Assembly: GCA_021371795.1 (NCBI GenBank)
Contig: JAJFVK010000022.1
Coordinates: forward strand, 1 to 40,339
DNA length: 40,339 bases
Reading direction: 5' to 3'
From: Planctomycetaceae bacterium
Lineage (GTDB): Bacteria > Planctomycetota > Phycisphaerae > Sedimentisphaerales > UBA12454
Part shown: piece after piece, positions 1 to 40,339 of the stretch
How the letters are laid out: the number at the start of each line of letters is the position of its first letter
Position numbering within the stretch: position 1 is the stretch's first letter
Position numbers and translations under genes: made by a program
The notes under the pieces: generated by a model
Seen by the model: only the letters and a program-made list of their open reading frames with translations
The model's database searches: none
What the model was told of the DNA's origin: nothing

Positions 1-1261
1 CTCTTGCCGACAAAACACTGTTCCGTGTTTCAGTTGAACTGACAGCCTCTTCTCGTGAACGCAGTTTGCTGAATGTAACGCTGGGAACTTCGATATGAAT
101 ATCGATTCTATCGAGCATCGGCCCGGAAATTTTCGCCATATACCGCTCAATCTGGTTCGGCGTACATTTACACTTCTTCTGGTCAGAGCCGAAATATCCA
201 CACGGACACGGATTTGTTGCCGCGACCAACATAAAATTAGCTGGGAATGCAACCGAACCCCTGGCACGCGAGATTGTAACTTTCTTTTCCTCTAAAGGCT
301 GGCGAATCATCTCAAGCACGTTTCTTGGAAATTCAGCGAACTCATCGAGGAATAAAATTCCATTATGTGCAAGCGAAAGCTCACCGCATCGCGGATTGCT
401 TCCGCCGCCAATAAGCGCGGCGCCAGTGGCGGTATGATGAGGCGTTCGCACAGGCCTTGTCGCCATCAAAGCCTTACCATCAAGCTGACCAACCGAAGAA
501 TAAATTCGCGTCGTCTCCAGCGATTCAGTCATCGTAAGTTTCGGCAGAACCGTCGCGAGTCTCTGCGCAAGCATCGTCTTTCCGGAACCCGGCGGGCCTA
601 TCATCAAAATATTATGTCCGCCTGCCGCAGCAATAGTCAAAGCACGCTTGACAGTCTCCTGCCCTTTGACATCTGAAAAATCAACATCATAAATCGATGC
701 GTCTTCCAGCACTTTATCGATATCAACATAAGTCGATTCCAGCGCCAGCTTGCCCGAAAGAAACGTCGCCGCCTGTGAAAGTGAACCAACTCCGAAAACT
801 TCCAAATCCTCGACAACCGCCGCCTCACGAACGTTTTGCAGCGGCACAATCATACTCTTGAATCCTTTTTCTTTTGCCGCGATTGCCATACTCAAAACGC
901 CGTTGACTGGCCGAACTCTGCCGTCAAGCGCAAGCTCTCCGACAATAATAAAATCCTTCGCGCTGGAACTTTCGATTGCATGCGTACTGATAAGTACACC
1001 AAGAGCGATTGGTAAGTCGAACGCCGGGCCGGCCTTTTTTACATCAGCCGGCGCAAGATTGATTACGCTTTTGGTCCTCGGATATTCATAGCCTGAATTT
1101 ATTACCGCCGATTGAACACGTTCAATGCTTTCCTTTACAGCGGTATCGGGCAGACCGACAACAAGAGATTTTTCAAATCCTCCGCGCGTGATATGCACTT
1201 CGACTTCGCAGATTATTCCTTCGATACCCTCGAGCGTTACGCTATACAATTTCGCCAGCAT
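1..1261 (-). CDS. yifB: YifB/ComM-family Mg-chelatase-like AAA+ ATPase (3' end outside window)
   Basis: I translated this frame directly: it runs from an ATG at 1261 to the window edge, so about 420 codons are present and the C-terminal part is missing. The N-terminus (LAKLYSVTLEGIEG...) and following residues match the Lon-protease-like ChlI domain of YifB/ComM. The AAA core follows with a Walker A GPPGSGKTMLAQRLA, a Walker B ILFLDEFAEF and the family stretch PCPCGYFG. The family includes ComM, a hexameric helicase that promotes branch migration during natural transformation; the role here is inferred from family only. The gene starts 21 bases after the end of the membrane-anchored gene at 1282-2310 and is probably cotranscribed with it. 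Recognition is secure; the function in this organism is not. Confidence 0.93.
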   Translation of the reverse strand, partial: MLAKLYSVTLEGIEGIICEVEVHITRGGFEKSLVVGLPDTAVKESIERVQSAVINSGYEYPRTKSVINLAPADVKKAGPAFDLPIALGVLISTHAIESSSAKDFIIVGELALDGRVRPVNGVLSMAIAAKEKGFKSMIVPLQNVREAAVVEDLEVFGVGSLSQAATFLSGKLALESTYVDIDKVLEDASIYDVDFSDVKGQETVKRALTIAAAGGHNILMIGPPGSGKTMLAQRLATVLPKLTMTESLETTRIYSSVGQLDGKALMATRPVRTPHHTATGAALIGGGSNPRCGELSLAHNGILFLDEFAEFPRNVLEMIRQPLEEKKVTISRARGSVAFPANFMLVAATNPCPCGYFGSDQKKCKCTPNQIERYMAKISGPMLDRIDIHIEVPSVTFSKLRSREEAVSSTETRNSVLSAR

Positions 1262-1281
1262 CTTCCATCCCTGTCCTGATT

Positions 1282-2310
1282 TTATTTTGTAAAATGCAAG
1301 TATTCAATAACAATTAATATTAGCCATCCGATTTGCAGAATAAAGAACAAAATTATTTGAACCCATTCGGCACGATTTTTGGTAGAAACCGTAAAATTCT
1401 CAATCACAACGGAATACGCGTCTTCGAGCGATTCAAGTTTTCCGCGAATGGATTTTCTCCACTCCTCAATTTTAAATTTCGCGGCCGCAAGCTCGTAAAA
1501 TCTCGCCGAATACCAGTCGCCGATAAGCTTAACATCTCGCTCAAGCCGCTGAAGCTCGGAAATTGAAACCATTCTGATTTCCATAGTCTCTTTGATTTTT
1601 TGCGACAACTCCTTGCTGCTCAATTTCCCGCCGGCAGGGATATTATGCACAAATTCGGCCATTCTGGCCAGTCTTATATCTATCTGACTGTCAAGAATGC
1701 GATGCCTCAAAAGTTGCAGATTCGCCAGGGTCAAAAGATCAAGACATTCATCGATATCGCCGTTGGGGTCGAAAAGAAACGCGCCGTCCCAATCAATAAT
1801 AGACAAATCATTATTCGCATATTTTATCCTGTTACCAAGCGTATATTGCACTTCCTGCGGGTCGAGTTTCAACAACTCTTCAGACTTCAGGAGCGAGGCC
1901 ATAATATCCTGATAATTCAAAAACTGCTCCGGCTCACCATCATAATTCGTTACAGCAAAGACAGAATATTCTTCGCTGAAAAGCAAATCGCCGCCGAAAC
2001 TTTTTAAAATCTGATACGAATAATCATAAGATTGTTTTTCAAGCTCAAAAATATTTTTTTGGAACAGGTTGTCGACTTCAATAGTTGCCTGTATCAGCAG
2101 AATATCCGGCTGGAACCCGCGCAGATAGAAAGTTACGTTTTTTTCGCCAATAGTATAATTCTCCTGCCCGACGATAACCTGCTTGGGCATCGCGGCCTTG
2201 TAATACATCGGCGAACTTTTCACAATCGCCGAAGTAAACACCTCGCCCGAAAGCTCTTTCGTAACTTTGCCCAACACCAGCGTAATCAGTCTCTGTCTCA
2301 CATCTGCCAT
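1282..2310 (-). CDS. Unrecognised protein with C-terminal membrane anchor (DUF155/RMD1-like layout)
   Basis: This 342-residue protein has no obvious catalytic motif. A mixed alpha/beta N-terminal half is followed by a long helical segment (about residues 190-310) rich in charged residues. It ends in one strongly hydrophobic segment (about 318-338: IILFFILQIGWLILIVIEY). The order helical domain, then an acidic Glu-Trp, then a single C-terminal membrane helix resembles the RMD1/YagE (DUF155) family, but I cannot confirm this by eye. The N-terminus MADVRQRLITLVLGK lacks a signal peptide, so the bulk should face the cytoplasm. It lies just upstream of the YifB-like gene in the same direction (21-base gap), suggesting one transcript. 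A consensus TTGACA on the minus strand (2486-2491) may be part of its promoter, but no good -10 box follows it. Confidence 0.75.
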   Translation of the reverse strand: MADVRQRLITLVLGKVTKELSGEVFTSAIVKSSPMYYKAAMPKQVIVGQENYTIGEKNVTFYLRGFQPDILLIQATIEVDNLFQKNIFELEKQSYDYSYQILKSFGGDLLFSEEYSVFAVTNYDGEPEQFLNYQDIMASLLKSEELLKLDPQEVQYTLGNRIKYANNDLSIIDWDGAFLFDPNGDIDECLDLLTLANLQLLRHRILDSQIDIRLARMAEFVHNIPAGGKLSSKELSQKIKETMEIRMVSISELQRLERDVKLIGDWYSARFYELAAAKFKIEEWRKSIRGKLESLEDAYSVVIENFTVSTKNRAEWVQIILFFILQIGWLILIVIEYLHFTK

Positions 2311-2484
2311 AACACACCATTCTAATTATATTTTTAATCTAAAAATTTCACAAACACATTTAAAAGACCTTTTGGCCGGAAATACAAGAAAATTTCACTG
2401 TTTTTACGTCTTTTATTGCAGTACCACGCATAACTCTTTTGCTTATAAAGACTTAAAAAATATAAAAATTCTTTAAAAACCCCC

Positions 2485-2512
2485 TTGTCAAACCGGCATT
2501 CTGTGTTATAAT
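2485..2512 (+). promoter_or_regulatory. Sigma-70-type promoter in front of a candidate small RNA
   Basis: TTGTCA (2485-2490) and a perfect TATAAT (2507-2512) are separated by 16 bases on the plus strand. No plus-strand gene follows; the next plus-strand signal is the terminator at 2628-2656. The -35 overlaps a minus-strand TTGACA (2486-2491), so a divergent start for the 1282-2310 gene is possible. Confidence 0.55.
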
Positions 2513-2518
2513 AACGCT

Positions 2519-2656
2519 ATATTAAATGCTCTTTTTTTTCTTATAATAGGTTTTGGTTTCGCTGAAACAAAATATTCAATTTATAACCCAATTGTTATAT
2601 AAATATTTACAAGGGTTTTGCTTCAGCAAGGCTCGATGAATAATCGAGCCTTTTTT
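2519..2656 (+). ncRNA. Candidate small RNA of about 138 nt
   Basis: The only plus-strand signals in this 359-base gap between two minus-strand genes are a good promoter (2485-2512) and an intrinsic terminator (2628-2656). A transcript between them would be about 138 nt. It has no convincing reading frame. It could form a hairpin GTTTC-GCT-GAAAC (2556-2568), extended by TTTT/AAAA after one bulged base, a small hairpin TTGCT-TC-AGCAA (2618-2629), and then the terminator stem. GCTGAA (2561-2566) can alternatively pair with TTCAGC (2622-2627), so two folds compete. It matches no RNA family I know. The remaining bases of the gap (2311-2484) show nothing I can name. Confidence 0.4.
2628..2656 (+). 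terminator. Intrinsic terminator, plus strand
   Basis: A perfect 10-bp stem (AAGGCTCGAT / ATCGAGCCTT) with the five-base loop GAATA is followed on the plus strand by a T run (TTTTTTATT). There is no T run on the minus-strand side, so it suits a plus-strand transcript, although it sits 14 bases beyond the stop of the minus-strand HEAT gene. Confidence 0.7.
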
Positions 2657-2669
2657 ATTGCGCAATTTT

Positions 2670-4025
2670 TCACTTTTTCTCAAGAATGTCTTTTGCAGAA
2701 TCCCTTATTTCTTCGGAACAATCAAATGCACATTCGTCCAGTATCTCTCTGCTTAATTCTCCAATTTCCTCCAAACACGCAACACTGTCAGCCCGACAAT
2801 TAGTACAAGGCGTATTTTCATACACCCATAAAAGCAGTTCTTTCAACTCTTTGGTTTCATTCATTTCCGCTATTCCAATCACGCTCATACCATATGAATG
2901 AACATCCCATTTATCAGCTTTAGAATTTAAAATAGCCTCCATAATTTTTGTGGCATCTCCTGCAATATAATTTTTTACAAAGAAATCAAATAGTAAATGA
3001 TCCGGCCAACCTATAATTTTACCTTGTCTTATTCTATCACACGCAAATTCATGAACTTTCTCATCTTTACAATTTGCAAGAGCAAGTATAATAGCCGCTC
3101 TGAATTTTTCATCTTTATCGTTTGCCAACTCAAAAAATTTCTCATGTACTTCTGGCATTGCGACACTTCTAAACACCCCCAAAAGCCGCCTTCGCACATT
3201 ATTATCTTTTTCTTCAAGTAGCCGTGAAAAAACTATTTTTAATTCATTTTCGTCCGCATACCGTCCAAATCTATTATAAAACCATTGCGAATCATTAGAG
3301 CCATCCACCGCTATTTGGATTATCTTTTCTGCGTTATATAATGAAATAAATTCACTTTTCCGGTTTTCTCGTTCAATAGCCCTTTGTTCTTCTGAAATAC
3401 TTTCATGTGAATCAAAACCGCAATCTTCATCAATACAATCGAAGAAAACCTTTATTTTATTATTCGAATATGAGTTTTCTTTTAACAAAGTATTATATTT
3501 TTTTCTTTCTTCTTCATCATAGGTAAAAACCTCCGGCACACTGTCTTCCGGATTATTTATAAGTCTTTGTCCATATATTTCAGCGAGCTGCAAAACTTCT
3601 GTTTCACCCTCAATTTGCACATACTCTTCAACTCCCATGTAGTCAAAATCATTCCCGGAAATGGCAGAATTGACAACAAATTCCTTCAATGATTTTCTGG
3701 CCAAACCATCTCCATCAAGTGCCATCTCAATAACTAAATCACAGAGTTGGCCAACATCTTTCCATTCATCTGTTTTTTCTAATGCTGATAAAATAGCATC
3801 ACGAAACTTATTATAATAAGATGTATCCTTAAACATTTCATAAAGCCACTTTTCCTTGCCGCACTCACATTGAGCATCGTAAGTAGTGTTGTGAATGCAG
3901 GCATCCAATACGATGTCTGCCATATCATCCAGACCATAATGTTGAATGTGCATCATCGCTCTGCCGAGACCTTTAGCAATGGCCTCGGCAAATTGCTGTT
4001 TATTTAATTTTTTTATTATTGCCAT
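2670..4025 (-). CDS. HEAT-repeat-type protein, function unknown
   Basis: This is a 451-residue soluble protein without signal peptide or membrane segment. The C-terminal half (about 255-450) is a series of helical pairs of HEAT type, for example VRRRLLGVFRSVAMPEVHEKF, then FRAAIILALANCKDEKVHEF, and a final SEEIRDSAKDILEKK. The N-terminal half is helical and has a cysteine-containing segment (CECGKE, near residue 54). HEAT proteins usually act as scaffolds or binding surfaces; no partner can be named. The coding sequence is visibly richer in A+T than its neighbours and uses many AAA/GAA/TTT codons, hinting at transfer. It starts 11 bases after the permease gene at 4037-5311, so it may be on that transcript. 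An AGGT in front of the ATG is a weak ribosome binding site. Confidence 0.85.
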   Translation of the reverse strand: MAIIKKLNKQQFAEAIAKGLGRAMMHIQHYGLDDMADIVLDACIHNTTYDAQCECGKEKWLYEMFKDTSYYNKFRDAILSALEKTDEWKDVGQLCDLVIEMALDGDGLARKSLKEFVVNSAISGNDFDYMGVEEYVQIEGETEVLQLAEIYGQRLINNPEDSVPEVFTYDEEERKKYNTLLKENSYSNNKIKVFFDCIDEDCGFDSHESISEEQRAIERENRKSEFISLYNAEKIIQIAVDGSNDSQWFYNRFGRYADENELKIVFSRLLEEKDNNVRRRLLGVFRSVAMPEVHEKFFELANDKDEKFRAAIILALANCKDEKVHEFACDRIRQGKIIGWPDHLLFDFFVKNYIAGDATKIMEAILNSKADKWDVHSYGMSVIGIAEMNETKELKELLLWVYENTPCTNCRADSVACLEEIGELSREILDECAFDCSEEIRDSAKDILEKK

Positions 4026-4036
4026 AACAACCTATT

Positions 4037-5311
4037 CTACGCGTTTTTCCAGACGAACCAGACAAACAAATATGCCGCGGTAACTGCCGCCAAGGTGAAC
4101 GGCAAACCAATCTTCGCGAAGTCCCTGAACTTTACATCGTACCCCTCTTTTTTCAGCAGTCCGCAACCAACGATATTCGCAGACGCTCCAATCGGCGTGA
4201 TATTCCCGCCAAGACTTGCGCCTATCAGCAAACCAAACAGAAACAGCGATGGATTCATATTCAGCTTGTCCGCCATTGAAATCGCCACCGGCAGCATCGC
4301 GGCCAAAAACGGAACGTTATCGACAAACGCTGAAACAAACACAGATGCAAAAACAATAAGCGTATAGCCCAGGAAGATATTATCGCCGACAACTTCAGAT
4401 AAAACATCCGCGATTATCTCAATCCAGCCTGTCGTCGTAATTGCGCCGACGAGAATAAAAATACCAACCAAAAATAACGTCGTGTCCCAATCGAGAGCTT
4501 TAATAGATTTGATTACCGATTCGTTATTTACACGTTTATCCCACGCAAGGCAGACAACTCCGAAAACCATACAAATAATTCCGGCTAAAAATGAAAAGCC
4601 TGTATCAAAGAAACTCGACATCGCCAATGCGACAATCAACCAGGCAAGAAATTTTGTCGGTATCCACGACTTGACTTTTTCAACGGCAATGACTTCGGTT
4701 TTATGCTTATGAAATTTGAAAAATGAGTACAACACAAAGAACGACGCCAAAGCACCAAGTTCCACAGCAAAGAAAATACTCGGTCGCCCATGATAGAAAA
4801 AGAAATCAAAGAAATTCATTTTCGCAAAGCCGCCCAAGAGCATACTCGGCGGGTCGCCAATCAGCGTAGCAGTTCCCTGTAAGTTGCTGGAAATAGCAAT
4901 GCCAACCATCATATTAACAGGATTAATCTTCAGTTTTTTCGCTATTTCCAGTGCAATCGGCGCAACAATCAGCACCGTCGCAACGTTTTCAACAAACGCT
5001 GAGATAAAGCCGGTCAGCATACAAATGAACATTATCGCCCAGGCGGTGTTTTTGGATTTGTTTACAATAACTTCGGCGAGCCATGCGGGCACCCTGCTTT
5101 TCATAAAAACATCGGCGACAATTAGAGTGCCGACAAATATTCCCATCACGTTCCAGTTGATTGCCCAAAACGCCTGCTTGAGTGTGAGAGCGCCGGCGAT
5201 AACAACGAGCCAGGCAGCGGTAATAGCCACAATAGTTCTTTTCGCGGGCAATAAGACAAAAAGAATATACGCTGAAATAAAAAGAATTACCGCTAATGTT
5301 CTGGCTTCCAT
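4037..5311 (-). CDS. ArsB/NhaD-type (SLC13-like) ion permease
   Basis: This is a 424-residue, highly hydrophobic inner-membrane protein with about 11 membrane segments and the two-fold repeat typical of the ion transporter superfamily containing ArsB, NhaD and CitM. Each half carries the re-entrant signature: NLQGTATLIGDPPSMLLGG in the first half (about residues 142-160) and SLGGNITPIGASANIVG in the second (about 370-386). Each half also has a matching FVENVATVL / FVDNVPFLAAM segment. Members export arsenite, exchange Na+/H+ or import dicarboxylates; the sequence alone does not decide the substrate. No arsenic regulator or reductase is nearby, which makes arsenite export less likely than Na+/H+ or anion transport. 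No clear Shine-Dalgarno precedes the ATG at 5311. Confidence 0.87.
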   Translation of the reverse strand: MEARTLAVILFISAYILFVLLPAKRTIVAITAAWLVVIAGALTLKQAFWAINWNVMGIFVGTLIVADVFMKSRVPAWLAEVIVNKSKNTAWAIMFICMLTGFISAFVENVATVLIVAPIALEIAKKLKINPVNMMVGIAISSNLQGTATLIGDPPSMLLGGFAKMNFFDFFFYHGRPSIFFAVELGALASFFVLYSFFKFHKHKTEVIAVEKVKSWIPTKFLAWLIVALAMSSFFDTGFSFLAGIICMVFGVVCLAWDKRVNNESVIKSIKALDWDTTLFLVGIFILVGAITTTGWIEIIADVLSEVVGDNIFLGYTLIVFASVFVSAFVDNVPFLAAMLPVAISMADKLNMNPSLFLFGLLIGASLGGNITPIGASANIVGCGLLKKEGYDVKFRDFAKIGLPFTLAAVTAAYLFVWFVWKNA

Positions 5312-5376
5312 ACGAAATATATTATCGGCGGGAAATTTTTATGCAAGTGAAATTGGATTTATCCTTACGACTAAAT

Positions 5377-6513
5377 TTACACTTTAAGGAAAATTTTCTT
5401 TCGGTAAAGGATATAAAGAAATGCAAATTCGCAGACCAATATCCCTGCCCAGAGAATTACAGGTTTTAAGGGGTCGCTTGAAATCCTGATAAAGCCACCG
5501 AAGAAAAATTCGGCCATATCTTGAAAGCTGATTATTTTATTAGCGCACAAATAAATCGTAATCGGATTTACCCCTATCAGCATAAACGGAAAAAATATTT
5601 TCCTGATTTTCCAGATATCTACCACAAGATAAAACAAAGCGGTCAGCAGTAATGCCCAGCCGATTGCATAAACAACAAATGAGCTTGTCCAGAGCTTTTT
5701 GATCATCGGAAAATGCGCCCCCCATAATCTTCCGATACCTAAACAAATTAATCCGGCAATCACGATGTATAAACATTTACGATATTGTTTAATATTCTGT
5801 TTTTTTAACAACGCACCGGCCAACGCACCCGCAATCGCAAGCGCAGAAGCGGGAATAGACATCAAAATTCCTTCAGGGTCAGTCGCACCGTAGATAAGTT
5901 TGCCGGGAACGATGAGCCTGTCGATATAAGACGCGAAATTGCCGCCGGCGTTTGTTAAATCAACCGCATCAAAACCAGGCACTGTTACAAAATTCATTAA
6001 AACATAATAAATCAGCAGAATGACTGCCCCACAAATCGCCTGACCGAATGGTTTGAAGTTTATTACAACAATCGACGCCCATAAATACGCCATACCGATA
6101 AGCCCAAGCACGCTTAAATATCGCAGATTCGCAAAATCGAGCGTTTTTAAAAGGTTGTTATAAAGCAAGCCGAGCACAATTAAAATTACCGCTCGTCTAA
6201 TTACTCTGAAGTAAAGTTTGCCTTTTTGCTGTGAAGCTAAATATTTTTCAAATGAAAACGGCATTGTTACGCCTGAAATGAAAATGAAAAGCGGGAAAAT
6301 CAAATCCCACGCGTGAAAACCAAACCAATCGACGTGCTCAAGGTTTTCTTTGACCGGCTCAAGCCAAGACCAACCAAGATAATTAATGAGATTAAGAAGA
6401 AATGTACCGCCGCCGACAATCCAAAACATATCAAAGCCGCGGAGGATGTCAAGCGACGCGAGTCTTTCAGAAGAAACGTTTTGTTTACCTCCTGCCAATT
6501 GTCTATCAGTCAT
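5377..6513 (-). CDS. DUF5009/HGSNAT-like acyltransferase, multi-pass membrane protein
   Basis: This 378-residue protein has about ten hydrophobic segments. Its N-terminus (ERLASLDILRGFDMFWIVGGG, about residues 15-35) and the segment WFGFHAWDLIFPLFIFISGVTMPFS (about 83-107) are typical of the DUF5009/NagX group, related to heparan-alpha-glucosaminide N-acetyltransferase and YeiB-type proteins. The family moves acetyl groups across the membrane onto sugars such as glucosamine in animals; in bacteria it is linked to amino-sugar use. The start at 6513 has AAGGA at good distance. It follows the GH3 gene at 6644-8449 in the same direction (130-base gap), consistent with a saccharide-degradation set. 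The exact acceptor is unknown. Confidence 0.86.
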   Translation of the reverse strand: MTDRQLAGGKQNVSSERLASLDILRGFDMFWIVGGGTFLLNLINYLGWSWLEPVKENLEHVDWFGFHAWDLIFPLFIFISGVTMPFSFEKYLASQQKGKLYFRVIRRAVILIVLGLLYNNLLKTLDFANLRYLSVLGLIGMAYLWASIVVINFKPFGQAICGAVILLIYYVLMNFVTVPGFDAVDLTNAGGNFASYIDRLIVPGKLIYGATDPEGILMSIPASALAIAGALAGALLKKQNIKQYRKCLYIVIAGLICLGIGRLWGAHFPMIKKLWTSSFVVYAIGWALLLTALFYLVVDIWKIRKIFFPFMLIGVNPITIYLCANKIISFQDMAEFFFGGFIRISSDPLKPVILWAGILVCEFAFLYILYRKKIFLKV

Positions 6514-6643
6514 AAAATCAATCCTTTAATAATTTATTGTTTTATCTACACAACAACCGTAGAGACATCTGAAAAACTGATATTTCGAAAGTTTAAGAGG
6601 CTTCAGTGTAATGATTTGAGTCAATTTCTGCAATTCCAAAATT

Positions 6644-8449
6644 TTAATATGAAAGCCCGAACCCATATTCGAAAAGCGGCTTGTCTTTCATTTCAGAAAG
6701 CGGTATTTGCGATGCTGATTTCGGCCAGCTAAACGAAAGTTTGCCCGTCGGCTTGTAATCGCCGAACAAAACATCAGCAACGCCCTGCCCTTCAGTACCA
6801 GGCAGCCACGCAGCAATAAAAGCATCCACTTGAGCCAATACATTATTTATAAGCATCGGCCTGCCGGAAATTAAAATCACGACCACCGGAATTCCCGCCT
6901 TTTTCATATTCACAACCGCCTCGACATCCTGCTTATCAAGCGCCGGCTCGGCCACATCGCCATAATATTCAGCGTAAGGTTTTTCGCCGATTACAATAAT
7001 GCCAAGGTCAGCGCCTTGTGTACCGCTTGCATTCAATGCGAATGTTACATTGCAATCCGGCACAGCGTTTTTAATCGCCTGCAAAATCGTTGTCCCGCCT
7101 GTCGTCACGTTCCCGCTTTGGCCCTGCCAGTCAATAGTCCATCCGCCGCACTGGTTTCCGATATTATCAGCGCTTTTGCCGCCAACGTGAATGCGCTTAA
7201 TCTTTTTGGAAAGCGGCAGAACACTATTTCCATTTTTCAGCAGCACAAGCGACTGACGTACCGCTTGTCGTGCGATTTGCCTGTGTTCGGCGATGCCGAA
7301 TTGCTTATGCAGCTCTCTGTCAGCAAGTACCGATTTGTTTTTGTCCATAAGCCCCATCGCGAATTTAACCCGCAGGATTCTGGTTACCGCGTCATCAATG
7401 CGAGACATCGGAACATCGCCATTTTGAACCAGTTCTTTAAGCGTAACAAAAAATTGGTCATACGTATTCGGCTCCATTGCCATATCCATACCTGCATTGA
7501 TGGAAATTTTTACCGCTTCGTTAAAATCAGGAGTTATCTGCTTGATTGCTTTGTAATCAGAAATTAAAAATCCCTCGAATCCCAATTCATCTTTCAAAAT
7601 TTCCGTCAGCAGATGTTTATTCGCAGAGCATTTAACACCGTTGAAACTGCTGTATGAGGGCATTATACTGCCTACGCCCGCGTTGACTGCTGCGACATAA
7701 GGCGAAAGAAAAAGTTTACGCAATTGTTCTTCGCTCATTTGCACATCGCCCTGATCGAGCATATTTTTATGTTTTGAAGTGCCGAATTTTGTGCCGCCGT
7801 CGCCGATGTAATGTTTAGCACATGCCAGAACGGAAAAAGGACTGCTCAAATCGTTTCCCTGATAGCCGCGAACCTGTGCCTGACCGAGAATTTTTACAAG
7901 CTCTGTGTTTTCAGAAAAACCCTCGTAAGCCCTGCCCCATCGAATATCCTGCGGAACAGTTACACAAGGCGCAAAAGTCCAGTTAATTCCTGTCGCGCGA
8001 ATTTCAAGAGCCGTTATGCGAGCGATTTCGCCGACAAGATTAGCATCCCTTGTGCAGCCAAGCCCGATGTTATGCGGAAAAATTACCGCGTTCAAAACAT
8101 TGTTATGCCCATGCAGCGCATCGATACCGTAAAAAATCGGAATTGCCAGTCGCGTCCGCAACGCCTGCTTCTGACAAGTATCGTAAAGATTCGTCCACGC
8201 ATCGAGACTGTTTCCGCTTTTGGGGTCTGCGTTTCCGCCGCTTAGAATCGAACCAAGATAAAATTTAGAGATGTCGTTTATATCTTTTAAGTAGCAGTTT
8301 TCCGCCTGCGTCATCTGCCCGATTTTTTCTTCGAGCGTCATCTTTGAAAGCAGCTCTTTTGCCTGCCTGTCATAACTCAAAAGCGATGCGCCGTTTGCGG
8401 ATAAACTTAAAACAGCCAATACGAACATTACGAACGTGATTTTTTTCAT
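6644..8449 (-). CDS. Secreted glycoside hydrolase family 3 (beta-glucosidase type)
   Basis: The 601-residue protein begins with a clear signal peptide ([21 protein letters not shown], cleavage near residue 20-22), then [14 protein letters not shown] as in GH3 enzymes. The N-terminal TIM barrel includes KHYIGDGGT (212-220) and [10 protein letters not shown] with the probable nucleophile Asp298. The second alpha/beta sandwich domain (about 390-600) ends in the family-typical [11 protein letters not shown]. There is no C-terminal fibronectin-III domain, which the longer BglX enzymes have. It should release glucose or another beta-linked sugar from oligosaccharides outside the cytoplasm. The start has AGGG upstream, and a minus-strand TATAAT at 8480-8485 gives a leader of about 25 nt. 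Confidence 0.93.
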
Positions 8450-8479
8450 TTTGCAAACCCTTTTTTAAAAATCTGCTCT

Positions 8480-8485
8480 ATTATA
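8480..8485 (-). promoter_or_regulatory. Probable -10 box of the GH3 gene
   Basis: A perfect TATAAT on the minus strand lies about 31 bases before the GH3 start codon. No good -35 hexamer was found at 16-18 bases, so an activator may be needed. Confidence 0.4.
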
Positions 8486-8522
8486 CACACTTTTCGCCAT
8501 TTTCCATCTCTTGTTTAAAATT

Positions 8523-8544
8523 TTTTAGCAACCAGTTGCTAAAA
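8523..8544. promoter_or_regulatory. Palindromic operator between GH3 and MFS genes
   Basis: TTTTAGCAAC-CA-GTTGCTAAAA is a perfect 10-bp inverted repeat with a two-base centre. It lies between the divergent GH3 and exporter promoters, about 40 bases before the exporter's -10. Its core (TAGCAAC...GTTGCTA) is like operators of MarR-family repressors of efflux genes. No regulator gene is adjacent, so the binding protein is unknown. Confidence 0.5.
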
Positions 8545-8583
8545 GACAATAAGAAATACCCCATCCCAACAAAATCGTATATT

Positions 8584-8589
8584 TATAAT
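8584..8589 (+). promoter_or_regulatory. Probable -10 box of the MFS exporter gene
   Basis: A perfect TATAAT lies 39 bases before the ATG at 8629. No recognisable -35 sits at the right distance. Confidence 0.4.
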
Positions 8590-8628
8590 TGCCTTTTTTT
8601 CAGGACAACTTATCCTTACAATAAAATT

Positions 8629-9810
8629 ATGTTTAAATTAAAAACCAACAAAGAATATATTTTGTTTTTAGGCCTGTTATCGACGGTTTCGCCTCTGGCT
8701 ACGGATATGTATTTGCCGGCCATACCGACGATTGCGCAGGCATGGCACATCGGCACAGACACCGCGAGTCTGTCGCTGGTGTTTTACTTTGTGTTCTTCG
8801 CCGCGTTTATGCTGGTTTTCGGCACAATGTCCGACAAATTCGGCCGAAAGCCGATACTGCTGACAGGATTATTTATTTTTGTAGCCGCAAGTTTTCTCTG
8901 CGCTACTTCGCTGAACATCCGCCAGTTAATCACATGGCGAATCATTCAGGGCATCGGTGCAGCGTCGCCTGCCGCGATATCATTGGCCATTTGCAGAGAC
9001 ATCTACGACGGCGAAAAAAGAAAACGCGCACTGGCATATATCGGTATCATTCTTTCAGTTGTTCCGCTGACCGCGCCGACAATCGGCAGTTTATTTCTCA
9101 AATTTGCTGACTGGCGTTTCATCTTTATTACACAGGCGATGCTTACTTCACTGACATTGCTGCTGTCTTTAGGCTACACTGAAACATTGAAGGAAAAACT
9201 CACAGCGAATGTATTCCACATTTTCGGCAGATATAAATCGCTCATTTTGAACAGAGGCTACATCCTGGCAAACACGATTATGGGGTTAATCTCCGGCCCG
9301 TTCTTCGGGTTCATCGCGTTTTCTCCGATTGTGTACATTCAAATATTCCATCTGAACACCTCGATGTTTGGTTTGCTGTTCGCTCTGAACGCCGGAATGG
9401 CAATGCTCGGCGCGTTTGCGTGTACAAGATTGATTAAGTTTTTTTCAGATAATAAAATTATCACTTTCGGAATTTCAGGCTGTATTGTTTCAGCACTGGC
9501 AATAGTTTTGTTTGGCCGGCACAATTGTTATCTTTTCGCGGCATTTATGAGTATTTTTACCTTCTGCTGCGGTATGACAAGACCGTTGAGTATAAATTTG
9601 ATTTTGAGTCAGGTAAGTTCCGACATCGGCTCGGCGTCCGGCTTTATAGTTTTCTATACTTTCGTTGTCGGCTCGACGTGCATGGCCTTAACAACCGCGA
9701 AATGGAATAATCCCATTTTAGCTTTTGGCTTAATTGCGTTTATCTTACCGTTGATAGTTTTGATTATGTGGCCGGTACTTTTAAAAATCATCCGTTATCA
9801 AAATGATTAA
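8629..9810 (+). CDS. Bcr/CflA-family MFS drug exporter
   Basis: This is a 393-residue protein with 12 expected membrane helices. I chose the ATG at 8629 (MFKLKTNKEYILFLGLLSTVSP). An upstream TTG at 8536 in frame lies inside the palindrome and upstream of the -10 box, so it is unlikely to be the start. The early stretch PLATDMYLPAIPTIA is the hallmark of the Bcr/CflA (DHA1) group. MFS motif A appears as DKFGRKP, followed by GIGAASPAAISLAICRD and VPLTAPTIGSL. Such proteins export drugs, sulfonamides or small peptides/amino acids with proton antiport. It stands alone on the plus strand with a palindromic operator upstream, fitting inducible efflux. No intrinsic terminator was found after it. The substrate is unknown. 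Confidence 0.92.
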   Translation: MFKLKTNKEYILFLGLLSTVSPLATDMYLPAIPTIAQAWHIGTDTASLSLVFYFVFFAAFMLVFGTMSDKFGRKPILLTGLFIFVAASFLCATSLNIRQLITWRIIQGIGAASPAAISLAICRDIYDGEKRKRALAYIGIILSVVPLTAPTIGSLFLKFADWRFIFITQAMLTSLTLLLSLGYTETLKEKLTANVFHIFGRYKSLILNRGYILANTIMGLISGPFFGFIAFSPIVYIQIFHLNTSMFGLLFALNAGMAMLGAFACTRLIKFFSDNKIITFGISGCIVSALAIVLFGRHNCYLFAAFMSIFTFCCGMTRPLSINLILSQVSSDIGSASGFIVFYTFVVGSTCMALTTAKWNNPILAFGLIAFILPLIVLIMWPVLLKIIRYQND

Positions 9811-10373
9811 ACAGAAAAAAGTCAGCGTTCCGCCGCTGTGTAATCAGCTTAAAAAAATATCGCCGCAGCGACTCCGCAATTTTTTTTGATTTTTAATATT
9901 TGATTTAAATATGCAAGTTTTCAAAACACCGATTTTTCATTTTTATTATTTCTTACGATTTCACTGTAATTTAGTATCGTTCCAGTGTATTTCAGTTCAT
10001 TTTACTGTGATTTAGATTCCATTTTGTTACACTCAAACTTGCGCCTTGCGCGATTTTGCGGCAGGAATGCGCAACTATCGACTATCAACTAACAACCAAC
10101 AACTACATATAGTATGTTTGAAATTTTGCGCACGCGAAAACCTGCGCATAATTTGCGAATTTTCAAGAATTTCGATTTTTGAGGATGATTTTGAATGTTT
10201 TTTGGGCGTTTTACCAAATACGTGCGCATTTTAAATAGTGTTTTTGATGAAAAACTGAAAAATTACAAAAAACGATAAACTGATATTGAGCAGACAGTTA
10301 GGAAAAAAATCGTTTAAAACGTGCGTATTCTTATTTTCAGTAAAAACGCTTATAAGTCTTTATTTGAGGGTTA
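9811..10373. other. Long gene-free stretch between convergent genes
   Basis: These 563 AT-rich bases lie between the 3' ends of the exporter gene (plus) and rsmH (minus), so neither flank needs a promoter here. No reading frame looks real. The stretch holds three related 12-13-mers about 21 bases apart (9963-10015) and four TGCGCA palindromes (10068, 10127, 10143, 10223). It also has a short inverted repeat ACATA-TAG-TATGT (10105-10117) and a low-complexity run built from AACTA/CAAC words (about 10072-10106). No clear intrinsic terminator was found. Confidence 0.5.
9963..10015. repeat. Three helically phased short repeats
   Basis: ACTGTAATTTAG (9963-9974), CAGTGTATTTCAG (9983-9995) and ACTGTGATTTAG (10004-10015) are imperfect copies whose ends are 21 and 20 bases apart, about two helical turns. 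Such phasing suits a DNA-binding protein, but this is inference. Confidence 0.45.
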
Positions 10374-11459
10374 TTATGCTTTTACTGCAATGCGCAGTTT
10401 TGCTGACGAGCATCTTGGATTGGCCACGACTTCTTTTATTTTGGGAACGATGGCATTTTTTATAAATTCTGAATAGATGCCGTTGGCGTATCCGTCTCGG
10501 AACGAATTTTTGACAAGTTTATCTTCACCGCTATGGAAACTTATGATTCCGATTCGGCCGCCTTTTTTCAGACAGCTCGGCGCAACTCTTAAAAGTTCTC
10601 TAAGTGAGCCGAGTTCATTGTTCACGAGTATTCTAAGTGCCTGAAACGTTCTTGCCGCCGGGTGCAGTGAACCGAACTTTGAATTTCGCTGCTGTTTTTT
10701 GAAGCTGTTGATTGTCAGGCCCTTAACCGCAAAGACAAGACGCATAAGCTGTGCGATTGTTGTAATCGGCTGAACCTGTCTTTGCGCGACAATCATTCTG
10801 GCGATTTGTTCGAAGTCCGGCTCGTCGGAATATTCCCACAGCGATTTGCCGATTTCTTCTTCGCTGATGGTGTTAATTAAATCCGCGGCGGTTTTTTGAA
10901 TTCGCGTATCCAGCCGCATATCCAGCGGGCCATCGTTTTTGTAACTTATGCCGCGTTCCGGATTATCGATTTGCATACTTGAAACGCCGAGGTCGGCGAA
11001 AATAATATCGAAGCCTTCGATTTGCTCTTCTCGCATTGCTTTTTCAATGCCGGCGAAATTACTGTTTTGAAAACTTATCGGCGTTTCAATATTCTTGAGC
11101 CGCTGTTTGGTTTTTTCAATTTCTATGCCGTCCATATCGAACGCAACCATTTTTCCGGTTGTGCCGAGGCGTTTGCAGAATGCCCGGCAGTGTCCGCCGA
11201 AGCCGAGTGTGCAATCGGCCATAATCTTCCCCGGTTCCGGTTTGAGCAGTTCCAGTGCTTCTTCTAATAATACCGGTATATGCGAACCGGCGGGCGTTTT
11301 ACCTTTTGCTCTCAATTTATCACGAAGTTCGGGATGCGCGGAAAGATTGTGCTCTTTATATTTTTGCCCAAAGGTCTTTGGGTGCGTACCGTTGTATCTT
11401 GGCCGTCTGCGGTGAACCGGCTGCTGTTCGTTATTTTCAGATTTATTGTTGTCGCTCAT
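10374..11459 (-). CDS. rsmH: 16S rRNA (cytosine(1402)-N4)-methyltransferase RsmH
   Basis: This enzyme methylates N4 of C1402 in the decoding centre of 16S rRNA using S-adenosylmethionine. The 361-residue protein has the family signature HIPVLLEEALELLKPEPG (60-77), the SAM-binding DCTLGFGGHCRAF (82-94) and FADLGVSSMQIDNPERGISY. It also has the C-terminal GGRIGIISFHSGEDKLVKNSF and NPRCSSAKLRIA. It carries an unusual basic, Asn/Lys/Arg-rich N-terminal extension of about 58 residues before the point where E. coli RsmH begins. In many bacteria rsmH (mraW) sits in the dcw cell-division cluster; here it lies 45 bases downstream of the Hyf-like operon and may be read from it. Confidence 0.96.
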   Translation of the reverse strand: MSDNNKSENNEQQPVHRRRPRYNGTHPKTFGQKYKEHNLSAHPELRDKLRAKGKTPAGSHIPVLLEEALELLKPEPGKIMADCTLGFGGHCRAFCKRLGTTGKMVAFDMDGIEIEKTKQRLKNIETPISFQNSNFAGIEKAMREEQIEGFDIIFADLGVSSMQIDNPERGISYKNDGPLDMRLDTRIQKTAADLINTISEEEIGKSLWEYSDEPDFEQIARMIVAQRQVQPITTIAQLMRLVFAVKGLTINSFKKQQRNSKFGSLHPAARTFQALRILVNNELGSLRELLRVAPSCLKKGGRIGIISFHSGEDKLVKNSFRDGYANGIYSEFIKNAIVPKIKEVVANPRCSSAKLRIAVKA

Positions 11460-11504
11460 AGGGAATGAGTTTACAAAAATTGCTGTGTGTTGTAAAGCTA
11501 TCTC

Positions 11505-12254
11505 TTATCGGCGGCCAAGAAACGTGATTAAGCCGTCTAAAATGGTGTATGGATGCGGCGGACAGCCGGGAATGTATAAATCTACTTTAATATCGTTAAC
11601 GCCGTTATTGACTTCCGGATGGCCGTTGAATACGCCGCCGGAAATCGCGCACGCACCAACTGCGATAACAAATTTCGGAGCGGGCACGGCATCGTAAGTT
11701 TTTTTCAGCGCCTCTTTCATGTTCTGCGTAACGGGGCCGGTAACGAGAATTCCATCGGCGTGTCTTGGTGAAGCGACAAATTGCACGCCGAATCTGCCGA
11801 GGTCGAAAACAAGCGTGGACAAAACATTCGTATCGGCTTCACAGGCATTGCAGCCGCCGGCACTTACCTGACGAAGTTTCAGCGAACGGCCGAAGATTCT
11901 TTGGCTCTGTTTATCAAGAGCCTGCGCAAGTTTTCTTTCCTTGTCTGTTACAAGCAAGTCGTTTCTGTCTGTGGCGGCAAGTCTGTAATCTTTTGAAAAT
12001 TCAATGACACCATTTGCGCAAGTTTTCTGGCACTGACCACAGAAAACGCATTTACCTAAATCTAAAACCGGCTTTCCTTTTTCAAAAGAAATTGCACCGG
12101 CAGGACAAACATCGCTGCACTTGCGGCAAGTATCGCATTTATCCAAATGCAGAATCGGTCTGCCTTTGAAACGCTCCGGCAGAATCGGTTCTTTTGCCGG
12201 GAACGGATATGTTCTATAACCCTGTTTTATTCGTGCTATTAGCGCTTTTATCAT
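11505..12254 (-). CDS. Ehr/hydrogenase-4-like small subunit fused to a two-cluster ferredoxin (HyfH+HyfI type)
   Basis: This 249-residue electron-transfer subunit joins two parts that are separate in E. coli Hyf/Hyc. The N-terminal ferredoxin domain has two [4Fe-4S] motifs (Cys40/43/46/50 and Cys69/72/75/79). The C-terminal NuoB/HyfI-like domain has GCNACEAD (Cys135, Cys138), GACA (Cys202) and GCPPHP (Cys231), a complete set for the proximal, N2-like cluster. It should pass electrons between a soluble donor or acceptor and the large subunit at the cytoplasmic face. Its ATG overlaps the stop of the large-subunit gene by four bases (ATGA), implying coupled translation. It is the last gene of the operon before rsmH. 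The electron partner cannot be told from the sequence. Confidence 0.92.
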   Translation of the reverse strand: MIKALIARIKQGYRTYPFPAKEPILPERFKGRPILHLDKCDTCRKCSDVCPAGAISFEKGKPVLDLGKCVFCGQCQKTCANGVIEFSKDYRLAATDRNDLLVTDKERKLAQALDKQSQRIFGRSLKLRQVSAGGCNACEADTNVLSTLVFDLGRFGVQFVASPRHADGILVTGPVTQNMKEALKKTYDAVPAPKFVIAVGACAISGGVFNGHPEVNNGVNDIKVDLYIPGCPPHPYTILDGLITFLGRR

Positions 12255-13765
12255 AGGTCGTGTCCGCAGTAAGAAAGATTGAAACTTTTATTGCACAACG
12301 GAAAATCTGAAATCTGCTGATTTCTCAACACAACCGCCAATCCCATCCAGTTATGAAACGATGGGTCAACAATTTTATAATGAGCCAGTTGGCCTGCTGA
12401 ATCAGTAATCGCGGTATGACATATTTCGCCGCGCCAGCCTTCGGTCATCGCAACAGCAATCTTATTCGACGAAATATTTTTTGGCTCAACCGCAATTGCG
12501 CCGCTTGGCAACGTATTAAGCTGATTTTGAATAAACGCTACCGAATGCTGAATCTCAAGCCATCGGACATACGCACGCGCGAAGACATCGCCTGTGTGCC
12601 AGGTCGCGACAGGAACCTGCTGGAACTGATAAATTCCGCTTGCGAAATTATATCTGCTGTCATAATCAAGGCCGCACGCACGTGCTGCGGGGCCGACAAT
12701 ACCCAATGCCTGTGCTGTTTCTTTCGACAAAACGCCTGTGTCGTCAAATCTGCTCAACACCGAAGGAGTTGTAAAAAGACAATCAGCGGCGTTTTCAACG
12801 TCTTTAAAGGCAGCGGCCAAACGCTTTTGCAAATCTTCAATGTGTCGAGTCTCAATATCAAACGCCGTTCCGCCTGCGCGGAGGAAATTACGGCTGAAAC
12901 GATTGCCGCAAAGCACAGCGGACATATTAAGAAAATCGCCGCGGATGCGTCCGCAAAAAGACGAGGTCGGCAGATAACCGACATCGCCGGCAAGTGCGCC
13001 AAGGTCGCCGGTATGATTGGCCAGTCGTTCAAATTCCATCGCGATGCCGCGAAGCACCTGTGCCCTTACGGGAACAGAACAGCCGCTTAACGCTTCGAGA
13101 ATATTGCAATATGTCAGGCTGTGTCCGATTGTCGTATCACCTGCGGCGGTTTGCATATATTGGAACAGGCGATTATTCGGCGTGCCTTTCATCTGCTGTT
13201 CGATTCCGCGGTGCTGATAGCCGAGCGATATTTCCAGATGCAGGACGTTTTCGCCGTTGCACTGAAAACGGAAATGACCCGGCTCGATAATTCCGGCGTG
13301 AACGGGGCCGACTGCGACTTCGTGAATCTCGCTGCCTTCGACACGGAAAAAATCCGTTATGCCGGGCTTAACGCCATTATGGGAACGCTTCCACACATCG
13401 GGTTTGCCGTAAGAATTATGGAAGCGAATCGGTTTTAGCCACGGATGGCCAAGCGGCAAAACGCCGTACTGCTCGGCAATCTCACGCTCGAACCAGTGAG
13501 CCTGCGGACAATCGGGCGTAAGCGACTGATAATTTTCCTTAACTTCGGTCGAAGCCAGATACAAAACACCCTGCCGGTCGTCGGCAAGCACAACGATCAA
13601 TTTCACAATATCATTATTTTGCGGCATGCCGAAAAGCGAAGCGATTCGCAGGCCTTCGTTTGTCTTATTAATAATCACATCTCTGAAATCATTAATCAAT
13701 AACTGCGGCACAGCATTTATATCCGCTGAATGACCGTTATAAATTGCAAGCAGTTGTCGGCTCAT
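12251..13765 (-). CDS. Ehr-type large subunit (HyfG/NuoCD-like) lacking the [NiFe] cysteines
   Basis: The 504-residue protein combines a NuoC-like N-terminal part (residues 1-120, with HWFEREIAEQYG) and a NuoD/HyfG-like catalytic part (about 145-504: GPVHAGIIEPGHFRF, GYQHRGIEQ). In true hydrogenases the proximal motif RVCGICGFAHS binds [NiFe]; here the aligned residues are TAAGDTTIGHS (206-216). The distal DPCxxC is replaced by NLSYCGHDL (496-504), and that single Cys is out of register. All four metal ligands are therefore absent, so hydrogen chemistry is not expected. This defines the energy-converting-hydrogenase-related (Ehr) type. The start at 13765 has GGGAGG upstream and shares TAATG with the preceding stop; the longer in-frame extension to 14101 overlaps the HyfF-like gene and is rejected. 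Confidence 0.93.
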   Translation of the reverse strand: MSRQLLAIYNGHSADINAVPQLLINDFRDVIINKTNEGLRIASLFGMPQNNDIVKLIVVLADDRQGVLYLASTEVKENYQSLTPDCPQAHWFEREIAEQYGVLPLGHPWLKPIRFHNSYGKPDVWKRSHNGVKPGITDFFRVEGSEIHEVAVGPVHAGIIEPGHFRFQCNGENVLHLEISLGYQHRGIEQQMKGTPNNRLFQYMQTAAGDTTIGHSLTYCNILEALSGCSVPVRAQVLRGIAMEFERLANHTGDLGALAGDVGYLPTSSFCGRIRGDFLNMSAVLCGNRFSRNFLRAGGTAFDIETRHIEDLQKRLAAAFKDVENAADCLFTTPSVLSRFDDTGVLSKETAQALGIVGPAARACGLDYDSRYNFASGIYQFQQVPVATWHTGDVFARAYVRWLEIQHSVAFIQNQLNTLPSGAIAVEPKNISSNKIAVAMTEGWRGEICHTAITDSAGQLAHYKIVDPSFHNWMGLAVVLRNQQISDFPLCNKSFNLSYCGHDL

Positions 13766-15234
13766 TAGTAACCTCCCAACAGAGAAGCTATCGTGTGCAG
13801 AACATCGCTCAAATGAGTCGGAACATAAATTCCAAGTGCAAGCGTCGCGGTAAGCAAAATTGCCGGCGGCAGGAACGATGATGCCCTTTCGCTTTTTACC
13901 TCGACAGGTTTGATACTTTTGCCCTGTGCCATTCGCAACGCGATAGCGGATATACCTATAAATATAATCGCAAGCAAAATAAGATACGCGATAACAATCG
14001 CATAGCGTCCCTGATCGATGGCAGCTTTGAGAATCACAAACTCGCTTAAAAATATTCCGAAAGGCGGAAAACCTGTAATAGCTAAAATGCCCGCAACCCA
14101 AAGAAGTCCCGACGCAGGTATAGTCGAAAGCAAACCTCTTACATTGGCGGCATTTTTGGTTTTATAAGCAGCGAGGATATTGCCGGCAATCAAAAACAAA
14201 CCGGCTTTTGTGAGCGAATGATTTATCGCGTGGAACATCGAACCGAAAACCGCTGTACCGCCGAGTCCGACGCCAAGTGCGAGTATGCCCATGTGCTCGA
14301 CGCTCGAATACGCAAGCATTCGTTTGTAATCTGCCTGACCGATAACGAACACCGCTGCGAAAAGCATCGACACCAAACCGAACATTATCAAAAGGTCCTG
14401 CGCGAAGGCGATTTGTCCTGCGGCGGCTGTTACTTCAAATGCACGCAAAATGCCGACAAACGCACAATTCAACAACGCGCCTGAAAGCAAAGCTGAAACA
14501 AGCGAAGGCGATTCCGAATGAGCGTCCGGCAGCCAGGTGTGCAGCGGAGCAAGTCCCATTTTAGTGCCGTAACCTACGAGGAAAAATATGAAAGCCGCTT
14601 TAACCCACGGCGTCCATAACTGCGAACCGGCTGCGATAAGGTCGCTGCGCATCAGCGGTATCGAAACGCCGTTGTGAGCAGAAGCTGCAATCGCCAAGAA
14701 GAAATTGCCAAGCAGCGAAACCGCAATGCCTACCGAACATATAAGCAGATACTTCCACGTCGCTTCGAGTGAACGGTGGTGGCGATGGAAATAAATCAGC
14801 GGCGCAGTTACGAGCGTCGTCGCTTCCATCGTAACCCATAAAATTCCGAAATGCTGACTCGAAACAACCATTGTCATCATCGCCAAAAACATCAAAAGGC
14901 ACGCGGTAAAAACCGCTTCGGGAGCGTTGACGAAAAATTTCTCTTCCTCGAAATCTTTTTTGCCGTCATGCTTTTCGTTTTTCAGATACCTGACAGCGTA
15001 GAAAGACGTCATAAGGAACAGAAAACTTGATATGCTTAAAAATAACTGTGCAATCAAGTCAATCGCGAACCAGCCGTTCAAAATCGGAAGGAAATTCCGC
15101 GTCCAGCTCAACGTCATAATCACTGAATGACCAATCGCGGCGCCGACAAGCAGATACCTTCGCAGGTTATCGCTGCGGATAAGCAGGCTCAACAAAGAAG
15201 CACAAAACGGAATTAATATCAATGCCCAAATCAT
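13765..15234 (-). CDS. HyfF/NuoN-like antiporter-type membrane subunit
   Basis: This 489-residue, multi-pass protein belongs to the Mrp/NuoL-M-N family. Key stretches are LAPLHTWLPDAHSESPSLVSALLSGALLN and GQADYKRMLAYSSVEHMG, which hold the conserved Lys and His residues of the ion pathway in this family. A Glu in WVTMEATTLVTAPLIY (about residue 137) corresponds to the TM5 glutamate of complex I antiporter-like subunits. It is the second such subunit in the operon, so the complex probably has two ion channels, as Hyf and Ehr complexes do. The gap to the HyfE-like gene is two bases, and its stop overlaps the start of the large-subunit gene. Confidence 0.92.
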   Translation of the reverse strand: MIWALILIPFCASLLSLLIRSDNLRRYLLVGAAIGHSVIMTLSWTRNFLPILNGWFAIDLIAQLFLSISSFLFLMTSFYAVRYLKNEKHDGKKDFEEEKFFVNAPEAVFTACLLMFLAMMTMVVSSQHFGILWVTMEATTLVTAPLIYFHRHHRSLEATWKYLLICSVGIAVSLLGNFFLAIAASAHNGVSIPLMRSDLIAAGSQLWTPWVKAAFIFFLVGYGTKMGLAPLHTWLPDAHSESPSLVSALLSGALLNCAFVGILRAFEVTAAAGQIAFAQDLLIMFGLVSMLFAAVFVIGQADYKRMLAYSSVEHMGILALGVGLGGTAVFGSMFHAINHSLTKAGLFLIAGNILAAYKTKNAANVRGLLSTIPASGLLWVAGILAITGFPPFGIFLSEFVILKAAIDQGRYAIVIAYLILLAIIFIGISAIALRMAQGKSIKPVEVKSERASSFLPPAILLTATLALGIYVPTHLSDVLHTIASLLGGY

Positions 15235-15236
15235 CG

Positions 15237-15869
15237 TCAGTCCTTCAACACACTTAACTGGTCGGTATCAATATGGTCGAACTGTCTGCTGATGTGGAAT
15301 ATCGCGATACCCATTACAAACACGCCTACGAAAACATCCAGCAGCGTTCCAAGTTCGATAAGCATCGGCTGCTGATTTGCGATTGCCATACCGAAAGCGT
15401 AAATGCCGTTCTCAAGCACCAGATAGCCGAGCACCTGCGTGAGCGCTTTCTTGCGGCTGACGATTAAAAATAGACCGACAATCAATGTGAAAAACGCGAC
15501 GGGAATCAGCATCGGCGATTCGATAGTAAACGGCATAGGCAGTCTTGTGCTTATCCAGTATGAAAACGCAAGCACAATCGGACCGGCAAGAAGCGACTTA
15601 CCATAACCGACGTAAGGGTCGTCCTCACGCCAAACGTTTAACTGCCGCAGCGTTCGCAAAAGCATCAGCGGGAAAACAACACCTTTGAGAATTACACTGA
15701 TAATCGTAAATATTAGAATATGCAGTTCAAAATTGTGCAGCAGAAGCGGGAGTATGCCAAGCGCGACACCCTGCGTGGCGACAATCCTGATACAAGCGCG
15801 AAGTCTGCTGCTTCCGAGCACCATCATGTTCGTAAGTATCAGCAATACCATTACAATATCAGTCCACAC
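15237..15869 (-). CDS. HyfE-like (NuoK-related) membrane subunit
   Basis: The protein has 210 residues and about six membrane helices. The C-terminal half (VLGYLVLENGIYAFGMAIANQQPMLIELGTLLDVFVGVFVMGIAIFHI, about 145-193) matches the NuoK-like core, with the family's buried glutamates at LEN and IELG. The longer N-terminal half, with the loop RQLNVWREDDPYVGYG, is typical of HyfE and not of NuoK. It should form part of the ion-translocating membrane arm next to the HyfF-like subunit. It is tightly packed: three bases after the HyfC-like gene and two before the HyfF-like gene. Confidence 0.9.
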   Translation of the reverse strand: MWTDIVMVLLILTNMMVLGSSRLRACIRIVATQGVALGILPLLLHNFELHILIFTIISVILKGVVFPLMLLRTLRQLNVWREDDPYVGYGKSLLAGPIVLAFSYWISTRLPMPFTIESPMLIPVAFFTLIVGLFLIVSRKKALTQVLGYLVLENGIYAFGMAIANQQPMLIELGTLLDVFVGVFVMGIAIFHISRQFDHIDTDQLSVLKD

Positions 15870-15872
15870 AGC

Positions 15873-16808
15873 TTAACTCCTCAACGCAAAAACAAGCGAA
15901 AGTATCGCAAGTGAAATTGCGGCCAAAAGCAGGTTCGGCACACTAAGCAGCCGAAGGCGTGCCATACACGATTCGATAATTCCAACCAAAACAGATACCG
16001 CGAAAATGCCAAGTATTGTTAGAGGCATCGCAATCCATTGAGCGAGTCCGCTAACCGGCAAAAGGATTCCAACGAGAATCGCAGAGAAGAGCCAAAGCTT
16101 CAGCGCGGCTCCGTACAAAATAAAACCGAAATCCGGCCCGCTGTTGTCGAGCACCATAACTTCGTGAATCATTGTCAGTTCAAGATGTGTGTTCGGGTCG
16201 TCGATTGGGATTCTGGCGTTTTCCGTGAGGAGCACAATAACCATCGCGGCCGCGGCCAAAAGCAAAGTCGCGCAGCCGGTAGTCCACATCTGCGTCGTAA
16301 CGCCTGCGAAAATTCCGGCAAACGAGACACTCGAAGTCTGGCGAGCCATCGCAGCCAACGCGATAAACAACGCAGGTTCTGCCAAAGCGGAAAAATGCAC
16401 TTCCCTACTCGAACCCATTCCTTCAAAACTCGAGCCGGTGTCTAATGCGCCGATGACAATGAAAAATCTCATCAGGCCAAGCAAGTACGCGGCCAGAATT
16501 AAATCACCACTAAAACTAAACAGGCTGCTGTTGCCACCGCCGAGAGGCACTATCATCATCGCCAGAATAACCGACGCGAAACAAACCAGCGGCGCGATTT
16601 GGAAAACCCAAGATGTCGTCGTACTGTAAACGGCTCCTTTATGAAACAGCCGCCACAGGTCGTAATACGGCTGGAGAATCGGCTGACCCTGCCGGCCGGC
16701 GAATTTCGCTTTGACGCGATTGATTACGCCAAGCAGCATCGGCGAAAGCAGCAAAGCGGCGAAAGGCTGAATTATTTTAATCGCTAAATCCATTATCGCA
16801 GTTTCCAT
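15873..16808 (-). CDS. HyfC/HycD-like (NuoH-related) membrane subunit
   Basis: This 311-residue subunit links the hydrophilic and membrane arms. Hallmarks are INRVKAKFAGRQGQPILQPYYDLWRLFHKG (about 25-54) and ENARIPIDDPNTHLELTMIHEVMVLD, both strongly conserved in NuoH/HyfC/HycD and placed near the quinone-like cavity and the first proton path. It has about eight membrane helices. Its start overlaps the end of the HyfB-like gene by 16 bases; a second possible start is Met6 (MDLAIKIIQ). In complexes without the [NiFe] site this subunit, with the large and small subunits, would still couple redox change to ion movement, but the redox reaction is unknown. Confidence 0.92.
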   Translation of the reverse strand: METAIMDLAIKIIQPFAALLLSPMLLGVINRVKAKFAGRQGQPILQPYYDLWRLFHKGAVYSTTTSWVFQIAPLVCFASVILAMMIVPLGGGNSSLFSFSGDLILAAYLLGLMRFFIVIGALDTGSSFEGMGSSREVHFSALAEPALFIALAAMARQTSSVSFAGIFAGVTTQMWTTGCATLLLAAAAMVIVLLTENARIPIDDPNTHLELTMIHEVMVLDNSGPDFGFILYGAALKLWLFSAILVGILLPVSGLAQWIAMPLTILGIFAVSVLVGIIESCMARLRLLSVPNLLLAAISLAILSLVFALRS

Positions 16809-18775
16809 ACCATAAGAATTATCAGAGTTATCGCGATATACAGCACATACATCTGCACCACGCCGTATTGAACCCAGTGCATTTTACTCATCAGCGCATC
16901 GACCCATTTGAATATCGGCCGGTATAAATATTCACTGCTGACGTCGGGCGTGTGCGATTCGAACTGCGCCTGCTGCGGGAATAATTTCGTAATCTTTTCA
17001 GATTTGCTTTTGCTGTATAACACGCTTTTAAACATATCTACAATCGGATGAGAAAACGACGACGAGGTATATTGCATTCGCGAAGTCGCGCCGATATAAC
17101 CACAATCCCACGTGGGCGATTGCGTTACAGGATTTTTCGCGAGCATCTTTTTCCGCAAAAACATAAGAATCAGAACAAAAACTATCAGCGTTACTGACAC
17201 CATGGAAATAATAAATAGTATATTTTTCACCGGACTAATCTGTGCAGTTATCTGGTCAGCGGACAGTGCAGTAAGTGAAGCTGACGCGGACGCAACAACC
17301 GGCAATATCAGCGGAGCGGCCAAACCAACGATAACGCAAAGGCCGGCAAGTATCCACATCGCGAAATTCATTTCAGCGGTTACTTCGTGTGAATGTGCAG
17401 GCAGCGGGCAGCGAGATTCGCCGAGAAAAACAATACCGAATAATTTCGTAAACGCCGCCAAAGCAAAACCGCCAATTACCGACAGCGAAGCAATTGCACC
17501 AACTGTTGTCGCTACCAAAGGCAGCCCGTCTGTTATCGCGGCAGAGAACGAACCATAATACAAAATAAATTCGCTGACAAAACCGTTCAATGGCGGAAGG
17601 CCGCATATCGCGACAGAACCTATTGCGAAAGCAGCCGCGGTTTTCGGCATACGTTTGATAAGGCCGCCGAGCAGATCCATATAACGAGTGCCGGTAGTAT
17701 GCAGAATCGCGCCTGCGCCCATAAATAACAGGCTTTTAAAAATTGAATGATTGATTGTGTGCATCAGTGCGCCGGCAAAACCCAAAATTGCAAGAACCTG
17801 TGAGCCTTGCGCAACACCGACAACGCCAAGGCCGAGCCCTATGATTATGATTCCGATATTTTCAACGCTCGAATATGCAAGCATACGTTTGAAATCGTGT
17901 TGAGCCAGTGCGAACAAAACGCCAAGTATTCCTGTGATTGCGCCAAGGCCAATCAGCAGCCAGCCCCACCATACTTCGACCGTCGGCAAAATGTAAATCG
18001 TGCGGACAATACCATAGATGCCCATCTTTATCATTACGCCGGACATTATCGCTGAAACGTGACTTGGTGCGGCAGGATGCGCTTCAGGAAGCCAGACGTG
18101 CAAAGGCATAATTCCCGCTTTGGTTCCGAAGCCGACCAGCGAAAGCAAAAACAAAATCGACAGCGTCGTCGGGCCCGCTGATGAAAGAACTGCGGCAGAA
18201 TCAAAACTCAACGTTCCGCTGTATTTGCCGAGAAGAATAAAAAACGCGAGCAGAAACGCTGTGCCGATATGAGTAGCGATAAGATAAATCCAGCCGGCCT
18301 GTCTGACAGATTCGTGCTCGTCATCAAATGTTACAAGGAAGTATGACGCAAGCGACATCACTTCCCAGGCAACCAGAAATAAAATGCTGTTGCGGGAGAT
18401 TACGACCATCGCCATACCGGCGACAAGCATATTAAAGAAAAACGTCGGAACACCCAATCGACGCCCTTTATACGCAAGCATATATCCGCAAGCGTAAATC
18501 GCGATAATCGAACTGATGAGCAAAACCGGAATCAAAAACAAAGCTGAAAGACTGTCAAGCTCGACAGAAAAAGAACCGTAAGGCACCTGCCAGTCGGCCG
18601 TCAGTGAAATTATACTGCCGGAGATTAAAACTTTTGCGGCAGGTACCACGCTGATGATTGAGCCTGCAACAACGCCGGCAGCGCCGAATCTTACACAGCG
18701 TTTTTCATTTTTTATAAATAATGAAACGAAGCCCGTCAGTGCGATAACGCACAGGCCGGCTAAAACGATTGACAT
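16793..18775 (-). CDS. HyfB/NuoL-like antiporter-type membrane subunit
   Basis: A 660-residue subunit with about 15-16 membrane helices. The proton-conducting core shows ACGYMLAYKG, LVAWEVMSLASYFLV (TM5 glutamate), MPLHVWLPEAHPAAPSHVSAIMSGVMIKMG and ALAQHDFKRMLAYSSVENIG, all typical of HyfB/HycC. A C-terminal region (about 545-660) after the core contains CGYIGATSRMQYTSSSFSHPIVDMF, the family's tail, and a last membrane helix. It starts directly after the stop of the HTH-EIIA regulator gene (zero spacing), tying regulator and complex into one transcript. With the HyfF-like subunit it gives two antiporter-like modules. Confidence 0.93.
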   Translation of the reverse strand: MSIVLAGLCVIALTGFVSLFIKNEKRCVRFGAAGVVAGSIISVVPAAKVLISGSIISLTADWQVPYGSFSVELDSLSALFLIPVLLISSIIAIYACGYMLAYKGRRLGVPTFFFNMLVAGMAMVVISRNSILFLVAWEVMSLASYFLVTFDDEHESVRQAGWIYLIATHIGTAFLLAFFILLGKYSGTLSFDSAAVLSSAGPTTLSILFLLSLVGFGTKAGIMPLHVWLPEAHPAAPSHVSAIMSGVMIKMGIYGIVRTIYILPTVEVWWGWLLIGLGAITGILGVLFALAQHDFKRMLAYSSVENIGIIIIGLGLGVVGVAQGSQVLAILGFAGALMHTINHSIFKSLLFMGAGAILHTTGTRYMDLLGGLIKRMPKTAAAFAIGSVAICGLPPLNGFVSEFILYYGSFSAAITDGLPLVATTVGAIASLSVIGGFALAAFTKLFGIVFLGESRCPLPAHSHEVTAEMNFAMWILAGLCVIVGLAAPLILPVVASASASLTALSADQITAQISPVKNILFIISMVSVTLIVFVLILMFLRKKMLAKNPVTQSPTWDCGYIGATSRMQYTSSSFSHPIVDMFKSVLYSKSKSEKITKLFPQQAQFESHTPDVSSEYLYRPIFKWVDALMSKMHWVQYGVVQMYVLYIAITLIILMVWKLR

Positions 18776-19492
18776 TTACGGCATCTCCTGACTTGCTACA
18801 CTTTTATTTGCATTATCCAAATCGTTTTCAATGCGGGCTATGTGAGCGAAAATATTTTCGCGCGTGTCCTGATTCCTGATTGAATTTTTCAACGCTGCAT
18901 CCTGCAGGATAAAACTCAAACGTGATAATAAATGAAGATGCGCACGAGCTGTGGGACTTATGATCGTAAACAAACAATATACCGGCCTGCCATCTATTGC
19001 CTTGAAGTCAATCGGCTGCTCCAGAAAACAAAGCGATATCATCGGCTGCTCAACGTGCAGAACAATCGGGTTCCTGACGTGCGGAATCGCGATGCCGTCG
19101 CCAATACCTGTCGAAGCCATTTCTTCACGAGCGAGCAGAACACTAAACAGAAACTCGCGGTCAACTTCCTGCGGTAAATGTATAAGTTCCACTATCGAAC
19201 GCAACGCGGAAACCTTGTCTGTGCCGCTGACACGATAATAGATGCCGCCGGTCTTGATAGCTTCGCCAAGACTTTGCAGAGCGACACCCGCCGATTCCGG
19301 CTCGCTGAACAGCTCTTTGGAGACGTTAATGCGGTTTGCCATCGCCCATTCGAGCAGTTCGGCACGATTAAAGCGATATTGATTGTTGACTTTATAGGCG
19401 GGGAGCGATTGCTGATCGAGCCAACGATATACTGTTTTCTCGCTTACAGCTAATAATTTAGCGACATCTCGTACTGTCAACTGCATTGGCAT
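18776..19492 (-). CDS. Helix-turn-helix regulator fused to a PTS EIIA (fructose/Ntr type) domain
   Basis: Residues 1-55 form an excisionase-type winged HTH (MQLTVRDVAKLLAVSEKTVYRWL, then YKVNNQYRFNRAELLEWA). Residues about 75-225 are a PTS EIIA type-2 domain with the phosphorylation site GDGIAIPHVRNP; the active histidine is His138. The pairing suggests that phosphorylation by HPr or NPr tunes DNA binding or complex activity according to carbon or nitrogen state. No transporter EIIB or EIIC is nearby, so the role is regulatory. It is the first gene of the Hyf/Ehr-like operon, directly followed by the HyfB-like gene. A consensus promoter and an overlapping palindrome lie upstream, which fits autoregulation. 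Confidence 0.9.
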   Translation of the reverse strand: MPMQLTVRDVAKLLAVSEKTVYRWLDQQSLPAYKVNNQYRFNRAELLEWAMANRINVSKELFSEPESAGVALQSLGEAIKTGGIYYRVSGTDKVSALRSIVELIHLPQEVDREFLFSVLLAREEMASTGIGDGIAIPHVRNPIVLHVEQPMISLCFLEQPIDFKAIDGRPVYCLFTIISPTARAHLHLLSRLSFILQDAALKNSIRNQDTRENIFAHIARIENDLDNANKSVASQEMP

Positions 19493-19516
19493 CCTTTATA
19501 TAGCATTGGACATTTT

Positions 19517-19540
19517 AGGACAATTTTAAAATATCGTCCT
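19517..19540. promoter_or_regulatory. Near-perfect palindrome overlapping the Hyf/Ehr-operon promoter
   Basis: A 24-base near-palindrome with arms AGGAC...GTCCT and an AT-rich centre, two pairs mismatched, covers the -10 box at 19523-19528. A protein bound here would block transcription; the HTH-EIIA protein encoded first in the operon is the obvious candidate. Confidence 0.5.
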
Positions 19541-19550
19541 CAAATGTCAA
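19523..19550 (-). promoter_or_regulatory. Promoter of the HTH-EIIA/Hyf-Ehr-like operon
   Basis: On the minus strand, a perfect -35 TTGACA (19545-19550) and TAAAAT (19523-19528) are separated by 16 bases. Transcription would start near 19516, about 24 bases before the ATG at 19492. Confidence 0.6.
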
Positions 19551-19584
19551 ATACTTTCTTAAGAATGCCTTACAGTCCTATAAT

Positions 19585-21543
19585 CTACCGTACCATAGCC
19601 TGGCCGGCGTCAACGACGACGGTTTGGGCGGTAATCATTCTCGCTTTATCCGAGACGAGGAAAACCACCGTATCGGCGATGTCCTGACCCTTGATTTCTT
19701 TGCCGAGCATCGTTTTGCTGACATAATAAGGTATAACTTCTTCAGGCTTGATGCCGTATTTTTTCGCGCAGACCTTTATATATTCCGGATTCCAGATTTT
19801 CGAGCCTTCGAAAACATTGCCCGGACAGACAGAGTTGACTCTGATGTTGTGTTTGCCGAGTTCCATCGCCCAGCCGCGAGCCATGTGGATTTCGCCTGCT
19901 TTGGTCGCGTTGTATGGCGTGTTGTTTTTGCTCGGGTCAATGCCGGACTTCGAACTTAAATTGATAATACTGCCGCCCATATCCTGCGCAATCATTATTT
20001 GCGAAGCCTTTTGTGCCATCAGAAAATAACCGGTCAAATTCACTTCGAGCGCGAAACGCCATTTGTTTACCGGCAAATCTACAAGACTAAAAGCCGGAGC
20101 AACGCCCGCGGCGTTTACCATAATATCAAGGCCGCCCCAATTTTCGACGAGCTTATCAAACGCGCTGCCGACAGATTCAGCATTCGTCACATCACAAGTC
20201 AAAATCATAGTCGAACAGCCCGTTTCGGTTTTAATCATTTCAGCAGTCTGCTGCGCAGCGTTGGTGTCAATATCGACAAGCGCGACATTAGCGCCCGCTC
20301 TTGCTACACCCATCGCGAGACCTCTGCCAAGACCACTGCCTGCGCCGGTAACAACGGCGATTCGATTCTGCAACTCGCCGGAAGTTTTGCCTGCCGAGAC
20401 CGACTGACGGAACGACTCGGCCTCCCAATTTTTAATAAAATTACACTCACGGCGATTCAAAGCATTTATACCGCCCATTGACGCGGCATGGACACGAATA
20501 AACAATGAGCTTTTAACAATATCGTTTATAATGCTTAATACTGAATATTTTCCAACGACGAATAATCCGATCCCTTTTACAATGAAAGCCAGATATGGCT
20601 TATCACCCTTTTGAATCTGTTTTTTGATTTTATCTTCAATTTTATGTATGCCGTTTTCATCTACCCATAAAGGATTGCCGTTAGTATATACGATTTCATC
20701 GGGGCTTAGCATACCTGCGGCCAGCAATTTGCCGGCGTCTTTGCGCTGCATAAACGTGTAAATCTGTTCGTCGATGAAATGGCCGACCATCACATATTGG
20801 CCTGTCGCATTGAAAAACGCTTTGCGAATAGCTAATTTAGTTTTGTTGATTATATCGCTGCTTACCGGTTTGACTTTTATCTGCTTCGGCGATTTCAACT
20901 TACTATTACAGGCTTTCATAACTTTTTTAACAATTCTCAAAGCTGAATTGTAATCATCGGTCGAGATGAAAATGCCGTGCTTTTCGAGGAATAGAATCTC
21001 CGGCTTCGAGCCGTAAGTATTCACATAATCAGCGATAAGTTTCGACACTTTACGAGCAAGTACAAGACCCGGGTCTGCGTACTCAACCCACAGGAACGGC
21101 TTTTTATCGCCTGCGAAAAGTTTTTGCAGCATTGCCAGTCCGTTCTTTGCGCTGACATACGCGCCGACTGCGCTTGGATGCAAATGGACAACATATTTAT
21201 TGAGCATTGCGTGCAGATGAGCTTCGACGCTCGGCCGGCCCGCGTTTTTCAATCCGTCAACGCAGCAAAGATTCAATCGGTGAACGACTTCGGCTTCTCT
21301 TGCGTCAACGTCGAGACTTGCAATCGTCTTGTCATCTAATATCGAAATAGTTCTTTCGACATCAATCTTGCGCCAGCCCTTTTCCGCGGACATCTCTTTA
21401 AGAGCCGTGCCGCTGGCTTTTATGTACATATATTTTCCATCAGCGGTTTTGACGGATGTGTTCCCACCGCCGCCCTGAATGAGATTTAAATCAACGCCAA
21501 CTGTATTCGATACCTGAATAAGCTCTTTTAAACATTTATCCAT
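19585..21543 (-). CDS. rhaEW: Bifunctional rhamnulose-1-phosphate aldolase / short-chain dehydrogenase
   Basis: This enzyme splits L-rhamnulose 1-phosphate into DHAP and L-lactaldehyde and oxidises the aldehyde with NAD to L-lactate. The 652-residue protein starts with a class II aldolase/adducin domain (GGGGNTS at 24-30, metal-binding His120-x-His122 in VVHLHPS, EKHG at 187-190). It ends with a short-chain dehydrogenase domain from about residue 392 (VVTGAGSGLGRG, NAAG, catalytic YNATK). The fusion is the same as in Bacillus RhaEW. It follows rhaA by 20 bases and is the last gene of the rhamnose operon. Lactaldehyde oxidation in the same protein avoids release of a toxic aldehyde. Confidence 0.93.
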   Translation of the reverse strand: MDKCLKELIQVSNTVGVDLNLIQGGGGNTSVKTADGKYMYIKASGTALKEMSAEKGWRKIDVERTISILDDKTIASLDVDAREAEVVHRLNLCCVDGLKNAGRPSVEAHLHAMLNKYVVHLHPSAVGAYVSAKNGLAMLQKLFAGDKKPFLWVEYADPGLVLARKVSKLIADYVNTYGSKPEILFLEKHGIFISTDDYNSALRIVKKVMKACNSKLKSPKQIKVKPVSSDIINKTKLAIRKAFFNATGQYVMVGHFIDEQIYTFMQRKDAGKLLAAGMLSPDEIVYTNGNPLWVDENGIHKIEDKIKKQIQKGDKPYLAFIVKGIGLFVVGKYSVLSIINDIVKSSLFIRVHAASMGGINALNRRECNFIKNWEAESFRQSVSAGKTSGELQNRIAVVTGAGSGLGRGLAMGVARAGANVALVDIDTNAAQQTAEMIKTETGCSTMILTCDVTNAESVGSAFDKLVENWGGLDIMVNAAGVAPAFSLVDLPVNKWRFALEVNLTGYFLMAQKASQIMIAQDMGGSIINLSSKSGIDPSKNNTPYNATKAGEIHMARGWAMELGKHNIRVNSVCPGNVFEGSKIWNPEYIKVCAKKYGIKPEEVIPYYVSKTMLGKEIKGQDIADTVVFLVSDKARMITAQTVVVDAGQAMVR

Positions 21544-21563
21544 ATTATTTACTATCCCTAAAA

Positions 21564-22820
21564 TTATCTTTTGCTTAAAACATCGGCTTCGTATTTTTTA
21601 ACCTGTGCGAGCCAGTCTAATCCTACCGGCACATTCGACTTTGCACAATAATAATCCCATACCGCGCCAAACGGCAGAGTTTTCAGTTCTTCGGAAATCG
21701 CCAGCCTGCTTGTTAAATCGCCGGCTTTTTCGCACTGCTTCATCTTCGCTATCGGCTCAAGCAGCCCCGCAAGCAGTGCCTTGAGCATGCAACGTGTGCC
21801 GATTACCCAGGCAGCGATTCTGTTAATGCTCGCATCAAAGAAATCCAGACCGATGTGCACTCTGTCGATGTACCCGCCGCGGATGATTTCCTGCGCGATT
21901 GCGTAAAGCTCATCAGAAAGAATCACGACGTGGTCGCTGTCCCAACGGACAGGACGCGAAACGTGCAGCAGTATCTCATCAAGAAAAGTCAACGTTGAAG
22001 ATATTTTATCTGAAATGACTTCGGTCGGATGGAAATGGCCGGCGTCAAGGCAAAGCAGTTTTTTATTCGCAACCGCGTAGCCCATATAAAACTCGTGCGA
22101 ACCGACGACATAACTTTCCGAGCCGATGCCAAACAGTTTGCATTCCACCGCGTCAAGATTCAAACGCGGATTTATTTTTTGCGTGAAAATTTCATCGAGA
22201 GATTTTTTCAATATTTCTCTTGGGCCTTTGCGGTCAACGGGAATATCCTTATAGCCATCCGGTATCCAAATATTTGTTACGACAGTCTTGCCGAGTTTTT
22301 TGCCCATTACTTCGGCAATTTTTCTGCACGCTTTGCAGTGGTGAACCCAGAATTTCCTGACTTGTTCGTCTCTGCTCGAAAGTGTAAAACCACTCGAAGC
22401 CATCGGATGCGAAAAACAAGTCGGATTGAAATCGAGTCCCATTTTTTTCGACTTGGCCCAGTCAATCCAGTTGGCGAAATGCGCCGGCGTAATTTCATCT
22501 CGTTCGACTTTTTTGCCTTTGAACTCACCGTATATCGCGTGCAGATTCAGTCTGTGCGTGCCGGGGATTAAACTTAACGCTTTGTCCAAATCTGTTCGCA
22601 ACTGCTCAGCAGTTCGCGCTTTGCCGGGATAGTTGCCGGTCGCCATAATTCCGCCGTCAAGGCCTGCGTCAGGATTTTCAAACCCGCCAACATCGTCGCC
22701 CTGCCAGCAATGAAGTGAAACAGCGATTTTAGACAATTGTTTCATCACGGTATCAGTATTTACGCCGATTGCCGCGTAAGCGTCTTTCGCGATTTTATAA
22801 GCTCGTTCCACGTTCTTCAT
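21564..22820 (-). CDS. rhaA: L-rhamnose isomerase
   Basis: It converts L-rhamnose to L-rhamnulose in the cytoplasm with Mn2+/Zn2+. The 418-residue sequence is very close to E. coli RhaA in length and content: [15 protein letters not shown] (34-48), [29 protein letters not shown]-type [32 protein letters not shown] and [11 protein letters not shown] with its metal ligands, then [22 protein letters not shown]. No key residue appears missing. It is one base downstream of the PHP-domain gene and 20 bases upstream of rhaEW. Confidence 0.97.
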
Positions 22821-22821
22821 T

Positions 22822-24042
22822 TTATCTCCCTATCTTCTGAATTGTCTGAATTATTTGTTCCGGCGATGAATTAATATCAAAATCTTTCAAAATATTTTCC
22901 GCTGCTGGCTCAACATTTTGGCCGAGCTGTGCGAAAAATTTATTTTTGTCCGCTCTGTTTTTAAAATTATTATTTGACCATTCGCTCTTGTATCCAAGAC
23001 CGCACTGCCTTTGCAGAATCGTATGGCCGTAAATAATCAATGCACCGTCCAAAAATATATGCACAAGCGGCTTCAATTCTTCGGACTGAAAATTATCGAC
23101 AAATTTCTGGCCGGGACTGTTCATTTCCGTGCCTGCGATAATCGGCAGGTCTAAATTTTCGCATATTTCAACAAATTTATAAAGGTTTTTTTTCTTCGTA
23201 TCCGTTTCGCCAAGTCCGGGCGTAAAATTCCTGTCTGGAATAATATTCACCGCCTCAACGCCGAGAGAAATCGCAATATTCAAAAGCTCTTCGATTCGTT
23301 TTTCGCCATCGCTTGTGCCGTCGAGCCACGCAAGAGTCGGAATGCCGCCGATTGAAACTACAAACTCATTCATTTGAGCTATCGTCGGAAAAGATTTGTT
23401 GTCCGGCTGGACATAACCCGCGCCGCCGCGTTTCATCGTCTTTGCGCGAATGGCGTTTGTCAGCGCGACCTTGTCGGCAAGATTATCAAAACCAATTTTT
23501 TCCTTCCAGAACGCTTTGAGTTTATTTTCATCGGGAAAAATACTCTGCGCCTTGTCGGCGTAAGCTTTGCATATATGCCGTTCGGTAACATTGCCCTTCG
23601 GCGTTAAAGGCACAACGTCTTTTTGATAATCAACAACGACAGGCTTCAAATATTCATTTACACGTTTGACAAGTTCGAGATTTCTGTTTTTTGCCATCGT
23701 GCGGAGATTATCTAAAAACTTTTTCTGCTGCGGAGAAACATTGCTCGATGTAATTCCGGCGCCCATGTGGTACGCAATGCCCGGCTCGCCCGGCGAGTTA
23801 ATTACATAATCGGCAAACTCCGGTACGTACACGCGAGTTTCGATTCCGCCGCACGCTTTTAAGTTTAATTGTTTGGCAGCCGCGAAAAATTCATCAATAC
23901 CGTCAAGCACATCGAAATCGACGATGCCAGCAGCAGCGAGATTCGCCTTTTTAGACAGAGAAGCGATTGTGTTCGGACTGTAACCTTCGGCATTAAATGA
24001 ATAATGCGTATGAAAGTGCATATTTGTAAATTTGTGTGTCAT
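22822..24042 (-). CDS. PHP-domain metal-dependent hydrolase-like protein in the rhamnose operon
   Basis: The 406-residue protein begins with MHFHTHYSF (His9, His11, His13), the metal-binding start of the PHP fold. Further pieces are GIETRVYV (about 86-93) and, in the C-terminal half, [11 protein letters not shown]. The usual TDH in the second motif is replaced by VDFD, so one metal ligand may be lost. PHP proteins include phosphoesterases, histidinol phosphatase and polymerase exonucleases; no PHP enzyme is part of the classical rhamnose route. It sits between rhaB (one base) and rhaA (one base), so it is surely cotranscribed and probably acts on a pathway sugar or sugar phosphate. The exact reaction is unknown. 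Confidence 0.85.
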
Positions 24043-24043
24043 A

Positions 24044-25522
24044 TTATATTTCTAAAACATTCTTAATTTGTTGATATTTTTTGTCCCACGTTTCGTGTTC
24101 GGCTGGCTGATATATTTTCAATTCGAATGATTTCGCAACCACTTTTCTGCCTTCGGCGATATTTTTAATCTGGCCGGCAGTGATTGCCTGAACCATAATA
24201 TTGCCCATCGCGGTCGCTTCAACAGGGCCTGCTATGACTTTTCTGCCAATTGAGTTGGCGGTGAACTGACAAAGCAGTTCGTTCTGAATGCCGCCGCCGA
24301 CGAGATGAAGCACATCAATTTTTTTGCCGGTGATTTCTTCGAGAATATCAAGCACTCTTCGATAATAAAAAACAAGACTTTCGATAATAACTCTTATCAT
24401 CTGCCCTTTATCGTTTATTTTTTTATATCCCTTTTCAACAAGATATTCATTAATCACCGCTGGCATATCACAAGGCGCAAGAAAACGCGAATCGTTGGGG
24501 TTTATCACAGCCATAAACGGCCGGGCACTTTTCGCCATTTCCGCCATATCTGCAAAAAACAGCTTTTCGCCCTGCTGATTCCAGTTTCTTCGGCATTCCT
24601 GAATGAGCCACAATCCCATAATATTTTTCAGCAGCCTGATTGTATTATACACGCCGCCTTCGTTTGTGAACTGATATTTATAAGTGCTTTCATTGATGAG
24701 CGGCTTTGAAATTTCAACGCCCATCAGGCTCCATGTGCCGCTGGAAAGATATGCCCAGTTATCGCCTGTCGCCGGAACCGACGCAACCGCTGAAGCTGTA
24801 TCGTGCGAACCCGTGGCAACGACAGGGATTTGTGCGCAGCCGAGTTTGTCAGCAATTTGTTTTTTCAATTTGCCAACGACACTGCCGGACTGAACAATCT
24901 TCGGCATAATATTCACTGGCAGCGATAATTTACTAAATAACTCGTCAGACCATTTGCCGGTATTCATATCCAGAAGCTGCGAAGTGCTGGCGAGCGTATA
25001 TTCGCTGAAAATCTCGCCGCACAAATAATACGAAACCAAATCGGCCATCAGGATTATCTTGTCTGTTTTTTTAAGAGAATCCGGCTGCTGAAGTTTTAAC
25101 GCTTCCAGTTGATATATGCTGTTGAACGGCATAAATTGAATGCCGGTGATTTCGTAAACTTTTTCCCGCGGCACAATCGAAAAAACTTTGTCCATCATTG
25201 TGTCAGTGCGTTTGTCGCGATAATGATAGGGATTTTCGAACAATACCCCTTTGCTGTCTATCAGGCCGAAATCAACGCCCCAGCTATCAACGCTTATGGA
25301 TTCAATTTTGCCAACGTGTTTGGCAGCGTTTGCCAGGCCGGTTTCAATTTCGCCGAAAAGTTTGGCAAAATCCCATCGTATTGAATCGCCATGCTCAATC
25401 GGGCCGTTTTCAAACCGGTGCATTTCCTCAAGTAAAATTTTACCATCTCTGACGCAACCCAAAATTACCCTGCCGCTGGAAGCGCCCAGGTCGATGGCTA
25501 TATAATTCTTAGCTCCATCCAT
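24044..25522 (-). CDS. rhaB: Rhamnulokinase
   Basis: An ATP-dependent FGGY-family kinase that makes L-rhamnulose 1-phosphate. The 492-residue protein opens with YIAIDLGASSGRVILG (phosphate-binding loop), then SVDSWGVDFGLID, YHYRDKRTD, GSHDTASAVASVPA and SSGTWSLMGVE. Later come LHLVGGGIQNELLCQFTAN and VEATAMGNIMVQA, which are the standard RhaB signatures. The length is normal for the family. Two nearby ATGs (ATGGATGG) could both serve as start; the first is used here. It lies 12 bases after the dehydrogenase gene and one base before the PHP gene. Confidence 0.97.
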   Translation of the reverse strand: MDGAKNYIAIDLGASSGRVILGCVRDGKILLEEMHRFENGPIEHGDSIRWDFAKLFGEIETGLANAAKHVGKIESISVDSWGVDFGLIDSKGVLFENPYHYRDKRTDTMMDKVFSIVPREKVYEITGIQFMPFNSIYQLEALKLQQPDSLKKTDKIILMADLVSYYLCGEIFSEYTLASTSQLLDMNTGKWSDELFSKLSLPVNIMPKIVQSGSVVGKLKKQIADKLGCAQIPVVATGSHDTASAVASVPATGDNWAYLSSGTWSLMGVEISKPLINESTYKYQFTNEGGVYNTIRLLKNIMGLWLIQECRRNWNQQGEKLFFADMAEMAKSARPFMAVINPNDSRFLAPCDMPAVINEYLVEKGYKKINDKGQMIRVIIESLVFYYRRVLDILEEITGKKIDVLHLVGGGIQNELLCQFTANSIGRKVIAGPVEATAMGNIMVQAITAGQIKNIAEGRKVVAKSFELKIYQPAEHETWDKKYQQIKNVLEI

Positions 25523-25534
25523 CTTCTTCGCTCT

Positions 25535-27154
25535 CTATGAAAGTTTTTTCAATAAAGCATCTTCCGCTTCTTTCGACCACAGCCCGTTATGTAATTTTTC
25601 CGCGACATCCGGCATACTGTTTTTAATTTGTTCAATTTTTGTAAGCGGCAGATTTTTCGCAGCGGGATAAACGACGATTTTGCCGGGGATAAGCTGATTT
25701 TCCACGGCGTTTACTCCCTCTATCGCAGCAGAAAGTCCCGCAACAGCGGCGATGGAAATATTTGTGTCCAACGAGCCTTGCTCGACTTTGGCCAAAACTG
25801 TTTTCATATCATCAAGCGTCGAACCGCTCGTACCAATGAAATAAAGTTTTTTGTCGATGTACGTCTGCAAATCAACCATTCCGTCAACTGTGGCCGGAAT
25901 GCCCGCGAAGATATTTATCTTCGCATTGTCGGCTGCTGAATCTACCGAAAGTTCGACAAGCTTCGGAACCGGCGCCATCAGGATTATATAATCGAATTTT
26001 TCAGTGATATTGTTCTTCGTTGAATTATATGGTATGAATTTCAAATCGTTTTTGTCAGCCAGTGGTTTGGCAATTCTGTTAAGAATATGAAGTCTGTTGT
26101 CGTCCAGGTCCGCACCGTAAACGCTGACATTTTTCACGCCCTGACAGAGATTTCTGACAACGTGCATAACGCCCATCGGGCCGCCTGCGCCGACGACATT
26201 GATTTTGTCGCCTTTTTTGATTTCGCCGCCGGCGGGGATATAACCCATCGAATCAGCGGGATTGTTCGAACTCGTCCCAACAATACGGATATTGCCGTAA
26301 TGTACCCTGCCGATTTTGCAGGTGATTTTGCGTGCGATTTTTCCGCCGCAAAGCACAACGTTCAGCAGACTGCCTGCCGAGAGTTTCGGGAAAATCTTTT
26401 CGATTGTTTCAGCATTCGAGCCGAAATAAATCACGTCATCGAAATCGGCTTCCTTCAATTTCGCAATTTCATCTTTCGATGCGTACATAACTGATGAAGG
26501 ATTGCCGAATTTGCGGAGAAAATCTTTCAGAGTTTTTTCAGAATAATCGACATCAGAAACCACCAGCGTTTTGCCTTCGGTTTTCAGCGTTTGGCGTTCC
26601 TTAATCGAATATGCATCTTCAACGCACGCCCACGGCTCAACAAGCGCAATCGCCGAGGCGGACAATTTATCCGACGCCGGCAAAAGCATAGAACCATCAG
26701 TCGGGCTTATGATAACACGCTCGTCCATCAAGACGTATTCCTGCAGCGCACCTTCGAAATTATATCCGAAAGCCGCGTTGGAATTTTTCGTAGGCAGCCA
26801 GCGGTAATCCGTCTGAACCAAAAACCGCTGACCCGGTTTTACATCTTTAACTTTGCCGCCGACAGCCGCAATTCTTATAACCACTTCGTGGCCGGGAACT
26901 GTGGGCATATCATCCGGCACATAACTTGGAATCTCCTTGAGAATCTTCTGGTCGATGCCGGAAAGAATCGGACTCTTTCGCGGATGAGCAGAAAACTGCT
27001 TCAAAAGTTTTAAATCTGAAAAGCAAAGGCCGACGGCCTCGACTTTGCCGAGAATCTGATAATCGTTCGGCATGAAAACTTCCTTTTCAGTATTGTATAC
27101 AAGCTGATTCGGGCCTGTAAGCTGAACGGCTCTTTGTTTTTTAGGTATTTCCAT
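25535..27154 (-). CDS. Enlarged zinc-type (MDR) alcohol/polyol dehydrogenase with two Rossmann-like regions
   Basis: The protein resembles medium-chain zinc dehydrogenases of the threonine/sorbitol dehydrogenase group. It has GLCFSDLKLLKQ (Cys44 as zinc ligand) and VPGHEVVIRIAAVG (His89, Glu90). At 539 residues it is about 150-200 longer than usual. After the catalytic part there is a degenerate nucleotide-fold region (about 195-295: KTLVVSDVD... VIYFGSNAE... LNVVLCGGK) and then a canonical one at KINVVGAGGPMGVMHV (318-333). A helical tail closes the protein. It lies in the rhamnose operon between the lipoyl gene and rhaB and may act on a polyol, lactaldehyde or a keto sugar; SorE-like sorbose-1-phosphate reductases are possible relatives. 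The substrate is not known. Confidence 0.86.
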   Translation of the reverse strand: MEIPKKQRAVQLTGPNQLVYNTEKEVFMPNDYQILGKVEAVGLCFSDLKLLKQFSAHPRKSPILSGIDQKILKEIPSYVPDDMPTVPGHEVVIRIAAVGGKVKDVKPGQRFLVQTDYRWLPTKNSNAAFGYNFEGALQEYVLMDERVIISPTDGSMLLPASDKLSASAIALVEPWACVEDAYSIKERQTLKTEGKTLVVSDVDYSEKTLKDFLRKFGNPSSVMYASKDEIAKLKEADFDDVIYFGSNAETIEKIFPKLSAGSLLNVVLCGGKIARKITCKIGRVHYGNIRIVGTSSNNPADSMGYIPAGGEIKKGDKINVVGAGGPMGVMHVVRNLCQGVKNVSVYGADLDDNRLHILNRIAKPLADKNDLKFIPYNSTKNNITEKFDYIILMAPVPKLVELSVDSAADNAKINIFAGIPATVDGMVDLQTYIDKKLYFIGTSGSTLDDMKTVLAKVEQGSLDTNISIAAVAGLSAAIEGVNAVENQLIPGKIVVYPAAKNLPLTKIEQIKNSMPDVAEKLHNGLWSKEAEDALLKKLS

Positions 27155-27204
27155 AGTTCCACAATTTTAAGTCATTAGCTACTAACGGTCAACTGTCTGT
27201 TTAC

Positions 27205-27438
27205 CTATTCAATAATCATCATTGGGTCATTGACAGGTATAGTCTGACCATCGGTAACGAGTATTTCTTTGACAGTGCCTTCGGCGGTACTTTCCATCTC
27301 AAGCGTCGCCTTGTCGGTTTCTATTTCGAACAGCACATCGCCTTTGTTCACTTTGTCGCCGACTTTAACTTTGCAGCTTACAACAGTGCCTTCTTCCATT
27401 GTCTGTCCGAGTTTTTGTAAATTAATTGTCGTTGCCAT
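27205..27438 (-). CDS. Free-standing lipoyl-carrier domain protein
   Basis: This 77-residue protein is a single biotinyl/lipoyl domain. The modified lysine lies in ETDKATLEME (Lys43), the typical E2 lipoylation motif, and MEEGTV at the start and a closing hydrophobic strand complete the barrel. It has no subunit-binding domain and no acyltransferase domain. It follows the E1 alpha-beta gene by 11 bases and has GAGGT before its ATG, so the two are made together. It should carry acyl-dihydrolipoyl groups from that E1; biotin attachment (AMKM motif) is excluded by the sequence. Confidence 0.93.
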   Translation of the reverse strand: MATTINLQKLGQTMEEGTVVSCKVKVGDKVNKGDVLFEIETDKATLEMESTAEGTVKEILVTDGQTIPVNDPMMIIE

Positions 27439-27449
27439 ATTTTACCTCA

Positions 27450-29687
27450 CTATTTTATCATTGTTTTTACTGCGTTAATAACGTCGTCAATTGTCGGCAC
27501 GCTTGCATTCTCCAGCGGTTCGCTCATTGGAGGCGGAACGTCTTTTGCCGCCATATTGACCGGAGCCGCTGCGAGCGTTTTAAAGCCCGTAGTACCATCA
27601 TTATATTTATAATCTATAATTCTGCGAGTAATTTCCGCGCCAATTCCGCACATCGCGAAACTTTCGCAAAGCGTCAGCAGGCGTTTTGTTTTCTTAACCG
27701 ATGCTGCAATCGTGTCAATATCCATCGGTTTGATTGTCCGCAAATCGATAACCTCGGCGTTAATACCGTCGGCAGCAAGTTTTTCAGCGGCCACAAGAGC
27801 CATATCCATCATTCTGCTGTAACTTACAATCGTTACATCGCTGCCTGCGCGTTTGATGTCCGCTTTGCCCAGCGGAATAATATATTCTTCTGTCGGCACT
27901 GCGCCGAGATTTCCGTAAGTCGATTTATGCTCAATAAACACAACAGGATTATCGCTGCGAATCGCGGCTTTCAAAAGACCTTTCGCATCGTAAGGCGTTG
28001 ACGGCATTACAACGTACAAACCCGGAATATTCACAAGCCACGGCTCAAGACTCTTCGAGTGGTGAGCGGCGATACATCTGCCAAGACCGCCCTCTGTTCG
28101 CAGAACCATCGGCACTTTCGCGTGTCCGCCGAACATATATCTGTTGAACGCGCCGTTGTGCATCAACTGGTCCAACGCGATTGCGATGAAGTCAACGTAC
28201 ATAATTTCCGCTATCGGTCGCAAACCTCTAATCGCCGCACCAACGCCTGCGCCTGTAATTGCCGCTTCGGAAATAGCGGTATCAATGACTCTGTCCATTC
28301 CGAACTCGCCGAGCAGTCCTTTTGTCGCAGCATAAGCACCGCCGTAAAGACCGACGTCTTCGCCGAGGATTATAACGTTCTTATCTCTTCTCATTTCTTC
28401 GGCCTGCGCTTCAACCAGTGCGCCGCCGATATTGAGAACTTTCATACCGAAATCTGCTGCGACTTTTTTCTTCGCTTCATCGGTTTTGTCTTTTTTCGTT
28501 TTTGCTGTAGAAGCGGCAAAAGCAGCGGCGAACGCTGTGCCGGCATCTCTAACTTTTGCGGCAAGTTTCTTTTCGCTATCAACGACTTTCTGTTCGTACG
28601 TCTCTGTAACATAAACATCTCTTTCGAGATCAGCAACGTTCGGCCAGGGGCTTTCCATCGCGAATTTCGTAGCGGCTTCAATCGCGTCGTTCGCTTTGGT
28701 TTTAATAGCGTCCAATTCTTCCTGCGTCGCAAGATTTTCGGCAATCAGTTTATTCGACAGCACAATAATCGGGTCTCTGTCGCGCCACTGCTTTTCTTCT
28801 TCTTTTGTGCGGTAAACCTTTGGGTCGCTTCTGCTGTGGCCGTACCAACGGTATGATTTCGCTTCGACCATAATAAGTTTGCTGTTTTTGCGTGCGAATT
28901 CAATCGCTTCCTGCATCGCAAGATACATCGCGACAACGTCCTGACCATCGACAATCATCGCCGGAGCATCATAAGATGCGGCTCTGACAGCGATATCTGT
29001 AACATTACTTGCCCTTGCAGTACACTCAACAGGACTGCCTGAAAACGGAACGCTCATTCCGTAAAGATTGTTTTCAATCACAGCAACAAGCGGAACATTC
29101 ATAACCGAAGCCATATTCATTGATTCATGGAAAGTGCCGGTGTTTGTTGAGCCGTCGCCGAAGAATGAGATTACGACTTTGCCCGTCTTCTTATATTTTT
29201 CTGCAATCGCAGCACCAACCGCTGTCGGCTGATTTCCGCCGACAATACCTGTCGAGCCGAGGTTGCCGTTCTTAACGTCAGCGATGTGCATCGAGCCGCC
29301 CCTGCCGTTGCAGTAGCCGGTTTCTCTGCCCATCAATTCTGCCATCATACGATTCCAGTGCGTTTGTCTTTCCTGTTCGTTTTTGGCGTATTTGTTGCCC
29401 ATCGCGCCGCAATGGCCGTGACCTCTGTGGGTCGAGCCGATTACGTCGCCGATTTCCAAAGCAGCTATCGCGCCAGTTGCAACAGCTTCCTGACCGGCGT
29501 AAAGGTGCGATGCTCCCTTAATAATGTTCTGGCCGAGAAGGTCATAAACCTTTTCCTCAAAGAATCTTATCTCGTGAATCGTCCTTAACCAGTCTTTTAC
29601 CTGCTCAAGCGTGATTTTCTTGTGCGAAATCAACTCTTTTATCGCAGGTGTCTTTGTTTTTCTCTTATCATCAATTTTAAATGCCAT
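27450..29687 (-). CDS. Fused E1 alpha-beta thiamine-diphosphate dehydrogenase (pyruvate/acetoin dehydrogenase type)
   Basis: The protein (745 residues from the ATG at 29687, which has GGAG upstream) joins an E1-alpha domain (about 20-345) to an E1-beta domain (about 410-745). E1-alpha shows the ThDP-binding motif GDGSTNTGTFHESMNMA...ENN (177-207) and STHRGHGHC. E1-beta shows ILGEDVGLYGGAYAATKGL and AEIMYVDFIAIALDQL. A 60-70-residue linker rich in Ala/Lys separates them. It decarboxylates a 2-oxo acid (pyruvate) or cleaves acetoin and passes the acyl group to a lipoyl protein, presumably the 77-residue carrier encoded next. It is the first gene of the rhamnose operon. No E2 acyltransferase or E3 is nearby. 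An extra 16-residue N-terminal extension to 29735 is rejected. Confidence 0.93.
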   Translation of the reverse strand: MAFKIDDKRKTKTPAIKELISHKKITLEQVKDWLRTIHEIRFFEEKVYDLLGQNIIKGASHLYAGQEAVATGAIAALEIGDVIGSTHRGHGHCGAMGNKYAKNEQERQTHWNRMMAELMGRETGYCNGRGGSMHIADVKNGNLGSTGIVGGNQPTAVGAAIAEKYKKTGKVVISFFGDGSTNTGTFHESMNMASVMNVPLVAVIENNLYGMSVPFSGSPVECTARASNVTDIAVRAASYDAPAMIVDGQDVVAMYLAMQEAIEFARKNSKLIMVEAKSYRWYGHSRSDPKVYRTKEEEKQWRDRDPIIVLSNKLIAENLATQEELDAIKTKANDAIEAATKFAMESPWPNVADLERDVYVTETYEQKVVDSEKKLAAKVRDAGTAFAAAFAASTAKTKKDKTDEAKKKVAADFGMKVLNIGGALVEAQAEEMRRDKNVIILGEDVGLYGGAYAATKGLLGEFGMDRVIDTAISEAAITGAGVGAAIRGLRPIAEIMYVDFIAIALDQLMHNGAFNRYMFGGHAKVPMVLRTEGGLGRCIAAHHSKSLEPWLVNIPGLYVVMPSTPYDAKGLLKAAIRSDNPVVFIEHKSTYGNLGAVPTEEYIIPLGKADIKRAGSDVTIVSYSRMMDMALVAAEKLAADGINAEVIDLRTIKPMDIDTIAASVKKTKRLLTLCESFAMCGIGAEITRRIIDYKYNDGTTGFKTLAAAPVNMAAKDVPPPMSEPLENASVPTIDDVINAVKTMIK

Positions 29688-29712
29688 TTTTAACTCCAAA
29701 ATTAACCAACAT

Positions 29713-29881
29713 TGTTCATTTGTGTAATATATCATTTAACGAACTTTCAAAAAAGTCTTTTTGGCCTTAAAAATGTTTGTTTTTCGCAAAAACAAGCCTG
29801 AACGAACACAAATAAACATAAAAAGACTTGAAAGCAACCAAACAATACAGTATAATACATAAATTAAACACAAATAAACAT
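29713..29881. promoter_or_regulatory. Repeated DeoR-type operators in the divergent intergenic region
   Basis: AACACAAATAAACAT occurs exactly at 29805-29819 and 29867-29881. An inverted near-copy (TGTTCATTTGTGT, one mismatch) lies at 29713-29725, and a weaker inverted one near 29773. The copy at 29867 lies at the start point of the DeoR gene. The one at 29713 overlaps a possible minus-strand promoter of the rhamnose operon (TTGAAA 29745-29750, TATTAC 29724-29729, 15-base spacer, weak). A single repressor could thus control both directions. Confidence 0.6.
29828..29856 (+). promoter_or_regulatory. Promoter of the DeoR regulator gene
   Basis: TTGAAA (29828-29833) and TATAAT (29851-29856) are 17 bases apart, giving a start near 29863. 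This is 36 bases before the ATG at 29899 and next to an operator copy. Confidence 0.65.
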
Positions 29882-29898
29882 TGTTTTTAAGGTGTAAT

Positions 29899-30669
29899 AT
29901 GGGATTATCCGCTGAAAGCAGATGTAACTACATACTCGAATGCCTGAAGACCAACGGCAAAATAATTGTCCGCCAAGTCGCCGAAAAATTCGACGTAACA
30001 GAAGTTTCAGTTCGCAGAGATTTGGCAAGTCTTGAAAGAAAGGGACTTGTGAAAAAAACTTACGGCGGCGCGGTACCGGCCGGTTCGGAATTTAATCCTT
30101 CGGTCAAATTCCGTCATACGAAAAACTTAACCGCTAAAAAAAACATCGGCAAACTTGCGGCAGAACTCATCAATGACGGCGACAACATTTACCTCGAGGG
30201 TGGTTCGACGTGCTACGAGATTATTCCACATCTTGTCGATAAGAAGAATCTGACGATAATTACAAACTCCGCAATGCTGATGAGCAGACTGCACGAACAG
30301 CCGCAGCACAGAATCATTGTTACCGGCGGTCAGTATCGAGCCGATACGATGGACATGATTGGCCCGCCTGCGGAAAATACTATCGCGCAGCTCGGCGGCT
30401 TTACAGCATTCACAAGCGCTGACGATATCAGTCTTGATTATGGAATCAGCGGCGCAGATGTTACGACAGTCAGCTTCACAAAGCAGATTATAAAACGCGC
30501 GATAAGAGCGGTATTCGTGGGCACGATAAATAAATTTGACAAAGGCGCATTGTACAAAATCGCGGATTTGTCAGATTTGGATATTATTATTACCAACGCC
30601 GAGCCGGGCGAAAAGTGGCAGAAATTTACATCCGAAAACAATATTCGGCTGATTTATCCAAACATATAA
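29899..30669 (+). CDS. DeoR-family repressor, probable regulator of the rhamnose operon
   Basis: This 256-residue protein has an N-terminal winged HTH (SRCNYILECLKTNGKIIVRQVAEKFDVTEVSVRRDLASLERKGLVKKTYGGAV, about 6-60) with the DeoR signature. Its C-terminal sugar-phosphate sensor domain has DGDNIYLEGGSTCYEI, TIITNSAMLMSRL and KFDKGALYKIADLSDLDIIITN. Such proteins repress sugar operons and are released by a phosphorylated intermediate, here probably L-rhamnulose 1-phosphate or DHAP (inferred). The ATG at 29899 with AAGGTG upstream was chosen over the in-frame TTG at 29881. It is divergent from the rhamnose operon and shares operators with it. Confidence 0.93.
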   Translation: MGLSAESRCNYILECLKTNGKIIVRQVAEKFDVTEVSVRRDLASLERKGLVKKTYGGAVPAGSEFNPSVKFRHTKNLTAKKNIGKLAAELINDGDNIYLEGGSTCYEIIPHLVDKKNLTIITNSAMLMSRLHEQPQHRIIVTGGQYRADTMDMIGPPAENTIAQLGGFTAFTSADDISLDYGISGADVTTVSFTKQIIKRAIRAVFVGTINKFDKGALYKIADLSDLDIIITNAEPGEKWQKFTSENNIRLIYPNI

Positions 30670-30672
30670 TCT

Positions 30673-31878
30673 TTAAACACTGAATTTTTTATATTCTAAT
30701 TTAGTATATTTCGGCAGCGGGCCGACCAATGGCACGGCGTATTTTATAAACGCATCTGTAACGCCGAAGCCGTCGCTGCTGATAAATTCATCGGGCATTG
30801 GCTTGGCTCTTACCGCGACCTCGTGCAGCGCGATTTCACCGGTGAAACATTCATATTTATCGCCCGGCTTTCTATTGAGCGTAACCATCAGGCCGGTCTT
30901 GCCAGCTTTCGCAAGTTCAACAGCCGCTCTGCCCGCCATAAATGCCTCATCGATGTCCAACTGTACCGCACGGTCTGCTGCGCACATCGGAAGCGATTCG
31001 GTAATCTGAAATTCGCCTCGGAATCCGAATTTTTCAGTAATCATCTTGTGCAGCGCAACGGCAGTGCTTGTTCCGCCCATCGCACCGAACTCTATGTTAT
31101 TAAATTTATCCTTCGTCTGCGAAGCTGAAACAGGCGTTCCGTCAGCATAGGCAATGCCCTCGCCGCAAACTATCGAAACGAATCCGAATCTGTCGTAACA
31201 CTTTTTCACTTCGGACAGGAATTTGTCTTTTTCAAAATGTCTTTCCGGCAGACAAAGAATGTGCGGAGCGTCCGCATCGTCTTTTTTGCCAAGTACCGAA
31301 GCCGCAGGCAGCCAGCCCGCTTCTCTGCCAATGCACTGAAAGATTACAAACTGGTCAACCTTACGCATATCCCGCGCAAGAATGCCCGCCTGCTGAACGG
31401 ACAACGCAACGTATCTTGCTGCGCTGGCGAAGCCCGGCGTGTGGTCGGTGCCGAACAAATCGTTATCGACAGTCTTCGGAACGCCAATGCCGGTCATTTC
31501 GTAACCGTTCTGTTTGGCGTATGCTTCGATGCGGTGAATCGTGTCCATCGTGTCGTTGCCGCCGATGAGGAAAATGTATCTAATATTATATTTCTTCAGC
31601 AAAGCGAGAATCTTCGGCAAATCCTCTTCTTTAAGTTTGTGTCTGCACGAACCCAACGCGCTCGAAGGCGTTAGCTTTAAACCATTAACCGTCGCTCCGC
31701 TTTCAGCGCCGAGGTCGATAATGTTCTCGGCCATAAAACCCTCGATGCCGAACCGCATACCGAGCACATTCGTTATACCTGCGAATTCTTTTGCGCCGGT
31801 GATAATGCCCGCAAGAGACGAATTAATTACAGATGTCGGGCCGCCCGACTGGCCGATTATCGCGTTACCTTTTAACAT
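30673..31878 (-). CDS. pfp: 6-phosphofructokinase, pyrophosphate-dependent type
   Basis: The 401-residue protein has the PFK fold: GQSGGPTSVINSSLAG (9-24), FLIGGNDTMDTI and GVPKTVDNDLFGTDHTPGFASA. In ATP enzymes the first motif is GGDGS and the second PGTIDND. Here the residues are Asn108-Asp109 and Lys135, the substitutions that close the ATP site and mark PPi-dependent enzymes. Catalytic Asp138 is present. The reaction, fructose 6-phosphate + PPi to fructose 1,6-bisphosphate + Pi, is reversible, so the enzyme can serve glycolysis or gluconeogenesis, including reuse of DHAP from rhamnose. The ATG at 31878 overlaps the stop of the GATase-like gene by seven bases. Confidence 0.93.
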   Translation of the reverse strand: MLKGNAIIGQSGGPTSVINSSLAGIITGAKEFAGITNVLGMRFGIEGFMAENIIDLGAESGATVNGLKLTPSSALGSCRHKLKEEDLPKILALLKKYNIRYIFLIGGNDTMDTIHRIEAYAKQNGYEMTGIGVPKTVDNDLFGTDHTPGFASAARYVALSVQQAGILARDMRKVDQFVIFQCIGREAGWLPAASVLGKKDDADAPHILCLPERHFEKDKFLSEVKKCYDRFGFVSIVCGEGIAYADGTPVSASQTKDKFNNIEFGAMGGTSTAVALHKMITEKFGFRGEFQITESLPMCAADRAVQLDIDEAFMAGRAAVELAKAGKTGLMVTLNRKPGDKYECFTGEIALHEVAVRAKPMPDEFISSDGFGVTDAFIKYAVPLVGPLPKYTKLEYKKFSV

Positions 31879-32636
31879 TTTTGTTCCTGTTCTTTACAAA
31901 CCCATCGAATCATATTTACAAACAACTGCGCATACCAGTTGCCAACTTCAATTTCTATTCCGCCATTATTTTTTGCTGTGATTCTGTCGCAGCCCCAGTC
32001 AACCAGCGGGCCTACCCAGTGCGGCGAAACATCCGAAGCGAACGCCGCGGTTCTTCCTTTGCCGAATTGTCCAACAACCAACAGCGGAAAACTTTGCAGC
32101 TCCAGAAAATTAAATTTGCCGTTCTGAAATTCCGCTCTGAACTTCCGTGCGGATAAAACTTCCGTGCCGCCCTGCTTTACTTTTACGCTATTCAAACCGC
32201 CAATCGCGGGAGACTGCGCCTCGAAAGGCAGCGCATCGGTTATCTGATGGCCGCAGTTGCGAACGACCATACACGGACTGAAGCAATTTATTCTGTCGTC
32301 GCTATCGGCCATTTTGACCGGCAGGACATCGGCAAGAACCGTACCGCTATATTTGCCGGCCCGACCTTCAAACGATTCCCAGCCGCCAATCATTAAAAAA
32401 CCTGCGCCGTTTTTGACTTTCTCCGCTATGGCGTCAAGATGCGACTTCAAAAAATTTCCCGCAGGATAATCGCTAACGATTATGGCCTTGTAATCGTTCT
32501 TAAATAACGATTCGTCGAACTTCACATCGCTCGGGATGTAATCGTAATCGATTTTGTAATGCGTCATCAAACCCGTGGGATAACTTGCCGCCTGGTCGAG
32601 TGCCGTATCGCCTAAATATAAAATTTTGCCGTTCAT
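31872..32636 (-). CDS. Glutamine-amidotransferase-like (GATase1-like) protein
   Basis: A 254-residue soluble protein with a class-I-GATase-like, flavodoxin-type fold. Typical pieces are KILYLGDTALDQAASY at the start, YDYIPSD, KAIIVSDYPAGNFL, GAGFLMIGGWESFEG (about 75-89) and the late VVGQFGKGRTAAFASDVSPHW. The nucleophilic Cys of true amidotransferases is not obvious at the GGW position, where MIGGWESF is seen; this resembles the putative-amidotransferase group PF07090 found in planctomycetes and related bacteria. Function is unknown. It is followed directly by the PPi-PFK gene and lies 102 bases after the PIG-L gene, probably one transcript. Confidence 0.75.
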   Translation of the reverse strand: MNGKILYLGDTALDQAASYPTGLMTHYKIDYDYIPSDVKFDESLFKNDYKAIIVSDYPAGNFLKSHLDAIAEKVKNGAGFLMIGGWESFEGRAGKYSGTVLADVLPVKMADSDDRINCFSPCMVVRNCGHQITDALPFEAQSPAIGGLNSVKVKQGGTEVLSARKFRAEFQNGKFNFLELQSFPLLVVGQFGKGRTAAFASDVSPHWVGPLVDWGCDRITAKNNGGIEIEVGNWYAQLFVNMIRWVCKEQEQKC

Positions 32637-32738
32637 ATATTTTTCTTAAAAAAACTGTGTTCTCAATCTGCGGCTCAGCGAAGCCGGCAATAAAATTTAC
32701 AAACCTTTCAACGCGATATTAAACATACCCAATGGGTA

Positions 32739-33596
32739 TTACCGAATAAATGGCAGATGATGTCTCTTCTCGAACATCTCGTAATAAGCTGCCGGCTGAT
32801 AAAGTTTAAATTCCAGTTCTCTAAAATATTCAAAAGGCCCTGATTTTCGTACAATGTCGACAAGCGAGCCGATTTGCTCCTGCGACCTGAACGCTGATAT
32901 TGCCTTGAGTTTATTTTCAAGCAAGGCAGGGGGAGTTTTGATTCGCAATCTCGGCGGCTGTGGAAAATCACAGTAAACGCCAAGCTCGTGAACGTAAGGC
33001 ACTCTTTGGGCTTTATCGCCAAGTTCCGGCCAGATATTTCCGGCCGCGTGGAAGAGACTGATTAAAAATTCCTCGTGCACGATTCTGTGGTCTGGATGCA
33101 GGTCGGTTGACGTCGGCAGGAAACACTGCGTCGGCGCGATTTTGCGAATCCAGTGCGTGAACGAATTTTGCAGTCCGCAGTATCCTTCGAGTACCGCCGC
33201 GTCGTCGGGCTTCGCCGCCCTGCGTCCGCGATAATAATTCAATCTGCAATCGGGGAAGTTGAGCCAGATTATATTTTCCTGCGGAATGCCAAGTGTCTTG
33301 TAACATTCCTCGGTTTCTTTTTTTCGAATCTCGGAAATCGTATCCTTCTGCTGCTTATTGCAATATCCCATCGCGCCGTCGGTTACTACCAGAAGATAGA
33401 CCGGAATTTTTTCTTTCAACGCAAGCTGAATGAACAACGCCGCGCCAAGCACAACGTCGTCATCGTGAGGACTGATGAAGAGAAATTTTTCCTTATCGCC
33501 GAGCCAATGACGTGATACACTTGCCAGTGTATCGCCGACTCTGCGTTCCTCGCCTACTATACGAACAAATTCCGTTTCGCTTTTGTGTTCTGTCAT
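32739..33596 (-). CDS. PIG-L/LmbE-family deacetylase
   Basis: A 285-residue cytoplasmic enzyme with the zinc-binding motif SPHDDDVVLGAA (PHDDD, 43-47) and HPDH (167-170), which together hold the metal and catalytic Asp. The family removes acetyl groups from N-acetylglucosaminyl substrates (LmbE, MshB, BshB, PIG-L). The VTDGAMGY stretch and RKKETEECYKTLGI are also typical. The natural substrate here is unknown; bacillithiol-like thiol synthesis or breakdown of acetylated amino sugars are options. It is the first gene of a three-gene minus-strand set with the GATase-like protein and PPi-PFK, and is divergent from the AraC regulator. Confidence 0.92.
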   Translation of the reverse strand: MTEHKSETEFVRIVGEERRVGDTLASVSRHWLGDKEKFLFISPHDDDVVLGAALFIQLALKEKIPVYLLVVTDGAMGYCNKQQKDTISEIRKKETEECYKTLGIPQENIIWLNFPDCRLNYYRGRRAAKPDDAAVLEGYCGLQNSFTHWIRKIAPTQCFLPTSTDLHPDHRIVHEEFLISLFHAAGNIWPELGDKAQRVPYVHELGVYCDFPQPPRLRIKTPPALLENKLKAISAFRSQEQIGSLVDIVRKSGPFEYFRELEFKLYQPAAYYEMFEKRHHLPFIR

Positions 33597-33622
33597 TTTC
33601 GTTTCCTTATAAATACGTTATA

Positions 33623-33686
33623 ATCACAGATTACACAGATTAAAATGATTAAATATAAAATCCGTGGAATCCGCGTAATCTGCGAT
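33623..33686. repeat. Imperfect inverted repeat of the CACAGATTACACAGATT type
   Basis: Left arm ATCACAGATTACACAGATT (33623-33641) pairs with the right arm around 33662-33686 (ATCCGCGTAATCTGCGAT at its end) with three mismatches, leaving a short AT-rich loop. Sequences of this type occur as dispersed intergenic hairpins in many planctomycete and bacteroidete genomes (from general knowledge). It lies between the divergent PIG-L and AraC genes. Confidence 0.55.
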
Positions 33687-33720
33687 AAAAAACCACCTGT
33701 AAGTATCCCATTTTTTATAC

Positions 33721-33749
33721 TTGACGTCAATAGACACTCGTAACATAAT
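33721..33749 (+). promoter_or_regulatory. Promoter of the AraC-type regulator gene
   Basis: TTGACG (33721-33726) and CATAAT (33744-33749) are 17 bases apart, with a start near 33756 and the ATG at 33782. The -35 is part of the perfect palindrome TTGACGTCAA (33721-33730), a possible regulator site. Confidence 0.55.
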
Positions 33750-33781
33750 AATGGATTAACGTAACTTGCGGAAAAACAGAT

Positions 33782-34669
33782 ATGCCGAATGAAATTACCG
33801 TAAATAAGAGCAAATTGTGCCTTGAAGGCAGGGTAATCGAGTCAAAATACTTCTTTTTCGACACCGACCCGAAGAAAAAACACGAGCTGGCAATCGTTTT
33901 CGGCGGCGTTGAGAAGTGCGCATCCGACTTCGAGATAAAAAGACGTACATACCCTTATTACGTCATAGAAATACCTATAAAAGGCTTATGCGCTCTCGAA
34001 ATCGGAGACAAAACGCACAGACTTGCGCCAAATTATATCGGCGGTTTCGCTCCGGAGGTCGCTCATCATTACAAATGCGATAAAAATAACCCGATGGAGC
34101 ACGTCTTTATCGCGTTTTTCGGTACGCAGGCAAAAAATCTGTTCGAAAAAGCAGGCCTGTATAAAGGTAACGTGCTGAAAATGAAAAAAACCGGCGATAT
34201 TTTATACCTTGCAGAGTCAATTTTGAAAAAAGCCTTTGAAAAATCAGTACACTCACACGAATTGTGCTGCAGTTATCTCAAAACTCTGCTTTTGGAACAA
34301 TCCGCGGATATTTCACCTGCGACTGATTCGCTGTGCGCTTCGATGAACACTTACAAGCGGTGCAGAAAATATATAGATGAAAATTTCTCAACGCTGTTTT
34401 TGCCATCGCAGGTTGCGCAGAAATGCAGCGTTAATGTTCGCTATATGTCGAGGCTGTTCAAGCAGTACGCAGATGTTACGCCGCACGAATATATAATGAG
34501 ATTGAAACTCAACAAGGCCGCGAATCTGCTTTTGACTACCAATCTTTCAATCAAAAATATCGCCCAGACTGCCGGCTTTGCCGACCCTTACCATTTTTCA
34601 AGAAACTTCAAAAACTTTCACGGCGTATCGCCAAATCACTATCGCAATCCGACATCGCGTGGGAAATAA
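33782..34669 (+). CDS. AraC-family transcriptional regulator
   Basis: This 295-residue protein has an N-terminal cupin-like sensor (about 10-150, with YYVIEIPIKGLCALEIGDKTHRLAPN and FAPEVAHHYKCD). Its C-terminal AraC DNA-binding domain (about 195-292) has two helix-turn-helix motifs: LPSQVAQKCSVNVRYMSRLFKQ and LSIKNIAQTAGFADPYHFSRNFKNFHGVSPNHYR. Such regulators respond to a sugar or metabolite and usually activate nearby genes, here perhaps the divergent PIG-L/GATase/PFK set. It has its own -35/-10 pair. The ligand is unknown. Confidence 0.93.
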   Translation: MPNEITVNKSKLCLEGRVIESKYFFFDTDPKKKHELAIVFGGVEKCASDFEIKRRTYPYYVIEIPIKGLCALEIGDKTHRLAPNYIGGFAPEVAHHYKCDKNNPMEHVFIAFFGTQAKNLFEKAGLYKGNVLKMKKTGDILYLAESILKKAFEKSVHSHELCCSYLKTLLLEQSADISPATDSLCASMNTYKRCRKYIDENFSTLFLPSQVAQKCSVNVRYMSRLFKQYADVTPHEYIMRLKLNKAANLLLTTNLSIKNIAQTAGFADPYHFSRNFKNFHGVSPNHYRNPTSRGK

Positions 34670-34678
34670 CCATAAAAA

Positions 34679-34715
34679 AAGCTTCCTGACACACCATCAG
34701 CATATCAGGAAGCTT
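34679..34715 (-). terminator. Intrinsic terminator of the hemerythrin-type gene
   Basis: An 11-bp perfect stem (AAGCTTCCTGA / TCAGGAAGCTT) with a 15-base loop is followed on the minus strand by a T run (A7 on the plus strand at 34674-34680). It lies about 120 bases after the stop of the gene at 34834-35592. The plus-strand side has no T run, so it terminates the AraC gene only weakly, if at all. Confidence 0.75.
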
Positions 34716-34833
34716 CACGTAAAAGTTACTTCCAATTCATCACCCCCCTGCAAGAAATAAAATAACAATTTGTAAATTAAATACGCTTAACCTTTTTTCA
34801 CCATCGGTCATAGGTCATTCGTTTGCCGGTTTT

Positions 34834-35592
34834 TTATGAGCAGCACGGCTGGGCATCGAATCCGCAGTAGCCCATCTCGTCGCTAAGCTGTTTAATCCGC
34901 CACCAAACTCTGTCGTCTTTGACAACGTCTATCGCGACAGGATACAGAATATTGTCTTCCTGGAAAATATGCTCGCGCAGAATCGGTACAATCGCGGATG
35001 AAATCGCATTAATCTGAATCTTGAACTGCGTCGGCTCGAACTGTCTGAAATTGTTGACCGCCACAGTCAAATTGCCGACAAGATTATTGATTCGCCAGTG
35101 CGCTTTGCCCAGCACCACGCAAATGCTCTTGCAGGGATAATTCTCCAGCACAGGAAAAATCAAATCGTCTTCGCGCTGGTTATGGACATCGATAGCCTGC
35201 AAGTGTTCGGTTATGTGCTGTAATCTTCTGAACTCACTCGAAAGCTCGGTCAATTCGTCGGTGTCCTGAATCAAAACATTGGCAACCTCAAGGTCGGCAA
35301 GGAAACATTCGAACATCTCGTGCTCGGCAATGACCCTGCGTATCGGATGGTCCGCCGACAGATGCGCCCGAAGCAGCGCGAACTGATCGCCGAGGATAGA
35401 AGCGAACGCATAAACAAGCGTACGGAGCTGGTCAAGCGAAATGCCGGTGCCGACGAGATACTTATGCGCCTTGCTGATATCACTTAATCGAAGTGTTGAA
35501 AGAAGCTGCCGTGCCTGCTGTCGAACTTTTGTTGGGTCTTCGCCGCTTCTGACCCGCTCAAGTATGTCTGCCAATTTCCGTGCTTTTTCCAT
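34834..35592 (-). CDS. Hemerythrin-domain protein with N-terminal DUF438-like region
   Basis: The start at 35592 (MEKARKLADILERV) has a perfect AAGGAG eight bases upstream; the TTG start at 35610 is rejected. The protein has 252 residues. Residues about 1-60 (ILERVRSGEDPTKVRQQARQLLSTL) resemble the DUF438 region. The rest is a four-helix hemerythrin-like bundle with His/Glu ligand candidates in VIAEHEMFECFLADLE, LQHITEHLQAIDVHNQREDDLIFPVLE, GKAHWRI and ILREHIFQEDNILYPVA. Such proteins bind a di-iron centre and sense or detoxify oxygen or nitric oxide, apt for an anaerobe. A short CAACGC/GCGTTG inverted repeat (35608-35625) precedes it. The C-terminus ends in CCS, of unknown meaning. Confidence 0.88.
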   Translation of the reverse strand: MEKARKLADILERVRSGEDPTKVRQQARQLLSTLRLSDISKAHKYLVGTGISLDQLRTLVYAFASILGDQFALLRAHLSADHPIRRVIAEHEMFECFLADLEVANVLIQDTDELTELSSEFRRLQHITEHLQAIDVHNQREDDLIFPVLENYPCKSICVVLGKAHWRINNLVGNLTVAVNNFRQFEPTQFKIQINAISSAIVPILREHIFQEDNILYPVAIDVVKDDRVWWRIKQLSDEMGYCGFDAQPCCS

Positions 35593-35873
35593 AATCGCGC
35601 TCCTTTCCAACGCTTAAATGCGTTGAACCGCCCCTTTCTGTCTTTAACAAGTGCTTTTTACAACTTGCTCCAGTGAACACGCGTTCTGAAACTTAATACT
35701 TTTATATACGTTTTGGTTCGACATTTGATTAAAAAAAATATCAGAAAAAGCGCATAAATTTAATAAATTCGTGTTATTTTTTTTAACGGCAAGTTAAAGC
35801 GGGAAAGACAGGCGGAATATAACGCCACTAAAACGATTTACCAAAAGTTCGCTGTGTGAATTTTGGGATATGA

Positions 35874-36755
35874 TTACAGGTGTACCGTGAGCGCACCGGC
35901 TGTGTGTATCGCCAAAATCATCAGATAATCCAAATCGCTCAAGCTGTAATGATTGTGAACCATCGCGTTATCAATATATATGATACCAAAATTGCCGGAC
36001 GGCCTTTTTATGCATGCCATCATAGCAGAACGAATGCGCTCGGTCGTCTCGAGTTTGGCGGCAACCTGCGGAAAAACAAGCGATTGGCCGCGTTCAAACG
36101 TTTCAGTGATTTTCGGAGCCATTCTGATATCAGTCAGCACGACCGGTTTGCCATCGCGTCTTCTGCCCGTTTGGAAAGTAAGCGGACCGATGTTTGAGCT
36201 TCTTATACCGCACCAAACGCGAAACGCGGTAAACTGCTGACTACAGACTTTTAAAATCGTCTGCACAAATTCGTCCAGATTGTCAGCCTTGCCTATTTCC
36301 TCAACAGCTTGCGAAAAATCACTCAATCTCCGCGCGGCAAGTCGCATCGCAGGTGCGTGGCCGGCGTCGGGCTTTCGCACAATCACCTCATCACGAGGCG
36401 TTGAAAGCGATGCTTCGAGCGAGACAGTATCCTCCGGCGAGGGCTGCGGTTTTGATGTCAATAAATCCACTTCGAGCGTAAAATCGGCAATTTTCAGCGT
36501 GTCGCCCCTTTTGAGCGGTGCTTTGTGAATCACTTCGCCGTTAAGATATGTACGATTCGCCGAGTCGAGGTCTTCGATTGTCAGGCCTTCGGCACTTACG
36601 CTGATTTTGGCGTGCTGACGTGAAACCGCATTGTCGGCAAGCACTACCTGCACATCAGGTCTTCTGCCTATTAATATGGGATTGGCCGCAGGAAAGGTAA
36701 ATTCGTTTACCATCTGTTCGTTGCGCTTCACAACAAGATGTATTGAACTATCCAT
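35874..36755 (-). CDS. FHA-domain protein with C-terminal GAF-like domain
   Basis: The 293-residue cytoplasmic protein starts with a forkhead-associated domain (about 20-97: ILIGRRPDVQVVL, NAVSRQHAKISV, LDSANRTYLNGEVI), with the residues that bind phosphothreonine. A flexible, Pro/Ser-rich linker (about 98-130) leads to a GAF-like sensor region (about 140-290: LDEFVQTILKVCSQQFTAFRVW, then GNFGIIYIDNAMVHNHYSLSDLDYLMILAIHTAGAL). It probably links a Ser/Thr-kinase signal to an adaptor output; no kinase gene is in the window. It is divergent from the double-HTH gene at 36949. A GAGG lies before the ATG. Confidence 0.88.
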   Translation of the reverse strand: MDSSIHLVVKRNEQMVNEFTFPAANPILIGRRPDVQVVLADNAVSRQHAKISVSAEGLTIEDLDSANRTYLNGEVIHKAPLKRGDTLKIADFTLEVDLLTSKPQPSPEDTVSLEASLSTPRDEVIVRKPDAGHAPAMRLAARRLSDFSQAVEEIGKADNLDEFVQTILKVCSQQFTAFRVWCGIRSSNIGPLTFQTGRRRDGKPVVLTDIRMAPKITETFERGQSLVFPQVAAKLETTERIRSAMMACIKRPSGNFGIIYIDNAMVHNHYSLSDLDYLMILAIHTAGALTVHL

Positions 36756-36865
36756 TTTTTACCTCACAAACCAACATAACAATATTACGCCCGATTTGCA
36801 ACCCTTTATTTGTTAAGTAATTAGTGAACTTTTGAAAAAATTATGTTATTTTTACAACTTTCCAC

Positions 36866-36893
36866 TTGCTTTTATTGTTTAATTTACTAAAAT
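36866..36893 (+). promoter_or_regulatory. Promoter of the double-HTH gene
   Basis: TTGCTT (36866-36871) and TAAAAT (36888-36893) are 16 bases apart; a start near 36900 leaves a leader of about 50 nt ending in a strong TGGAGG ribosome binding site. Confidence 0.4.
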
Positions 36894-36948
36894 AGCAAAA
36901 AGTTAGACAAATACAAAACAACATAGATTTATATGGAGGAAGCCAAAA

Positions 36949-37356
36949 ATGTCAGCACCAACAATTCAAAAAAGAGAAACGTTACAAATCAAAAAGCGAG
37001 CACTTCTGGATTTACTTGAGCAGTCGCCCGGCAGGATTGAAATGCTTAACGAGCGGAACAGGGCTTTTGTGAACCTGATGCTAACGGGGCAAAAATTCCG
37101 AACTATCGCCACTGCCGCCGGCGTTCACGAGGCAACCATCGCAAGACGATTGAAAAAAATAGCCGCTCGAATCACGAACAACACTTTCGTCTGTGCCCTT
37201 TCGCAAAGAAATCTTACACCACAAAAAATGCAAATCATGCGCGATTATTTCGTCGACGGCTTTTCAATGTTCAAAATCGCCGCGAAAAATAACGTAAGCT
37301 ATTATGATGTGAGAAAATTAATCAAAGAACACATCAAAGCAAACAATGGATATTAA
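36949..37356 (+). CDS. Small protein with two helix-turn-helix segments, probable DNA-binding regulator
   Basis: This 135-residue basic protein has a strong ribosome binding site (TATGGAGGAAGCC). Two HTH-like segments are visible: about 40-75 (NRAFVNLMLTGQKFRTIATAAGVHEATIARRLKKI, like sigma-factor region 4 or recombinase HTHs) and about 100-130 (MRDYFVDGFSMFKIAAKNNVSYYDVRKLIKEHI). No sensor domain is present. The gene is divergent from the FHA protein and overlaps the end of the convergent membrane-protein gene by four bases. The role is unknown; a transcription factor or a nucleoid protein are the likely options. Confidence 0.85.
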   Translation: MSAPTIQKRETLQIKKRALLDLLEQSPGRIEMLNERNRAFVNLMLTGQKFRTIATAAGVHEATIARRLKKIAARITNNTFVCALSQRNLTPQKMQIMRDYFVDGFSMFKIAAKNNVSYYDVRKLIKEHIKANNGY

Positions 37357-38504
37357 TAAATTTTATAAAAATACCAGTTGTCTGCTAATTTTGTTTTGCT
37401 GCCTGACCAATATTCATTTTTATGAACGAGGTTTCCATAAATATGGTCCATTAATTCCACTTGCAACCATTCAACTTCACGTATTTCCTTGTCGTTAAGG
37501 CTGGACTTCAAATGCAAATGGCCATTGTCAACCAAAATTACACCATCGCGAATCAATTTGTGTAAATGTAAACATACATCAAATCCGGACAGTATTGTTG
37601 CATTACGAAACCAGAGTGTCAATCCATAACGATTAGATGTAATATTGCTATCTTCGACCAGTTTGCTTGATATTCTGGACTGGTCATTCAGGAGTTTTAC
37701 AACAACAGCCTTCTCTTCGGGTGTAAATTTACTTTCGATAAAATCGAGATATTCCTGATATTTCTCGCCATGGCCATCCAATACGGTATTCCCGTATTTA
37801 CGCATCAGATATTCATCGCAAGTTTCCATTGAAGCCAATTTGTCTGCAAATGGTTTATCTATGTATTTCATTATGACCGGATATGTGATTAGCGGATCAA
37901 AAACAATTTGGTCACGAAATTTAGCAACATCATCCTTAACTTTAATCATATCCGCAAGTTCAGCCCAAGAACGTATATCATCTTCTGTTATTACAGGACT
38001 GGTCGAATAATCTTCCGGCAAACCATTTTTCGCAAAAATATAAATTGACACTCGCCTCGAACGGTAATAACCAAATTCAACTATACCCGATTGTTTCTCA
38101 ATTCTGCGAACAACAAGTCTGTGTTTCCATGCTTCATCCTTAATTTTCTCATCATCGGTCTGTAAAAGTTTTTCCGCAATTGCAGTTAATTCTGTTTTTC
38201 GCTGCTCACTGAAATATTTTTGGGGGTATGACGGAAGATTATGCATCCCTAATCTCAACCCTGCAAAACCAAAAAGGTAAACTACAGGAAACAAAAGCAG
38301 GGAAATCAAAAAAGGTATAAAAGCAGCAAACTTATATTCGCGCCACAGTACAACAACTATAATCAAACAATATAAAGCAATGCAAATCAAAAAAAGGGAT
38401 GAAAACGCCGAAAACATAAGGTCGATATCAATGTAGCAATTAAGAAAATTAATTACGCCCAAAATCAGACCTGTAACTATAACCGTTTTTATAGTAATTC
38501 GCAT
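37353..38504 (-). CDS. AT-rich membrane protein of unknown function
   Basis: This 383-residue protein starts with three hydrophobic segments (about 7-25, 31-53 and 58-80) and continues with a soluble region of about 300 residues. No known motif was recognised. The soluble part is rich in charged residues, with YYRSRRVSIYIFAKNGLPEDYS and KEIREVEWLQVELMDHIYGNLV. Base composition is clearly more AT-rich than that of the regulators next to it, as with the HEAT gene at 2670-4025, so acquisition from elsewhere is possible. It ends within the stop region of the convergent double-HTH gene. The AT-rich 278-base gap upstream (38505-38782) holds only short repeats. Confidence 0.75.
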   Translation of the reverse strand: MRITIKTVIVTGLILGVINFLNCYIDIDLMFSAFSSLFLICIALYCLIIVVVLWREYKFAAFIPFLISLLLFPVVYLFGFAGLRLGMHNLPSYPQKYFSEQRKTELTAIAEKLLQTDDEKIKDEAWKHRLVVRRIEKQSGIVEFGYYRSRRVSIYIFAKNGLPEDYSTSPVITEDDIRSWAELADMIKVKDDVAKFRDQIVFDPLITYPVIMKYIDKPFADKLASMETCDEYLMRKYGNTVLDGHGEKYQEYLDFIESKFTPEEKAVVVKLLNDQSRISSKLVEDSNITSNRYGLTLWFRNATILSGFDVCLHLHKLIRDGVILVDNGHLHLKSSLNDKEIREVEWLQVELMDHIYGNLVHKNEYWSGSKTKLADNWYFYKIY

Positions 38505-38724
38505 TTAAGACTCCTTTTATTCTAATTATATATTTTCATAAAAGGAATGCAATGATTTTGTGAATTTTCCCCCGATGTTTAAATTTACGCGCAAGTAGTT
38601 AAATGCGCATTTTTATAAATCAAATTTTTTATCCCGTTTCAACTTATTTTAAACGCAATTTTTTAAACTCAAAAACTAATTTATCGCAAAATCGCGCAGG
38701 TTCTCTGTAATTACGGAAGACAGC

Positions 38725-38749
38725 CACAGAGCTCACAGAGGACACAGAG
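38725..38749 (+). repeat. Three tandem CACAGAG words with 9-base period
   Basis: CACAGAG at 38725, 38734 and 38743 forms a short 9-base-period array 34 bases before the ABC ATPase start. It resembles dispersed CACAGAGGACACAGAG sequences of many environmental genomes. Too short and spacer-free for CRISPR. Confidence 0.5.
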
Positions 38750-38782
38750 ATATAAAAATTTGAAATTTTTGGAAGAACAAAA

Positions 38783-39439
38783 ATGATTACGACATTAACT
38801 GCGAACAAATGTTTCAACTGGGATTTGCCGCTGACGAAAAAAGCCGGCGACGTTATGCGGGCGTTCGGCATTACCGTTCAGCGAATCAAAAACGACGCCA
38901 TCACGCACCAATGCACCATCGAACTGTCGGCTGGTCATATCTGCTACATCACCGGCCCGTCAGGCAGCGGAAAAAGCGTGCTGCTGCGGGAATTTTTCAA
39001 AAATTTCAACGATGAAAACAAAATCAACATCGATGACATCCCGCTGCCAAATGATAAAACGTGCGTCGATTGCTTCGATGGCGGGTTTCTTGAAATTTTA
39101 CGAACCTTGAGCTGTGCGGGATTAACAGACGTATTTTGCGTTCTCAATTCGCCGGCTAATTTGTCCGAAGGTCAGAAATACCGCTATCGAATCGCAAAAG
39201 CAATCGCGGGCGATAAGCAGTTTATCTTCGCTGACGAGTTCTGCTCCAACCTCGACAGAGTTACAGCAGCGGTTATCAGTCATAACCTGCGCAAGTTCGC
39301 AAGCAAGACCGGCAAAACGTTCATCCTCGCAAGCGCGCACGATGATTTGCTCGCCGATTTACTGCCGGAAGTTATCGTCATCAAACATTTGGCAGGCGAA
39401 GCGGAAATCATCTATAAAAATCTCAAATCTCAAATTTGA
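38783..39439 (+). CDS. Soluble ABC-type ATPase, partner of the following GNAT-like protein (COG2401-like)
   Basis: A 218-residue protein with a full ABC set: Walker A GPSGSGKS (58-65), signature LSEGQKYRYRIAKA (127-140), Walker B FIFADE (147-152) with D-loop SNLD (155-158), and H-loop His186. It has no membrane helix and no transporter partner, so it is not an importer or exporter. In the COG2401 family an ABC ATPase is fused to a predicted acetyltransferase; here the two are separate genes 19 bases apart. The start at 38783 has GGAAGA upstream. The cysteine cluster CVDCFDGG (94-101) replaces the usual Q-loop region, so the site may be atypical. The biochemical role is unknown. Confidence 0.87.
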   Translation: MITTLTANKCFNWDLPLTKKAGDVMRAFGITVQRIKNDAITHQCTIELSAGHICYITGPSGSGKSVLLREFFKNFNDENKINIDDIPLPNDKTCVDCFDGGFLEILRTLSCAGLTDVFCVLNSPANLSEGQKYRYRIAKAIAGDKQFIFADEFCSNLDRVTAAVISHNLRKFASKTGKTFILASAHDDLLADLLPEVIVIKHLAGEAEIIYKNLKSQI

Positions 39440-39450
39440 AATCTCAAATT
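39418..39450 (+). repeat. Short AAATCTCAAAT repeats between the ABC and GNAT genes
   Basis: AAATCTC occurs three times between 39418 and 39447, around the palindrome TCAAATTTGA. The repeats cover the last codons of the ABC gene and the gap to the next start, so the C-terminus (KNLKSQI) may have been altered by repeat growth. Confidence 0.45.
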
Positions 39451-39458
39451 GGTGGTCT

Positions 39459-40094
39459 ATGAATTGCACATTAAAAAAATATTTGAAAATCGTTCCGGGC
39501 ATAATCGCGGATTACAAAACTTTGTCTCGGTTTCATTATCGGCACTGTCAGACAGGGCCGGTGGCAGGAGTTTATAAAATCATCGATACCCATCCCATGC
39601 GTGAGCAAATCGAACCAATCGTCGGCGTTATCGTTTATTCAATGCCGGCGTGCAGCGTTCAGCTCCGCAATATCGCAACACAGGGACTTTTCACCAAGTC
39701 CGGCTCAAGCTCTGTAAATATGCAGCTGGTCAACCAGAACATTCGAACAATCTCACGGGTTGTTATCGAGCCGCGTTACAGAGCTTTGGGTCTTGCGTAT
39801 GAGCTTGTACAGCAGACAATGCCTCTGCTGAAAATAGCTTATATCGAGTCGCTTGCTGTGATGGGAAAAGTCAATCCGTTCTTCGAAAAAGCGGGAATGA
39901 TGAAATTTCAGGGCACCGAACCTGTGCGCAGCGTTAAACTGCGACAGGCATTGAGCGTTGTCGGAATCGAAGAGGACGACCTTGTCGATATCGAACTTAC
40001 GCACAGCAAAATTCAAAGTTTAAATCCGAAAGCGAAAAATTTCATCGAAAATCAGATTGTAAATTTTCTGACAGCCTACGGCAGGCACGTGTGA
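39459..40094 (+). CDS. GNAT-like acyltransferase, related to COG2401/Mom-type proteins
   Basis: The ATG at 39459 (MNCTLKKYLKIVPGI) gives 211 residues; a longer in-frame extension to 39342 overlaps the ABC gene and is rejected. Features are LSRFHYRHC (22-30), a motif seen in the ABC-acetyltransferase fusions, and ISRVVIEPRYRALGLAYELV (98-117), the acetyl-CoA-binding region with a changed last Gly. YIESLAVMGKVNPFFEKAGM follows (128-147). Phage Mu Mom, which modifies adenine in DNA, belongs to the same broad fold, so nucleic-acid modification is a possible role (inference). It follows the ABC ATPase gene in the same direction, and the two probably act together. Confidence 0.8.
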   Translation: MNCTLKKYLKIVPGIIADYKTLSRFHYRHCQTGPVAGVYKIIDTHPMREQIEPIVGVIVYSMPACSVQLRNIATQGLFTKSGSSSVNMQLVNQNIRTISRVVIEPRYRALGLAYELVQQTMPLLKIAYIESLAVMGKVNPFFEKAGMMKFQGTEPVRSVKLRQALSVVGIEEDDLVDIELTHSKIQSLNPKAKNFIENQIVNFLTAYGRHV

Positions 40095-40256
40095 AATCTG
40101 CCGGATGGCTTAAAACGCACAGAATATATCATCAGCAGACTTTCAGACAGACCCGTGTATTATCTTTGGAGAAACGCGAAACTACGATTCAAGATTGAAA
40201 ATCAGTACTGTCCCATTAACTTGAGACCTAATTAGTATAACTATTTTAGATATACA

Positions 40257-40339
40257 ATGTTACAACAAAAAACAACTGTTATCGATTTGAACGGGCTGGT
40301 ATCCTGCGGTGAGATTTTATTATCACCAATCAGGAGTAG
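40257..40339 (+). CDS. Possible start of a further gene, cut by the window end
   Basis: An ATG at 40257 opens a frame of 27 codons (MLQQKTTVIDLNGLVSCGE...) that stays open to the last base. The 162 bases between the GNAT gene and this ATG hold no other convincing gene. Upstream, ACTGTCCCATTAACTTGAGACC (40206-40227) is reminiscent of terminal repeats of some insertion sequences, so this may be a transposase start, but the other end is outside. Weakly supported. Confidence 0.3.
   Translation, partial: MLQQKTTVIDLNGLVSCGEILLSPIRS

Follow-up and report, generated by a model that had tools for sequence, protein, structure and literature searches.

An operon on the minus strand of the window (i.e., the whole stretch of 40,339 nucleotides analysed here) encodes a complex that sequence comparisons support as Ehr (energy-converting-hydrogenase-related), a six-subunit relative of complex I and the group 4 hydrogenases, of the same superfamily but no hydrogenase itself. 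The complex itself is of a known type, widespread in bacteria. As far as could be checked, the new elements are an HTH-EIIA regulator and a TGTCC repeat operator that travel with Ehr and, in Kiritimatiellota, an ATP synthase gene context of Ehr. We consider it rather probable that, taken jointly, these features reflect ferredoxin-driven ion movement by a complex under HTH-EIIA/TGTCC transcription control. Ehr was named in Geobacteraceae (PMC7894505), is proposed to couple a redox reaction to ion translocation (PMC10284858) and is spread among many anaerobic and nitrifying lineages (PMC10284858, PMC10432482).

The coordinates and gene order given in a preliminary description of this DNA were correct, with seven tightly packed genes between 19492 and 11505. 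The stretch also holds a regulator gene (18776-19492) that was absent from the discussion in that description. Features of the operon, in order of transcription, were as follows.

19523-19550, minus strand: predicted sigma-70 type promoter of the operon, TTGACA-16-TAAAAT (11/12 consensus matches, by consensus match only)
19508-19522, minus strand: TGTCCTAAAATGTCC, a direct repeat resembling an operator, immediately after the -10 box
18776-19492, minus strand: 238-aa regulator combining an excisionase-type HTH_17 with a PTS EIIA(Ntr/Fru)-type domain (Pfam HTH_17 4.2e-16, PTS_EIIA_2 3.1e-27)
16793-18775, minus strand: 660-aa membrane subunit of the antiporter type, HyfB/HycC-like (matches NCBIfam hydrogenase 4 subunit B at 1.5e-186, below cut-off)
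15873-16808, minus strand: HyfC/HycD/NuoH-like membrane subunit, 311 aa (Pfam NADHdh 1.3e-30)
15237-15869, minus strand: 210-aa membrane subunit, HyfE/NuoK-like (matches NCBIfam hydrogenase 4 membrane subunit at 1.8e-26, below cut-off)
13765-15234, minus strand: 489-aa second membrane subunit of the antiporter type, HyfF-like (matches NCBIfam hydrogenase 4 subunit F at 5.3e-106, below cut-off)
12251-13765, minus strand: EhrL large subunit with 30-kDa-like and 49-kDa/NiFe-like domains, 504 aa (homology searches, tree and model)
13118-13147, minus strand: AAGDTTIGHS in place of the first CxxC motif (residues 207-216; HycE C241/C244 = A208/T211)
12254-12277, minus strand: C terminus with LSYCGHDL-stop in place of the DPCxxC motif (residues 497-504; HycE C531/C534/R537 = S498/G501/L504)
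11505-12254, minus strand: EhrS, 249 aa, a HycG/NuoB-like small subunit with a fused two-cluster ferredoxin domain (Pfam Oxidored_q6 9.8e-30, Fer4 domains; MbhJ 3.2e-32)
12018-12137, minus strand: eight Cys of two ferredoxin-type [4Fe-4S] sites (C40-C79), from sequence
11562-11852, minus strand: four Cys (C135, C138, C202, C231) of the proximal (N2-type) [4Fe-4S] site, with CxxC spacing as in hydrogenases

Loss of the metal site was evident from comparison of EhrL with HycE (FHL5, PDB 7z0s_E), to which it is homologous over its full length (phmmer 1.3e-44, profile 5.8e-65). Residue mapping bore out the earlier claim that all [NiFe] ligands are gone, the RxCGxC and DPCxxC motifs of group 4 [NiFe] hydrogenases both being absent, and the alignment revealed no set of four Cys ligands elsewhere in the protein, since the sole Cys of NLSYCGHDL (C500) occupies a non-ligand position. 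Among 98 family members, the four ligand positions held A/S/C/V, T/S/A, S and G, with a maximum of one Cys per protein, and the loss is thus not a matter of chance. Residues G209, D210 and H215 were virtually invariant across the family and LSYCGHDL was near-invariant, in a sample gathered partly by means of this peptide itself. The last residue of EhrL, L504, is directly followed by the stop codon, so that the protein ends where HycE is cut in maturation and has no cleavable C-terminal extension. HycE was also the best structural match of an AF2 model of EhrL (mean pLDDT 84.8; Z 38.8, rmsd 2.7 over 477 residues), which was weakest at residues 153-163 and 491-504, i.e., exactly at the pocket, where the beta1-beta2 loop and the tail had pLDDT values below 50, a weakness counted against the pump reading. 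The proton-path residues E193, H284, R395, E437 and R478 of HycE, the roles of which are described in PMC9474812, were kept as E161, H251, R362, E404 and R445; the canopy Asp (D529) is N496 in EhrL, which was counted against a pump. The expectation that automatic annotation would call the complex a hydrogenase held for the membrane subunits, which received hydrogenase-4 names, but not for EhrL, which family models assigned as NuoD-like (Complex1_49kDa). A search for viral carriage gave 13 pattern matches, none of them a relative.

In EhrS, all twelve of the cluster cysteines previously described were present, as they were in most relatives, and the N2 motif CNAC aligned gap-free with MbhJ and HycG. 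Fusion of the ferredoxin domain to the small subunit, which had been read as a further simplification, proved to be the norm across the family rather than a local feature. The two antiporter-like subunits and the HyfC- and HyfE-like subunits reported earlier were identified by family profile matches in the same operon as the iron-sulfur small subunit. The HyfB-like subunit retains H222, K239, E294, K336 and E391 of HycC, the HyfF-like subunit H239, E313, K343 and E398, and the HyfC-like subunit the E-channel residues Y108, R114, E136, E144 and E196; the HycD loop glutamates E199/E201 are N206/H208 in the latter, which was also counted against a pump.

Assignment to the Ehr class, proposed in the preliminary description, was upheld by the absence of NiFe ligands, an Ehr-type operon composition and a 58% identical orthologue from Geotalea sp. 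SG265 (Geobacteraceae), which has the same HTH-EIIA-first gene order and fused small subunit. In a tree that took in this orthologue and left out EhrL of G. sulfurreducens itself, the orthologues formed one clade (100/100), separate from both NuoD and the group 4 hydrogenases sampled. The Ehr complex of Geobacter (GSU0739-0745; ehrA-1...ehrL, ehrS) shares its subunit types and absence of NiFe ligands with that of the window, although the published cluster of G. sulfurreducens spans seven genes, one subunit being named EhrA-1, as opposed to six subunits and a single HyfB-type gene for the complex of the window. Formate hydrogenlyase and hydrogenase 4 of E. coli (HycE/HyfG) provided the best sequence and structural match, with proton-path and membrane residues kept, whereas the Ehr operon lacks the four ligands, the canopy Asp, the C-terminal maturation peptide and the FdhF/HycB, HycH and HycI partners.

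Of 58 full-length loci, which come from many phyla, 52 also carry the regulator gene, and the phospho-His of its EIIA domain (H138, 19079-19081, GxxxPH motif) was invariant (52/52). The ATG at 19486 (MQLTV) is its probable conserved start. A phosphorylatable His in an EIIA domain is common to this regulator and EIIA(Ntr)/PtsN, but the EIIA domain of the window is fused behind an excisionase-type HTH and sits in an Ehr operon. Both EI and HPr are encoded in the genome. No mention of HTH-EIIA was found in the published passages on Ehr that were consulted.

The repeat in the promoter of the HTH-EIIA first gene follows the pattern TGTCC-N5-TGTCC, of which TGTCCTAAAATGTCC was the sole match in the window (0.05 expected). 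Of 61 unique orthologous promoters, 31 had a relaxed form in the equivalent position (0.3 expected). Strict matches numbered 16 in 1.27 Mb from 80 loci, 15 of them where an HTH-EIIA gene begins; such repeats were nearly absent away from HTH-EIIA promoters, and the six loci that lack the regulator had none. From this co-occurrence, it is most likely that HTH-EIIA recognises the TGTCC repeats at the promoter. In a genome-wide search for a wider regulon of the operator, four strict matches were noted, on contigs that include C6, C13 and C16, compared with two for a control pattern; the match on C6 was rejected as a regulon site, being an AT-rich tandem repeat behind a transposase. An Rfam search of the window gave no match.

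In three Kiritimatiellota loci without the regulator (L083, L089, L111), the complex directly follows atpI, which is 4-5 bp ahead of it in L083 and L089 and immediately ahead in L111. In L089, atpB and atpE are downstream, placing the complex within the ATP synthase operon, and from the Q, E-S and Y pattern, read by eye, we take the c subunit to be of the Na+ type. Clustering of neighbouring genes around 80 loci revealed no recurrent family of redox-partner genes beside Ehr, which was counted against a pump; the families obtained were mostly antisense artefacts, together with one histidine-kinase-like family in four loci.

Among other explanations, an unlikely one, although the best of them, is a ferredoxin:menaquinone oxidoreductase with quinone bound in the emptied pocket as in complex I. 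Complex I (NuoB, CD, H, I, L, M, N) has a common fold, with a large subunit that stops at the mature position, and the EhrL model was close to NuoD (Z 34.6). The genome has no other NuoD, and its one UbiA-family gene matches MenA (TIGR00751, 112.5 bits, cut-off 102.15). As UbiA-family genes are present in 57 of 59 relatives, however, quinone synthesis did not serve to discriminate between the readings. The Tyr of the Asp/Glu-Tyr motif and the His of the beta1-beta2 loop (HPSTH) of NuoD have roles in the quinone site. In the alignment, these residues correspond to G209 and I160, and the Ehr complex further differs from complex I in lacking NuoEFG, in falling in a separate clade and in having the CxxC N2 motif of hydrogenases instead of an adjacent Cys pair. 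Slightly less likely is that Ehr receives electrons from formate dehydrogenase, as proposed for Saganbacteria and Riflemargulisbacteria and in keeping with the greater abundance of Ehr in formate-grown Geobacter (PMC6349859, PMC7894505); no formate dehydrogenase or other partner gene recurred beside the 80 loci.

It is improbable that redox function is gone and that the complex is a cation/proton antiporter or ion-driven conformational device with relic clusters. Three relatives (L084, L102, L056) lack the N2 ligands but keep intact large-subunit motifs, which is hard to square with obligatory electron transfer through N2; such losses were rare, however, and a search of 392 genomes of the phylum for an N2-less subfamily showed N2 to be retained in all readable loci, indicating sporadic loss. 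More doubtful still is a sulfur or polysulfide reductase that works at an under-coordinated proximal cluster, like MBS of Pyrococcus. MBS/Mbx are ion-pumping relatives with a degenerate NiFe site, and MBS reacts at its own cluster (PMC7684303), but MBS relies on a shortened cluster motif, in contrast with the gap-free CxxC of the window, MbsL retains two of four Cys as opposed to none in EhrL, and the membrane arm of MBS/Mbx is Mrp-type. Finally, a genuine [NiFe] hydrogenase whose ligands are unusual and which is matured by Hyp proteins of the genome can practically be dismissed, for although hypA, hypD and hypE, sought on the suggestion of the preliminary description, were found in the genome, they were on contig C4, unlinked to the operon, and are explained by a true HoxEFU-type [NiFe] hydrogenase of group 3, which lies on contig C13 together with its protease, while displaced ligands were ruled out by the alignment and EhrL has no peptide to cleave.

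A ferredoxin-linked ion pump under PTS control is thus the most likely reading. Counted in its favor were strict conservation of the substituted motifs despite the lack of a four-Cys set, retention of proton-path residues, twelve Cys and antiporter Lys/Glu/His, the distinct clade, the atpI context, regulator co-occurrence, the presence of EI and HPr, and the operator statistics. Low-potential electrons, probably from ferredoxin, would enter the fused ferredoxin domain and pass through the N2-type cluster to a proton-coupled acceptor in the emptied pocket, a step that the retained proton-path residues and E-channel may couple to H+ or Na+ movement via HyfB and HyfF; alternatively, an ion gradient could drive ferredoxin reduction. 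HTH-EIIA would adjust transcription according to its own phosphorylation state via EI/HPr and thereby tie the pump to carbon and PEP status. The more specific proposal that Ehr is a PTS-controlled primary Na+ (or H+) exporter feeding ATP synthase, with ferredoxin electrons, a new acceptor in the NiFe pocket and HTH-EIIA/TGTCC control, is tentative.

These findings provide three handles on Ehr, i.e., a PTS-type regulator of near-universal occurrence, a specific operator and a gene context of ATP synthase, through which the timing, ion and driving force of the pump can be tested directly in cultured hosts, for example Geotalea, Geobacter and Pontiella. Two near-invariant motifs, AGDT and LSYCGHDL, mark the pocket for mutation or imaging and offer annotators a simple test against miscalled hydrogen metabolism.

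End-to-end homology was noted between HycE, the large subunit of E. coli formate hydrogenlyase, and the 504-residue large subunit encoded in the window (12251-13765; phmmer 1.3e-44, profile 5.8e-65), and residue mapping indicated that the four [NiFe] ligands of HycE are all replaced, C241 by A208, C244 by T211, C531 by S498 and C534 by G501. HycE R537, which we take to be the C-terminal residue of the mature protein (HycI cut), corresponded to L504, the final residue of the window protein, and the single Cys left in NLSYCGHDL was at a non-ligand position. In a family alignment of 99 rows (98 members and one genuine hydrogenase, from locus L058), members had A, S, C or V at the first ligand position, T, S or A at the second, and invariably S at the third and G at the fourth. 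The near-invariance of LSYCGHDL was in part selected, since the collection scan was partly seeded with this peptide; the same C-terminal motif was found in 18/18 aligned orthologues from a motif-unseeded search of relatives. The loss of metal ligands noted in the preliminary description is real, all four positions being substituted in the window protein.

In a maximum-likelihood tree with HycE, HyfG, MbhL, NuoCD, Nqo4 and 11 homologues from relatives (ten with hydrogenase-like ligand motifs and one NuoD-like) as references, all 28 family rows grouped together behind a branch with 100/100 support, with weakly supported order inside the family and a long branch for L019. An AlphaFold2 model of the large subunit (49 sequences, mean pLDDT 84.8) most closely matched HycE (Z 38.8, rmsd 2.7, 477 residues), followed by NuoCD (Z 34.6). 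The low pLDDT (< 50) of pocket loops 153-163 and 491-504 is no surprise, since the model lacks the partner subunit. Given the absence of ligands and the separation of the family from reference hydrogenases and NuoD types, the earlier assignment to the energy-converting-hydrogenase-related (Ehr) complexes was right, and the complex belongs to a class already known.

Much of the remaining machinery survives. The residues to which a proton-transfer role is ascribed in HycE (E193, H284, R395, E437 and R478; PMC9474812) are all present as E161, H251, R362, E404 and R445, the sole change in the set being canopy Asp D529 to N496. The small subunit contains eight ferredoxin-type Cys and four of the type that ligates N2, the proximal [4Fe-4S] cluster, with hydrogenase-like CxxC spacing. 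HyfB retains HycC residues H222, K239, E294, K336 and E391, and HyfF most of them; in HyfC, five E-channel residues persist, with HycD E199/E201 changed to N206/H208.

The assembly (2.85 Mb, approximately 98% complete), in which the window is contig C22, does contain NiFe maturation genes, a point raised in the preliminary description, but these (hypD, and hypE and hypA recognised by reading) are sited on another contig, C4, and are accounted for by a genuine [NiFe] hydrogenase, encoded on contig C13, with RLCGIC and DPCLSC motifs. The C13 cluster also encodes NuoE/F-like (HoxEF-type), HoxU-like and F420-non-reducing/sulfhydrogenase-like subunits and a maturation protease. No further NuoD homologue was found in the genome. 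The 21-kb locus L058 (Phycisphaerales bacterium fen_1361) contains both an Ehr operon and a genuine four-Cys hydrogenase large subunit. Two group 4-like large-subunit matches (G002:C32:14794-16101 and G003:C13:47384-48694) were each listed with one stop codon in the matched frame (TGA and TAA, respectively), for which the end of the gene, a selenocysteine or gene decay may be responsible.

The operon comprises seven genes joined by overlaps or few-base gaps:

19492-11505, minus strand: HTH-EIIA regulator; HyfB-, HyfC-, HyfE- and HyfF-like membrane subunits; large subunit; ferredoxin-small-subunit fusion

A gene reading as rsmH lies downstream and is not conserved as a neighbour. The region beside the operon (19585-30669) resembles a deoxy-sugar (rhamnose/fucose type) utilisation cluster, its genes named by sequence reading:

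19585-21543: class II aldolase-SDR fusion
21564-22820: isomerase-like
24044-25522: kinase
25535-27154: alcohol-dehydrogenase-like
27450-29735: dehydrogenase E1-type protein
29881-30669: DeoR-type regulator

Among 59 relatives, own genome included, the large subunit was present in 18 genomes at 55-100% identity and in one more at 40%; class-wide, 85/396 genomes matched at E <= 1e-60. The collection scan gave at least 570 confirmed relatives, of which 80 loci were retained, from Planctomycetota, Verrucomicrobiota, Kiritimatiellota, Acidobacteriota, Omnitrophota, Elusimicrobiota, Spirochaetota, Fibrobacterota, Myxococcota, Thermodesulfobacteriota and other phyla. The ferredoxin-small-subunit fusion was found throughout the family, and two HyfB-type genes in some loci bring the antiporter-like subunits there to three.

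HTH-EIIA was encoded in 52 of 58 loci with enough upstream sequence (62 by automatic count, less L061, L094, L102 and L129, where the 'HyfB' match was HyfF near a contig end), immediately 5' of HyfB in 50 and of the large-subunit gene in two (L112 and L118). The phospho-His was present in 52/52 aligned sequences, and phosphorylation of the regulator is possible since the genome encodes EI, HPr and several other EIIA domains. No mention of its association with Ehr was found in passages of the Ehr literature other than the primary papers of Coppi and of Marreiros and colleagues.

A predicted sigma-70 type promoter (TTGACA-16-TAAAAT, 11/12 consensus) ends at 19523 and is immediately followed by TGTCCTAAAATGTCC (19522-19508). 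Strict TGTCC-N5-TGTCC repeats occurred in 19/61 unique upstream regions versus 0.01 in Markov controls, and relaxed repeats in 31/61 versus 0.3; the commonest TGTC-to-TGTC spacing was 10. With both strands of the 80 loci (1.27 Mb) scanned, all 16 strict occurrences were on the operon strand, 15 of them at the start of an HTH-EIIA gene, and none of the six loci without HTH-EIIA had an operator before HyfB. Some sites are shared by close relatives through common ancestry, yet others turn up further afield, for example in Acidobacteriota (L069) and KSB1 (L087). The window's genome contains four strict matches, an AT-rich one on contig C6 being a tandem repeat behind a transposase. The repeats are a candidate dedicated site, probably with an autoregulatory role, and their position over the start region suggests repression.

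An atpI homologue stood directly ahead of HyfB in three Kiritimatiellota loci, all without HTH-EIIA:

L083, 2659-4900: Ehr/atpI locus
L089, 1371-20991: Ehr/atpI locus
L111, 2671-2958: Ehr/atpI locus

The gap was 4-5 bases in L083 and L089, where ATPase_gene1 (atpZ) lies further upstream. L089 has the F-ATP-synthase operon order atpZ, atpI, Ehr, atpB, atpE, broken by a type III restriction-modification cluster inserted between Ehr and atpB. This context, absent from the window itself, supports ion translocation as the role of the complex. The L089 c subunit reads GIGQG...IESLAIY, presumably the pattern of Na+-binding c rings, which hints at Na+ as the ion moved.

The subunit parts and their conservation point most likely to a ferredoxin-linked electron route coupled to ion movement. 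Electrons from a presumptive ferredoxin-type donor would enter through the fused ferredoxin domain and pass via N2 to a putative proton-coupled acceptor in the emptied pocket, and this step may drive ions through HyfB/HyfF; donor, acceptor, direction and ion are all inferred. The strongest counter-indication is loss of N2 ligands, rare across relatives, from small subunits whose large-subunit partners retain their motifs:

L084, 11513-12304: N, E, E, W at the N2 ligand positions
L102, 4621-5394: S, C, E, W
L056, 2828-3619: D, C, D, N

Most ferredoxin Cys are gone as well in L056 (genome G027), and ferredoxin-cluster Cys are also missing in L068, L104, L114, L117, L129 and L096.

To what is known of Ehr, these results add a regulator, an operator, an ATP-synthase context, an account of the hyp genes and a residue-level map of what has been lost and kept.

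Follow-up and report, generated by a model that had tools for sequence, protein, structure and literature searches.

A GNAT-fold gene and a permease-free ABC ATPase gene of planctomycetes, very probably parts of a phage-type DNA-packaging operon

The stretch of DNA analysed here, called the window, is 40,339 nucleotides long and is the entire contig C22 of a planctomycete genome (G000). Near its 3′ end lie two genes, one for an ABC ATPase and one for a GNAT-fold protein, and both open reading frames are found where an earlier interpretation made from the letters alone (the sequence-only reading) had placed them. The first gene (38783..39439, + strand) encodes a transport-type cassette of 218 amino acids, which matches Pfam ABC_tran with 48 bits (cut-off 25). 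Its Walker A motif, GPSGSGKS (residues 58-65; 38954..38977, +), and its signature, LSEGQ (residues 127-131; 39161..39175, +), contain several residues that are invariant in the alignments, namely G58, S60, G61, G63 and K64 in the former and S128 and G130 in the latter. Walker B (FIFADE, residues 147-152; 39221..39238, +), read from the sequence, ends in the catalytic Glu152; D151 is invariant in alignments A2 and A7, and E152 in A7. The histidine is also present, in ASAHDD, but the canonical glutamine of the Q-loop is not obvious, the aligned position being DC in the window and DQ in phage relatives. The earlier statement that the protein has all catalytic motifs was therefore nearly, but not wholly, right. 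The nearest solved folds to the AF2 model (pLDDT 90.9) are transport cassettes such as FtsE, MJ0796 and HrtA (Z up to 18.7), and they also include PhnK, the soluble cassette that sits on C-P lyase. The best sequence match in the PDB is chain 8s7v_K (E 3.9e-27), titled as the A2 component of the methyl-coenzyme M reductase activation complex. As had been claimed, the ATPase has no membrane partner: the conserved neighbourhood of the pair contains no permease, either in the window's order or in the other loci, and for this reason a transporter reading was rejected.

Upstream of the pair lies a gene for a regulator with two HTH motifs, similar to sigma-70 region 4 and to phage late regulators (36949..37356, +), which reaches a score of 197 with the corresponding module profile (see below). 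A relative of this protein gives weak matches to the D5-like regulator phrog_323 and to the Q-like antiterminator phrog_79. In relatives the HTH gene is directly 5′ of the ABC gene or fused with it; in the window the two are separated by a 383-aa gene on the opposite strand (37353-38504, −), which shows a weak match to DUF4131, under the cut-off. A short dispersed CACAGAG-rich repeat, with more than 12 matching places in the genome, is located at 38718-38770, 5′ of the ABC gene. In two members of family f1 (L024, 9934-10641; L025, 10159-10899) the ABC gene itself carries in-frame insertions of roughly 20 residues that resemble intergenic repeat sequence.

The second gene of the pair (39459..40094, +), assigned from alignments A1, A5 and A6 and from fold matches, currently encodes 211 amino acids. 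Alignment with relatives places its conserved start, MNCTLKKY, at 39459; a 250-aa ORF beginning at 39342 overlaps the ABC gene and has no conservation 5′ of 39459, so that its N-terminus is 39 residues too long. The FHYR and NPFFEKAGM motifs noticed previously are both present. In hhalign, the HY motif (H26 Y27; 39534..39539, +) falls opposite that of Mom, the DNA adenine modification enzyme of phage Mu, and each residue of the GNAT motif (H27 and Y28 in the numbering of the relative L116) is found in 42 of the 43 sequences of A6. In NPFFEKAGM (39873..39899, +) the matching F is invariant and A and G are near-invariant. The invariant residues of the 43 GNATs, again in L116 numbering, are R70, N91, R99, R107, E129, M134, F140 and F208. 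The gene is truncated by an in-frame TGA (40092..40094, +), through which the profile match continues to 40193. The GNATs of relatives are about 35-36 residues longer, and alignment and profile match show that the window still encodes such a conserved end, with RPVYYLW, in frame beyond the TGA (40095..40199, +). The TGA could be genuine or an assembly error close to the contig end. Abutting the gene is the start of an insertion sequence (40200..40339, +), inside which the contig ends; it is 99% identical to G000:C1:17489-17628, and the contig thus breaks in a repeat just 3′ of the GNAT gene. The copy on C1 leads into a transposase-like ORF, whose assignment to a transposase family is presumptive. 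Given the in-frame TGA before the conserved end and the adjoining insertion sequence, the GNAT copy of the window may be decaying and losing its function.

The order was sampled with 59 genomes, including that of the window. The GNAT is found in 42 of them, the ABC ATPase in 43 and both in 41, a co-occurrence beyond chance (Fisher P 5e-11) which confirms the expected conserved pairing; the GNAT was not found in 17. The ABC gene is 5′ of the GNAT gene on the same strand, mostly less than 1 kb apart, in 35 of 38 genomes (37 stretches and the window); in G017, G022 and G044 the two genes are on separate contigs. Single-protein relatives, also anticipated by the sequence-only reading, do exist and are common outside the order: 19 of 40 other loci examined have both domains on one ORF, and in one such fusion (L110) the GNAT domain comes first. 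In the phylum sample, the GNAT is present in 64 of 392 genomes. In three genomes of family f7, DUF488 genes lie between the ABC and GNAT genes (L034 9170-9760, L042 8837-9917 and L046 9705-10313).

Neighbour clustering, followed by the construction of profiles from the clusters, defined a larger module to which the pair belongs. The conserved series, found in the order, in the class and in other Planctomycetota families, is: HTH regulator, ABC ATPase, GNAT, ParB-like protein, small terminase (TerS) and large terminase (TerL). The pair is consequently not a stand-alone two-gene system, as had been proposed, since it sits in a larger terminase operon. In the profile map of 41 stretches, the genes found 3′ of ABC-GNAT are ParB (27), TerS (21) and TerL (15). 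For a module representative, ParB_N and Terminase_6C each score over the Pfam cut-off, and the PHROG matches are 1.8e-20 for the large terminase and 3.4e-6 for the small one. The Walker A/B ATPase motifs RGGGKT and LRCDE of TerL, as well as three nuclease Asp motifs, are conserved. In the window's genome, ParB and TerS (C1:22190-23234) and TerL (C1:31872-33296) are all apparently intact and, in the present assembly, not adjacent to the GNAT gene. TerL is present in 46 of the 59 order genomes and is associated with the GNAT (P 6e-5); seven genomes have TerL without GNAT and three have GNAT without TerL. In family f1, TerL is about 15-45 kb away from the ABC gene. Apart from the window, copies that look broken are those of ABC and TerL in G003 and of ABC in G048; in G003 (L022, L226) the ABC gene is frameshifted, TerL is interrupted, and the module seems to be decaying.

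Beyond the order, 40 loci preselected for the GNAT were read, comprising 16 of 18 matches from the class, 8 of 13 from family f33, 9 of 16 from f35, all six from other families and one order genome. TerL shares the strand of the GNAT gene and is at most 1.8 kb away from it in 16/16 class loci (outside the order), 8/8 f33 loci and 9/9 f35 loci, that is, in 33/33. In the six loci from other phylum families no TerL was scored by the module profiles, and one of them (L094) has a TerL-like ORF by eye. The best PHROG family of the f35 TerL differs from that of the class TerL, which argues against one frozen haplotype. A genome scan that started from TerL yielded 323 relatives; the 80 loci retained from these have titles mostly of Phycisphaerae, Phycisphaerales, Sedimentisphaerales or Planctomycetota. 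Among the 38 TerL loci with at least 9.5 kb upstream, this region contains the GNAT in 24, ParB in 25, TerS in 23 and ABC in 22, the GNAT being absent within 9.5 kb in the other 14. Of the named loci in this search, 28 have all four of ABC, GNAT, ParB and TerL, and in every one of the 28 these genes are colinear and share a strand. The parts of the module are also tied together by gene fusions, namely HTH-ABC (L023), ABC-GNAT and ParB-GNAT (L051). The ORF of L051 (7594-8532) has a ParB-like N-terminus and scores as GNAT.

The same order is annotated or can be read in mobile elements. In the phages phiK7B1 (Pseudomonas) and RHEph10 (Rhizobium), ParB-ABC-GNAT-TerL is followed by the portal gene, and in Salmonella phage SSU5 the series runs across the record ends, with TerL at the opposite end of the linear record. 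Plasmid pML4_1 of Acinetobacter pittii has it too, with a thioredoxin-family gene between ABC and GNAT (L262 7474-7896). The 24 viral contigs matched by the phiK7B1 GNAT present this order wherever the flanks are long enough; the scan of viral contigs with the window GNAT as query gave no match. GNAT matches also occur in 896 plasmid records, most of them from Klebsiella, Escherichia and Acinetobacter. Planctomycetes thus share the gene order with nickie-, RHEph10- and SSU5-type phages and with the Acinetobacter plasmid. They differ in what follows, which is a portal (phiK7B1, RHEph10) or a capsid gene (SSU5) in the phage packaging regions, whereas in the planctomycete loci read there are ordinary chromosomal genes, and no portal or capsid genes, 3′ of the module. 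Taken as a whole, ABC-GNAT is very probably part of a phage-type packaging operon of the form HTH late-type regulator-ABC-GNAT-ParB-like-TerS-TerL.

With regard to inheritance, a tree of the 38 order GNATs with a profile score >150 requires four changes of family label, which is the minimum, against a mean of 20.6 and a minimum of 16 in 500 shuffles. Among f1 members, dN/dS is about 0.04-0.19 for both ABC and GNAT in the pairs that allowed dS to be computed; many pairs are saturated. The pair is therefore vertically inherited in the window's order and under purifying selection; for the terminase genes of the module, vertical inheritance is judged from the GNAT tree and not from a TerL tree. 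Head genes behave in a different manner. In the order, the PF05136 portal is present in 16/59 genomes, the PF04860 portal in 6/59 (four over the cut-off) and the PF05065 capsid in 10/59, in a patchy distribution that is independent of the module. None of the three families occurs in 22 of the 38 genomes with GNAT, ABC and TerL, among them the complete genomes G014, G019 and G023. The portal gene of the window's genome (C13:382801-383754) is on a different contig with unrelated neighbours, and a prophage at the window was rejected, ordinary genes being found around the module loci. In f35, the portal gene adjoins TerL in G422 and G207 and is close to the module in G410; moreover, in L219, L220 and L222 a portal and a protein that matches a head-protease family in the C-terminal part of that family are encoded tens of kb from the module, together with small genes that the three loci have in common. 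Since f35 keeps these portal and head-like genes, the ancestor of the module was probably a fuller head-and-packaging set. In planctomycetes, the packaging genes seem to descend with the chromosome like any of its ordinary genes, and in most cases no virus-shell genes could be detected beside them.

The GNAT fold is confirmed by structure matches to an AF2 model (pLDDT 92.7) made for the relative L116. Foldseek finds an NAT10-cytidine complex as the best match in the PDB (E 2.9e-5) and a Mom at rank 2 in BFVD (E 1.8e-5). The earlier suggestion of a relation to Mom stands as far as some resemblance is concerned, but it is not exclusive: the structural alignment to Mu Mom (8bv8_A; Z 11.9, rmsd 3.8, 148 aligned) ties with many GNATs at Z 11.5-12.5, and the nearest folds by Z include N-terminal and small-molecule acetyltransferases, so that a Mom-like chemistry is to be regarded as hypothetical. 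With hhalign, the comparison to Mom gives 16% with alignment A1, a value reached in 0/100 column shuffles, and 1.8-4.2% with A5/A6, which is suggestive at most. Both enzymes share the fold and the HY motif, and in Arthrobacter phage Martha a Mom gene is a close neighbour of ParB, as the module's GNAT gene is; however, the invariant residues differ, and no ABC gene is annotated in the flanks (600-900 bases) of ten Mom loci. The title of 8bv8 gives S124A as an inactive Mom mutant, and an equivalent of Ser124 was not found, a near-invariant serine being absent among the 43 GNATs of A6, in a comparison made at the level of the sequence alignment. When sequence profiles of the GNAT were run against solved structures, no hit to a GNAT went below E 0.11. 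An ordinary GNAT enzyme was rejected in turn, because no Pfam or NCBIfam model of an ordinary acetyltransferase family scored over its cut-off. NAT10/TmcA, the RNA cytidine acetyltransferase, likewise couples an ATPase to a GNAT on nucleic acid, although the ATPase of TmcA is of the helicase type and not an ABC cassette. The closest likeness in domains is to the COG2401 / MK0520-type ABC-acyltransferases, which have the same two domains with ABC before GNAT; the module has the ABC with Walker A, signature and Walker B next to or fused with a GNAT, its relatives include fused chains, and one phage GNAT homologue (H5) is annotated as of this type. In the window's order, in contrast, there are two separate genes inside a six-gene terminase operon, and the likeness is one of domains and annotation. 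PMC7824862 reports a prediction that a GNAT acting together with an ABC ATPase acylates a DNA base, and it describes a phage GNAT that acetylates host RNA polymerase.

These data are best explained by a domesticated, mostly capsid-less phage packaging operon in which ABC-GNAT would be the DNA-handling part. According to the mechanism that we prefer, in which a modification step guides packaging, the ABC ATPase would act as a soluble dimer whose docking partner is an enzyme instead of a permease, in the manner of PhnK and C-P lyase. It would spend ATP on loading the GNAT at, or releasing it from, sites picked with the ParB-like protein. The GNAT, a putative acyltransferase, would transfer an acyl group, with a nucleobase as the most likely acceptor, and this mark would license or block the DNA for cutting and translocation by TerS/TerL. 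In phages, the mark might distinguish viral from host DNA at the start of packaging, and planctomycetes would have retained the packaging machine for chromosomal use. Taken with its whole mechanism, this reading is about as easy to defend as to doubt.

Two live rivals deserve consideration. The first one, which we consider unlikely, is that the GNAT modifies a protein (ParB, TerL or the host polymerase) instead of DNA, the ABC protein being a regulatory ATPase. The N-terminal and small-molecule acetyltransferases that tie with Mom by Z, and the polymerase-acetylating phage GNAT already mentioned, are in its favor, but no ordinary acetyltransferase family is over the cut-off, NAT10 and a Mom are near the top of the Foldseek results, and the conserved partners in the module are, by family, DNA-binding or DNA-moving. 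The second one, with a distinctly low probability, is a gene transfer agent in which TerS/TerL and ABC-GNAT would package host DNA into particles, with the head genes elsewhere on the chromosome. Gene transfer agents also have vertically inherited terminase genes, which fits the module, and the portal and head-like genes of f35 point in the same direction. Against it are the patchy portal and capsid families and the many genomes that keep the module without them; in contrast to gene transfer agents, no consistent head gene cluster was found in the order with the three portal and capsid families, such a cluster being partly present in f35.

A defence or counter-defence pair based on DNA modification, the role proposed by the sequence-only reading, is very unlikely and is not supported here. 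The predicted acylation of DNA bases and the Mom gene of phage Martha would suit it, but the module is widespread in the order and its inheritance is vertical and congruent with the families, unlike patchy defence islands. Furthermore, the conserved module set includes no restriction gene, and PADLOC returned only generic ATPase hits for the ABC protein and none for the GNAT. There is also a slim chance that the module is a capsid-less packaging engine, in which ABC-GNAT would acylate bases of chosen chromosomal DNA and ParB/TerS/TerL would cut this DNA and drive it into the heads of resident or invading phages; if true, phage infection would become host gene transfer, or phage packaging would be spoiled. 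The preferred packaging model, with its modification step, is opposed by the weak likeness to Mom (the A5/A6 hhalign values and the Z tie with ordinary GNATs), the order genomes with only one of TerL and GNAT, the TerL loci without an upstream GNAT, the distant TerL of f1, the several broken copies and the six phylum loci without a profile-scored TerL. Finally, a slowly decaying prophage remnant without present function, which the broken copies (G000, G003, G048) and the 17 genomes in which the GNAT was not found might suggest, is hardly credible against the low dN/dS and the intact genes in several families and beyond the order.

No paper describing the operon was found in the literature searched, although Iyer 2013 and Krishnan 2020 may touch on some of its components. 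In the literature searched, the role of the ABC-GNAT family had been no more than a predicted DNA modification (PMC7824862). Its close and recurrent association with ParB and terminase, seen in phages as well as across a bacterial phylum, ties ABC-GNAT to packaging and provides a concrete genetic setting for tests. That a terminase operon should persist through vertical inheritance with no head genes beside it is puzzling, and it implies a cellular use of the packaging motor.
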